Below are positions 1 through 64,000 of a stretch of DNA of 64,000 bases, piece after piece. Origin of the DNA: Nautilus pompilius (taxonomy: Eukaryota; Mollusca; Cephalopoda; Nautilida; Nautilidae); the NCBI GenBank assembly GCA_018389105.1, contig JACATO010000334.1, forward strand, positions 310,001 through 374,000, written 5' to 3'. Both the position numbers and the translations under genes were made by a program. The number at the start of each line of letters is the position of its first letter. Positions within the stretch are counted from its first letter, which is position 1. Under the pieces are notes generated by a model, which saw only the letters and a program-made list of their open reading frames with translations, was not told the origin of the DNA and did not search any database.

Positions 1-70
1 GAGTCCTAATTCAATCCCCAGTCCTGGAATTGTTTCTCATTGGTGTACAGGAAAAACAACACTTTCTATA
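1..70 (+). repeat. possible 3' part of a tRNA-derived SINE
   Basis: TTCAATCCCC at about 10-19 resembles an RNA polymerase III B box and is followed by a short tail-like stretch. The head would lie outside the window. The body resembles the other SINE copies only weakly, so this is a tentative call. Confidence 0.28.
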
Positions 71-1416
71 AAGCCCCTATCACTTATAAGCCTTAGAAGT
101 CAAACCCCTTAGCAGTAGCAATAAATACTAAATAAATGTTCATAACTAAGATGCACTATGGAATTAGCTGTTTGAACTTATGCTGAATTATCTTATTTAC
201 TATCCTTTTAAATAAATGTGAAACAGTGCAGTGATTTTAAAAGAATTATAAAAAAACATTAAAATCTCAATTTCCAAACATTTCAGGTTTAAGAAGAAAA
301 GTCTAAATAGATGTTCGGTCAGCTGATGAAATTATTTGACTCTGTTTCATTGGATTCAATGCATGAAGGAAACAATTTGATACAAGTAAAAAACACTGTA
401 AGCAACTTAGTGACCAACAAAACAGGCTCAAGTCACTTGAATGTTCTATCAACAGAAACTTTTATGGCAAAAAGAATTTCAGGATTAAACTTTGGTGGCA
501 AGAAGAAAATATTCTATGAGATATGGATTCATTAATTACCTTTACTATAATAAAGTGATGGGAATGCCCTACTTTCAGTAAATAAATGAAGCAGCAGAAG
601 TAGAAAAAGATAGCTTGGAAGTTTTTCTCATAATTTACTAGAAACCAAGTGTAAAAAGCTAGGAACTTGCTTGTAGCTTTTATGAGTAATATCCACAGCA
701 ATTTCACCCCATAGCTATCAGACAGTCATTAAACACCCAATTTGAGAAACATCAGCTATGTTTTCAAGAAATGCTCGGGATTTTATTATGAGAGCAATGT
801 AAACAAATATAACTCAAAGCCAAAAGGTGTACAACTAAATAGCTAAAAAAGGTGTGCATGGAAGAGAGAGGTAAAAAAACACCCCAACAAAAATGCAATA
901 AATATGTTGAAAACAATGAACAACAAAATGTGTTTATTTTTCTTGCTTTCATTTATTTATTTTTTAACTATTATTTTGGGTTAATAGAATTTTAATTTTT
1001 AATTTTTCAGTTTGGCTTCATACCATACCTTTTTTAATTAATATTTTTGCTGTTGTCATAGATGGTGATACTTCGTTGTTGTCAGAATTGCAATAAAAAA
1101 ATATCAATATTAAATAATCTTCATGCTCCATCATAAAAAAAATGTTACATCAAAGAAAAATTCTAGAAACATTAAATGAATTTTCTCCTATTTGCTGCAT
1201 TCTCAGCTTGAGAGAAATAACAAATTCAAGCACAAAAGAATCAAGAGCAGGAAGGAAATATAATTAGAGGTATCCTTTTATGAACTTGTTGAGATGAGTA
1301 CTGAAATATTTGTATGCAATAGAAAATTTCACTTCATGATTAAAAAAAAAATTTTTTTTTCCAAAATTTCAAGGTTTTAGAAAACCTGTCGCAATTCATA
1401 GATTCCTCATTATATA
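71..1416. other. AT-rich stretch, no gene seen
   Basis: Both strands carry only short frames with AT-driven residue use. I see no splice-bordered exon, RNA gene or transposon protein here. The stretch ends at the TA target site of the Tc1-like element. Confidence 0.6.
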
Positions 1417-2990
1417 CAGGTGCATCTAAAAAAATTAGAATATCATGGAAGAGTTCCATATTTTCTGTCAGTTATTTCAGAGAGTGAAAATTGTATATAT
1501 TCTAGACTCATTACATGTAAACTAAAATGTTTCAAGCTTTTTTAATTTTGATTTTGATAATTACGGCCTACAGAAAAAAAGATAGAAAAAACGTATCTCA
1601 AAATATTAGAATATTTCATAAGATCAATAAAAAAGGGGGGGATTTATAATATAGAGATGTCGAACTTCTGAAAAGTATGTTCATTTATGGACTCAATACT
1701 TGGTCAGGGCTCCTTTTACATGAATCACTGCATCAATGTGGCGTGGCATGGAGGCAATCAGCCTGTGGCACTGCTGAGGTGTTATGGAAGCCCAGGTTGC
1801 TTTGATAGCGGCCTTCAGCTCATCTGTATTGTTGGGTCTGGTGTGTCTCATCTTCCTCTTGACAATACCTCATAGATTCCCTCTGGGGTTCAGGTCAGGC
1901 GAGTTGGCTGGCCAATCAAGCACAGTAATACCATGGTCAGCAAACCAGTTACTAGTAGTTTTGGCACTGTGGGCAGGTGCCAAGTCCTGCTGGAAAAGGA
2001 AATCAGCATCTCTGTAAAGCTTGTCAGCAGACGGAAGCATGAAGTGTTCTAAAATCTCCTGGTAGACGGCTTCATTGATTTTGGACTTGATAAAACACAG
2101 TGGACCAACACCAGCAGATGACATGGCACCCCAAATCATCACAGACTGTGGAAACTTCACACTGGATTTCAAGCAACTTGGATTCTGTGTCTATCCACTC
2201 TTCCTCCAGACTGTGGGATCTTGGTTTCCAAATGAAATGCAAAATTTACTTTCATCTGAAAAGAGGACTTTGGACCACAGAGCAACAGTCCAGTTCTTTT
2301 TCTCCTTAGCCCAGGTAAGACGCTTCTCATGTCTCTGTTTCAGGAGTGGCTTGACACTAGGAATGCGACACTTGTAGCCCATTTCCTGGACATGTCTGTG
2401 CATAGTGGCTCTTGATGCACTGACTCCAGCCTCAGTCCACTCCTTGTGAAGCTCCCCAATGTTCCTGAATCAGCTTTGCTTGACAATCTTCTCAAGGCTG
2501 CGGTCATTCCTCTTGCTTGTGCACCTTTTCCTACTACACTTTTCCCTTCCAGTCAACTTTCCCAGAATATACTTTGATACAGCACTCTGCAAACAGCCAG
2601 CTCTTTCAGCAATGACCTTCTGTGGCTTACCCTCCTTATCGAAGATGTCAATGAGTGTCCTCTGGACAACTGTCAAGTGAGCAGTCTTCCCCATGATTGC
2701 AGTTGTGTGTACTGAACCAGACTGAGAGATTCATGGTATTTATACTGCATAAATAGTGATTTACTCAAACTCTAAATGGAATATTCTAATATTTTGAGAT
2801 ATGTTTTTTTCTATTTTTTTTTTTATCTGTAGGCTGTAATTATCAAAATTAAAATTAAAAAATGCTTGAAACATTTTAGTTTACATGTAATGAGTCTAGA
2901 ATATATACAATTTTCACTTTCTGAAATAACTGACAAAAAATATTGAACTCTTCCATTCCATGATATTCTAGTTTTTTTGAGATGCACCTG
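1417..2990 (-). mobile_element. Tc1-like DNA transposon with long terminal inverted repeats
   Basis: The element is 1574 bp, bounded by CAGGTGCATCT at 1417 and its complement AGATGCACCTG ending at 2990. It is flanked by a TA duplication at 1415-1416 and 2991-2992. The inverted repeats are long (about 1417-1619 and 2777-2990) and nearly identical apart from small indels. Each carries an inner copy of the outer motif (TCTCAAAATATTAGAATATT near 1596-1615 and its complement near 2781-2800). That is the IR/DR layout known from many Tc1-like elements, where transposase binds both inner and outer sites. The single interior gene runs on the minus strand. Both termini and the TSD are intact, so a related transposase could in principle still move this copy. 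I recall similar termini from vertebrate Tc1 elements, but cannot check that here. Confidence 0.95.
1693..2694 (-). pseudogene. Tc1-like DDE transposase, three in-frame stops
   Basis: One uninterrupted reading frame of 333 codons plus stop runs from ATG at 2694 to TGA at 1693-1695, the usual length for Tc1 transposases. It is broken only by stops at 2470-2472 (TGA), 2191-2193 (TAG) and 1870-1872 (TGA); there is no frameshift. The N-terminal part (MGKTAHLTVVQRTLIDIF) is the paired-type helix-turn-helix DNA-binding region. The catalytic first Asp lies in LFSDESKF and the second in FQQDLAPAHSAK. The third acid, expected 35 residues after the second Asp in the NPIENLW-like block, reads NPRGN here, so the catalytic Glu is lost as well. 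The TGA codons fit simple C-to-T or G-to-A changes. The copy is therefore inactive but young, with a frame intact apart from point changes. Confidence 0.93.
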
Positions 2991-3040
2991 TATAATTTAA
3001 AAATCTAGTGCCAAATAAGACTTTGATATCCAGGTGGCTA

Positions 3041-3585
3041 ATAAGGAAAGCAGAAGCAAGTTTCTGCACTGCTTTGTAATAAAGAATACTATAAAACAAT
3101 TAACAAACAACTACAGCTTTGTTAATAACAGTGAGTAGTGGCAAATACAATAGAGGGAAGTTAACAAACTCAAAGAGAAACCACAAATTTATTAACTATA
3201 AAATCTAGTGAAGAATACAGGGGTAGGGTTTTCATACACCCCATGACAAATGACAACATTATTAATTATAGAGTGTAATGAGGGATATAAGATAAACCAG
3301 GAAACAAATTCCAAGCCAAAATGCTACTTTGTCAACTATAGAATGCAGTGAAAAATTCAGGAAAGAACAGTAAACAAATACCTGGAAGATGACAACATTG
3401 GTAACCATAGAATATAGTGAAAGATACAACAAAGAGAATTTGCCCAACATCAATGAAAACTACAAGTGAATTATCTACACAATTTACTGAATGATACAGG
3501 ATGAAGAGAACACAAAAGAAACGCAAAATAAAATTACAAAATGGAACAGTTGAAATCCACAAAACAAAACTCTCTTACCAATATA
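3041..3585. repeat. degenerate ~70-bp tandem array, left part
   Basis: Successive copies start near 3111, 3181, 3251, 3321, 3390 and 3460. Each carries a variant of a core such as AACTATAGAATGCAGTGAAA followed by a GATAC-like motif and an A-rich tail. The spacing is close to 70 bp throughout, although the copies have diverged strongly. A less clear copy may precede 3111. The array is cut by the mariner element at 3586 and resumes after it. No coding frame runs through it. Confidence 0.7.
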
Positions 3586-4913
3586 CGAGGTCTGTTGAAA
3601 AAGTATCCGACCTTAGGCTGGGAAAAAAAATTAAATATTTGGTGGGGTTCAATTGCTAATCCCCTTCGAAATAGGCCCCTTGTGCCTCCACACACTTAGC
3701 CCAGCAATCCTTCCACTGTTCAAAGCACGTCTGGAATACTTCTTCCGCAATGGCTCTCAGCTCCACTGTCACATTCCACATGTTGTCCACTTGGCTCTTA
3801 AAGCGGGAGCCTTTCAGTGGCATCTTCATTTTTTGGAAGAACCAGAAGTCAGAAGGAGCCATGTATGGAGAGTATGGAGCCTGGCCAATGAACGAAATGC
3901 CTTCCTTTGCCAAGGAACCTTGGATCAACTGCGACAAATGAGCCAGGGCATTGTCATGATGCAGCTGCCAGTTTTGCGAAACCCACAGATCCGGTCTCTT
4001 GCATTGAATTGCATCACAAAGACATCAGAGGACTTCCTGATAGTACTCCTTTGTAACTGTTTGTCTTTCTGGTGTGTATTTGTGATGCACAATGCCTCGG
4101 TAGTTGAAGAAAACAGTCAGCATCACCTTGATTTTGCTCCGGACCTGATATGCTTTTTTGGGCCTTGGTGACATTGAGTGCTTACACTGTGATGACTGAG
4201 CTTTGGTTTCCGGGCCATACCCATACACCCACGTCTCATCTCCAGTTATCACGGTATTCTGGAACTCAGGATCCCTGTTGGCAGTATCCAGCAGGTCCTG
4301 CGCAACCTCAAGACGAAATTGTTGTTGTTCCTGAGAAAGCAGCTTGGGCACAAATTTCACTGCCACTCTGTACAATCCAAAATCCTCCTTTAAAATTGCA
4401 TCTGCAGAATCTTTACTGATCCCAACCTCATCACCAATTTCATGCACCATCAAACGATGATCCTCCATTATCAGGGTCCATACTTTCTCGATAACAGCAT
4501 TGCAGCTTGTTGACAGCCTCCCGGAACACTGGTCACTCTCCACCAATATGCGGCCATTTTTTAACCCGTTGTACCATTCTTTTATTTGGGTAACATCCAT
4601 GGCATTGTCACCAAAAGCCTGTTGAATTTTGCGAATTGTTTCTGCTTGGGTATCTCAAAGTTTTTGGCAAAACTTGATGTAAAATAGTTGCTCCACACGT
4701 TCCGTCATCATGGGCGAAATGAAAATGCGATGAGTAAGTAGTACAGCACCTCACACGCTGGTTGCCTGACAGCGACTGATGCATCCAGCAAGCCCGCCAA
4801 AAACCACGCATGCGCATGAAGGCATGCGCCTCCACTATGCACACTTTTGCCTCCCTAATGTCATTACTTCCCATGGGAAAAAATAAAGTCAGATACTTTT
4901 TCGACAGACCTCA
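3586..4913 (-). mobile_element. mariner element with short inverted repeats and TA duplication
   Basis: The element is 1328 bp. The left end CGAGGTCTGTTGAAAAAGTA at 3586 matches the complement of the right end ending at 4913 (TGAGGTCTGTCGAAAAAGTA) at all but two or three positions over about 28 bp. TA flanks both sides (3584-3585 and 4914-4915). Length, termini and the DD34D transposase inside are typical of mariner. The element sits in the middle of a tandem-repeat unit: joining the flanks across it restores the repeat core. The near-identical termini and lack of frameshifts in the gene point to a fairly recent insertion. Confidence 0.95.
3656..4711 (-). pseudogene. mariner DD34D transposase, two in-frame stops
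   Basis: A single frame of 351 codons plus stop runs from ATG at 4711 (tandem ATGATG, next at 4708) to the stop at 3656. It is interrupted only by TGA at 4655-4657 and TGA at 4025-4027. The N-terminal helix-turn-helix half contains QQAFGDNAM and the linker-like GRLSTS. The catalytic residues are all present: first Asp in ITGDETWVYGY, second in LHHDNALAH, third in MAPSDFWFF, with exactly 34 residues between the second and third. The conserved SPDLAP block reads SPYMAP here. The C-terminal end YFEGD matches the usual end of mariner transposases. With the catalytic triad kept and no frameshift, this is the best-preserved transposase in the window. The long plus-strand frame at 3653-4171 is its antisense shadow. 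Confidence 0.93.
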
Positions 4914-5065
4914 TACTTTAGTAAAGGATACATGAAGGTGTGATTTACCACCATCAGCTAAAACTACAATCATGTTAACTATGGAAGTCCATGAAGGATA
5001 GCAGAGAGAGCATCAACAACCCAAACTAGAACTTTTTCAATTATAGATAGTAGTGATGAAACCTC
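4914..5065. repeat. degenerate ~70-bp tandem array, right part
   Basis: After the mariner the same core resumes as TTTAGTAAAGGATAC (about 4917-4931). Two further copies follow near 4963 (AACTACAATCATGTTAACTA) and near 5024 (CAATTATAGATAGTAGTGAT). This shows that the mariner interrupted an existing array. Confidence 0.65.
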
Positions 5066-6085
5066 AAATGTTCAATACCAGTGAATCACTGTGCAAATTA
5101 TGCTGTGACAACACTTCTTTGAAAAACATTAAATATTTTTAAAAATCTGATGTCTATATACAAGCAGTTAAGTAAATCTGGTTATTATTCGCTGGTTGGT
5201 AGCAGACAGCCATATACAGAGTGGGCATACTGACCTGCTGCAAATGATGAGAACCTAAGTTTGTACCCTTTTGGAAACTAATTTGATATGACAAACCTCC
5301 CCTAATGTAATTTTCTTGCTCTTCTCTATCAATGACCCTTTCTCTAGGCAGTCAGTTTTTTTTCCCCATAGCTAAATAGAGTAGTTCTAGTAGAGATGTT
5401 TCATTTGCAAAGGAAATACAATTGCCAGCCACCATAAGGCTCTGGAATAGCAATACTTTTTTTAACCATGGCACTATGCCATTCCATTGGGTATATCCAA
5501 AAATGCAGACAATGATGCATGCAGAAGAACTGTAGGTGATTTAGAAAACTTTCTCACAATGCAAAATATGAAAACTCACGCATAGATTCTGATTAAAAAC
5601 AACAATTTCTGATTTTTTAGCTAACAAATCAGCATGGGAGAAAGTCAACCACTTGAAAATAAATATGTTAAACCTTATTAAAAAGAAACTGTGCTATAAA
5701 CTTACCCCCCCATAAAAAGTATGACAGCAAAAGGAATTAGTCTTGCATCAGGTTTTGAAGATTGGCATACATTTGATCACTTCTGCTCATAGAATATAAC
5801 TTTTTAATGTTTTATAAGTTAATGGTAGATTCAGATTGTAGAGTCTCTTTAATGACATGATTAGTTTTATTATGTCCACTGTCCTCTCAGCTTGACTCAC
5901 GTCAGATCAGCAAGTGATTTTTATCATCCTTGTTGAGTTTAGACTTTCATAAAAAGTTCCTTACAAAGTTGAGACATTTTCAGTTCAAAATTAATACAGT
6001 AACCTGGTATAGTTGTTACAAGGAAGTGAGAATCCATCAAGGCTTAAGAAAAAAAATGGCTAACAGTATAATACTATCACTATTA
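5066..6085. other. AT-rich stretch, no gene seen
   Basis: I find no conserved frame, exon border, tRNA-like box or repeat pair here on either strand. Confidence 0.5.
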
Positions 6086-6445
6086 TCTCAATGGTAATTT
6101 CCTCCACTAACAAACAATTCTATTCCTGAAGAATATGTTGTGATATCTAACCCTGCTGGAAACTTGACTAACTTGTAATCAAGACCCTTAGTAACTGTAG
6201 ATGTCTGAAAAAGATTTGCCTCAGTACGATCAAGACTCTTAATTATTTCCAATACCTCTATTAGGTCTCCTCTTAAATGGCTAAGATTCAAACTTGATAG
6301 ACCTTATTTCTTTAATCATTCTAACAAATTTATGCTGAACTTTCTCTGCTAAACCAATATTCTTTCTCAAATAAGGATCCTATACAAGCACAGTGTCTTC
6401 AAGATGCAGATAAACAAAAGATTTATACAACAGAGCCTATAACCT
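6086..6445 (-). pseudogene. LINE (non-LTR retrotransposon) reverse transcriptase C-terminal remnant
   Basis: Minus-strand frames give, in the order found at the end of jockey/CR1-type ORF2 proteins: a YKSFVYLHLED block followed by a WDPYL-like DPYLRKNIGLAEKVQHKF, then HLRGDLIEVLEIIKSLDR, then a K-G-x-D-Y-K-L-V-K block (KGLDYKLVKF), and a final WRKLPLR. In the family these correspond to the thumb and C-terminal region ending in WN-x-LP. Stops and at least two frame changes break it, and nothing upstream of this part is recognisable. It is a 5'-truncated dead copy, as is common for LINEs. The clade assignment is tentative. Confidence 0.7.
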
Positions 6446-8102
6446 GTTTATTGTGTTCACAGCTGCTCTTCATGTGTAAGATTTTGGTTAACAATTACCT
6501 CTAGCTCCTTTTCTGAAACTACAATTTCTAGTTTAATGTCATGCATATAAAAATGCTATTATAATGACCCTTAATGACTGTTTGGATATTTTTAATATAT
6601 GTTCAACTGCTCTTGTAGGAAAAAAGTAAAGTCCCAATAATAAAACATTAAGCTCTTGTGTGGGAAAAATGCTACTTAAGTTTGTCAGTAAAGACAAATG
6701 GTCTTCAGGATGATTATTTAATTAATTAACACTAACATCATTAACCAGAGTTATAATTGCTATGCTTTGAAGGTAAAGTTCTTTTTTCTAAAAAAGAAAA
6801 TATCAAGTTAATATGGTTGGCTGTATCACTCACTGCTCCAACTAGCTGACATTAAAGGTAAAAAAAATAAAGTTTCTGCATTAACATAATGGAAATTTAA
6901 GCTTTAAAGTATATTCAATTAAACGCAGTGTTTTATTTTGTACAGCATGCCAAAGTTTAACTAATTCCGGCCCTAGCATTTTCAACATGGTGATTTAACA
7001 CACATGGATTGAATATGCATAGTTTACTCTGTATAGTATGCATTCATGTTACTGCTTCAGGTTTGGCATTTTAATTGTCTCAACAACAAAATACATAAAT
7101 AAATGAAATAAAGTAATTAAGTATATACAAGAAAACTTTGGCAAAAATGCAGATAACAACAGAATTTATAAACATAGTAAATTAAGGGAGGTAGAGAGAA
7201 CATTAGTAGATTGAGTTTTTTAAAAAGGAGCAATACCATCAGAATCTAGCTCTGTATTATGAAGAAATCCAGGGTGTTGTTTTTTTAATTTATGCAAATC
7301 CCCTTTTATAAAAATAAGAGTATCTGGTCTTTTTATAAAATATGTATACATACCTATATTATATAATATTCTTTGCTATAACTACTTAATTTGGCAAAGT
7401 ATTCCAGCCAGAAGATACTTTGATTACTTAATACAAATTTATAAAGGTCGTGCACTTACAACCCCAGCAAATATATAATGTGTGCCTCTTATATAAAAAA
7501 TCTTTCTAATTTCAATCATTTCTTTCTCTCCCCCCCACCAAAGGAATAATTTGAAAAATTTATACAATGTACCCATGCGTCTGACACATTATTAGAGCTT
7601 GTATTTTACCTGATGTTTGGTTTTTCCCAGTAATGTCAGACTATAAAAGCTTAACACAAAAAATAAAAAGTGCTCTTTGTTAACATACACAAATGGAAGA
7701 TAACAGATTTTTATGGTACAATTCATTTTTCCCAGGCAGTTTGTTACTTTCTAACATGGTTAGCTTTTATATGACTAATTGTCTTGTTAAATGTACAGTA
7801 TTGATAGGAAAAAATTAACATTATGATAATCAATACCAGTTAATATCTCTGCGTGCAGTTTGCAAATGAACTTAGGTGAGAAGGCATTCTTGGACTGACT
7901 ACCCAGGAGTGAAGGGGGGGCGTGATTCGGTGAACAGGAACAGGACTGGTTTTGAGTGAGTAGAGAAAATAAACAGAGAGAGGAAAGCTCCATTGTAAAC
8001 TAGAAGGAATTCAAAATAGACCTCTGTGCGAGCGAAAAGGGTTAGTACATGGTGTGGAGAAATGGAGAAAATTGTGGGAAAAAAAAAATATATATATATA
8101 TA
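6446..8102. other. AT-rich stretch, no gene seen
   Basis: No exon with convincing splice borders was found. A short TA run at about 8089-8102 adjoins the second mariner and supplied its TA target. Confidence 0.5.
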
Positions 8103-9391
8103 CAAAGTATGTCCAAAAAAGAAACTCACCTTTTGAAGCAGTGCGCCAACCAGCCGGTGCAGCATGCTCGGTGACCTTGACCTTCAGTCTAATAATAGCT
8201 GCATCATGCCACATCAGTTAGTCATCGATCTTCATGTGCTGGAATGAACATATGTTTAGTGCACTTGGCGATTTGTCGCAAGTTGAACAATGAAGGATCT
8301 TGAAGAGCAACGTGTTTGTGTGAAATTCTGTTTCAAATTGGGAAAAACTTTTACAGAGACTTTTCTAATGTTGCAACAGGCCTATGGGGAGGATTGTTTG
8401 AGCTGTACACAATGTCACAAGTGGTACCAGCATTTAAAATCAGGCAGAAAATCCACCAAAGACAATCCCAAATCTGGATGACTTTCCACGACAATGGGCG
8501 ACGATCACATTGAGAAAGTGCATGCTGTGATCCATGGAAATCGTCACCTGACTGTCCGTGAAGTTTCCGAAGAAGTAGGCATCTGTAAAAGTTTATGCCA
8601 CATGATTTTAAAGGAAAAATTGAACATGCATCATGTAGCCACAAAATTTGTGCTGCGTCTGCTGACAGATGAACAAAAAGAGAACCAAGTCAGTCAGTCA
8701 GGAGCTCTTTGATCGTTCAAATGCTGATGAAAGCTTTCTAAAAGTGTCATAAAAAACATGGGTGTACAGCTATGATGTTTAAACAAAAAGGCAGTCGTTG
8801 CAGTGGGTTGGATCATCGTCGCTACGACCAAAAACAGCACACTGAGTCGCTCAAATGTGAAAGTGATGTTGATCGTTTTTTTTGATTGGAAGGGCATCAT
8901 TCATCATGAGTTTGTTCCATGTGGTCAGACGATCCACAAAGAGTTTTACTTAGATATCCTGAGGCGGTTGAGAGAGGCAGTGCGAAGAAGTGGTCTGAGG
9001 CATGGAAAAAAACCTGGATGTTGCAACATGACAATGCACCTGCTCACGCGTCACTCTTTGGCAAAGCACGAGATGACTCTCATCCCCCAGCCACCCTCCT
9101 CTCCGGATTTGGCCCCTGCAGACTTTTTTTTGTTCCCAAAGTTGAAATCCACCCTGAAAGGTCACTGATTTCAGACGATAGAAGAGATCAAAGAAAATTT
9201 GCTATGAGAATTGCGCACTATCCCTGAAAATGCATTCCAGGACGCATTCCCAAACCGGAAAATACGTTGGGAGCGCAGTGTATCAACAGTGGAGGAAACT
9301 GTTTTGAAGGAGACAAGTTTGCTTAAATTGTATGTAAAGAAATTAATTTTTTTTTTTAAAAAAAGTTCGGTTTCTTTTTGGACAGACCTCG
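8103..9391 (+). mobile_element. second mariner element, decayed
   Basis: The element is 1289 bp. The right end, read as complement, is CGAGGTCTGTCCAAAAAGAA. The left end at 8103 is CAAAGTATGTCCAAAAAAGA, so the inner part of the repeat matches but the outer bases have drifted. TA flanks it at 8101-8102 and 9392-9393, and it landed at the edge of a TA microsatellite. Its outer ten bases are shared with the first mariner, but the rest of the terminus and the protein differ, so it is a related lineage and not a recent copy of the same element. Confidence 0.9.
8290..9345 (+). pseudogene. mariner transposase, stops and several frameshifts
   Basis: The start ATG at 8290 opens MKDLEEQRVCVKFCFKLG, the usual mariner N-terminus. 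A TGA at 8479-8481 falls in the SGR-LST linker. The frame resumes to about 8700, where a frameshift moves it just before an ELFDRSNADESFLK block. The first catalytic Asp region (GDETW in the family) reads S-stop-K-T-W, so Asp and Glu are both lost. The frame then shifts again, giving SRSNVKVMLIVFFDWKG in the frame of the ATG at 8803. WMLQHDNAPAHASL appears in another frame near 9020-9060, and SSPDLAPADFFLFPKLK returns to the 8803 frame. The tail after a TGA near 9166 reads FQTIEEIKEN. It is clearly dead and older than the mariner at 3586. Confidence 0.88.
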
Positions 9392-9969
9392 TATATAGAT
9401 CTGGTAAAGAGAGGGGATCAAATTAGATTTTGAGGAAACATCTGAGCCTGTTAAAGGGAACCCTCTATATCAAAACTGTAGATAATGCACAAATACAGAG
9501 AAATTTCCAATAAACTACAAAAGAAAAAAATATCAAGGGAATGTATTATAGACATACTTCATTCTCCCTCCCCCCCACAAAAAACTAGTTTGAAACTCCT
9601 GCTGACAAAAGGGTTGTTGTTAGAACTCATCACCCGTGACTAACAAGCGTGCAGATATGCCATGCAGGGGAGAAACACAGCTGGTAGAACCTGGGCTGAG
9701 TGAATGAAGCACAGGCTCCAGTGGCAGTACAACAGTAGAAAATAAATACATGGCATTCAGGGTGGGGGGGTGAGTTGTTTTTGCATTGTTTTTTTTTTCT
9801 TTTTTGTAAGGAAAAAATAGAGTATCATTTACTAAATGCATGAATAATTTACAACAAAGCATGGGAATTCTAGACTCCAAGTTCATCATTTTTGCCTGTC
9901 ATAGTTACAGCAACAGAGAACAAAAGATTATTTTAAATTTAATAACATGATTTTATATATATAATTATA

Positions 9970-9984
9970 TGTGTGTGTGTGTGT
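9970..9984. repeat. (TG)n microsatellite
   Basis: About seven TG units follow a TA-rich run. Confidence 0.9.
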
Positions 9985-10045
9985 AGAAGTTTATAATACA
10001 CAAAGTTCACAACTACTTTTTAAAGGGACTTTGTACCAATAACAG

Positions 10046-10084
10046 TAATAATAATAATAATAATAAATAATAATAATAATAATA
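10046..10084. repeat. (AAT)n microsatellite
   Basis: About 13 AAT units with one imperfect unit. Confidence 0.9.
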
Positions 10085-13000
10085 CCGGTAAGTTTTATCA
10101 TCACAAAATGAACAGAAGTAACCATATTTTTCATTTGTCTACTTACATCTTTTAGACCATAAAACAACTAATTTTTACAACCCAGCTGAAGCAAATGTCT
10201 TGTACTGATATGAAACCCAGTGAAGGAAAGTCTGAAGGATCTCTATTTACTTTCTGTTTAGGCATTGTCTTAAATTGAGGAAAGATAGATCTGTGTCATC
10301 ATCAGATTCAAGGTGTATGCAAAAAGGCACCAATTTAAACAAGAGCATTTCATCACAAAGTTTCATTACCATAAAACACAAACATTCTGGATTTTGGAGG
10401 ATATCAGGTGATATACTAGTTTTGTGAGAAATGAATAACCAATAGCCAACTGCAGGATGATAATCTGCTCCAGCAATCAGTCCCTGGAAAGGGAAAGTAG
10501 CTGCTACATTAATCTCCTTGGCACTAGCTGACAGAGATGACTAACAGTATTGGGTGTATGTAAGCGGTTGCCATCAGAAACCAATCTGGGCTTGACGACT
10601 TAAGAGAGGTGGTGACAGCTGGCTTTTAAACTGAGATCTACAGGGAGCATTTGGTGGCAAAAATAGTTGGCAAATGAAGAAACTGGGTGAACATAATTTG
10701 CAATGATAATATGAAAAATATGGGATTTTAAATTTGAAAACTTGTTCTGCTTATGGTAATTACGAGCCCTAGGGCAATATGGCTTAAGCTGGAAATAAGA
10801 TTATTGCTTTCCTTGCCCTTTTAATTTTTCCCATGGGTATATACAAAAAAATGGCATATAGGCTTATGCTCATCACAAAAAAATTCTATGATGGCTTATA
10901 CCCTAGTGAACAACTACTAAACCTCCACCAATAACTTTATGTAAAGGAAAGTCTACAACAAAAAGATTGCCTGGCTTTTACCAAACTCAGTTTATGGACA
11001 TCTATCATGTAAAGCTGAGACCCAAGATGGAAAAATTACCATAAAGATAAAAACATAAGTTACATGATAAAACAAAGGGATACCAACCAAAACATAGAAT
11101 TAGCTGATAAAAGGGCAAGACTTCCTTTTCTAATATTAATAAATTTTAAAAAAGTAAAAATAAATAAAATACATTTTGTTAATGCTACAACCACCACCTT
11201 CCCAAAGATGACAAAGAAATTTGAAAGAAAACAGGCCACATGTTAATGATAGAATTCTAATGGCTAAAACGATCTGAAAGAGCAGTAGTAGTAAATGATG
11301 TGAATCACACACAGTGTAGCCCTACCAAAAACAAATCAGAATGCAGGGTTCTCAATGATATGTAATTTGTGAAAAGTATTTTTGTTTTTACTTTCTTGAA
11401 GCAAGAACTGCTAACACACACACTTACCACCACCACCTGAATGCACAGTAATATTCCCCTCCCAACCATCTTTCCATTTCCATGCTCAGTTATTTTGTTT
11501 TGTTTCAAAATCTATTTATTAAAAAATAATAATTTAACAAGAACAATGACTGCAACAAACACCAAAATTAATTTGAAATTCTGATTACTTTTAAAACCAG
11601 GTACAATGTTGCCAAGGCAACATAATTAAGTCAAAGGTACAATGGCTTAATATTAATTTCACGTGAAAGGGTCTTTTTCATAACCTTAACAATCCAAATT
11701 TTTTCCCTCTTGTGCTGAGATGCTACAGGGACAGTAAGACTACCTCCTTAGTGTAAATAACATGGTGTCAGCAAAAATTCCCAATATTCTTAACTACCTA
11801 CATCCAACACGGTCACTTTGTTTGGATCCAAAACACATCTTTCAGGTAACCTGGATCATAGCAGTTCATCCATAAAATCATGTATTATGGATATTGCTCT
11901 GTAATGGGTTAATGATCTTTTTTCTGACTGCCTGAGGCCAAGTAATTTTTTCTCCTCATTATCCTGTCATCATCTAATCTGTGATGCTTAACATGTTAAT
12001 ATTTAAAAATAAAAATAGCCACTAAGTATAAGCTGTTATAAAATGTAATTTATTTTATCTACCTTATAAAAATTTAAATAAATAAAAGTAATCTAATGGA
12101 AAATATGTAATATATATACATAGTGAAAAATAAAATGTTTGTTTGTTTTCAGTTTTGGTAATAGCCACTAATATCTGGATTATCTCCTTACCCCCCCCCC
12201 AAATAAAACATTAAATGTGCTAGAAAACAAATTTAACAAAGAAAGTGTAGTATAGACATTGAAACAATAGCATTCAGCCAAGAAAGATAACCATTCTTAA
12301 TACATAGTTCTCTCTCTAACAAAAAAAATTAATATACACCTTAACACCTGATTAAGAAACTTTAACGCATGCTTACCGAAGCAGCAGTGTTTAATTTCAC
12401 TTGTTAAAAAAACCTTTGATTGATGCTTGCCGTCTATTGCAGTGATGTGTGAAATGACTGTTAAAATCTCCAAACCTCAGTACATTTGACTGCTGAACAA
12501 TGTCAAAATAAAATGTAGGTTGTTTTCTTTGCTCATACATTTTTACCAAGAGAAATCTACTTTAACTGCATTATAGTTTTGTTTCAAACAATTTCTGGAG
12601 TGAGAAAAAATAGAAATATTGACAAACCAACTAAAGTGATTCATTTGAACAACAGAGACAAACTGACCACTGCAATATTTTCGAACATCAAGGAGAGAGA
12701 GAGGAGGAGAGAGAGAGACGGGAGACGATTTAATTTGAGTCGTCCTCAGGCTGAGGTAGCTTTTCATCCCTGGTGGCGACAGTAATTTACTTTCAGATGA
12801 CAACAAGCAAATTACATTCTCCTTCTCAATGAAAAGCCACAAGGAGTTCCAGAAGTGCTTTGCAAGATGAGGGTGGCTGGGCAACATAGCTTTATGTACA
12901 CTCATGTAATTCATTTAAACAAATTAGACATATTTGCTGTTATTTATCATCCTCAAAAATCACGATTTATCCATTTTGTTCTGTAAAAGTGTAGCTAGAG

Positions 13001-16000
13001 TTCCAAAAGCTGACAACACTAAAAGGTGATTTAAAAATTATGCAAGCTATTTGCATTGCTAAGTAATTGAATTCCTGGCATGCAAATGAATAACTACAAG
13101 GGTCTCTTTCTGTGAGAATGAGGGACACTGCTTCTCTGAATGCAGTAAATAAACTCCTATAACCTAATATGTTATTTATTTATTTCAATATCCTGTTCAC
13201 AGCTGTTAAGGGCGCTATGATAGTAGGGCTTTTGGTGGGTTTTGTTCCTAGGTGTATACCGAGTGTGGAAGGATTGTGGGAGCCCACCATTTGAGTACCA
13301 TTTCTCCCCAGTCTATCTTTAATCATGGGTGGTAATCCAGGACTGTTAACTCCCAGACTCAGATGATGGTACACAATGATGATGTCAACAACCATTTAAT
13401 TGCTGCAGGTTAGCAAACAAATTTCTATAGAAGCATCAGAGCAATTTCAACTGCTCTCCCTGGAAAGTTAATAGTGATAGTATAATCATGGCATTTTTTT
13501 TTTTTGCTTGGTTCACCATGCTCACTGGTGGATGGTGAATTGAGCAAGAAATAATGAATTTGACCACGTGACCAGAGGCCAAAAGGTCAAAGGTAGGGAA
13601 GAGAGTAGCAATATAGGAAAATATAATATATGGCACTGGCAGACAGTATTTATTAATTTTAGAAGTTTGTTTGCTACACCAAGAAAGTTAAAACAGAATG
13701 TTCAGCTGTTTGTTTTTTTTTTTGTGAATTCCAATGTTTGCATACTAAGAATCACTTGAATTTTGTGCACTATTCATTAAGGATTTATTAGAAGGTTCAG
13801 ACAAAGAAATCTTAAGTCCAAAACTTTTATCTGTAAGACGAAAGAAAAAAACAATTCTTAGAAATCTATGATGATTAAAAACATAAAATCAAATAACATC
13901 TGCCTATAATCCAAAATTATTTATTCCTAGTTTATTTCAGAAATAATAGATTTCCTTTAAGGCACCAGCCAAGTTTTAAAAGTTGTTTTGGTTATCTGAC
14001 ATAACAATGAAGACCAAAAGAGAAGTATTTCAATATATAAGGTATGGTGTGCAGGGCAGCAGTATATTTCCATTTTCAGTAAGAAATCCCTTGTTCACCA
14101 GACTACCTGTGGTAACCAATGGTAACCAAACTGTTTCTGACTGTGAAGTTTCCAAAAGCATTAACTGTAGCATCCTAGTCAACTCTAACAAAGATCAAGT
14201 GAGTGTCCTTGGTGGCTGAGGTTGGTTTAGGCTACATGCTTTCAAGCCATGGTTCCTCTTATACTTCTGTTCCAACTTATCAAATGGGTTTTCTACTCTA
14301 AGTTCCATGGACTCCAATTTTCAGCTATGTGCACTCATAAACAAATTTAAATGTATTATCACAATAAATTTATGTTGTGAAGAACTAAAGAAAAAATAAT
14401 AGATAGCCCTTCCATTTATCTTCAGCCTTTGCTATTAATTCAGAATTCATCTACTGTTGAAACCAACTGTTTAAAAATTGTTTCAGTTAAAAAAAAGTCA
14501 TCAAGCAAAACACAAATTGCAGTATCAACTGGTAAAATAGTTCACAATACAGTTAACTTATCAAACCTGGATGGAAAGCAGAGCAGAGAGAGAGAGAGGG
14601 GGGGGTTGATGTACATATGGAGCAGTGGAAATGTATGAAGTACATAAAAGAAGGCTGGCCAACAAGATCTGAGCGCCACATACACTTACTCAGAGCTTCA
14701 GGGGTGCTGGGGAAAATGTCCTGGGAGTTGTTACACAAGGAAGTCTGCAGTATCAGTTGGAAGGATTGAATACACAGATAGACTATCAAAAAAACTTAAA
14801 GATTGTGCCAGCTCATCAACATGATTTTCAGCAGCTTCGAGATGTGGCTCACAAGAATCTGCACCCCCCCTTTACCCTGTTAGTAAAGGGAGGCTCCCTT
14901 TGATGCTTGTATGATTCATGAAAGAAGGCTCATTTCTGCAAAGGTTTCCTCAGGAGAGATGCTGTAATCCTCCTGCATCATTTATTTTTGTCTGTCTTGG
15001 TCCAGTAACTGTGGCTAACCAGCCGCTGCTAATGTGATAATTACCAATCTGATTTACCCATATGTTTCATAACTTAATAAAAAGCATGGAAACAAAAATA
15101 TATATATATATACTATGAAGACTTAATGAGACTTGACAAAGAGTTTATTATTATTTAATTTTAAAAAATCAGGAAAGCTATAATTTTTATTGTGCATGAA
15201 TTATTAACTAATATAGACACACATTCTGTGTGGAGATGATATTGAATGTGTTCAGAGAACCTAGCAATGTGCTGGACATCAGTTTCTAGACATTTGATAC
15301 TGAGAGTTACTTCAATACATCATATTTTCTAGAGGGATAAGAAGTTGTCCAACATATAAAGACACAATGCTTTCAATTAATCTATCCATTGTATGTTTAA
15401 CTCAATGGTGGTACACTTAATTGTTCTGCTAAGAAAACAAGCCTACTACGGCATTTATAAAGTTTTAAATCATCACCACTACAAAAAAAAAAAGCTTGAG
15501 AATACTTGTTCTATACATTTCAAAATTTCTTAATTCATTCTCATTCTAATCTTCAGTATACAAGGCTGGGATGTTTAATTTGTTCTAATCAATTGAAATA
15601 GCTTAAATCCTTCATTTATCCAAAGAACTCACAAGAAGAAAGCTATCTAATAGCATAAATATTGATAAGCAGAAATTGTCTTTTTCACATTTATATATTA
15701 ACATTAAAAATAAACAAAAACTAACTTGAGACACAATTAAAAACCATGCACAACAAAACAGATTAAGTAGAAACATTTATTTAGAAAATCAGAATTTATA
15801 TTCAGGAGAAACGAATTCCAGTACAAGCATAAACAAAAACACTATCAATGTTATTCAAGGAGAAATCATTACTTTTCTTTAAACTTAATTTAAAAATAAA
15901 TACAATAATAAATTACTTTTCACCTAAAATATATATATTTGCATGGATATTAGATAAAAATCAAACCAATAACAATAAAAAAATCTCTGCTAACACAGTT

Positions 16001-16455
16001 GTACTCCAACTAGAAATCAAAAGTTTGTACCTTTTTATTTTGGCACATGTAAGTGTTATCAAATGTGAACATGTGAAACAAAATCTGATTGGCTGACATA
16101 ACAGAAATAATATCACCAAGAATCCTACTACAAAACTAGAAACGGATTTGATGAAAACAGGGTGTTCAAAGCAAGTGAAAAGTTTGTATAACTTTACATT
16201 ACCAAAGCAAAAAGAAAACAGATGAAGGTATATGTTTAATTTTAATATTATTATTTATATTCTGTGCAAATTCCAAGACTGTGAGGTTTACTAATAAAAT
16301 ATAGCTCACATTGTCCAATCATTCTAATGAATGGCTTTGGTTGATGCTAAAAAGATATTACCAATATACAAACAAATATTATAATCCAGTTTTAAGAGAA
16401 AGCAAATAAGTTAAAAAATAAATATGACAGTTCTTATAGCAGTATATATATCATG

Positions 16456-16480
16456 CAGTGGCAAATCCAGGAATAGTGAA
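16456..16480 (+). other. hAT-like terminal inverted repeat candidate
   Basis: CAGTGGCAAATCCAGGAATA resembles hAT termini of the CAGTGGCGGATCCAGG type. It lies about 0.8 kb upstream of the plus-strand hAT transposase relic and could be its left end. I found no matching right end near 25 kb, so the assignment is weak. Confidence 0.35.
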
Positions 16481-17269
16481 ACTGTGGGAGATGGTGCCAA
16501 ATTGTTGTGTGGTTATTGTATGGCAAACAGTAAACAGCATCATGGAGTATCTCCATGTGTTGTTTGTAGAAAACATGTCCCACATAAGATGGCATCGTCA
16601 GATTGTATTATCTAGAAACAATTGCTAAGCCTTAGCATTGTTGGAGGAATGATCAACTGGTCTATAATGGATGGCGCTGCCAAGCAACTGCAAAATGTAA
16701 TAAGTAAAAAAGAAAATTGGCAGCCAAAAGATAAGGGAAAGAAGTACTGTGCCAGAGCCATCTGTATGTAGATTCATCATATATGTCCTCATGAGATGAA
16801 GTAGTCATCCATCTAATCAAATAACAGATGTTAGCCTAACCTATCCTAGATCACTGACAAAATAAAAGATGAAACTTGATAATGATAAATTATAATTTTG
16901 AAAATTCAAAGCAGCACATGTTAAGTAAACAAGAAAAATGTTTTTCACAATTTATTTTTATTTTTTAAATAGATTGTGTCAAGTGGATAAAAATGTCAGT
17001 AAATTAAACAGTTTGCTTTTTAGTATATGCCTTTTTAATTTTCAGTTTCATGCAGTGAAAAGTAGCCTTTTCTTATAACACTAGGCTACCTGAAAATACG
17101 ACATCAACAATCAAGACTCAAAGACATTGGGACTTCAAACAATCTGGTCACACTAGGGAAGAGAATTACAAGTTCTAACAGTTGTTTGGAAACTAGATGA
17201 ACAGTTCATGTTCCAAAAGTAGTAGTAATATGAGAAGTGAAGATTAACTATGAATGTGTTTAGCAATAG

Positions 17270-18010
17270 AAATGGTTGGCTTACTCTTCTGCATTAGATG
17301 ACATTTTGTTTACCCTGTGTAGTGTTTGGCTGTGAAATAGGAAAAAGATTTACGGAAATTGGATAAATCCCTACATAAGCCAACAAACACGTGGACAACT
17401 GCATCATGGAAATTCAAGAAACATTAATCTAACTCAGATATCCACAAAGCAGGTACACTTTTGGCAAGTGAATTTAGAGTGTCTCTGGGAGAAAAAAAAA
17501 AGCTGTTCCAGTGCAAAACTAACTAAATCAAATGGTACCAAACAGATCCAAACATTAATTTTTAAAAACACCATATTGTGTTGGGAAACAGAATTTACCA
17601 CTCGGAGGCATGGAAACAGCATCTTAAAGGAGACAGCAATTATGGAAATTTTCAAAAATTCCAGACCTTAGAAATGATGCAGGTGGTAATATTTTGCAAC
17701 AACAGCAGAATATACCAAATAATTCAAATTTAGTAAAAAAACTATTCAGAATGAACTATCTTGTTACACAGACTTTGTGTGATCGCACTGTTAAAGATAT
17801 AAAAACCACAAAATTCTTTGGGCTGATAAAGCAACAGATAATAGCGATGTAGGCGCCATTAATTGCCAGCTATTTCAATGAAAAGTCCCTTGAAACCAGA
17901 GGTGATTTTTTCAGAATTTGTAGCTTGTGCAGGTGTATCAATTGAAACAACTGTCAAAGTCATTACAGAAACAGTTAGTAACCTGAGTTTGAGCATGCTT
18001 TTAGGCAGGT
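17270..18010 (+). pseudogene. hAT transposase relic, N-terminal part (TTF-type finger to catalytic core start)
   Basis: Plus-strand frames show, in family order: a TTF-type zinc-finger block (FCLPCVVFGCEIGKRFTEIG near 17306), a QNLPLGG block (QN-I-PLRGH in the family), SNYGNFQKFQTL, then RNDAGGNILQQ with NSNLVKKLF, a VKDIKTTKFFGLI block, and finally EFVACAGVSIETTVKVITET ending near 18008. This order matches animal hAT proteins of the TTF/DUF4371 type. Several stops and frame changes break it. The protein breaks off at ...LSMLLGR, just where the family has the G-Q-x-Y-D-G motif. That part continues at 23.6 kb, so the gene was split by about 5.6 kb. A splice-donor-like CAG/GTAAGA lies exactly at the break, so an intron is an alternative explanation. 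Confidence 0.8.
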
Positions 18011-18469
18011 AAGAATGTTCACCATTCATTTATTTAAATTGAAAATCACATAAATAAATAAATTCTTTTTAAATAACAAGAGTAATTATACTATTATAGA
18101 GTAGAATTTTGTTTATCACCAAGAAAATTTCAGATAATCAATATTTTTGCTAATTGAATATTGCATAGGTTAGGATTAAAACCGTGTCTTTTCACCCATA
18201 TACCCTCACCAACATTTACATAATATAAAGATCGGATTTATGGTCTCCAGGGACCCTTGAACTTCTTTTTTTTTTTGCCTCCCTATCTCTTCCAAATTTA
18301 AAAAAAAAAAGTGTTTCATTCTTAATCATGTAATTCAAATAAACTATGCACTAGTTATTTGCAACCATAAATATACTCACCTTATAATAAACATGTTAAA
18401 CCACTCATTTAATAAAACATTAAAAGGGGAAAAAAAAGTATACATTTAGTAATTGGTACATTGACATCT

Positions 18470-20345
18470 TTCAAGCCTTTACAAATGTGAAATCAGTAAT
18501 GATAATATCAAAGCTGATTCACTGCAACAGAGTTCTCTTGATTGCCATTAAGCAAAGTGCATTGAGACAACATTTCTGAATTGATGCCTGGAGTTTGTTC
18601 TTTACTCTCGCCATTCTTGAAAATGCTCGTTCTGCACAGTGGCTAATTGGCAGAATCATAAATTTAGAATGTCACATACACATTAAAGAAAACAAATTCA
18701 AGCTTGTTTCATCAGATTACTTGCAGACAATATTGCATCATAGGAGTCACATCACATTCAGTGAATTTAGAAAACTGCACTGTTACACTTCCGAGAAAAA
18801 AAAATCAAAGTCCTCTGAGTAAGTCTCCTACATTCTCTTTGCTGCTGCAGCTGAAATGGCCGTAATTTTGAAACTGGTTAAAAATCTCAACTTGATTTCT
18901 CTTGGTTCACATGCTGCAAGACAACCATTCAAACATGCAACCAGCCTGTCAAAGATTGGCATGAAATTCTCAACCCAGAATTTTTGTGATTCTGACAACA
19001 ACTTCGCCATCATGAATTTTGTCATCTGCCAGTTTGTCTTTGTTTTCTTGAACTCTTGCTCTTGAACTGTTTGCCTATAGCATCTAATAGTTGACTGGTG
19101 CTTTCTTCAAGATCCTTGACACTCATGAAAAGTGCTGATGTACTCTGTTAAAGACTTTAAGAAGATTTATTCCAACCAACTAATCTAGTTCCTTTGTCTT
19201 GAAGCTTTGCACTTGTCATGTCATATCCTTGGAGGACTCACTGCCAGAGCATACTGACATCCAGCAATTCCATTTTCTTCAAGAGAGCCTGTGCCTCATC
19301 ACTTCACTCTCTTCAAGCACTTGCTTTAGATAGATCTTGTTGTAATTTTAATATATCACTTTTGTTAAAACTGCTTTCGGAGACCATTATGCCCAACAAA
19401 AAATTTAAGTTTAACTGGTCTCCCCTTTTTTGCCATCACTTGTTAGCCCTCAAAAAAAGCTTCTCCGACTGTTTAGTAGAAGAAACACAGAAATAATATA
19501 AAAACTTTAGAAAGCCAAAGAAATCCAAGACATACTTGCAGCTTTTTACAGCATTGACTTCATCCAAGTTTAATAAGTGGGCTATGTAAGGGACATAATC
19601 TATATACTTGTTCTTGTTTTTTTAAATGTACCTGAAGGTTGTTGTACTTCCCAGACTTATTGGTGTTGCTGTATGGCTAACCATATATATATTGTACATC
19701 TATACCTAGACTGCTCAATTTCTGAATTATTACATCAGTCATGGTCTTACAGGGGCCCACATGATGATTCATAGCCAATGAAACACTCTTAAACTACAAT
19801 TTCTTCACTCACATAACGCAATATCATGACTACTTGATTACAGTATGAAACATCTGGCGACAGTTAAATTTACTTTGCTGGGAATGATCTTATTAAGAAC
19901 TCTTTATCCCATCAAAAGTACGATCTCTGTAGATTGTGGAAGATATGTAAGATACTAGTGCATGAGCTGGATTTCTTCATAACTTTAAACGCTTGACAAA
20001 ATATAGATAAAATTTTGCCAAAAATTCTAGTACTTGATTACTCTATGTAATACTTCTCTCTGGTAACATTTCTCATTTTTCAATGAGGTTTCATGAGCAC
20101 ATCTATAATATTTCTCCAACTCCTGTAATTTTTCCTACTCAACACTGCACAGGTTTAAGATGTCCCGTGGTTGTTTTTTTTTTCATGTTTTGGGATAGTT
20201 CTATAGGCATGTACTCATTCACCAAACCCTGTTGTAAAGGAGTCACTCGAGTATTTGAAAAGAGTGCATAAAAAGCAGAATATTTCCCTGTAGATGAAGA
20301 CACGAACCATTCTCTTTTCCTTGTCTCACCATTTTTCAATTTAAA
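18470..20345 (-). pseudogene. second hAT transposase relic, opposite strand
   Basis: Read on the minus strand, a TTF-type finger block lies at 20339-20139 (ETRKREWFVSSSTGKYSAF). It is followed near 20.05-19.85 kb by YQREVLHRVIK and IVLLMG-RVLNKII, which correspond to the family's YWR-x-VL-x-RV and QLMGNKVL blocks. Middle-domain fragments follow at 19.6-19.2 kb (LNLDEVNAVKSCKYVLDFFG). The C-terminal hAT dimerisation block lies at about 18660-18510 (LPISHCAERAFSRMARVKNK, family pattern LP-x-S-x-x-x-ER-x-FS). Stops and frameshifts are frequent. The frame at 20757-20533 may be the variable N-terminal tail. Its sequence differs clearly from the plus-strand hAT around it, so it is a different family and not an inverted duplicate. 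Confidence 0.8.
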
Positions 20346-22099
20346 AGAAATTAATTAATTCAGGATGCAGAACCTATCCACATCTTTGGAATGAGTTACA
20401 TGCTTTTATGCTTTAATGTTGATATGTTTAGATACAGAATTTCCTGTCTATGAATCCATTAACTTTTTACTGTCTTATTATCAACTGGCCATAAGGCTGG
20501 ATCCAAGGTGAGTTCCATGTCAGAACTGGAATTTATTTACTGAGTGTCTCTAACTGCAAAAACAAACAAACATTTCCTGTTCTGAAACGACTGCGCTGCC
20601 AAAAGTTTTCATTACACTGATAACTGCTTTGTTTTTCAATAACTGCAACTTCAAAAGTAATTGCTACAGAACTATTTAAAGTTGTGGAGTCTTCGCTGGC
20701 AGCCATGTCCTTGATTGTCACCTTCAAGAGTTGGGAAGAATTTTGATAGCTTTTCAACGATTTCTAAAACAAGTTGGTGCTTTTCTGTTTGTTTTTTTTT
20801 TCCTTTTAGACAATCACTCTCAAACTTTCTTTCCATTTTTTCAAGAAAACTTTTAAAGTTAGTACCTTAGCCATAAATATTTACCTTTATTGTAAAAAAT
20901 GATAGAAATTCAGTTAGATTTGCAAATGATACAAATGTTTTTTGCTTATTAAAAAATAGAAATAGTTCACAAAGCCATTTTAAGTTTGCAATTAAATATT
21001 TGTTAAGAAAATAAAAGTATTTACAACTATCTTTGATCAGCCGTCAATTTTTGCACAGAATGGACAAGCACCATATATTCTTTACTTTATACTGAAGTTT
21101 ACTCTGCTACATATGAACACAGAAGTGCTGATTGGCCCACATCTATTGTAAATGATGACATAACACATGCTATTTTGTTTTACTTTATTCTTCATTTGCT
21201 ATGTAATTTGCACACATGCTCCTAGTTTGCTTTGAGACCTAGTTAATCTTTACAACACCTACAAAACAAGTGTGGCCTGCCTTAGGGCTGCATTAGCCAC
21301 AGATATTCCAAACATTGGTATAAAGTAACAAAACAACAAAATATATTAGTACATGACCACCTACATTGTTGCTGTCTCATGATAAAGCAGAAGCAGGCTT
21401 GGGTGGGGGCCCAGATAGCCTGTAAGTCATCAAAATTATAATCAATATTTCATATTAGTAATATTTGCAAATTTTTTTTTTATTTAAATAATTTTCAGAT
21501 GAGTGTATGATACAGTAACAGGGTATTATAATATGCGAATACCAACAGAAAAGAAAATAAGAGAAAAAGCAAAAGTAATTCACATAAATAAAAAATTGTT
21601 GAAATCAAAAATTTAAATATTTTTTTTACTTACCGAAAAACCCTTTATATCTGCTTACAAATTGAAGGATGTAAACACATCAGTGATGAGAGTTAAGCAG
21701 TGAGATCTGAAACAAAAGATGTTGAGACAACAGGAAAGTACATAGCAGAGTCAGGTTTAACAGAAATGAAGGCTACAGAAGAATGGAAGAAAATTTCATG
21801 AAGTGTAGACATAGGAGTCGCATGATGTCACCATCTGTCTCTTAATGTACAGTGAAGTAATCTAAGCTCTGTAACATCAAGTAATGGGCTAGGGAAAAGG
21901 CTTGGAGTAATGGAAGACTGCTTGGCACAATCTCTTGATGCTTTCTCTAAATGGGCTTGCAGAGTTTGTTTGTTTTAAATAGCTAGGTTTTCCCCTAATG
22001 AATGTAATAAAGTTTCATTATTTAATGTTTATTTATAAATGATCTTTGCTCAAGAAAATATATTAAATATCCTGCTAGAGATATAACTGTGTATGATGT
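20346..22099. other. AT-rich filler of the nested island
   Basis: Apart from the possible hAT N-terminal tail at 20533-20757 (minus), no protein blocks were recognised. A hAT-terminus-like GC-rich patch (GGCTTGGGTGGGGGCCC near 21398-21414) could be the outer end of the minus-strand hAT, but I could not pair it convincingly. Confidence 0.35.
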
Positions 22100-22835
22100 A
22101 ATCTTTTCTTGAGCAACCTGACCTTTTCATTATCATCACTATCCTCACCTTCCACCAATTCATCACGTCTATAATTTCTGCACCAATGAAAGTTTAACGG
22201 AAAGGCACATTACTATCACCCTCATTCAAATTTACCGTGACATCTTCACTTAAGTCCTGGGTGACCACTCTATCTATCCCTTTGCATAACTACATAGCAC
22301 ATACATTTTCAGTGATAGTCACACTTCAGACGATTCTCTGATGCACAGGTTAAATTAAAGTGAAATTGTGCATGAAATATACGGGGTAAATGTTCCCAAA
22401 AGCAACTTCTATGCAACTGGGTGAGCAGAACAATTGTCCAGCAAAAAAAAACAAAAAAAATCTTGCAGTCGTCTGGTCTCAAGAACAAAGTGGGGATCAA
22501 ATCAGTCACTGGTCAGTCAGTTCCTGTATAATTAATGCCCACTTATTTGAAAGGTAAAACACTAGGAAAACTTTCACCCCTTTGAAGGTGCAAGACCAAG
22601 CTGTTTACATTCACAACGTTAACACAAATCAGCAACAGTAAGCCTTTCTTTGGACTCCTTCATTTCAGGCATCACATGCTGGTCATTGTTTGCCAGAAGA
22701 TAACATGGTAGGCATTGCCAAGAGATCATCAACATTATAAATTTCCTCTGCAGTGAGGTTGTGATCCATCATCAACCTAGCAAATTCATCATCCTTCACA
22801 GCCTCATGGTTAGCAGACACCTTTTCCAAAACATT
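22100..22835 (-). pseudogene. pogo/Tigger-like (CENP-B-type) DDE transposase relic
   Basis: Minus-strand frames give FARLMMDHNLTAEEIYNVDD near 22.83-22.72 kb, the counterpart of the family's I-Y-N-x-DE block. ESKERLTVADLC follows near 22.66 kb. FFLLDNCSAHPVA lies near 22.45-22.42 kb, the second catalytic Asp block (LLLDN-x-x-AHP), with a decayed GTFTPYISC where the family has a LPPNTTS-type stretch. An acidic DELVEGEDSDDNEKVRLLKK at about 22.17-22.11 kb looks like the C-terminal tail. Several stops and frame changes break the gene. It lies inside the segment that splits the plus-strand hAT gene. Confidence 0.65.
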
Positions 22836-22899
22836 GAAGATAAGAATCATAAATTTTTGTTATTTGGAATTATGGATAACAAATTTCCATTAGAATGAT

Positions 22900-23545
22900 A
22901 ATAAGTTTCTACTCATAAAACTACTAGTTTTGCTGCCAGTGTAGATAACCATGATTGGTGATCTCTCGCGAATGACGAGTATGATTGTCTACCAAGTTCA
23001 TTTTGGTTTCGGTGGACCCTTGAATGACTGATGAGTCCAATTTTGGATTAGAGCAAAACAAGTGAATTAGACTCCACTGCCTGACATGCCAGCTCAAAGC
23101 TAGGGACTTCCAGATCTTGTGTCCTGTCCTCGTCATCTCTTGCTGATTGCTGCAGGACTTTATGGTGCAGGGGTGCTGGTCTCCCTTGTTAGATGCTTTG
23201 TGTAGGACATCTTTTTATGTTAGAAATGCCATTGCACACCGACAAACACAAGGTCTCTGACAGAAGATGAATCTAGTTCCAATGGCAAGGAAGCCTTGAC
23301 AACTGAGGAGCCCATGTCTGCTGCAGCCTTCTTCTGCCTTCGTAGCCATTGACATTCTACAGTGATGTCTTCCATTTGCTCCACTGTTGAGGATTTCAGT
23401 TTGGAATGCTATTAGTCTGGTTCCTCCCCCCTCAACCTTGCCGCCATGAGTGACCCTACCAGGAGTTTGAGAACTCCCAACAGCATCACTCTCGGGATCT
23501 AATGAACATGTAAACACTTCCACTGTGGCAAGGTGATGCAATCCT
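22900..23545. other. GC-richer segment of unknown nature
   Basis: Base composition rises clearly above the surroundings and CpGs appear (e.g. CTCTCGCGAATGACGAG near 22962-22978). A 108-codon minus frame at 23215-23541 and a 70-codon minus frame at 22924-23136 are present, but neither shows a family I can name. It may be a dispersed repeat or a captured fragment within the nested island. It could equally be the interior of an unrecognised element. Confidence 0.3.
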
Positions 23546-23635
23546 CAGAAGGGCAGTGTAAATAATACATCGATCTAGACATAAATTATATATATATGTA
23601 CTATAAATTATGTTTCAATATACACATAAAAGTAA

Positions 23636-25045
23636 AGCCTGTTGGTGCAGATAATGTAACCAGGCAGGTTAAAGGTGCTGCTTCCAGAATTAGGAAGTCC
23701 CATTCCCTTGTAATGGATATCCATTGTTCAGGCCATCAACTGAATCTGTGTATAATGATAGACATCTCAATACTGGTGAAACTAGTTAAAAGTTGTATAC
23801 AACCATAGTTAAGTGAATATTTTGTTCTTATTTTTAATGTTAGATGCAATCATGCCTTTTCCCTTAAAATTAATACTTTTTAAAAAAATTTAAAGTGTAT
23901 TTAGCAGTGCTACATTATGTAATTGTCTGTTTGAATTTTTTGGTCTTTCAGATGAGGTTGAACATAACAGACACAGCAACTGAACTGGCAGATTTCTTCA
24001 ATTTTTCCAGATGAGAAATAGTGTGTGTCCGGAGTCAAAGATCACCAAGCTAAAATGATTTATGAAAAACATGGTATTACTTAACTGAAAGATCTATGTA
24101 AAGCCAGAAAGCACTTTCAAATATTTCTTTTTCAGGTGGGTTTAAAGACTGGATTCCTTGGATACTGCCTTTATTTTGCTAAAATCAGTAGTGGAGTGTT
24201 TAGATGTCATCAAGAATGACAGCCCCTTCAAAACAGACAGCATCACCAGGGTACACAGAGTTCATCATTTTTTTTATTGTGTGTAATGAAGTACACTAGA
24301 GATCTGTCTCACCACCAGCTACAGGGGAACTCTGTGGAACTGCTTGAAATAAGATAACATGAATGTTGTCAGGGAAATCAGAGGTGGTCCTTTCTGAAAA
24401 TGATGAAGTAGTGGTTCAAAACAACAGAAAAAAATGACTGAAAACCTTGGTATGGAAATTAAGAAACCAAGAGCATGTGCTCATCAAAAGCAAGAACAAC
24501 ACATCAGCTAATAATGCAGACATTTCTATAAAAGATCTCTATCCATCCTATTCTTAGATCATACAAACCTAGATTTTAGATTAGATTCATGGACAGACAG
24601 ACAGACAGACAGACAAACAGCACATTGTACCCATGAGAAATGCAGTCATCTCCACAAATTAAAAAGAAATAGAGCAGAAAAAGATCTTCCAACAGTTCAA
24701 TAATGCTTACTGAACCTCTATCTGAACATATTTTAAATGATGAACTAGAAGTCTAGGATAAATTGCAGAACTACAAGACAGATCTGCCAGCAAGAGCCCA
24801 AGAAACTTTAAAAATCATGAACAGTAAGCTATTCAGAAGCATCTAAAGCCGGTTGAAGATCCTGCATACATTACCTATCACAACTTGTGATTGTGAAAAG
24901 TTAGTTTCTGCACTTTGACATCTGAAAACCTAATTGTGATCTTCGCTGGAACCAGAAAGACTGAATGGACTTGAATTGCTTCACATCAGTTACAGTATGA
25001 ATATTAACATGCAGCAGCAATTGACATATTTATTTGAACATAACT
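23636..25045 (+). pseudogene. hAT transposase relic, C-terminal part (continues the 17.3-18.0 kb half)
   Basis: The relic resumes at about 23638 with VGADNVTRQVKGAASRI and HCSGHQLNLCI, the family's YDGA-x-x-M-x-G and HC-x-x-H-x-LNL blocks. ITxLKDLCKARK follows near 24083-24115 (an LK-x-LC-x-TRW counterpart). GMEIKKPRACAHQKQEQ lies near 24450-24505 (family KKPR-x-x-x-RQTQR). The dimerisation domain spans about 24866-25026, with LPITTCDCEKLVSAL then ERLNGLELLHISYSMNIN. Many stops break the frame. Only a few residues of the family alignment are missing between this half and the half ending near 18008, so the two are parts of one original gene. Confidence 0.82.
24591..24616. repeat. (GACA)n microsatellite inside the hAT relic
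   Basis: About six GACA units in tandem. Confidence 0.9.
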
Positions 25046-25260
25046 TCCATACCATTCCATTTAACTACTCTTGATATGTTAAATAGTTACTAAATAAGAT
25101 GAACATTGCTATCACAGAGTATGACAGCATACATTTAGTTATTAAAAAAACAAATACATGTAAAATTCATATTTGTTTATTTAATTAATATTTTCATTCA
25201 CTATGCATTCCTAAATTCATCCATTCTTATTTCAATTGTTCTTTGCTTCAATTTTGAAAG

Positions 25261-25351
25261 GCTGTATCTATCCTGCATTCCACAATGGCAATCATTAAAC
25301 TGAAGCAGCTAATCCGTCGGGAAATTCTGGATAACAACACAGTGACAACAG
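25261..25351 (+). CDS. internal exon of an unrecognised plus-strand gene (exon 1 of 3 seen)
   Basis: A 91-nt exon follows TTGCTTCAATTTTGAAAG and ends ACAACAG before GTACCAGG. The frame is open for 30 codons plus one base and codes AVSILHSTMAIIKLKQLIRR then EILDNNTVTT. The composition is much less AT-biased than the flanks. It ends in phase 1, which is what the exon at 27842 needs. The residue pattern suggests amphipathic helix. I do not recognise the family. The exon lies only about 220 bp downstream of the hAT dimerisation domain but shares no family block with it. The upstream phase is assumed to be 0, and earlier exons were not found. Confidence 0.55.
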
Positions 25352-27562
25352 GTACCAGGCAATGATAATATGTTTGAAATTAAATTAACCAAATCGTAAT
25401 GAGTGAATGGCTGTGAAAATAAAGCAAATCCCATTCTATGCACTTGAAAACATAACTGTGAACTCAGCATACATTTATTTTATACAACTATCATAAAGGC
25501 AACTATATGAAATAATATAAAACATGGGCTATTCTATTGCTGTGCCCACAATTAAGTCACTGTGTGTAAATAATTTCACAGTACCCATTTGCTTACTGCC
25601 ATGTGGAGTTAAAGAGAATTTTTTCTTGTTAATTCTAACACGGTGTTAATTTGTAGATTCTTCTGATATAATTTATGGAGTAAAGGAAAAAACAAATAAA
25701 AACTTTATTCTTCTTACTTGCCTTGTCTCTTTAAAAGGGAAAATAACTATTGATACCCTCTTCTCAAACTGTGTCTACATAGAAAATGTATCATCAAAAG
25801 TTTTAGACAATCTGATGTTTTTAGTGCATTAACAAAGTAAAAATTATTCTAATTCACCCTTTCTGATAAAATAGTGTAAATCATCTCAGAATCAGTTTTC
25901 AAACAATTTTATATTTTTTAATATTATATATATACCAGTTATTCCCTCCAAAAACATGGAGTTAATTAAGCTTAAATGACACAAGAGATTTTATCATTCC
26001 AAATACCAAGCTTTCAAACTTAAACATACAAATTTCTTGAAATGTGCTACTTTTCTGCATCACTTGTAGAGTGTTGGTTATGAATACTGATTGTAATTAA
26101 GGTATTTGGAAAAACTGGTGCTGCTGAGCATTTTATTACTATTATTAGTATATTAAAATATAAATTAATTAGCTTGGATGCATATGATTTGAGAAGAGAT
26201 GAAAAAAGACCACTTTTCATATGGCTAATACAGAAAAAAATAGCTGCAGGATATCCATAGAATCTCTACACACAATCATCAATCACACCAATTTGTAAGA
26301 CTTCTTTATTTTTATATTGTATTTACTCTAGCTATGGGTCCGTTTTGTATCAGAACAGAGTCTCTCTAAACTTAGTCAATCGTTCCAAACAAATATTAAC
26401 ATTTGTTATGTCAGTAAGAACTTGTGGAGATTTTTTCAATGTCTTCCTCCCTTATTTCCTTGCACACAAGGCATTAAGGTAAGGCAAAATATACGCATTT
26501 CATTAGTAAATTATGCTGCACACTTGTTTGCTTCCTTCTTTCCTCTGAACTTTACCACTTCCACCATTTCCAATTTCAAAAAATCCTTTTCTTGGTTGTG
26601 CTATGGTTTTGCAGATGTCAAACATGATTTAACACTTAGTTATTTTGGTCATTTTAAGATAACTTTCCTCCTGAATCATTTCACTTTACTTGTTGCACAG
26701 GTAACTGAGAGGACATTTTGTAAGGACAACACCCATTAGCCATAAAATAAGAGAGGGAGGGAGGGAAGAGAGATGGTTTTCTCTCATACACCTTCTGTGA
26801 AGTGAAAACTCAAAGGACCTTCTAAATGTAATTTAATGTGGATGAATCAGCCTCTGTCTGCCTGTCCCTGGAAGCATACATGCACTCACTCATACATATA
26901 TATCAATCAAAATTCCACTCTGCCACAACTTCACAGAGAAATTAAGATGGCGTGACTGATATCTTCAGAGTAGTTTATTTGCTTAAACAAGTGTGGAAAT
27001 TAAATCATTTCACAAGTAGTTTTCCCTTAAATACTCTCCCCCACCACCCGCCATTTCCACAAGATGATTTTTTCCTCCCACCTTTGTCTTGACACATACG
27101 AACACAAATCTTCCCTTGATATTTGTCTGTTCTGTTAGTCATCAATCTCATTGGAAAATATATTAGAAACAAACCAGCATACACTAAGTACAACGATGAT
27201 GATGATGATATTAAAAAAGGCAGGGTTTTTTTTTTTCTTTTTGTACAAATATTTATAGCTTTCTGGATCTTTAAGGAGTAATCTGTATTTCAGTAATAAC
27301 TACTTTTTTCCTCCCAAATACATCTGGGCCCAAACTGAGATCATATGAACACACATGAAAAATGAAAAAAAAAGTGTGTAGGATTTTCAAGAAAGACCTA
27401 GCAGGTACCCCCCCTTTTTTTCATCACATAATTAACTTTGAATACTTTTAATCCTTTTATTACCATAAATTATTTGTTATAGTTTATTGGTAAACTTTTA
27501 TGCAGGTGCATCTGAAGTAAATCTCATTTCTAGCCAAAAGAATATTTATGACTACATAGCCT

Positions 27563-27576
27563 GGGGGGGGGGGGGG
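27563..27576. repeat. G14 homopolymer
   Basis: An uninterrupted run of 14 G in an otherwise AT-rich stretch. Confidence 0.9.
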
Positions 27577-27810
27577 CAGCCATTGCCTAGAATCTTTTAC
27601 TACTAACAGAATTATGTATGTGTTTCACTTTCCTCGTGGAATAATCTCCATCTCTGATTATCTTTAATATATATTTTTTTACATAGAGAATTTCTTCTGC
27701 TACATAAGTAAATAGATTCTTTTCATTTTTGTTGGTTTTATGAAATCAACTATCACTTTTCCCAGAAAGTGTATGTCCACAAAATAATTTAAAATATAAA
27801 GTATCCCCTT

Positions 27811-27826
27811 CTCTCTCTCTCTCTCT
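27811..27826 (+). repeat. (CT)n run forming a polypyrimidine tract
   Basis: Eight CT units lie 15 bp upstream of the CACAG acceptor at 27841, the position expected for a U2AF-binding tract. Confidence 0.8.
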
Positions 27827-27841
27827 TGCCCCCAATCACAG

Positions 27842-27903
27842 AGGTGGGTTTGCTCATGCGCAGCAAGCAGACAGACACAAGCTTGTCTTCCCTAAATAAA
27901 CAG
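27842..27903 (+). CDS. internal exon of the same plus-strand gene (exon 2 of 3 seen)
   Basis: A 62-nt exon follows a strong acceptor (CT run, then CCCAATCACAG) and ends AAACAG before GTAAAGTG. It enters in phase 1 and leaves in phase 0, matching both neighbours. The two entering bases AG complete a Glu codon with the last base of the exon at 25261. The coded peptide is VGLLMRSKQTDTSLSSLNKQ, which reads as a Ser/Thr-rich, polar linker or coiled segment. Phase agreement on both sides is the main support; alone it would be too short to call. Confidence 0.58.
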
Positions 27904-30900
27904 GTAAAGTGAAGCTTGGGTTATTAACAGGCTGAGAATGTAAACGTGGGTGGAGCCTTAATTTACTACAGACTCTCAAGATAAAGGTGTAGTGTACCAA
28001 GGGAAAATAAACAATGTAAAACCCAATTCTGCCCCTTCACTTTTGTCCACGAAAAAAATGGGAGGAGAAAGATAGACAGATAGAGGGGGAAAGAGCGAGC
28101 CAGCCAAGGAAGATAAAAACCTAGTAGGATATACAGTGAAGCAAAAGTACCTCAAATCCCTCAGGTGAGAGACTCAGGGCAGCTATTTTAGAGAAAACAA
28201 GAATTTCCAAAGTGTGACACCTAGTATCATCAGCTGTATTGATTTTCAGCCACTATAAATAAGCAAACAAAAAAAATAAATAAATAAAAAATAACATCAC
28301 ACAAAATAGACAAAAGATATAAATGTACTGCTCCTTTTTTCTTGGCATGAAGAATTCTTTTGTATCAGTCCAAAGCAGAAATATTTGTCCTAATGCTATA
28401 TTTGTCCATACCGAAATTCTGATGTTTATTTAAAGGTAATGCTAAATCTATCTATAATTTTTTGAGATAGAAAAGAACGAGCTAAAATATACATGTTTAT
28501 TACAATGGGTCATGTCTTATTCTCATTTCCAAAGTAATCTACAACACAATGACAAACCAATTCACCACATAGTATTTGTCATTGACTTTTAATAAAAAAA
28601 ACAAAGAACTATTAAATTTCACATGCATGAGAGAAGATACCACAGCTGACATCTATTTATAGAACCACATTTAATCTTAAAGGTCTTACCAAATGTTGCC
28701 TTCTTAATACAGATTGTTTTTCAATAAAAACCATATATGCACATATTGCCCAAAATACAGCAAATCTTTGGTATATTGGCATTTTCACTTTGTCCTTATC
28801 AACTGTTTGTTGTAATTCAACATGCATTTTACTTCCAAATCTTTCCTGCAGTCTAATTAGGTATACACAAGGATTTCTTCAAAATAAAATCTAAACTCTT
28901 GTTAACAGACATCTGACTTATACTATTCGAAATGAGACACATGTATAAATAAACTCATAGTCTCCCTAAAACCAGAAGAGTATCTGTGTCAATACAAACC
29001 CTGTTGGTGCCTTATTTTTTTTTAAAACACAAACTGTCAACTGCTTACGTTTTTTATACATCTCCCTCATTTTTCCAAAATATTTCACATCTGAAGTACT
29101 ATAGCCCACAATTGTTCATGCTTAAATAAGTCCAGTGAAAATGTATTTCAAAACAGTTTTAATGCACTAAAATATATCTAAATGTCTTAGTAACTTCCGC
29201 TACAAAATCAAATTTTTCATTTTTAAATGACTTTCAATCAGTGATACCTTTTCCCTAACATAGACAACTGCACTCCTAGTGAAATTTAATGATTTAAGCA
29301 GTAATAGTAAGCTCAATAATCACTTTTTTCTTTTAATTAGGAACTCTCTAGAAACTGAGGTAAAATATATACTACTAAAAATTTGCTAAGAATTAAATGA
29401 TTATCAACAAACCATGAATATTATTAATACATCTAATACTAGTAAAATTTACTTTCAGTCCCTAATCCCTTCTTTGAGACTTACAGCCACAGGTATAGCC
29501 AAATTTTGTCCAGTATTAGGGTTTGAGATACACGTGAATATATGGTCCTTTAATTTCCATGTACATGTCAGTGTGATCCATGCAGTTAATTTGACATTTA
29601 AGAAGTGCTTCCTTGCCAAGTTAGTTATTGTTAATATTGTTCGAAACAAAATAGCACAACAGCAACAGAGATAACATGCCAGAGAGATAAACAACTCAAT
29701 GTCATGTGACAGATGAGGTTAACATAAACCATAGAATAATTTATAGAGCCTGGACTCAGCATCAGAGTCTTAGTAGTCCTGCTAGACAGCATGGAAGCCA
29801 ATCTAAGTCAGCAACATATTGTTGGGATTACTTTTTGGTCTAGCAAGTCAGAAGAAACTGTTTTCAGACAACTCAGTTGAAGTCTGAACTTCAAAATGTA
29901 TAAGGTACCAAAGTCTCAACAAAATAAAAGAGAGGTAGGGAGACTGTTGATGCTATAACGCTGCTTATCATGCCGTTGACAAGCCTGCAGTACTTGTACA
30001 GTATGTTCAACTGTGTTCATAATCTGGTTGAAGAGGACCTGCATATTGAGTATAAATCATTTGCATGTGAGTTTACATGGTTGCTCTGTTCTGGAGATGA
30101 TGACTATCACATTAAATGTTGTATGTGTAATGCCATGTTTAAGATTCTTTTCTCAATATGCAGCTTAAAGAAAATGCAAGATTTGAAATTTAAAAAAAAA
30201 AAAAAAGTCTAGGAACCAAAGCCAAATAAATCTAGAGAGGCTACCACCAGAAACTGCTGGCTGGTAAATGAAATGAGAAAAAAGAAAATCTATAGAGCTT
30301 AGTTGGAACCTTATTCCTAAAAGATAACAATAAAGAGAAGAGAAAATATATAAAAATCATTTGACAAGGAAAAGGTGCTATAATTATTTATACATTTTAA
30401 TTATATTTACTCACAAACAATAATCCTTTCTACTAAAGTCTGTTTTTATGAAATAGTTTATTTAAAAACTCTCTTGCTTAATTGTCTTATTGTGTTTTGA
30501 TGTTAACTTGCAACGGTCTGCAAGAGAGAGGGCTCACTAAATTTGTGATGGCTTGTTTATCAGTTGCATTTGACATTCTAATCCATTATTGCTGAAAAAA
30601 AGGCATGTGAACTATCACCTGAATGTTACAGACATACACAAAAATGAAAACAAAACAAACATATAATGTAATAATTACAGTATTTCCTTCAGCAAGGCAA
30701 CTTTACTTCTTTAGCTTGGCTAACTCTATCATGTATATCTGAACTTAGAATAAAGCTGGTAGACTTATCTGTGTCTATCAGTGAGCTAGTTAATTATGGG
30801 TTTATCATCACCTAGCCATGCTTGCTCAGCATGGCATGTAAATCAAAAGGATGTCAAAATTCATGCTATTGTATTATTTATAAAAAAACATAGAAAAACA

Positions 30901-32787
30901 GATGTTAATAAGTTGAGAGCATACAAAGGAGTTCATCAACATTTGAAAATAGACAAATGATAGATGATAAAATTGCAGCTTTGTTCCATAAAGAAAATAA
31001 TCTGCAGGATTTATATCTTACAAAAGAGAAATTTCAGTCAAGATAAAAATGTATGTAAAAAAATTCAAAGGTATGTATCTAAATTTTTAAAAAAGATAAT
31101 CTAAAAATGTTTTGGCTCTGACAGTTTTCAGTCAATACTGTTTTTGCACCAATATATCTTGAGAGTTTTTAAGATTTAATTGAAGGAAAAATTTTAGAAA
31201 ATTGTGCACTCAACCACTGGATAAAATTTATTACAAACTCCATTAGTAGATGGCTATAATATTTACTGCTGTAAATTTCAAGTTTTGAAAGTAAAGTTTT
31301 AAAAAAATGAAATAGATAAAAAAAATTTGAAAAATAAAATAACTAAGCAGGCCACTGGCTTGCTCCACCTTTGCCACGGGTTGGCCTGGTATTGCAGTAC
31401 CTCCAGGAGCGGCCCATCCCCACTACCAGTGCTAATCATTATTAATCCTAATCACCAATTTACTTCATTTTTAAAATTAAAAAAAAATTTTTCAAAGGGA
31501 GGTAATAGTGAGAAACGTGCAAATAAAATTACCTCCCTTTAAAAAAAACAGAAAATTAGAACTGACAACAAAGCAAGCAACCACATAAAATCATGTTTTG
31601 TAGAGACTGTTCATTAAATCACCAGTTTGTCTGCATGTAGTCAACCTGTTTATATTCTTTGGTGACTCATTCCAAATGATAAGTAGTTTTTCATACATCT
31701 GCAATGGAAAAGTACCAAACGGAACTGCGTTCCTCAGAAATTTTAAAAAAAGAAAAGAAACCTTAAACCAATAAAAAAAAGTGTTGGCACCAGTTGTGAC
31801 GATGTTGATAAAAGCCTGTCCTCCCACCAATGGTCAATTGGTCAGCAGTGTAGACAATCTTGATCAATCAATCAATGTAATCATGGTTGTGTTCTCTGTT
31901 AATCCAATTCTTAATTTGGATTCGGGTATCTGGCACTCAGTGATTGATTATTATTGATCTACGTGGACAGCCAAATTAACGGCATATTTTGGCCAGTATG
32001 TATCGGTCAAGGACAAAACTCTCCAGAGAGAGTGAATTGGCCAACAAACAGCATTGGATAGCCGCCAAGATTCACATCCATTTGAAGCATTCTTACAGAG
32101 TTCAGGAGGTTTATTGATTTTTTTTTCTTTTTATGTTATAAAACCACCCTCCTTAAAAAAAATTTCCACTTACCAATAATTTTCTGCATATTTTTTTAAA
32201 GCATTTGTATATTTATACCAGCATAAACCAGCCCATTAATTTCATTATCTTGAAGAGTTACTCATGTAAAATGTTTGTTAATAAAATTACATGTTAAAAC
32301 CTGTTAATAACGACCACAATGAAGACAGACTTCGTAATCGAGTTTTAGTTTCAACAAATAATTAACAATAGTCTACAAATAAAATGCTGTTTCAACAAAT
32401 ACTATTTAGAAGTTAAACAATAACAGAAAGATTTGTTTAAAAACATAAAAACAGATTTGCTAATTAACATAATTGCACAACAATTCAGTGCTGAGGAATA
32501 TATCTAAGGAGGTTCCCCTGACCATGAGAAGTAAAGGGTGGGAGAGGAGAAGAGAGAGATACTATCTCCTCTTTGGCTAGCCAACAAAAACTTCAGTGGG
32601 TACTGACTGACTCAATCAATCACCCAACCCCTTTAATTCAAAATAATCTCTCATCTTGAAAATTAAATGAACAAACAAAAATCAACTTACAGTATTTGCA
32701 ATGAAATGTAAAAGCTAAGACAATGAGCCCCTGCAGTTCTTGCCGGTGCAATATTTTATCCTTACACAATTTTTTGATTTTTTATAG
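27904..32787 (+). other. probable intron of the plus-strand gene
   Basis: A long AT-rich stretch of about 4.9 kb. It holds the inverted repeat at 31494-31540 and a short GC-rich patch at about 31350-31425, with no other exon recognised. Confidence 0.45.
31494..31540. repeat. perfect 13-bp inverted repeat, AAAGGGAGGTAAT
   Basis: The arms at 31494-31506 and 31528-31540 are exact complements around a 21-bp spacer. I associate GGGAGGTAAT termini with small repeats that are abundant in molluscan genomes. This may be a miniature or remnant element, or a hairpin in the intron RNA. Confidence 0.6.
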
Positions 32788-32874
32788 ATTATAGAAAACG
32801 GAAAAAGAAAAAAATTACTCTGTAGAAATCCAATTGAACACCATACATGGACTGGTGCTAATGGGACAGCTAAG
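32788..32874 (+). CDS. internal exon of the same plus-strand gene (exon 3 of 3 seen)
   Basis: An 87-nt exon with acceptor TTTTTTGATTTTTTATAG and donor GCTAAG/GTAATC. It is phase 0 on both sides and codes 29 residues: IIENGKRKKLLCRNPIEHHT followed by WTGANGTAK. A basic patch (GKRKK) is followed by a compact P-I-E-H-H-T-W-T-G stretch, so a nucleic-acid or nuclear role is possible but only an inference. Together the three exons code 80 residues with no stop at the joined phases. No downstream exon was found before 54 kb. Confidence 0.55.
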
Positions 32875-32984
32875 GTAATCAAATATTTCAAAACAGCTTT
32901 GGCATTTGGTTCAAGACAGACCAGCGATTATGTAGTTAAATACGTCTTCTGACCAATTTTTTTTTTTGTTTTGCTCATCAGTCT

Positions 32985-33190
32985 TTACAAGGGAAACTAC
33001 CCTGGCAGCAGCCTTCCACCACAGACCACCCCTGACCCTGCCATTTTGACAAGGAAATCCTTACTAGAATGTGGGAGAAAATCCATATAACAAGCTGGTA
33101 AAACAGAAAGAGAGGGGAAACCATGCCAAAGAGGTATGCTAAACCACGTTGAACTCAATGGGGATTGAACTCGGGTTTCCTGTGCATTAT
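32985..33190 (-). repeat. tRNA-derived SINE, minus orientation
   Basis: On the minus strand GAGTTCAATCCCC is a good B box (plus 33162-33174). It is preceded by an anticodon-arm-like GCTTTTCATAATGC and followed by a body containing TTTTCTCCCACATTCTAG and AAGGATTTCC, also seen in the SINE at 50.1 kb. The A box is not clear. Confidence 0.55.
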
Positions 33191-36100
33191 GAAAAGCATA
33201 GTAATACTGTGTTTTTGTGCAATGTTTCAATCTGTGGTAATTGCTAGGTGGGCAGATGTCATGAATGTTACAACAACCTTAAAGTTCTCTAGGCTTCAGG
33301 GAATGGCAGAGATTTCTGTAATTACTGTTTCATCAGCTGCTAGGTTGGTAGGTGCCACAGTCACAAGTTTGATGTCAGAAAACGGATTTCCACTGAATTA
33401 CCTGCGAGAAAGTCAATGCTCAGATCCAACACATTCTACTAATCAGGAATGTCTGATCACCTCTGTATATTTGAATGATAGTGCCCATTCCCAAATTACA
33501 TTTTATACACATTCAATAATACTTTTTCCAAAAGATACAAAAAGCAAGCAGAACAAACAAAATAATGACACAAATATATTATCTAACTGTTTGCCACCAT
33601 AGAGGTGAAATAAATTCAAATCACTGCATAAGGAATTTTCCATTGAGTTCAACTGGGAAAGATTTAACATGAATATAGAAATTCACTGTTAATTTTAGTA
33701 ATAATAGCAAAGAAAAATTCAGAGTACTTGCCGAAAATAAACTGAGAGAGAATTAAAGTGACTTACATTGAGATATGAAAGAAACCTTTGTTGCAAGAAC
33801 AAAAGAAAATCAAAAACAAAGATTCAAAAAAATAAAGCAAAGGTAGTTCTGATTAACTTGACAGGTATTTAGGATAATTGTTAACAAAGGAAAGAATAAA
33901 AGTAGAAAACTTCAATAATCAATCTTAAAAGCAGATGGCAGCCACAAATTAATTTGAAATTAGACATATAAATAATTCATAATTTAGAAAACAAACAAAT
34001 CTCTAATAAGTATTAAGAATTAGTGCCAGTAATATTTAAAAAAAAAAAGAACTGCTGCCAAAATCCCCAAGATCCATTAAAGCTGATATATGACTAGTGA
34101 ATCTTTTATAATTACATTGGCGCAAGCTGTCATCAATGTGGACAAACCTCTTGATTCTTACACAGACGGTGCGCACAACACTATAGCCTCTTCTCAGAAC
34201 ACCTCTCTCCACCATGTAAAAACATGTAGACAGTAAACTCAGCAATTCAGCAAAGAACACTAAATGTGGAAGCAACATCAGAGTTAATAAAAAACATAAT
34301 CAAAACTCAAAACGTAGTGGAGTTCTTCTCCACAGGCAAGGAGGGCGCTTAATACTTGAAACTGAGCAACATCAGGTTTACTATGCAATTCAATCATTGA
34401 TGGTTCAGACCCAAATCCAAGTCCAGTTGGTCATGAGTTATGCTTTTTTTCCCTGAATTTTAAATTTTGTTTTATATGCTGTCTATGTGATGAAAGAAAA
34501 GCTTAATGAAGTTAAGAAATATTCATCTGAATATTCTGAGTCGTCGGTCAAATTAAGATAATTGAATTTTCTTTAAAATATCATATATATATATATATAT
34601 ATTATTCAACAAATGTAGCTGCTTATAATCTTAATTCATCATAATTATTCAAGAAATCCAATTTTCAATAAAAGGAAAAGCCTTTTTCTTCAATAACCTG
34701 AAATGAAACTATTTATGCTTACATTTGGATTAACGTGGAATGGAAAGACTACTTTCAAACCTGAAACGTTGCCAGCATCTTCCTCCTCTACTTTAGAACA
34801 ATAAATCTTCACATTCATTTGGGGAGATTGGATGCTGTCTGTTTCCCATATCAACGTTACACATTTAAGGAGCTTAAATAATGAACTAGGTCTCTGGGGT
34901 TATGCAATTATGACTGTCAGTAAGCAAGACATGGATGCAGATAACTGTTTAGCCTTTCTCAATAGTTGTGCAACTTTGGCACGATTATCAGTCTCCAAAC
35001 AATGTTACATGAAATCACAAATATACTGTAATCTAGACCTTATTCAATAAACATGTCAGCCTAAAACTTACAAGATAAACAAAATTAACTTCTCAATATT
35101 GGAATGTTTATAAAAGTCATTCTATGCATATGCTAACTGCTTAATGAAAAATACATACAGAAAACAATTAAAGATGAAATTTGTTGACCTATCCAAAAGT
35201 ATTTAATGAATCACTATTTAGCATAATGGTACACTACTTTTTTTTTATTTGCACACTTTGTAAACAAAATGCACAATATTTATAGCATTTAATATTTTAA
35301 ATATATCTGATACAGACATTTCATGGCTTCTCAAACAATCTTATTAGCAAATACACCAGCTAAGAGTAAATGTTACTTTTAAAGTTTTCCATGTGCCTAT
35401 TTAATGTAATTATAATACCTATGTTTCTCTTAACTGCCAATCTTTTACAGTATCCATTTAAATGTATAAGTATTGTGCATGTATGCAAGACTAATGAACA
35501 TGATACTGCAGAGAATCTCCGTAGAGCTACAGTACAGCAGTTTGTATAGACTGTCAAAATGAGCCTTCATGTATATAGACACTTTACTGAGTCATCTATG
35601 ACAATCAAATTCAAGTAATATTGACATTTTGAAAAAAAAAAAAAACAAAAAGATTTTACCAAAAAATTCTATTATTTCAATTTTTCAGGATAGCCTATCA
35701 CTAATATATAAAAAATGAATTATGATTACAAGTAAACACCCTTTTTTTGGAATGTGGGGTGGAGGAGGTTAACACCATCATGGAATAAAATGTAAATTGT
35801 CTACTTGTCCACCTAATTTCCTAGATTCAAACAGAACAAATGGAAAAAAAAAAAAAATTGACAGAGGAAGATGGTTTTTGAGTGTATCATATAATTAGGC
35901 CGATGATTCATGCCTATTAGTATCTACAGTACCAGGGAAGTAGTGTGCATCTCGACAAGCTGTACTGCATCCATTTCTAGCTTAGTGCATCCCTAAGTGG
36001 TCAGTCCAGACTTGGCCTGTGGCTGGCTAGCTGGCTAGCTCCAATCATCATGGCATACTTTCTACTGACTCATACTAATCAGCCACTTGGAATTTACTTA

Positions 36101-36303
36101 CTATGGATTAAATAATAATAATAATACATTTTTATATAAATAATAATTTCTCATACAATTATAATGACAAGAATAGTGTTTGAGAAACCTAACATTTTTA
36201 GGGAGATATAGAAGTATTTAATTATTTTAAAAATAACTCAAAGTTAATGAACAACACTATACATCTGGCATTCAGCTAACTGACACCCATGGCAACTACA
36301 GAC
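33191..36303. other. non-coding stretch; one 145-codon frame of doubtful status
   Basis: The plus frame 33165-33602 starts in the SINE. From the ATG at 33189 it reads like a signal peptide (MKSIVILCFCAMFQSVVIA) followed by a polar region. It has no family resemblance I can see and no promoter or splice context. The minus frame at 34036-34278 has some codon-like composition but no consistent exon borders. A TA run lies near 34584-34602. Confidence 0.35.
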
Positions 36304-36338
<35 letters not shown>

Positions 36339-36339
36339 A
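36304..36339. repeat. (TA)n microsatellite
   Basis: A near-perfect TA run of about 36 bp. Confidence 0.9.
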
Positions 36340-36575
36340 TGCAACAATTACTTTAACTGCATTATTAAAGATGGCAGTTAAAAACCATAGATATTCATTA
36401 ATCTACTTACTGAGAAGACCGTTACAACTAGGTATATTACATTACAGATGTTCCTAAGTATCACTTTCAAATGAAATATTCAGGATTTGACAATGCCACT
36501 TGACAAGTGTTGCCAATAAATATCATGGAGACAGAACACGAGTAGTCCCATAAAAAAGAAAAGAAAAAAATTCAC

Positions 36576-36720
36576 CTAAGCACAAACTGTAAACTAATTG
36601 TACGAGAATGTGTCGTTGAACAGATTTCCAAGCATACGAACTTTTAAGCCTCCCGAGGAGCAACACAGCGAACATTATTCTCCTGTGGGCTTTAAACTCT
36701 TTACCTTCTGAAGTTGCCAT
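36576..36720 (-). CDS. candidate first coding exon of a minus-strand gene
   Basis: ATG at 36720 stands in an optimal context (AAGATGG). It opens MATSEGKEFKAHRRIMFAVL and continues for 48 codons plus one base to a donor CTTAG/GTGAAT. The segment is richer in CpG and GC than the surroundings. The peptide has an acidic-basic start, a hydrophobic FAVLLLG stretch and an amphipathic WKSVQRHILVQLVYSL helix. I do not recognise the family. An in-frame upstream ATG at 36756 has a poor context. I found no phase-1 partner exon downstream, so this stays a candidate. Confidence 0.42.
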
Positions 36721-37076
36721 CTTATTTATTAATTTTATCCAAAATGTTAACAACAAATGAACAAAAAACAGGAAATGCTTACCACGATCTCTTTAGATGA
36801 AAGTATATGTCTCCCCTTAAGTCTCTTTAGTCAAAGAGTTAAAAGAAACATTTCATTGACTGAACTAACCAATTTAAAAAAAAAACAAAACAAAATAAGA
36901 TGCAATTTAAAATAAATATTTTTTAAAAAACCAACAGAAACTAAAATGAATCTCACACAACTTGTACATTATACTGTCACATTGTTTAGAGCAAGTTTCA
37001 ATGACAGCATTAAGTTGGCAAACTCATAAATAAATATATGACCAAAATTTACATAATTCAGGTACGACAACGTATA

Positions 37077-37569
37077 CAGCTATCCCTCGCCAACTGCAAG
37101 GGTTATGCTCTTGAAAATTCCTGTGGTTGGTGAGACTAAAGGATTTTGGGAAAATGTAGAATACAGAAATAGTAATACCTTTAATATTTACATTTACTAT
37201 TAAAAATATAGTGAACAAAAATACTTTTATTTACCTTTAACACCATGATGATTGAGATAGGATATGATGGTTGATGACGATGCACAAAACATTAATTTCT
37301 TTTGTCGTCATATAATCGCCATTACCAAAACAGATTTTCATCACCAGATTTCATTGCATTTGGTAAATTACCAAATGGCAACCCTGGTGTTGGCTTGGGT
37401 ATGCGTGCACTTGAAGTGCCACTACATTAGTGGCAGAAGCTGGAACAGCATGCATAAACCATGGATATGCAAAACTGACCACCACAGTTGGTAAATTGGT
37501 ACTTATATAAATTTTGCATGGATACTTGAAACCGCGGTTAGCAAACTTTTTGTTGGTGAAGGAAGACTG
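37077..37569. mobile_element. pogo/Tigger-type miniature element (MITE)
   Basis: The left end CAGCTATCCCTCGCCAACTG pairs imperfectly with the complement of the right end (CAGTCTTCCTTCACCAACAA), with TA at both borders (37075-37076 and 37570-37571). CAGT-x-x-TCCCTCG-type termini are typical of pogo/Tigger elements. The 493-bp interior has no transposase block, so it would depend on a transposase supplied elsewhere. Confidence 0.6.
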
Positions 37570-37799
37570 TAGATATAATACATTTAGGTGAGCAGATTGC
37601 CAGTGCACACCATCCGCATGCAAAATCTACACTATTTCTCCATTTACCTGATGTCATGTTATAAGTTGTTCAATGTGTGGCCAGAATCACAGACAGATTG
37701 CAAAGATCTCAACATTTCTTATGGATCTGACCAATATTGTGTAAAATTCTCCAAGGAAAATTTCCCTGCTGTGGCAAAGTGACCTGTATACTTTCAACA

Positions 37800-38330
37800 G
37801 TGATGCAACATCATGTTATTACTTGCCATGTGTGCATCATTTCCACCAACTTGGCTACAAAGTGTGTGTAGCATGTAAAAAAAATTTTTTTTTAATGTTC
37901 TGTCCAATTGAAATAAAAAATATTTCAAAAGATCCAGTCAAATGATGTCTGGAAAAACCTTTAGCTGTTGGCATAACACTCTTATTCTTCTCCAATGAGT
38001 CAAGATTTCAGCAATTAATTTAGCCACACCTGGGTTTAGAGAAGACCTAACGAAGACTTTTAATCCCAATGTCTGAGACCATGGACAACTAAGATGGGAC
38101 TATAATCTGGCATGGTAGATAAACAATTGCTATTTGTCAAAAAAATGTCATAATTCTTCCAGGTATATTGCCATTTTAAAGATACATCCCCTATCATTTT
38201 ACCCAAAAGGCATTCTGAGATTTGATGACCCTATCTTTCAAGAGGATGGTGCTAATTTCCACACCTTGTGTGTGACAAGTCTGGAAAAAAAAAATTAAGG
38301 CATTCAAATTTAACTTTGTCCCTAGCTATG
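37800..38330 (+). pseudogene. Tc1-like transposase relic
   Basis: Decayed plus-strand frames keep the family order: FSNESRFQQLI near 38000 (FSDES block, catalytic Asp read as Asn), RRPNEDFNP near 38040-38067, a DYNLAW block where the family has VMVWG, and FQEDGANFHTLCVTSL near 38240-38285 (second catalytic Asp block). Stops and frame changes are frequent and the termini were not found. Confidence 0.62.
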
Positions 38331-39079
38331 TGAAAGGCCTGATATAAATTCAATTTATTACCTGTAGGAGCAGCTAGATCAAACATCCTGTCAATATGAT
38401 GGAATAAAACAAATATAGAAAACTTGGTACAAATTGTGATAAAAAATTTTGCTGATTCAATGCCAAACAAGGTAAAGGCTCTTCATACTACAAAAGGTGA
38501 GTCAGCCAAATATTAACAATGAATTTCACTCTATTTCTTGTCGTCTTTGCTGTTTTCCATGATAAACTAATATACTATAATAAAAATAGGCAGCCAAATT
38601 ACTATGGCAGAGGACTGTACAAGTTGATTACTAACCATCCATGGCTTTTAATTGCTATCTCTCCTACAGACAATAATTTATCAACTATAAATAAAAAATT
38701 AAGCAAAAAAAAAGATTTTAAAGAGGAGTTTTGATTTGGTGAGGAAATTGTTTTTAACAATTTACTTTAAGTCCTTCTTACCCTCTTATTACATTGAAAA
38801 TTTAGGTAGGCTGACCAGGAAAATTTGCATGCATTTCCAGTGCCTAGGACAAAAGAAAATTATTAAATTCCTCGATCGTAATTATAAGGTAAATTTATTC
38901 AATAAAGAGCTTTTTTATGCATGGTAAAAATAAAAAAAAATGGTTTTGATCATAAACTCAAAAATATAAACTTGGTAAATGCATATAATCAAACAAGCAA
39001 AAAATCACCGATTCAACAATAAAATGAAAAAAAAATCAATCATAATTGTGTCTAGGATTAAGGAAAAAAGCTACCAATA

Positions 39080-40250
39080 TTATATTACATGGCACAAAAC
39101 TGGCTGAATGTAAAGCCATGTTGTTTGTAGATGTGCTTTCTGCATCTCATACAGGTGATGATTGTCTTGTCGCCATTGCCAAATGGTGCCCAGTTTTCCC
39201 TTTCCCTGAATATTCAGTCTCAGAGCAATTTCTGCAGATCCCCAAGCAGCCAAGATCTGGTTTTGATGAAAGTCGACTATGGCTTCTCCCAGCATCTCCA
39301 GAATAAATGTCAGCGTCAACAAAGTTTGTTGGAATTCCACTCTGAATGCATCAATAGCCAGCAGGTGGTCCTTTGTTGACAGTTGGAGCCTGCCAATAGT
39401 TTGTAGAGATAATTCACATTTCACTTTTGTGGGTTGTAATGAAGAATGATGTGAGGAGGCTTCTTCTCATTTCCTCTATTTACTGTTGCATCTTTGATCA
39501 GTAGGAAATTAAGGTGGTTGTCAGCATAAAAGCAAATATTAATGAACGAACTGGGCAATCTTTCATTTATACATCAGGTGGAAGCACCAGCTTATTTCTT
39601 CTTATCAAACCCAGCACTGAGAATTTTGGCCCCAAGCCGATATGATGTAAAAAATTATCTAATGTGATGGTAGAGCCTCATAAACCCTGGGAAATATCCA
39701 GTACCACACACACACAGCCCCCTCCCCTGATTATGTTCCAAGGCTCCACCAGTTTCCTAGTGTATACCTGTATGTTCCAGGCATAACCAAATTTATCATC
39801 ACAGGCCACCTACAACTTAAAACTATACCATATTGCCTAAAGGGACAGCATCCCCTAAAGGGCACCAAACATTCATCAATGGTAACATTTTACCTCTGGC
39901 TATACAGCTGAGGGAAAATCTCAACCTTTTACCCTGGCCTCATAATCATCAAATCAGTCAGGCAATCTCATGGAATGCTTGAAGACATATGGTGGCAAAG
40001 AAAAATAGTTCAGCATTCCAAAGGATAGCAGTTATTCTCTGTTGGACCTGTAAATGCCTATCAAGAAACGTAATCCAAAATAAGTCTGCATGTACATGTA
40101 GTCAATGCCATTCCATTTTTTGCTGAAAACCCACCTGCCTTCCAATTTGGTCATATTTCCAGAATGACATTAGTGACTGCCAATGGCATGAAGAGATCAA
40201 ATGACAATTTTAGGTCATGTACATGTATTAGATATTATAGTGTATTGAGT
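39080..40250 (-). pseudogene. piggyBac-like transposase relic
   Basis: On the minus strand FDLFMPLAVTNVILEI lies near 40.22-40.17 kb. NVTIDECLVPFRGCCPFRQY lies near 39.89-39.83 kb, a close match to the piggyBac TIDEQL-x-x-FRGR-CPFR block, with the first catalytic Asp kept. ITLDNFLHHIGLG near 39.67-39.63 kb keeps the second Asp. IILHYNPQK near 39.45-39.43 kb then leads to VNYLYKLL, where the family's third Asp (VDTLDQ) is replaced by Asn. DHLLAIDAFRVEF and LTLTFILEM follow. Stops and frameshifts break the gene throughout. TTAA-flanked termini were not identified. The frames at 39046-39379 on the plus strand are antisense shadows. Confidence 0.85.
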
Positions 40251-42084
40251 ACGCTCTGAAACCATTTGAATATTTGCATTGGACTACCTGCCTTGATTCG
40301 ATTGTGGAGATGCTTCCAACTGTTTTTTTTCATCGCTAGATCTCAAGATTTCATTTCCCCCTCAGGTAGACACGTTATTCAAATCCTCAAACTCTAGAGA
40401 AGATGAAATGCATGAGTTGGGATCATCATAGTATCATCAATTTCTGAAACTTCCTCTTTGGCATCAATCTCTCTTTGTTTTTCCCCTCTCTGCTAAAATT
40501 TGGAAACTGCCTGCAACTATTCATATTTTACCTCAAACCCAGAGAGATACTGCAATATTAATATCAAGAAAAATATGACACCGATAAGATTGAACAGCTA
40601 GAAATAAAAACATAAACGGTCAGTGACTCAAAACATGACGTGTGCACAAAATGTCATGAAAAAGGAAATAATGATTCATATTTTTTACTGATATTTTTAT
40701 TGCCCAAAAACAAGAAAAATCATTAAAAAACTGAGAGTAAAAACAAATTTTAACAGAGTTTGTACACTGCTCAAAACTGCTTTTGGGTCATATAGATCTG
40801 AAACATAAAATGAAGGTTAACCAAAAACATAAGTAGATTTTAGCATTCATTCTGTTCTTTATTTCTCAGATTTTATTTTAAATTCCATTGTTTTAATCTT
40901 TAAATTCATTTATGGTTTATTGATAGTCAAACAATTGGTAATAGCAGTTCAAAATTATTAAGTGAAGCAAATATTGTTTGACACATCCATGAAGTGAGCA
41001 TGTGTTTTATTGTTGGGTCAGATAGATAACTTCTCAGGATTGGATGATTTAAAAAGAAACTTTCACCTTGCCCCTGATGACTGCTTTGACATTCACTGCA
41101 ATCATACAAAGCACATTTAGTTGCGAGACCACAGATGCAAACATTTGTGCATAATACAAACACCAGAAATCAGCATGATGTAATTCCATAGTCCATGGAA
41201 TATGCTGCTGTGGCAGGGCTAAGAACTAAAGATTAACCCTTTTTGTATTACCATATTATATATTTAAAAGGAAAGAGAAAGTTAACTTTGTTTAGTTTTT
41301 TCATGTGTAGCATGTGACTGCTCAAGATTAATTACATGTCTATGATTCACACAGCTTATTTTTCATTGGTCCTTAGGGAAATGGTAAAAAGATACTTCAG
41401 ATCTCTTTCTCCTGACTACTATGGCAACTGTATACAGGATACTTGATTGCCATTTGTAGTATATGGCATCATTTAAAAATAAAGAGAGGCAAAACTTTGA
41501 TTACTAGAGTGCGCTTTGCTGCCATAAATGTCAGCATGGTTTAGCAACCCGGTGATCAATACCATCAGATGGTGAAAACTCACCAGATGGAGAGCCTGAG
41601 AGTGAGACCAAACTGTATCAGCTAAAGCTCCAATGCACATATAGCCAACTTCATGAATTCAGGAAGCAGAAGACAACAAAAAATTGTTTTGAAAAAATAG
41701 AAATTAAATGTTGATTGACAAATAAACACATACATATAAACAATTATTAAACTATCTGCCATCATATCAGGGATACTGAGGATAGAAACAGTCTGAAAAT
41801 ATACTTTAAATTTGTAAGTAGTAAATATTCTAACAATTTAATATTTAGATAAAACTAAAAGATCAAAATCTTCACATAACCAAAGTGGAAGCAGATGCGC
41901 CTGCCCACTGTCAATTTTAACCCAGGACTTAGCCTAGTTTCTGGATAACAAGAGGATTAAGTGGGCACTAACTAGACACCTTAACCATACCCACTCAGCA
42001 ACCAATAACTGAGCCACCAAAGCACTTGTGTTGATGTGCAAAATAGGTATCACAAGGAAGAGCTCCACTAAAACCTTTTGTGTT
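40251..42084. other. AT-rich stretch, no gene seen
   Basis: It includes decayed sequence that may be the N-terminal part of the piggyBac gene (to about 40.5 kb). Nothing else is recognised. Confidence 0.4.
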
Positions 42085-42200
42085 TAGATGGTGGGGGGAG
42101 AACCTACAAAGCCAGCTGGTGAAGAAAAGTGAGAAGCTGAAAGAGAGCTGGTACCTGCAGGGATTACAACATGGCCCTCAACCTCAGCAGAAAAAAATCT
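42085..42200 (-). repeat. partial SINE, minus orientation
   Basis: On the minus strand GTTGTAATCCCTGCAGG is a weak B-box region. It is followed by TTCACCAGCTGGCTTTGTAG and TTCTCCCCCCACC, which parallels the body of the SINE at 32985-33190 (TTTACCAGCTTGTTATATGG, then TTTTCTCCCACA). The head appears truncated. Confidence 0.4.
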
Positions 42201-42839
42201 TTTTTAAAAAATGTCAAAATTTTTTGTAAAAAAAACAAACAAAAACCTGGTAAAGTTGTGTGCCGTGAATTAATTTAGCAACCTCCTAGTGAACAAATGT
42301 AAGAATATAATTGAGGTAAAAGGCATAAGGCAGCATCAGCTGCAGGCAGAAATACAAGAAAATCAGATTATCTTTAGATTGGTTAATGGCCATTTAACAT
42401 TAAATTGGTTTACATCATCTTGGCTTCTGAGTATGTCAGCCTGGCAGAGTGCATGCAGTTTTGGACATGCATGGAATGAAGGGCACTCAATCGTTTCTCT
42501 AGGGAATTCAGATGATAACTGTAATTCTTTCGTGATAGAAAAATAATTATACTTGGCATTTGTTTCTCGCTTCAGTTTGAAATTTCAAATTTTTTTTCCA
42601 CTTCCGCAAGAAAAGTAATTACCAAATATGTTCCGAGGTTTACCATTTCCAAAAGCTATACTTTAGTGATTAAAATGAAACAAGCAGCCATCATGAAAAA
42701 TCTATGGTTCACAGAGAAGACAAATATCAAAGTTGATTAATATTATTATCTACATTTGCTGGTAATTTATTTTATTCATTTATAATTCTATTGATAAACA
42801 AATGGGTTTTTTTTTAAAAATACTTTAATATCAAGCTGT

Positions 42840-43260
42840 GCTGACATCTTTTTTTTCTCTCTGTGTGTGGTGCATGTGTGCGGGTGCAGGTGTAAAGTTC
42901 GTGTATGCGTGTTTATCTCTGAGGAGAAGGGAGTGGAGTAGGCCGAAGCCATGTGTGGAGCAAGCTCCTGGTGTAGGCCTAAAAGGCCGTGTTGAGGAAT
43001 TGAAGCACCTCATGTAACTGGCCACCGAAGCGACCAGTGTGAGGGCCACGTGAGCAACCAATGTAGGGTGAAGCTGAAGCTTCTAGTTGGGAATGATCGC
43101 TTCCCCAGCCAAAAAAACCTATCTTGGGAAAAATGGCCTCGGCACATCAAGTCTGAAATTCGGTCTCAAAGTGCCTAACCTATCCAGCCAGACAGGCAGG
43201 CAAAGGGCAAAAAGCCTCCCTCACCCCCACTCTTTTTGGGCAGGGGACTTTCCGTCTGTC
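42840..43260. other. GC- and CpG-richer island, nature unknown
   Basis: A 420-bp block stands out by composition. It starts with a CT/GT-rich run and contains short internal near-repeats (CTGGCCACC, GAGGGCCAC, GAAGCGACC). The plus frame 43087-43419 begins here but loses its composition bias after 43260. It could be a dispersed repeat, a decayed exon or a regulatory element. No family was recognised. Confidence 0.3.
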
Positions 43261-43419
43261 AGAACTACAAAACAGAGTACATTGAGTCCAAATAAGGTCA
43301 GTCAGCAAACATATGCTAAACAGTTAAATGTCAAAATCTTAAGCCAACTCATTATTCCAATGCTTAGAGAAAAAATAATGGATAAAAATTATTTAGAAAC
43401 TAAGCCAGTTAATAATTAG

Positions 43420-46400
43420 CACTAATGGAATTTGTGTTACTTTAGATCAGACCCACTTCAAATCGAGAACACCACTATCCAACACCTTCTGCACAGGTGT
43501 TGCAAGTTAACATTTAGAATTTTGATGCAGGTCTAAACTCTTTTCCAAAGAGTCATGACCAAAACAGGAGGAAAGTTCAGTTATGATGCTTTTGATTTTC
43601 ATCTCAAAACAGGTTAACTACTTTGCCACACTAAATCAACTAAAGTCAATCTAAATGTTGCTCTTTCTTCCTGCCACCTGCCTTGTTTTCATAATTCTCC
43701 TTAAACAGTTACCAGATCTCCAAAATCATGGGTATACTTAGTGTTCTTACTACTTTAACTCGCTCTTACAGCCTTTTCAGAATTGAAACGGAACTCTTCT
43801 TTATTTCTTTTAAAAATGTTATTGCCAACAACTGACATCCTATTGAGGTCAGAGTATCTAGCACAAATGGTGCAGGTTTTTATTGTATATGATACATGAG
43901 AAAAAACAACAAAGAAACCCACAATCACAATAAAACCTTTTATTTATTCAGGCATATAATTTTATTTTCAACATTCAACTTTTTAATTACTGTTATTATT
44001 TAAAGCTGTTTTAAAAATGTCCGCAAGTAAACGCAGATTTCCAGCATGATTTACATCTTTAAACAAACATCTTTCAAAAGAAATAACCTTGAAACAAATT
44101 TCAATGAAAACAGGAAACAAAATAATGATACTTTTTTAAAAATACATAAACAGTCTTAATTTAAGTTTGTTTTTTTTTACAAATTCTTTTAATGATATCT
44201 AGAAACAAACGTATTAAAGTATAGATCATCTGAAAGTTAGACAAGGATTGAAGCAGCAGCCACGATATGACAAATAGGTTGGAATTTAGAGAAACTGGTC
44301 CAAACTTTCAAAAACCTGGATACCTATCTAACATGGTCACACATGCCATTTCTTTTCTGTTTGACAAGGTTTAGTTACCTCTTCCTCTTTTTTACCTCAA
44401 CAGAATGTCAACAACTGATGTTGAAAGGAAGAACTGAAAGGGGTACCAGAGTTTATACACTGAGTTTGCACAGTGTATCCTGATAAGCCAGTTGTATAAC
44501 AAAAGTGGAGCTATGAAAACTCAGCAGGAGATGGGAGATAGATAGAAAGAGTCTCTACTATGTAACTTGATAAGCGTGGGAACACAGCCTGCTGCTTATG
44601 TACAGCTGACACAGTTTACCTCCTCCCCCTCCTCACAGATGCCTGCCTTTCCTTCCCCCTCCAAAAAAAAAAAAAGAAAAACATAATCGGATGAGTCAGC
44701 AGACTGGAGTAGAAGCCAGACTATGTTGATTATCACTGCTATTAAAGGTGTTAGAACTATTCCACTACATGGGGGACACTGTTTGTGGGCTATGGTCAGC
44801 CACCTTAACAGACAAAAATGAAAAGACAAGACATAAGCAGCAACCATCTTACTTCCTTCCTTGGCCACTACCCAACACAAAGAAATACAACCCTGCCTCC
44901 AGCCTCCTCTTCTGAAATATCAGACTAATCGTTAATGGCTGCTTTAACTAAACGAGCCCCCCCCCTTCCAACTTACCTGATAATTGTTGCCAGGAAAATT
45001 AGACAAGATACAGGGATGATCATCACCCAGTGGTGACTAGATCTTTCAGTAACTCTTCTTCACTCTTTCTTTTTGTCCCAACTATTTCTACCTTACAATA
45101 ATAATAATAAAAACTTCCAAAATTTGCATAAACATTATAAACTATGCAATCATTTAAATTAGAAATTAGTTTTTCAGAATACTGAAACAGAGCAGATAAA
45201 CTGAAGTCTGTGATGTGATCTTATCTCTCTAACTGACAATTGTGTTTTAAATAATTATTTTGATATGATGTTTTCACTAATAAAAGATGATTCAGCAGAT
45301 AAAATCAGTTTGCTGTAATTATTCTTAAAAGCAGACAAACTAATTACCAATCCTCTTTTCTTTAATTAATGATCATGGGTGCTGTCATATACGTTTTGAC
45401 AACACACTTGCCATGGGGGTTACTTCTGCCATCCATCTATGGCCCTGCTTAGAAAAAAAAATTCTCAAGATTTTTTTTGTTTTTTTAAATGTTTTCTTTA
45501 ACCCTTTGTGGAGTAATCCTCTATTTAAAAAAAAACTATAGAATTGTTCTGTCAGGATTGATACCAACCTACACCCTTTAAAATACACAAGGGTGTACTC
45601 CTCAAAGGAGTTGATCATTGTGAAGCCTCCTTCCCACTTCAACTAGCTCTTTGTTGATTTTATTTTGGGTACCTTTTTGGGTGGAGTGGGGAAGAAGGAT
45701 AAGTTTCCACTAGCCAATGTATCTGGTACAGCTGTAAGGCCTCTTCTTTCAATTAATTTTTTGCTAATGCTGTTACTGAAACACAGCACAAATGTCAGAT
45801 TATTTGCACCATCCATCATCAATTAGAGCCCTATTAAACTGTCTACATATAAACAACACGGTGACATGGTGACAATACTGGACAGGATTAATTGCTACCC
45901 TGACAATACAGTAGTCTAAATAAGTATATTAACCCCCTCCCTGCCAAGCACTTCCAACCAGGTTATTATGAAGAGTGTCCCCCAAAGTAACGAACCACAC
46001 TCCCTAATATTGGTACACAGGGGATAGCTCAGTAGTCACTGACTGTAAGTGAAGTCTCCCATGCATAGCGTGTTGAAGCAACCCTCTTAAAAATGTACAA
46101 ATGCAACTGCATTGAGGTGTATGGTCCAAATACTGTCAGTTTTCTCAATGGGGTTCAGTGAAACATGGACAGGAGATATATGTCACCAAAGATGGGGTTT
46201 ATGTAAGAAGAAAGAAACACTATTCAGGTGGTGTTTTTTGTTTTGTTTTTTTGTATAAGACGACAATGAAACAATATAAAAATAAAGAAAAAAAAAACCC
46301 AACAAAACCTGAAAGGATATCTTTAAGAAAAATATCAAGAAAATTGTAAATGGACAGAATAAGCCACCTGGGGAGGTGGTTAATCATGTGAATCAGTTTT

Positions 46401-48093
46401 AAACGAAAGGCTGCTGTTCACAAGCATAAGCCAAGGTGCCTTCCTGCCTCTTTTGCAGTAAATAAAACTACAAAATATGACAATCTTTTTATTTATATTC
46501 TAGCAAAGAAAATTTTAGAAACAAACAAACAAAAGAAAACCAACTTCTGCCCCCCCCTAGCTATAGCTATTTGTTGAACTGTTCTGGAGAGTTGGTGTTA
46601 TTGAGTCATAACAGATTTGTTCTACAATGATTCCCAGAGCGTTTCCTGGGTTCTTCTAAAAAAAAAAAAAAATAATAAAAAATAAATAGCAATAAACATT
46701 TCCACGTAACTCGTGGTTGGTAGATTAATTGAAAAGGAAGGATCTGTTTTTCTCATAGAGCTGCAAAAGCGATTATGAAATCAAGGCACATATTTAGTTC
46801 AGTTTTCTTCTTAATATTTAAGATCAAAATTAAACTACTGAACAAGGATTTAATAGTTGAGTGACCATTAATACAACTGTTTTCATTTAATGTTGTAAAT
46901 TACAAACAGAGAGAAAGTCCTTTAATTAACAGCACAGACTATAATGATAATAATAATACACCAGTGAGTGCTTTAAAAACTCACCACTACACACCATTAT
47001 TTTAGTAACTATAAGAAAATGACAAAACACTTGGTTCAGGAAAAAAAGTGTGCTATCTTTGAAGTTATTCAAAGTTGTTAGAAAACAGCAGAAGTTCAAA
47101 AGGGAATGGTATGCAAATTCCATGAAGAGCATCTTAAGAGATAAATAATCCTCTTGAGTTTCAAGACTAAAAGTGTTGTTAATTTGATTTGTTTGGTTTG
47201 AACAAGGACCATTCATATCAAGGAAAATGATAACTGCTTTTGTGTAAAGCCCAAGCTAGTCAATCTGAAATGTATCAGCAAAACTATCGCTGGCTCAGAC
47301 AGGTCTTTCATATTTTGCATGACAGGAAGTTAGAAATGTTTCCTCTGGCAATGGTGCAAGGCCACCTTGAGTGAAGACAATTATAATCATCGAGAGGAAT
47401 TCTGTGAAATTTAGCTTGCTAAAATTGCCATAGTCCCCACATTACAGAACATAATTTTGCAAAGTGACTAAAGATAAAATTGCATCATGTGAAATCATGA
47501 TAATCATGTTGTACAAGAGACATCAATGAACTGCCCTGGTGACAAAGTTTGGGCAGCATCACTGACCTGATTTTCTTTGAGGACAGGATCACAGGTGAGC
47601 CATACCAGCTGACACTGCAGGATACTAAGTACTCTGAAATTCAATAAGCAGATAATCTAGATTCAGGATAGATGAAGCACCATACAATACCACAATGTCT
47701 GGATAAACAATTTCTTGAGTGATGGTTGGGCAGATGCAGTTTTTGTCAAGAAGCCTCTGAGATCTTGTGGTTTATGAAATCTAAACATTTCCTTGTTGAG
47801 CACCACAACAGAGTGTAAACTAAGAAATCAAGCACCATTACTAAACTAAATGGAAAAAAAAAAAAAAAACTATGCAAAAAGAGTGTCATTCTTTACCTGT
47901 AGGCACACCTGGAAAAAAATGGTGAACAACTTGTTTGATTGTCCTATGCCTCTTCATAATGTGACAGATGTTTTTTTCTGTGTGATGCCAAATAAGCGTA
48001 AATAAAAATAATAAAATCAACTTCCTGGGTTATCTTATTACTGACATACAAGCATTTCTGTCTGGTTAATTATGGAACATCTGGTATCATATA
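43420..48093. other. AT-rich stretch with one candidate exon
   Basis: Apart from the candidate at 44977-45042, homopolymer runs and a few decayed repeats, I see no gene or element. Confidence 0.4.
44977..45042 (-). CDS. candidate exon coding a membrane-spanning segment
   Basis: A perfect donor consensus (ATTATCAG/GTAAGT) ends a frame that reads SSHHWVMIIPVSCLIFLATI then I and a split Arg codon, which fits one transmembrane helix. The acceptor (ACTGAAAG) lacks a pyrimidine tract and the frame is short, so this may be chance. Confidence 0.27.
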
Positions 48094-49289
48094 CATTATT
48101 GGAAATAAGTATGGAAACAGAAAAAACTGGGTATACAATACAAACACATGATAAAACTTATGCATAAAAATGAAATGATCCATAGTACAGTCAGGTGTTG
48201 ATATAGTAAACTGTGATTAACTATCATGCTAGCAATTGGAGAGTTCCACACCACACCTGCAAGAGAATTATAAAAATACAAGCAGTGATATCATTGTAGT
48301 GTGATAAGTACTATGGATCCTGGGAAGAAAATATCACGAGACAAGTGTACAGAAATCAAAGTCTGTCTAGGAAAAGTTACTCAATGCAGCAGATTGCAGA
48401 CTCTTCATTTTTTTTTTTAAAAAGCTATATCAAACTCTGAGGAGGACACAAAACTGGTACTGATGACAATCGATGTGGTCACAGAAAAAAGCCCAAACTC
48501 TCCAAAAGTTGTGTTGTATATCTCAGGACAAGCCAGTAGAGATCCTGGAAGTATGTGTTAATGCTTTTTCAAGAAAAGATAGATACACTTTAATGAAAAG
48601 TGGCCTCAATGGAACACAGTTTCCAAAAAACCTTTGCTCAAAAGCAGCAACAACCAAACTACAAGATTAAAATAGACAGCAGAAATTAAACAGTGAGACA
48701 GATAACCAAATATGGAAGATATTCTTTACACATGAGTCCAGTTGGAACTGTTTGACAATAATCAATGATAGTTGGGTGAGTGGTAAATAGCTATAGTTAA
48801 CTATAAGGGTGGGTCAATAATACAACTGAGAGTCTGCTTACCAGCCAAGTGTCAGGGATTTGCATGCTTAGTATGCAATGGTTTCTTTCAATAATCATCA
48901 ACTGATAGTGTACTGACTGCTAACAGGTACAACCATCAATGCCATTCCCTCAGCAAGACATCTCATTGGGCAAGGATTCGTCTTTTAACATCAGAATGAC
49001 TCAAAGTATACAGCCAGTGTGGTGAAAAGCTGTCTTGAATCTAAAGAGGCTGAGGAAACATCATTGAGGCTATATGGGGTTATATGGCTACTGAGAAAGT
49101 CAAACAAAAACCAAACACCTTGGATGAATTGTGGAAGGTGCTTCAGGGTTTGGAACATCATTCCACAGTCCTACACTAATAACATGCATGAAGACAAGTG
49201 TCATGCTCTATATAACAAGGGCTCAAATATTACATACTAATGTATTATACAATGTATTCTTTATTTTTTGCATATTTTTTGTAATAATG
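48094..49289 (+). mobile_element. Tc1-like element, decayed; borders tentative
   Basis: The left end CATTATTGGAAATAAG after TA (48092-48093) pairs over about ten bases with the complement of the right end (CATTATTACAAA) before TA at 49290-49291. The borders fit the position of the transposase relic inside, but the repeat match is short. Confidence 0.5.
48313..49240 (+). pseudogene. Tc1-like transposase relic
   Basis: ATG at 48313 opens MDPGKKISRDKCTEIKVCLG, a Tc1-type N-terminus. RKKPKLSKS follows near 48487. Near 48716-48756 the first catalytic block reads WKIFFTHESSWNCL, where Asp of the FTDES motif has become His. The second block lies near 48970-49040 (HLIGQGFVF, then NDSKYTASVVKSCLESKEAE). 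The C-terminus closes with a block ending KGSNITY at 49240, a familiar Tc1 ending. The last part is one open frame of 73 codons; before it the frame shifts several times. The catalytic triad is not intact. Confidence 0.78.
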
Positions 49290-49500
49290 TATTATGCATG
49301 TATTATCTTCATTTTAAGTTGCAATTAATTGCCATTTTGCAAGTTGTCTTTTTTTACATTTCTATACATACATGACTCTTTCTCATCCTAAACTAAGCAA
49401 GCAAAAAAAGCTATCAAATATCTAATGCAAATGTACAGAGAAAAAGAAATGCAATACTCTTAATAGTGTTTGTTTGTTTTTTTTTTCAATTATCAGAAGA

Positions 49501-49786
49501 CAGACCTGGATTTAGACATTTATGTAAGAGAAAAGGAATCAAACTAGGGGTCACAAAAACAGGTAGTAAAACATTTATTTCCATTTGATATTTAATCTTT
49601 TTTTTTTTTTACTGCTGGCATACCCCTCCCTGCGTGTGGTATAGTGCACACCACTGTATTGTCCACACAACCCAAGACTAATACCTTGGGATGCAGTTAG
49701 TTCATGGTCCGGAATGCAAAAATTGCATTATTTCAATGATTTAATTTTGTTTTTTTTTTTTTTTCAAAAACCCAGATCCATGTCTG
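49501..49786. mobile_element. hAT-like miniature element, tentative
   Basis: CAGACCTGGATTTAGACATT at 49501 pairs with the complement of the right end (CAGACATGGATCTGGGTTTT) ending at 49786. CAG-x-x-x-TGGAT-type ends are common in hAT elements. An 8-bp target duplication is not evident, so the call rests on the termini. Confidence 0.42.
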
Positions 49787-50126
49787 CAAGTTCCAATGAT
49801 GGTGCTGGACTGTTAATGGGGGTCACACGGAGGAAAAATTGGGAACTAATTGGTTAAACAAATTAAAAGTTCTGAAAGACTAATTATAAAATAGTTTGAA
49901 ACACATGTAGCTATAATTGAGGACTCAATGAAATATCCCATACTTCATACATAAATTAATTTATCAGTACATACATTTAGACAAACAGATGCATATTATC
50001 ATAGGACTATTTATTATCTTCAAACTTTAGTCACACAAGACATTTTTTCACCAAAATAACCTCCTTTATGTATGCTGAACTATCTTATTGGTGACTCTAC
50101 AACTATATCTACCAGTGTATGTACAA

Positions 50127-50440
50127 GGGGTTGGTGCTGTGGCTGGCCAGCTCAGTGTTAGACCACTGGACTTCCATGCTTGAGGCACAGACTTCGATTC
50201 CTGCAAGGACGGAATCATTTTGGCATACCCCCCATATGGTGTAGTTTCTTCTTGCTCTTCTCGTGTGTGGGGTTTTCTCTAGACTTCATGGCTTCCTCCT
50301 GAAAGAATAAGTTCTGATAAGGATTTCTCTGCTGGTCAGAAGTTCCAGGCTACACCTGGCACAGGATTAATGCTAACTAGTGGACTTACCTACCTTGTAG
50401 GCATTAGTGCATGGGAAGAAAAAGAAAAAGAAACTTAACA
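50127..50440 (+). repeat. tRNA-derived SINE
   Basis: An A-box-like TGGCCAGCTCAGTGTTAGAC is followed about 35 bp later by a B box (ACTTCGATTCCT). A GC-richer body of about 200 bp comes next, then an A-rich (GAAAAA)n tail ending near 50440. Head, body and tail are in the order of a complete tRNA-derived SINE. The body shares motifs with the minus-strand copies at 33.0 and 42.1 kb. Confidence 0.72.
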
Positions 50441-50779
50441 GATCAAACAGAATTTCAGTAGTTATGTCCTGCTGGGTTTCATTTGAAAGTTACTGGTATA
50501 CATGTAAATTGATTATTCAATAATAGTTCTCAAAAGATGGTTCTGTTTATATCAGAAGGTCACTTGCTAAACTGATAGCCTTGTTATCTGACACGTACTT
50601 TTAGTCTCTGGCAGTTTGTTGACAAAACCACACCCCTGAACAAGTCATCAGAACCCCTCAGTCAGATACCACAGCACCACTATCTTTACCAACCAAGCAG
50701 GAGGCAAATTGGATGTCTGTGGTCCTTTTTCTTTTTTTTTTCTCCCTTTCTTTTAGACTGTTCCATATATTTTTCATAC

Positions 50780-50937
50780 CTGAAGAACCTCAAACATCTG
50801 GTTAGTCTGCATGACTGGATGACACTAATTATTCCATTTTTGCTGGAGGCTTGAGCAAGAAATGAAGCCATGGTGTTAAGTTCTCTGATGCTGGCATTAT
50901 AGGTCCCTGTACCACTGCCCCACCCACATCCATAACT
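50780..50937 (-). CDS. candidate internal exon, minus strand
   Basis: A frame free of stops over 158 nt lies between GAGTTGGCAG and the donor TTCTTCAG/GTATGA. It codes SYGCGWGSGTGTYNASIREL then NTMASFLAQASSKNGIISVI and more. The composition is coding-like. A second frame is also open for 34 codons, and there is no partner exon, so a dispersed repeat is an alternative. Confidence 0.33.
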
Positions 50938-51018
50938 CTGCCAACTCAATGTTACATTGGCATTTGAGGTGAACAATTTATAGAAGTAGTTTTGGGAAGG
51001 GAAGAAAAAATAAAACAA

Positions 51019-54000
51019 ATAACCAGATACTCGTATATTCTTTTCATGTTTGTTACATTAATCATACTTATTTTAAGCTAATAAATTTCATAGACCCATA
51101 AAAATAGATGCTAGCAAGTCAAAATGTGATAAAAATTTCCAAAGAATGTCAGAAGAGAAACAACACGAAATTAAAGCATTTTTTAAAAAAACAAATCAAA
51201 GTTGACAGATACTGTCCCATTGGCTTTTAATTTAAAAAAAAATATTTCTAATAAACACGATAGCATTTTTTTACTAAAAAAAGAGTGAAAATAAAAAAGA
51301 TATTCACAAATTGTGGAGCAGTGACCAATTAAATGTGCAGACAGTATTTGAAAATGTGATATGGAATGGCCAACAAAGATGTCTTAATGCTTGCAAACTT
51401 ACTGATTTTTAAAATTTGTTTTTAAACATTTTTTTAAATCATTCATTGAAAGCATTAAAGCCATTTTAAAAAATGCAGGAAAACCCTACCATTCTTCTTA
51501 AAGTATTTGATCAAAGATAACATGTTAGATACACAATTGTTGTAGCTTCAATGAAGAATGTGAACAAAGTACAACAACTTTATTAAGCACTCATGATGAT
51601 ACATCAATTTCAGGAAAATATTTTCAAGTATAATTTGCAAATGAAATTATGATGCACTTACAAAAAATACCTCGAAGTTGGTACTGAAGGTGGGATGTTA
51701 TTTGAGTACAATGCAAACTTATTAAAAAGAAGGAAAAAGTCATAGATATAAGCAAGAATAGCACAGGAATACATACAAGTCTTTAGCTCATCATCATCTT
51801 GAATATCCTGTACATGTGTGGAAACCTTATTTGAAAAAAAGATACTAAATTATTGGAAGTTCAATAATAAATTCACAAAATGTTTCCAGGGCTTAAGCTT
51901 TTGGCATACACTGAATGACTAAAAATATCAAAACCTATCAAATTGAAATTTAGACATTTAAGAGAAAATAATTCAAGATTTTATGGATGTAAATTCAAAA
52001 TTTTTTTTCAGCTACTACACATTTACCCAAATGAGGCAATCACAATTCGAAGATGGCTCTGCTTTTAGCAGGCACATTAAAAAAACATTTGCTTAGCAAT
52101 ACAGGGAATAAATTAGCAGTATATATAGTTAATAGTGATAGCATAAATTAATTTCAGTCTTATTGACTGATAATTCTTTTTTGTGGCTTCTAGCAATAAC
52201 TGTAATAGCTTCTCTCTATGTTGCCACTTAATTTATATTAAAAAGAGACTATTTTACAACTATCATCCAGTTTTAGGAAACTTTATTCAAATGATTTTCA
52301 AGCAGGATTTTATTATAGAAAAAAGAGAAAAACACTAGTCAAAATCAATAAACAATCTATCAGCATTCTTATTTCACCTTTTTGCTTACTGTTAAGTATA
52401 ACCATTTCATTTCTCAATAAATGGTACAACTAGAAAACTTATGTATTACATTTCATTATAGATTTTGACCTTTCATTTAATGCACATTTCATAATATAAT
52501 AGTAAAGAGGAGAAAGGGAAGATTTAATAATATGCATAAAGACAGCTATATATATATACAATATATATATTTCTGCAAACAGATATCTTGGAACTTTTTA
52601 CCTGGTTTTAATCTGAATCATCATCACTGGGTGAGAAAACAAGTAGATTATAGTTCAACTGCTTTGTTTTCTGCTTTAGAAAAAAGGGCATTTACATAAC
52701 ACAAAAAAAATACAACTACAAAAACAGGAATTGCCATGTGTCTTGTAAAAATTCAAACTGACCCTCTGGCAACTTCCAGTAGAAGAATCAATTTTAGTAA
52801 TAAATGCATGTGGGGAAAAAAAAAGGTGCATCCAAAATACATGCTGATTTTATTTCTTGGATTTAGTAAAGAAAAAACTTTGGAAAAATCTGCTATAACC
52901 ACTATTATTACTGGAGGCAGGATAACATGTTATTTACTGTATGTGATGTCGTGTCCTTACTACTACATTTTGAGGTTTTATTCTAACTACATAATTCTTT
53001 TATATCACAATCTGATAGATTCAAGCTCCATGTTTGAATTTTTTTAAAAATTATGTTCATCAAAACCTGTCACAATCAGCTAATCATCTAAATAAACTTA
53101 TAAAAATTCTCAAGATTGCCTTTGAAGGGAAACCATAGTATAGCAATCTTAGTTATCTATTTGCTTACTTCAGTTTAGTAATAATAGTTTGCTTGTGCAT
53201 TTTTTTTTAAAGAATAAAATATAAAACTGTTAATCATAATCTCTTAAGAGAAGATGGAAAATGGTCAAAGGCAGTATCTCTTGATCACCAAAGCAACATC
53301 CTCATTATGGTAATTGGGTAAACCACTACACTCTACATATGTTATTTAGTCCAATTAAATGAAAAATGAGAAGCAGTACCAGAATTTTGTTAGTGTATGG
53401 CAGTTAATTACCTTTTGCTGGTGTTATCTTCACAGTGTCATTGTCACCATGAGTCCACCTAACCACAGCCCATTTATTTCTCTTGTATTCTCCAATATCG
53501 ATAACATTTTGTTTTCTTGGCCAAGCCAAACAACACTTTACATGCTGAAGACAAATTCGTCAATCCAACTGACTATGCAAAGCTTGAGATGTTGGAGCAT
53601 TTATAAATGATTTGAATAACAGTTTCCACAATTCAGGGTAATGAATGCATTGCAGCAGAAAGTTAAATGTCAAAGCCAACAGATGCTTACGTTGAGTCTT
53701 TTAATGTAAGCTGGATTGGTGTAGGTAGATATGGTGCCAATTTAATAAAGTGGATAGATGGAAAAAATGCCCAGAACAGTTCTACTTATTTTGTCAAATG
53801 ACCTTTTCTGCATAATTTTGATATGCAACTTATTCAAACATCCTGGAGCATACAGACTGACAGCACCTTATTTTTCCCAAACAAAAAAATTTTTCACAAA
53901 AATAAATAGAGGATTAGGGAGCAAAAAGAGAAAGAAAAAAATTCCCTGACGAACTATAACCATCCTCTTTTCAACATACCCTTTTAGTTTTTGAAAAATG

Positions 54001-54703
54001 ACTAGCCAAAAGTGAATGCGTGAAAGGAAACTTTGTTGTAGGTCACTCAGTTTTTGGTTGGAGAGGGTAACTATTCCAGAAATGATTCTCAACTCATTTT
54101 GAAAACAGGGGTCACATTAAAACTAGATTCGATTCTGTGTATTCTGTGGAAGTTGTCTACACGGGTCTGGTAAGCTACACATACTGTTAATATATATACA
54201 CAAAAGGTAAGCTAATATTGATAAAAACTTTAAATGATGGTAATAAATCAATCAAATTTTATAAACAAAGTAATTGCTGACAGAATAACGCCTAATTGTT
54301 TCAAACTCTGCTTTTCTATGAAACTAAAGACAAAAAAATCAAAGAAACTTTGTACACACTGCATAAAACAAAGATTTACCTTCTACTTGGAGTAAAATCT
54401 CCTAAGAGAACTCACCTTCTTAAGCATACCATGACCATTATCCAGAGTCCTGCTCAACATGCCTTTCTCTGGCCAATGGCCAACAAAGTCCACAGCCTAG
54501 TCTTGCTGACTACATCCTCTTCAGATGCTGCAATGACAGTTGTCGTCAAGCTGACCAGCACACACACACGTGTTTTTTTAACAATCACCTGAGATTCACC
54601 TAAAAACTTACAGTCAACACTAATTTGAGTCTGTATTAATTAGTCATTTTCACCTTCTGTACCAATACATCAAGAGATGTCTCCAGCCACATTCATAAAT
54701 AAT
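51019..54703. other. AT-rich stretch, no gene seen
   Basis: Its right end should contain the 3' untranslated region of the minus-strand gene that ends at 54704. A possible terminal exon on the plus strand after TTTTTTTTCAG near 52011 is too short to support. Confidence 0.4.
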
Positions 54704-55009
54704 TCAGTTCTTCACATTATCTGCATCTCGCCCATGCATGCCATGAACAGGTGTATTGACAGATATCAGCATAGGGTCTTGGTGATCATACGTTTTATCT
54801 ACCCCAGTGAAAGTATTTCCATCACCCTCATTAACCATAATAAGTGTCTTCGCTTTCATTTTCTGCATGCCTTTGTTTAGCTGTAGCTTTGAAAAGCTTT
54901 GATCAAGACTTTTTTCATCAACAGTGGAAGTCTGAAAGTCTTCCCTTCTGCTGCAGTTATGCAGAAAGTCCTTTAATTCACAATCAGCTGAGCTTGGTGT
55001 GTGTTTTGA
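54704..55009 (-). CDS. last coding exon of the nine-exon minus-strand gene
   Basis: The acceptor TTGTTACTTTTAGCAG is followed by 101 codons and TGA at 54704-54706. It is entered in phase 0, as the exon at 56756 requires. The peptide starts SKHTPSSADCELKDFLHNCS and goes on through a charged, low-hydrophobicity stretch containing DEKSLDQSFSKLQ. This looks like a disordered C-terminal tail. No methionine-initiated frame of note exists here, so the exon is easily missed by ORF finders. The long open frame in AT-rich DNA plus the strong acceptor support it. Confidence 0.7.
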   Translation of the reverse strand, partial: SKHTPSSADCELKDFLHNCSRREDFQTSTVDEKSLDQSFSKLQLNKGMQKMKAKTLIMVNEGDGNTFTGVDKTYDHQDPMLISVNTPVHGMHGRDADNVKN

Positions 55010-55334
55010 CTGCTAAAAGTAACAAAAGAAACAAACTCTACATACACACAGAATACATTATTTATTAATTAAAAAAAAAAAAATTACCCATGTCTCTTCA
55101 TTTTCAAAGAGTTTGCTTTTGCCAGAAGTTTAAGTCATGGAGCATTCATGGATCATCTAAGCCAGGTACAAGAGCAAACAATCAGCCATAAAATGAAGGG
55201 TTAGTTTAAGAATTTCCTATCCTCTTAGTAGCAGTTTAACTGATGAATCTGTTTCAACAATCTTTTGAGCTAAAACTTGTTTTAAAAAAAAAATACAATA
55301 AAAAAATCTAGCAACCTACAGGCTCAAAGACACC

Positions 55335-55530
55335 ATGGTCCTGAATGATTTTTCAGCAAGATAAACTAAGACCTCACATTGCTACATTTTGCTGTTGTGG
55401 CCACATTAAGGATCAACTCAGCTGCTGTACTCACCTGTAAGTAAACCGGCCTCATATACTCTTGTACTTGTGAGGTTTTAGTTCAGGAATGGGATGCCTT
55501 TTCCTGCCTTTTCCCAGCCTCTAATTCAGC
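55335..55530 (+). pseudogene. Tc1-like transposase fragment in an intron
   Basis: The plus strand reads FQQDKLRPHIATFCCCG near 55351-55401, the second catalytic Asp block of Tc1-like proteins. EVLVQEWDAF follows about 85 bp later, where the family has an EW-x-x-IP block. The fragment is short, with stops. It lies antisense in the last intron of the minus-strand gene. Confidence 0.45.
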
Positions 55531-56755
55531 TGACATAAAATTGTATACCTATGTTATACTTTTTTAATGGAAAGGTCTATATACTAATTTCCATCTTCAA
55601 ATGTTATACTCTGTTCAATGTATAATATTTTTCATATATAAGTAATTACATAGTCATCCAAATAAACCGTGTGCCAAGACTTATAGAATCCATTAAGGTC
55701 AAATTCTAAATTATGAGAAAAACAAATTTTGGTTTCATGAGAAACTCAGCTCTGTAAAAGGTTTTTGGATGGCAAGAAAAATAATAAAATAAAAGTAAAG
55801 AGAAGAGAATATTAAAAAAATACCAAATGATAAATAAAGGTAAAAAAATTAAGAAAAAGGTGCGCACAGCTCACATACACAGATTAAGTACAATTTGCAC
55901 AAAATGAAGGGGAGATAAATCAAAAAAGGAAAGAGAAAATATTGATTTTACTAGTTTATAAATGAAGAGAAATATGATTTCAGTATGGTCAGTGTGGGAT
56001 CTGGCCAAAACCGAAATATCAGCTTTAAAGGATGTCTAACTAATGCTGTAAGGCTTCCTCATGATTGTACAGATGGGAGACAACCCACTTGTGTTTGTAC
56101 AGGATAAATTTACTTGCATAGCCAGAAGTACAATCCTATTTGATGGAATAAGTTAAATGAAACATGTGGAGATTTTATCCTTAAATAGCAGAGGGGGGAG
56201 GAGTCTCAATCTGGCACTAAATGTAAAATGCATTTTTAATGAGCTAAACTGCAAGTTATTCTGGTTATGTTTTTATTCTAACTTTAAATATTTTTTTTAA
56301 ATAGGTACTTTAAGCCACACTGATTGAGTGAAGAAACCGTGCTCAAGAAATACGCTAAACTAAGCCAGTACCCACAAGAATTCCCTGGCTTCTTTTTTAT
56401 TATGAATTTAAATTCCATTGTCAAGCCTGATACATAAAAACAAATTAAATTTGAGAAAAATAGATTTCATAAGCTATGATGGGGTAATCATATCTTTGTA
56501 GAATATGCTAGCATCAGAATACATCTATGGATAGAGTACATTAAATGCTAACCAGAGTGCTGAAGAAACTTTCACACAAGCTTTAGCAAATTCAGAAGAT
56601 GGACTGGAAGAAAAACCATGATAGCTATGGCAAAAAGAAACCATGCCACAGTTAGAAGTGAAGCAAAGAAAAAATAATCTAGCAATTGCTGTGGTATACC
56701 GTGGTTTATTTTAAGCTAATCAACTGTATAGAAACCTGTTAAGGCGACAACTTAC

Positions 56756-56830
56756 AACATGGTTCAGTTTCAGCTCTCTTGCTAGAGGTGATCTTCCCAC
56801 ATTCTTTGCTGATCTCTTGACTCTCTGTGG
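56756..56830 (-). CDS. exon 8 of the nine-exon minus-strand gene
   Basis: A 75-nt exon, phase 0 on both sides, with excellent borders: TTTTCTCTTCTTTGCAG acceptor and CATGTT/GTAAGT donor. It codes PQRVKRSAKNVGRSPLAREL then KLNHV. The peptide is basic, with one P-Q-R-V motif and one Ser-Pro site. Because it is frame-neutral it could be skipped without disturbing the reading frame. Confidence 0.75.
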
Positions 56831-58524
56831 CTGCAAAGAAGAGAAAATAATTTTAAAAACATCAAGTCACTTGAACACCACCAGGACATGCAGAACAGAA
56901 ACATCAGTGCCATGGTTTTCCTAGCTTAAAACTGCAGCCACACAGACACAAACAAAACAAACAAGCAGAAACGTGAGCGATTTAATTCAGCATGAAGCTC
57001 TAAGGCACATCTATTCTAAAATAGATAGGCATTTAGCATGTCTGCTCATTTGAGAGCTTACAGATTGAAACTCTTTGCCTTATTAATATGCTTGAATGTA
57101 TAGATTAAAGATAACATATAACTGTTTTCAGTGCAGAAACAAATAATACGAAAAGATTACTGATAATAGCATTATAGGTATGGCCATCAAAGGCCAAGGC
57201 ATGCTCTTGGGTAAACTTGATGGTGGGGGGCATTGAGGTAACTCCCCTCCTCCAGCCCACTAGGCAATATTCTTGATTATATAGAAATTTAAAGATTACC
57301 AGAAAGAAAAAAATATTTTGGACTAACAATCATTCAACAGTGCCCAAACTATTAATTTACTGCAGCTATAGTGTGTGAGACAGACATTTGGACATTACAA
57401 TCTAACATAGAAAACCAATTCTGGTAAAAAATTTGTAACATTTGTTGTACCAAATTCTGTACTGGCCTCAATGCAAGGAAGCATCAATGAGGGAATAAAT
57501 TAGAATGTGTTAATTCTAAACAAGCCACATCAATGCTATAACTCTCTCCACCTAGCTCCTGGGAAATCCTTGTATTTGCTCAGATGACAGTTTGGATACT
57601 GTAGATAGGTGGAGAGGATAAAACCAAACGTATGGGCAAATAATCAAATCAAACCAACCCCTGGAGCAATAAGTGTTGGGTTACAATAAAACGGAAACCA
57701 ATTCAAAGATAATTGGCATTAGTCTCCCTTGAAGATTTCATTTTATATTTTTATAATTTCCATGTTTACTTATTATTATTTGAACATTTTTTGCTTGTCA
57801 TCATTTATTTTCCAGGCCATCTACAAATTAAATTCCTCTTTTACACTTGAATTTCAGAAAAATAACTGATGCCTCATTCAGGAGTGTTGATATCCTAGAT
57901 TAACCTGACAAAGATGATTAAAGGGACGTAACTAACACGATAGTTTACTTTTCAAAGAGCTATATTTTTCGTAAGTTAATTCCTTAAGAAATTATTCATA
58001 GATGCAGTCATAAGGGCAAGATTTTAAAATATTAAATTAAAACAATAAAAATATTACCAAAGAATAATAATGGAAGGTATTTCTCTTTTTAAAATAAAAA
58101 TCACAGGGAACAAAGTTCAAAATAAAATTTAAACATAATAATATAAATTTTAGCCATTAATAAAAGTGTTCAGCAGCATGAAGGTTATATAAAAAGTCTG
58201 GCAATTATGAAGTAATTTAGAAATCTTCTATATAACGAAAATACAGAATAAAGTAATGCTGGTTTTTTTTCTTATTAGTTATATACTTAAACCATGCAAC
58301 TTTATTTTAGAAAAATTAACTTTTCATTTCTCATGAGTTGTACTAAGTGACCACTGTAGAATTTATGTAGCAAATACGAAGTCATATTTATAACATTATG
58401 AATACAAAGCAAACATATTTTAATTCTCAAAGTAATTGTCTCCCTTTAACTAGAAATATACCTGGATAGCATTAAAGGAGTTTGCTGCAGTATTCCTGTA
58501 ACAAAGAAATACATAAAATCTTAC

Positions 58525-58667
58525 CCAACCCACTGGCGTCCGACATTTCTCCACTCTTTGAGGTGGCATGAGTGGTGTCTGAGGACTGTATTTCAATGTC
58601 AGCTTTCTCTTTCCACCCAATGAGAAACTGGGTGTAACATGATGGCATGTGTGCCTTGAGTGTGACT
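58525..58667 (-). CDS. exon 7 of the nine-exon minus-strand gene
   Basis: A 143-nt exon entered in phase 1 (AG completes a Glu codon) and left in phase 0 at GGTTGG/GTAAGA. It codes SHSRHTCHHVTPSFSLGGKR, then a stretch with YSPQTPLMPPQRVEK and RTPVGW. It carries four Ser/Thr-Pro sites and one P-Q-R-V motif. The acceptor region after GATGTTGAAG offers two AG choices two bases apart; only the first keeps the frame with the upstream exons. Confidence 0.72.
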
Positions 58668-58871
58668 CTTCAACATCGAAAGAATGCAGGCAATAAGAAA
58701 AGGTAAAAAAAAAAAAAAAAAGAAGGGAGATTACTTCAGATTTTTGAAAATTAGCAATCATGTTATAATTAGAATTATTGTTATTTTAAATATAAAGTTA
58801 TCTCCGTTCATACATTTTAATGGGTAATTGTACCTGATGTTTCTTTATTCTAACATTTTACTTTTCCTCAC

Positions 58872-58898
58872 CTCTTGAAACAAGACTGCTGGATCTAG
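58872..58898 (-). CDS. 27-nt microexon (exon 6) of the nine-exon minus-strand gene
   Basis: The microexon lies between acceptor ...GTGCTAG and the strong donor CAAGAG/GTGAGG. It is phase 1 on both sides and adds nine residues (reading ARSSSLVSR and a split Glu codon) without changing the frame. Skipping it also joins exons 5 and 7 in frame, so it is a natural cassette. The insert is Ser-rich. Support comes from the donor and exact phase fit; the acceptor is only average. Confidence 0.5.
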
Positions 58899-59164
58899 CT
58901 AGCACAATGTTACAGAGGCAAAAAGAAAAGTTGTCATTACAACTATCATGGAACATTTAAAAGTGCTTTGTTACTGCATATTTGTGAAGGATGATAACTA
59001 CAAAGGCTTTTTGGTCAATCATCAGACAGAGAAACAGTTCATCATTTGACATCCACATCTATAAATGTCAAACATCATATATTTCCAAGATTATAGCAAT
59101 TTTGGTACCTGACATGGCTACCTCTTTCTACCACACATGCATAAAATCCATTTCTAGGCATACT

Positions 59165-59211
59165 TTCTCTCTCCTCTCTCTCTCGTGGGTGTGTGTGTGT
59201 GTGTGGGGGGG
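59165..59211. repeat. composite (CT)n-(GT)n-G8 microsatellite
   Basis: A CT run passes into a GT run and then a G run, within an intron of the minus-strand gene. Confidence 0.85.
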
Positions 59212-59993
59212 GAATTATCTAAAGAATAAAAAACCAGAACTTTTTAAAACTTTCCTAAGGGAAAAAATCTTTATTAACTCATAGGTGATAGAAAGAAGAA
59301 CCAACCAATTGAAATGTCAGAATTTAATCCTTTTTTTTATGCATCCTTGGCATAACTGGCAGGGAAGAGTTTAACTTTAATCTCTTTAACATGAAATATA
59401 ACAAAGCTCCTGATGATGCACTAATTAAATTATCTGTAAACATAAGTATACTTAAATTTAAACAAAAATAAGAAAAAGTAAACAAGGCATAATTTAAATT
59501 AAAATGCAATTTTCAAACATCGTATGTTCATAATTAACCTAAAAAAATTAAAAGGAACTTCTTTTAAATTCAATGATCAACAACACAGTGCAAAAAAAAT
59601 GTAATTAAAAAAAAAAAACAAACCTAAGTTATATCAAGGATGACTGCTGCATTTTTTAGATTGTTTTGAAAATATGGATGTAAGGTGGTGGATACTGAAC
59701 TAGCATCTCTGCACACACCAGTTCTCCACCTAGGTTTTGTTGTTTCCAAATTTTCTGCATCACTAAATACAACACACAAGCCAAAGAAATATGCAGATTA
59801 ATATGACCTGACAACTCACTCAATATGAACAGCATGGATTTAAAAGGTATTCAGAGATAAGGAAGCAAGAAGTTAAAATAAAGCTTCCTGAAACAGACAA
59901 GCAAGTCCTAGTAATTTCCCTTGAGTTGGTATCATGTGATGGTCAAGCAACTAAGGTGTAAGCAGAGGATAATAAACAATTAAATGTCTTCAC

Positions 59994-60126
59994 CTGTGAG
60001 GACTCTTTGAGGACTGCCAATACGCTGGGGTGTCTTTCTGATGCATGATGGCTTAGGAGTTAAGGATTCTTGCACCAACTGCCGTTTAAAGATGGGTGAT
60101 TTAAGATAGACTGCATAACGAGGAGT
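59994..60126 (-). CDS. exon 5 of the nine-exon minus-strand gene
   Basis: A 133-nt exon, phase 0 in (acceptor CTATTTTTAAG) and phase 1 out (CTCACAG/GTGAAG). It codes TPRYAVYLKSPIFKRQLVQE then SLTPKPSCIRKTPQRIGSPQ and RVLT. It holds five Ser/Thr-Pro sites, two of which (TPQR and SPQR) fit the full CDK consensus, and two P-Q-R-[I/V] motifs. This is the part of the protein most suggestive of cell-cycle kinase control. Confidence 0.75.
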
Positions 60127-60904
60127 CTTAAAAATAGATAAATAATTAAATGAGACAGAGAGCATGAAAGTAAAAAAGACATTGGACACATCTGCGTATG
60201 GCACCAATTCTCATTAAAACGTCTGAAAACAACAGTGAAATTTCTGTTGCAATAATGATAAATAATTTAAGAGATGGCATATCAAATGTTCTAGTAAGGT
60301 CTTCTTCCACTAATGGCAGAAAGCATCATTTGCCTGAACTATGCCTCAGGTCAAAACAGCTCACACCAGACAGACATGGTGTTGTCTGAAGTCCCACATG
60401 AATACTCACCAATCAATCAGTGAACATAAACTCTATCCTTAACATGCATTAAATCAAATAACTCAGAGCCAGTAACTATGCTTCCCATTTCTCTTTCAAT
60501 ATATCAGCAACATCATTGTTCCTTCCTTTGGCCAAGAATATTCTCTCTTCTATAGGGAGTACCCATTTTAATGTTGGCAGCTAGCTCTAGAAAAAAACAC
60601 TTGGCCATATAATGCAAATGCACACACACGCACTTCTCCCAAAACTCATTCACACTGACCAATGTTAGAGCAATCTTTCATTTGTTTAAATAAAAAAAGC
60701 AGCAGCATAAAATGCACATAATATCAGATGAAAAACAACAAGAAATAAACACAAATAATTAGAGTTTTATCAGCAATAAAATAGAAATAGAGAAAGTCTG
60801 AGATGTAACTCCAGCTGTATATAATAAACAACAACAGAAGTAAAGAAAAAAAAAGGCAGAAATCAGTGGTCGTGCAGTAAACTGCTTTTTTTCTTCCTTC
60901 TTAC

Positions 60905-60987
60905 CTTTTGGTTGGTATTGTTAGTTGGGCAGCCTATCAAGTACTGATTAGCAATTGATGTAATGTATCTGGTTCTTTTAAAACCCC
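60905..60987 (-). CDS. exon 4 of the nine-exon minus-strand gene
   Basis: An 83-nt exon with an excellent donor (CCAAAAG/GTAAGAAGG). The acceptor ATTATTGAG lacks a pyrimidine tract but is the one that keeps phase 1 in. It codes GFKRTRYITSIANQYLIGCP then TNNTNQK and leaves in phase 0. The RTRYITSIANQYL segment reads like a folded helix at the edge of a structured domain. Confidence 0.62.
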
Positions 60988-61675
60988 CTCAATAATATCC
61001 CCTCTGGTGATTGCCTTCTACATTAAACTTCTATTAATCAAGCAAATCAGGTATGTTCATCTCAATCTTCAATCACTGGTTCTGGCACCATATTTAACTG
61101 GCCCAGTTTCTTATTCCAATAGTGAGCTTAAGCTCCACAATTAATTACCCATCTCATAAATTCCATGAAGGTTAAATACATACACTGCCACGTTAATTTG
61201 CTGTTTGTTTGTTTTAAGCTGCATTTACCAATGATGATCATTAACTTTTGTAGTTAAATATATGATGGATTCATTTAAACTTCCATTATGATAGAGTTTC
61301 AATAATGACATACCACAAATGCATTTTAAATTTGTATCAGTATAAAACAATGTGATAAAATGAAAATAAACAGTCTGTCATGTAGGCATGCTACTATCTG
61401 GTTTTTAATAGGCAAACACTCTAATGGTTTTAGTGTTGGAAATTCTAATGAGGGCCTGGACATTTTGGTCTCAGCTGAAAAGCTATTTACATTATATAGC
61501 TAGTAAAGAACCTAGCCACTGGAGTAGATTAGACTTTTTCTAATAAATGACAGAATTTTACAAAAGGCTTGCACATATTTCAAGGTTACTTTAACTCCCC
61601 ATGTGCTCTATTTCTGCATTGCACAATAAAAATGAAGCATTAAGAAGATGGTAGGTATATTGAGTGAGTAGCAAT

Positions 61676-61691
61676 ACACACACACACACAC
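61676..61691. repeat. (CA)n microsatellite
   Basis: About eight CA units in an intron of the minus-strand gene. Confidence 0.85.
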
Positions 61692-62069
61692 AATGTGTAT
61701 ATGGAGGATAAAATGTTTCAGCCCTAAAGGCTATTAAATCTTGTACAACAAAATATACTGTAAAAATTATTTAAAGAAATTTTGCCTTGTTGGTTCTATA
61801 TATTAGCTCAGCATCCATAACTCTCTCCCATTGGTATTATTACTCTTAGCCAGCATACAGCACACCATCAGCTATAGTATGTCCATATTAGACCGCATAG
61901 ATAGGAGACATGAAAGATGCATAATTTGCACAAAGCTATCGAATAGATATTTAGATACCAGAATGATTTATTTATGCAAGAAGATGAGTCACAAATACAG
62001 GTTAACAAAGAACTACTGAAGTTTCCCCCACAAGGAAATTTTAGTTAGTAAATTAATAATAATTTTTAC

Positions 62070-62208
62070 TTAATGGAAATAAACTTTTCCATTCGTTAAC
62101 TGTTTTTTCTATTTTTAGATTGTGTGCATGGCTGGTTAAAAAGTCTTTGATGTAGCTTTCATACCGCTGTACAATCACATTACACAATTTATCGTTGATT
62201 CTTGGAAC
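62070..62208 (-). CDS. exon 3 of the nine-exon minus-strand gene
   Basis: A 139-nt exon, phase 0 in after AAATTTGAAAG and phase 1 out at CCATTAA/GTAAAA. It codes 46 residues including VPRINDKLCNVIVQRYESYI and KTVNEWKSLFPL. The mix of aromatic and aliphatic residues suggests a helical folded domain, unlike the Pro-rich tail. The splice borders are average; support comes from the open frame and phase agreement on both sides. Confidence 0.6.
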
Positions 62209-62748
62209 CTTTCAAATTTCCCACAATTCCTTGCTCTAGCTTATGTTGTATCCAAATGAATTTCTGAGCAGATGTGCATTCTTAAAAGTTATGCAGACAC
62301 AAATGCATTAAATGAATGAACAACACACTTTGCTGCAGGAAAATATGGGTAGAATCCATAATGTGTTTAAAGTTAGTTTAAAGTGATAAAATCCTACTTT
62401 TCTTTTGGAAAACTATTTAATGTTAATTCAATTTACATAGAATGTTCTTTAACTGATGTTGCTAATATTGTGACATGCATTAATTCTCTGGTCAGCTAAA
62501 AAACATGACAAATGGAGTTACTGTTCTTCTCTCATAAAGTTACTAGGTATACTGTTCAAAATGCCTTCAATAAGTTAAATGCAAAAGTCATGTAAATAAA
62601 AAAGAAATTTAGTGTGGATTGGATGACTGAATATACAGATAATTTAATTTTTAAAGTATGTCTTCTTTGCATCATTGAAAATATGCAATTTTTAAAACTA
62701 AAAATTTTATTAACCTCAAGTGTCAGCATCTGTTCTATCAACCTTCAC

Positions 62749-62793
62749 CAGTATCCATCCCTCAATGAATGAGAGGAATACAGTATCACCAAG
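62749..62793 (-). CDS. exon 2 of the nine-exon minus-strand gene
   Basis: A 45-nt exon, phase 0 on both sides, after a strong acceptor TTGATTTCTGCTTTCCAG and with donor ATACTG/GTGAAG. It codes LGDTVFLSFIEGWIL, hydrophobic and probably part of a folded core. Confidence 0.57.
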
Positions 62794-63112
62794 CTGGAAA
62801 GCAGAAATCAAATCTATTTTGAAAGGCATTTATGCCTTCTGCTTTAATTATCCTATTTGCAAAGCACTCCAGGTAGACACAATAAGATTACTAAAATCAA
62901 ATTTTCCTTTTATTTAATTTGTGCACATATGCTATTAGTGTAAAAAATCTGGCCTAAATTTACATTTTCTTTACCAGAATAAAAATCTTAAAAACATCAA
63001 TCATATCTCTGTGAAAATGCCTGCAAACCTGACTAAACATCCAAAACCTCTTTCTTTGTCTTTTTTTTTTTTTGGATTAGAGCTATCAATATTAATAATC
63101 AAAAGAGTATAC

Positions 63113-63178
63113 TTTCTCTAAACCTTTTTCTGGAATGTCTACATCTTTACAGCTAAGACGACATTCACAGGCTACATA
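63113..63178 (-). CDS. first visible exon of the nine-exon minus-strand gene
   Basis: A 66-nt exon after acceptor TTTGACCTCTTGCAG, ending GAGAAA before GTATAC. It is phase 0 on both sides and codes YVACECRLSCKDVDIPEKGL then EK, with three Cys. The donor is weak (A at -1), and another possible donor 11 bases earlier would break the frame. Earlier exons lie beyond the window; the hAT insertion at 63459 would fall in the intron before this exon. Confidence 0.57.
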
Positions 63179-63458
63179 CTGCAAGAGGTCAAACCAACAG
63201 TTATAAACTAGAATACACACAATGTTTTACTATTTATAGTATGATTGAGCATACTCAAGACCCTCTTAGTTTTAAAGTATATATTTAAACTTTTGAGCTA
63301 TCATCAGTTGTGACATCTAAATCGTTTTCCTCCCTTTCCTGTTATTTCAAGTCTAATTTATACAAACTATTTATAATCAACATTGAATCCAAGGCTTAGA
63401 TACTTTTAGTTGTGAACATTAAATTTCATCTGTCATTTATTAGATCAATCTTCTAGAC

Positions 63459-64000
63459 CAGGGGTTCTCAAACTATGGGTTATGACCCCCACCACCTGGG
63501 GAGTAGGGGGTCACAAGCAACTTTAAAGGGGGTCACAAAGTTCTCAAGAATTATTTAAAATACTAGCTTATGGCCCATCACAGTTGACAGGAATCAAAAC
63601 AATTTGTTGCAATTATGAATTATTCATAGTTTCTCTTTTATATCTCATATCAAATCACATTTAATTCAAAATCTCTTCTCACCTTTAATCGAGTTGCATA
63701 CAGAATTGCACAGTGCAAAAAGCCCCACACAATTGGAGAAAATTTAATTTTTCCAGCAGCAACTTAAATGGTTACTACTATGCAGTGTGAGTCGAGTGCA
63801 AGATGATTTTTAAGCATCCCATTGTCCAATGACACTCTGTCCCACAAAATCACAGAGGATTTAAATGAGCATCTAGTTGAAAAGATAAGTAATAAACCAT
63901 TTGCAATTCATATAGATGAGGTGATGGATAGCACTAGAGATGCTCATTAAATAACGTACATAAGATTTATTGACGAGGAAAAGAGGATTTACTCTGCTTG
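63459..64000 (+). mobile_element. hAT element (ZBED5/Charlie-like), left end and 5' part, runs off the window
   Basis: CAGGGGTTCTCAAACTATGG at 63459 followed by a GACCCCC patch is a classic hAT terminus of the CAG-x-GGTTCTCAAA type. The eight bases before it, TTCTAGAC, fit the nTCTAGAn target preference known for this hAT group. A transposase relic follows in the expected orientation. Confidence 0.82.
63714..64000 (+). pseudogene. hAT (ZBED5-like) transposase relic, partial
   Basis: CKKPHTIGENLIFPAA at 63714 is followed, in another frame from about 63812, by LSIPLSNDTLSHKITEDLNE, VEKISNKPFAIHIDE, a stop at 63949-63951 and YIRFIDEEKRIYSA. In the family these are the KKPHTIGE block, the PLSNDTV-x-RRI block and the F-A-I-Q-x-DESTD catalytic region. 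A frame change between the first two blocks and stops show it is dead. The rest lies beyond the window. Confidence 0.82.

Follow-up and report, generated by a model that had tools for sequence, protein, structure and literature searches.

A probable unannotated gene end with a Ser/Thr-Pro- and PQR[IV]-rich tail in the Nautilus pompilius genome

Does a 64,000-nucleotide stretch of the Nautilus pompilius genome (hereafter, the window) encode an unannotated multi-exon gene on its minus strand, and does the product belong to the Treslin/TICRR family, which the original prediction had put forward as one family to test? The window probably holds the 3' end of an ordinary minus-strand protein-coding gene, and a multi-exon gene end with a disordered tail rich in Ser/Thr-Pro (S/T-P) sites is moderately supported. 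The reading that we favour, and that we regard as about an even proposition, is a real gene end in which exons 5-9, and perhaps exon 2, encode a basic disordered tail carrying S/T-P sites and PQR[IV] motifs, and which is neither TICRR nor MTBP. The nine proposed exons are given below in their order on the minus strand; the splice score ranks in brackets are percentiles among all such dinucleotides (for example, all GT) on the strand.

63113..63178, minus strand: proposed exon 1, 22 aa, doubtful; acceptor 1.8 (top 6%), donor -2.5 (top 37%)
62749..62793, minus strand: proposed exon 2, 15 aa, plausible; acceptor 4.1 (top 0.6%), donor 1.7 (top 3.6%)
62070..62208, minus strand: proposed exon 3, 46 aa, doubtful; acceptor -2.2 (top 50%), donor -2.3 (top 34%)
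60905..60987, minus strand: proposed exon 4, 28 aa, 5' edge doubtful; acceptor -4.8 (top 83%), donor 4.4 (top 0.3%)
59994..60126, minus strand: exon 5 TPRYAVYLKSPIFKRQLVQESLTPKPSCIRKTPQRIGSPQRVLT, supported; acceptor 0.8 (top 12%), donor 3.1 (top 1.1%)
58872..58898, minus strand: exon 6, 27 nt, where the donor alone lends support; acceptor 0.1 (top 19%), donor 5.3 (top 0.2%)
58525..58667, minus strand: exon 7 SPQTPLMPPQRVEKCRTPVGW, with support from its motifs and its donor; acceptor -0.3 (top 24%), donor 2.3 (top 2%)
56756..56830, minus strand: exon 8 PQRVKRSAKNVGRSPLARELKLN, with support from its motifs and its splice sites; acceptor 5.1 (top 0.2%), donor 1.2 (top 6%)
54704..55009, minus strand: terminal exon 9, encoding 101 disordered aa and the stop; acceptor 3.4 (top 1.4%)

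All nine intervals are preceded by AG on the minus strand, and exons 1-8 are followed by GT. Joined, they amount to 1017 nt ending in the TGA of exon 9, and one of the three frames is open, giving 338 amino acids and a stop, which bears out the prediction of nine phase-compatible exons with a terminal stop. The pooled exons have a GC content of 0.411 (individually 0.317-0.490), compared with 0.255-0.343 for the eight introns; at 0.317, exon 3 is intron-like. In exons 3, 4, 5 and 9 the proposed frame is the sole open one of six, exon 9 forming a 102-aa open frame with stops interrupting the remaining five. Support across the nine exons is uneven, being better for exons 5-9 than for exons 1-4. 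The exon 1 donor, both splice sites of exon 3 and the exon 4 acceptor score at the level of random AG or GT dinucleotides (-2.2 to -4.8), compared with at least -0.2 for seven TICRR splice sites from the same genome, a comparison that flatters TICRR by taking the best candidate per edge and in which the exon 7 acceptor (-0.3) also falls slightly under. A shorter alternative for exon 4 (60905-60933) has an acceptor of 0.2. Since exon 2 runs from phase 0 to phase 0, it could also join directly to exon 5, and a gene finder picked that junction.

This crude gene finder, run blind, returned an 11-exon chain on the minus strand with a score of 41.4, versus a maximum of 12.3 in 40 random sequences and 6.7 for the plus strand here. 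The chain reproduces exons 2 and 5 exactly and in the proposed frame, exons 6 and 8 exactly in position and in a different frame, one edge of exon 7, again in a different frame, and exon 9 in frame with another end; exons 1, 3 and 4 are missing, and five extra intervals are present. Six other minus-strand stretches scored 93.0 (transposons), 21.5, 31.9, 12.7, 42.4 and 30.8, and positions 1-10000 of the plus strand scored 40.7. A codon-usage model built from 26 of 30 kinase loci (GC3 0.58) set none of the nine exons apart, since 595 to 2,366 of 4,000 chance open frames did equally well, and it favoured a different open frame in exons 6, 7 and 8.

The missing codon-usage signal would fit open frames strung together by chance, or a dead gene untranslated today, as would the facts that the exons were picked by eye and that comparable gene-finder scores occur elsewhere on the minus strand. 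We consider this unlikely in view of the recurrent PQR[IV] and S/T-P motifs, the splice sites of exons 5-9 and the freedom of all exons from stops. The alternative open frames of exons 6-8, which score higher both by codon usage and in the gene finder, raise another question, namely whether the exons are real and these three are joined differently and read in another frame, leaving part of the motif pattern untranslated. This is improbable, because the proposed junctions force the frame from exon 5, which has one open frame, and because exons 5, 7 and 8 all carry PQR[IV] when read in that frame.

The original prediction also placed a folded part before the tail. If the nine-exon model were entirely right, exons 1-4 would encode a small folded domain ahead of the tail; the agreement of phases, the single open frames of exons 3 and 4 and the charge-hydropathy plot, which puts residues 1-111 on the folded side, speak for this model. 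Against it stand the four random-level splice sites, which fall under the seven TICRR sites, a blind chain that skips exons 1, 3 and 4, and the outcome of the domain searches, and we find it quite unlikely. Nothing above the Pfam cut-off was detected in the joined peptide, its fragments or selected upstream open frames; the sub-cut-off matches (eWH_GTF3C1, Mt_ATP-synt_B, A-sol_ELP1, DUF4567, ABC_AB and RRM_Thc1) were taken as chance, and three PDB matches (E 1.3-1.9) were judged likewise. Rfam gave no match reaching the gathering score over the window. A pattern search gave 4 stretches in viral contigs and 37 in prokaryote contigs, none of which was confirmed as a relative, as expected for such a gene. 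The claim of a folded part is unsupported, with four splice sites at random level in exons 1-4 and neither a Pfam nor a PDB match there; that of an unannotated multi-exon gene is moderately supported for exons 5-9, by their splice sites and motifs, and not confirmed for exons 1-4. Some of what is proposed for exons 1, 3 and 4 is probably incorrect.

The tail itself is compositionally distinctive. The joined peptide contains 12 S/T-P sites, in agreement with the dozen or so predicted, of which 11 fall within the 142 residues 112-253, versus a shuffle mean of 3.0 (none of 10,000 shuffles reached 11). The four PQR[IV] motifs that were predicted all lie in residues 144-216, and two or more occurred in none of 20,000 shuffles. 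Across the whole window in six frames PQR[IV] is found 6 times, versus a mean of 0.88 in 60 random sequences; 4 of the 6 sit in exons 5, 7 and 8 on one strand, and two or more inside 3.5 kb of one strand were seen in 2 of the 60 random sequences. PQR[IV] repeats are not known to belong to an established motif class. In a search of the genome itself, the single match to exon 7 was exon 7. Residues 112-237 and 238-338, the latter including exon 9, plot on the disordered side by charge-hydropathy.

With respect to regulation, the prediction of a CDK-regulated disordered tail survives as to disorder and S/T-P enrichment and not as to CDK-specific motifs, which are at chance level. Both full CDK consensus sites (S/T-P-x-K/R), TPQR and SPQR, are present as described, and two such sites are no enrichment (600 of 5,000 shuffles had as many); nor are the three RxL docking motifs (802 of 5,000). 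An involvement of CDKs specifically is not supported, as the sequence gives no indication of it beyond S/T-P enrichment. Proline-directed kinases, whether CDKs or MAPKs, may phosphorylate the S/T-P sites of the tail, and this phosphorylation would switch the binding of a partner recognising the PQR[IV] units. Generic proline-directed phosphoproteins with disordered tails likewise have S/T-P clusters in basic, disordered sequence, whereas the four PQR[IV] repeats set the window tail apart.

Is the gene Treslin/TICRR, with the tail as part of the TICRR C-terminal region? The human TICRR, STD and MTBP queries used here were provisional sequences. The tail aligns to human TICRR 1078-1202 with 30.8 bits, a score reached by 4 of 500 and 7 of 1,000 shuffles that keep the S/T-P pairs, and exon 7 is the top tblastn match of human TICRR within 114 kb, yet with an E value of 0.45. 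Like the TICRR C-terminal region, the window tail is basic and disordered with many S/T-P sites, a trait that is non-specific, and it shows a local PQTPL-x-x-P-x-R-x-x-K likeness to the human protein. In contrast, Treslin_N matches another contig, C124 (E 9.3e-22), which also has colinear weaker matches (E 3.0, 0.27, 0.006 and 0.031) running from the STD through the TDIN to the tail, and this TICRR carries both TopBP1-binding sites (pair at C124:609493-609374). The best match of the window peptide to the C124 locus (25.0 bits, E 0.11, opposite strand) is not credible. Treslin_N was absent from the joined peptide and the scanned selected upstream open frames, and tblastn with human TICRR found no TDIN bearing a pair of CDK sites comparable to T969 and S1001 in the window or the 50 kb upstream. 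The window exons gave no Treslin_STD match, whereas the human STD control matched at 7.8e-69; the sensitivity of this model is weak, since of two C124 STD-region exons one scored 0.0035, below cut-off, and the other had no match, and in six frames of the Nautilus genome neither a match nor the positive control was recovered. An upstream open frame (C325:375284-375168, on the window's contig) that looked Treslin M domain-like by eye was rejected, as it runs into a stop and needs a frame change. Because the genome's own TICRR is a separate gene on C124, the window gene is not Treslin/TICRR, the family is excluded, and we leave this identity next to no probability.

The tail also resembles MTBP, the Sld7-like partner of Treslin: its alignment to human MTBP 751-831 was equalled by none of 1,000 shuffles and, in a second test, none of 500. 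In a panel of eight human proteins or parts, the shuffles as good per 1,000 numbered 0 for MTBP, 7 for TICRR (2 for 1057-1257 alone), 41 for DTL, 49 for CDT1, 125 for HAUS6, 238 for FOXM1, 404 for POLA2 and 524 for SKA3. That the gene is MTBP is nevertheless highly improbable. The sole genome-search match of MTBP_N lies on contig C344 (E 0.0022; single exon 2.1e-6; both under the curated cut-off), with none on C325, and C344 matches human MTBP 188-248, 375-482, 482-519 and 541-570 in order (E 1.1e-5, 0.064, 0.43 and 0.74), so that the genome's copy is a separate gene. Residues 1-115 of the window peptide lack MTBP similarity (119 of 500 shuffles as good), and the joined peptide has no MTBP match in Pfam up to E 10, MTBP_C included, a search that diverged exons can escape. 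A likeness of exons 2-4 to the MTBP middle, noticed by eye, was absent by Smith-Waterman.

The tail thus aligns to TICRR and MTBP with scores that few or no shuffles reach, although each of the two has its own gene elsewhere in the genome, and tail matches of this kind are unfit for naming genes; the locus is a clear example of how tail likeness to a replication factor misleads. Its value is mostly one of annotation, since it is probably the end of a gene that had not been annotated. The analysis also located the TICRR gene of this genome, in which both TopBP1 sites are present, and its MTBP gene.

The gene may begin outside the window. Alternatively, an in-frame ATG may serve as its start, for example 62829 (upstream of exon 2) or 60165 (upstream of exon 5), neither of which is convincing; a scan of C325 369900-375300 gave no convincing initiating exon. 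Two more S/T-P exons with good splice sites, mutually phase-compatible and on the same strand, occur about 29-32 kb upstream, which suggests that the gene is possibly longer. There is a slim chance that it encodes a lineage-specific regulator different from both Treslin and MTBP. In such a protein, which possibly includes those upstream exons, repeated S/T-P sites and PQR[IV] motifs would form a multivalent phospho-switched docking array. The upstream pair is located at C325:404693-402253.

The nine minus-strand intervals proposed between positions 63178 and 54704 of the window were borne out by a direct check. AG precedes all nine and GT follows the first eight, and the intervals join in agreeing phase into a sole open frame of 338 codons with a terminal TGA. 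In exons 3, 4, 5, and 9, the proposed frame alone is open among the six. The joined peptide contains 12 Ser/Thr-Pro sites, including two full CDK sites (S/T-P-x-K/R), and four P-Q-R-[I/V] motifs, in line with the original prediction of about a dozen, two, and four. Residues 112-253, in the tail encoded by exons 5-9, hold 11 Ser/Thr-Pro sites, a number matched by 0 of 10,000 shuffles, and all four P-Q-R-[I/V] motifs, of which even two were reached by 0 of 20,000 shuffles. Across six frames of the whole window this motif occurs six times versus a random mean of 0.88, and exons 5, 7, and 8, on one strand, hold four of the six; this recurrence is the best evidence for a coding tail.

Splice sites were scored with generic matrices and ranked among all such dinucleotides on the same strand. 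The donors of exons 5-8 fall in the top 0.2-6% and the acceptors of exons 5-9 in the top 0.2-24%, and the sites of exon 2 are likewise good, while the exon 1 donor, both sites of exon 3, and the exon 4 acceptor are at random level. For calibration, the highest-scoring candidate site was picked at each of seven edges of TICRR matches in the same genome, which makes these sites look better than fair; they score at least -0.2, versus -2.2 to -4.8 for the four random-level sites, and the exon 7 acceptor (-0.3) lies slightly under this set. A simple gene finder run blind on the minus-strand stretch scored 41.4, compared with a maximum of 12.3 in 40 random sequences and 6.7 on the plus strand. Its chain of 11 exons, five of them intervals outside the proposed model, recovered exons 2 and 5 exactly in the proposed frame, placed exons 6 and 8 exactly in a different frame, shared one edge of exon 7 in a different frame, and included exon 9 in the proposed frame with a different end; exons 1, 3, and 4 were absent from it. 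Six other minus-strand stretches scored 93.0 (transposons), 21.5, 31.9, 12.7, 42.4, and 30.8; the chain scoring 42.4, at window positions 36001-46000, is level with the nine-exon stretch. A codon model trained on 26 kinase open frames of the genome supported none of the nine exons, and favored a different open frame in exons 6, 7, and 8. From the splice-site, gene-finder, codon, and open-frame results, we conclude that the tail is probably coding and that the upstream half of the model is doubtful. The folded part predicted before the tail is not to be relied on.

No Pfam family exceeded its cut-off against the joined peptide, a weak negative because single diverged exons can escape detection, as does one of the two exons of the Sld3-Treslin domain (STD) region in the true TICRR gene. 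Solved structures gave no match to the peptide, and a DNA search of the genome (727.6 Mb, 2,558 contigs; the window is C325:310001-374000) with exon 7 returned its self-match alone.

Treslin/TICRR had been suggested as a family to test, and the tail does align with the human protein at 30.8 bits, beating 500 of 500 plain shuffles, 496 of 500 shuffles preserving Ser/Thr-Pro pairs, and 993 of 1,000 preserving these pairs and PQR, at first sight a point in its favor. Against human MTBP, the tail likewise outscored 1,000 of 1,000 shuffles. Both genes were located on other contigs:

C124:607780-628714, minus strand, TICRR/Treslin gene, carrying Treslin_N, the two TopBP1-binding sites, and weak matches to the STD
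C344:45861-52446, MTBP gene, with MTBP_N and four colinear segments

Residues 1-797 of TICRR gave a single genomic match, C124:627983-628486 (minus strand, E 5.6e-9), whose open frame matches Treslin_N (E 9.3e-22). Colinear on the same strand, 3' of Treslin_N, lie matches to residues 634-653 (E 3.0), 720-752 (E 0.27; Treslin_STD at 0.0035, under cut-off), 965-1004 (E 0.006), and 1668-1690 (E 0.031). The third corresponds to the region that binds TopBP1, and its two phospho-sites are both present (TVAETPAHKQ and VVEESPVK). Domain order and phospho-sites agree with the description in PMC8807876. Although single matches are weak, the colinear order and the two phospho-sites make the identity clear. 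A six-frame genome search with Treslin_STD gave no match and was uninformative, as its controls were silent too. On C344, MTBP_N matches with E 0.0022 (2.1e-6 for the open frame alone, both under the curated cut-off), a search with MTBP itself finds the same place (E 0.218), and four MTBP segments match in order. Treslin/TICRR is thereby directly excluded, and MTBP rejected, as the identity of the nine-exon gene. With both genes found elsewhere, the tail matches are best read as chance or composition, an outcome that limits trust in such tail matches. Possession of TICRR and MTBP genes also indicates that the genome is an animal's.

The supported part is basic, disordered by charge-hydropathy, and has clustered Ser/Thr-Pro sites along with its four P-Q-R-[I/V] motifs; most simply, it would serve as a proline-directed phosphorylation region tuning partner binding. 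The proposed regulation by CDK in particular is not indicated, because neither full CDK sites nor RxL motifs rise above shuffle level (as many in 600 and 802 of 5,000, respectively). What stands of the predicted multi-exon gene is a probable gene end, otherwise of an ordinary kind and assigned to no family. No start was found; the in-frame ATGs at 62829 (5' of exon 2) and 60165 (5' of exon 5) are unconvincing, and the start may lie beyond the window. Two well-spliced Ser/Thr-Pro exons, C325:404693-404596 and 402344-402253, encode NSIKDCEHFQEPTDKITSPKCAKLDNNRGSGRCLTSPSEKLKPDVLSSVSRSKQNILFSPQPQ; they are phase-compatible with each other and share the strand of exon 1, which they precede by 29-32 kb, so the gene could be a long one that includes them.

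Mobile-element remnants also occur in the window:

1445-2956, transposon remnant with a transposase fragment matching DDE_3, flanked by 111-bp inverted ends, 93% complementary
4025-4654, minus strand, mariner/Mos-type transposase remnant (Transposase_1 match)
8776-9168, plus strand, mariner/Mos-type transposase remnant (Transposase_1 match)

The first is presumably a Tc1-like DNA transposon. Frames at 3656-4024 and 4608-4910, and at C325:446160-446548, appear by eye akin to the mariner/Mos-type remnants, and about 63430-63520, upstream of exon 1, lies what we take by eye to be a hAT-like non-autonomous remnant. At C325:374513-374700, identical acceptor-like and donor-like sites occur twice, spaced 142 bases, suggesting a short tandem duplication. 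Kinase matches at C1439:102833-103246 and C2035:103064-103477 have equal scores and near-identical offsets, and with two further places on C2008 suggest uncollapsed haplotypes or recent duplications.
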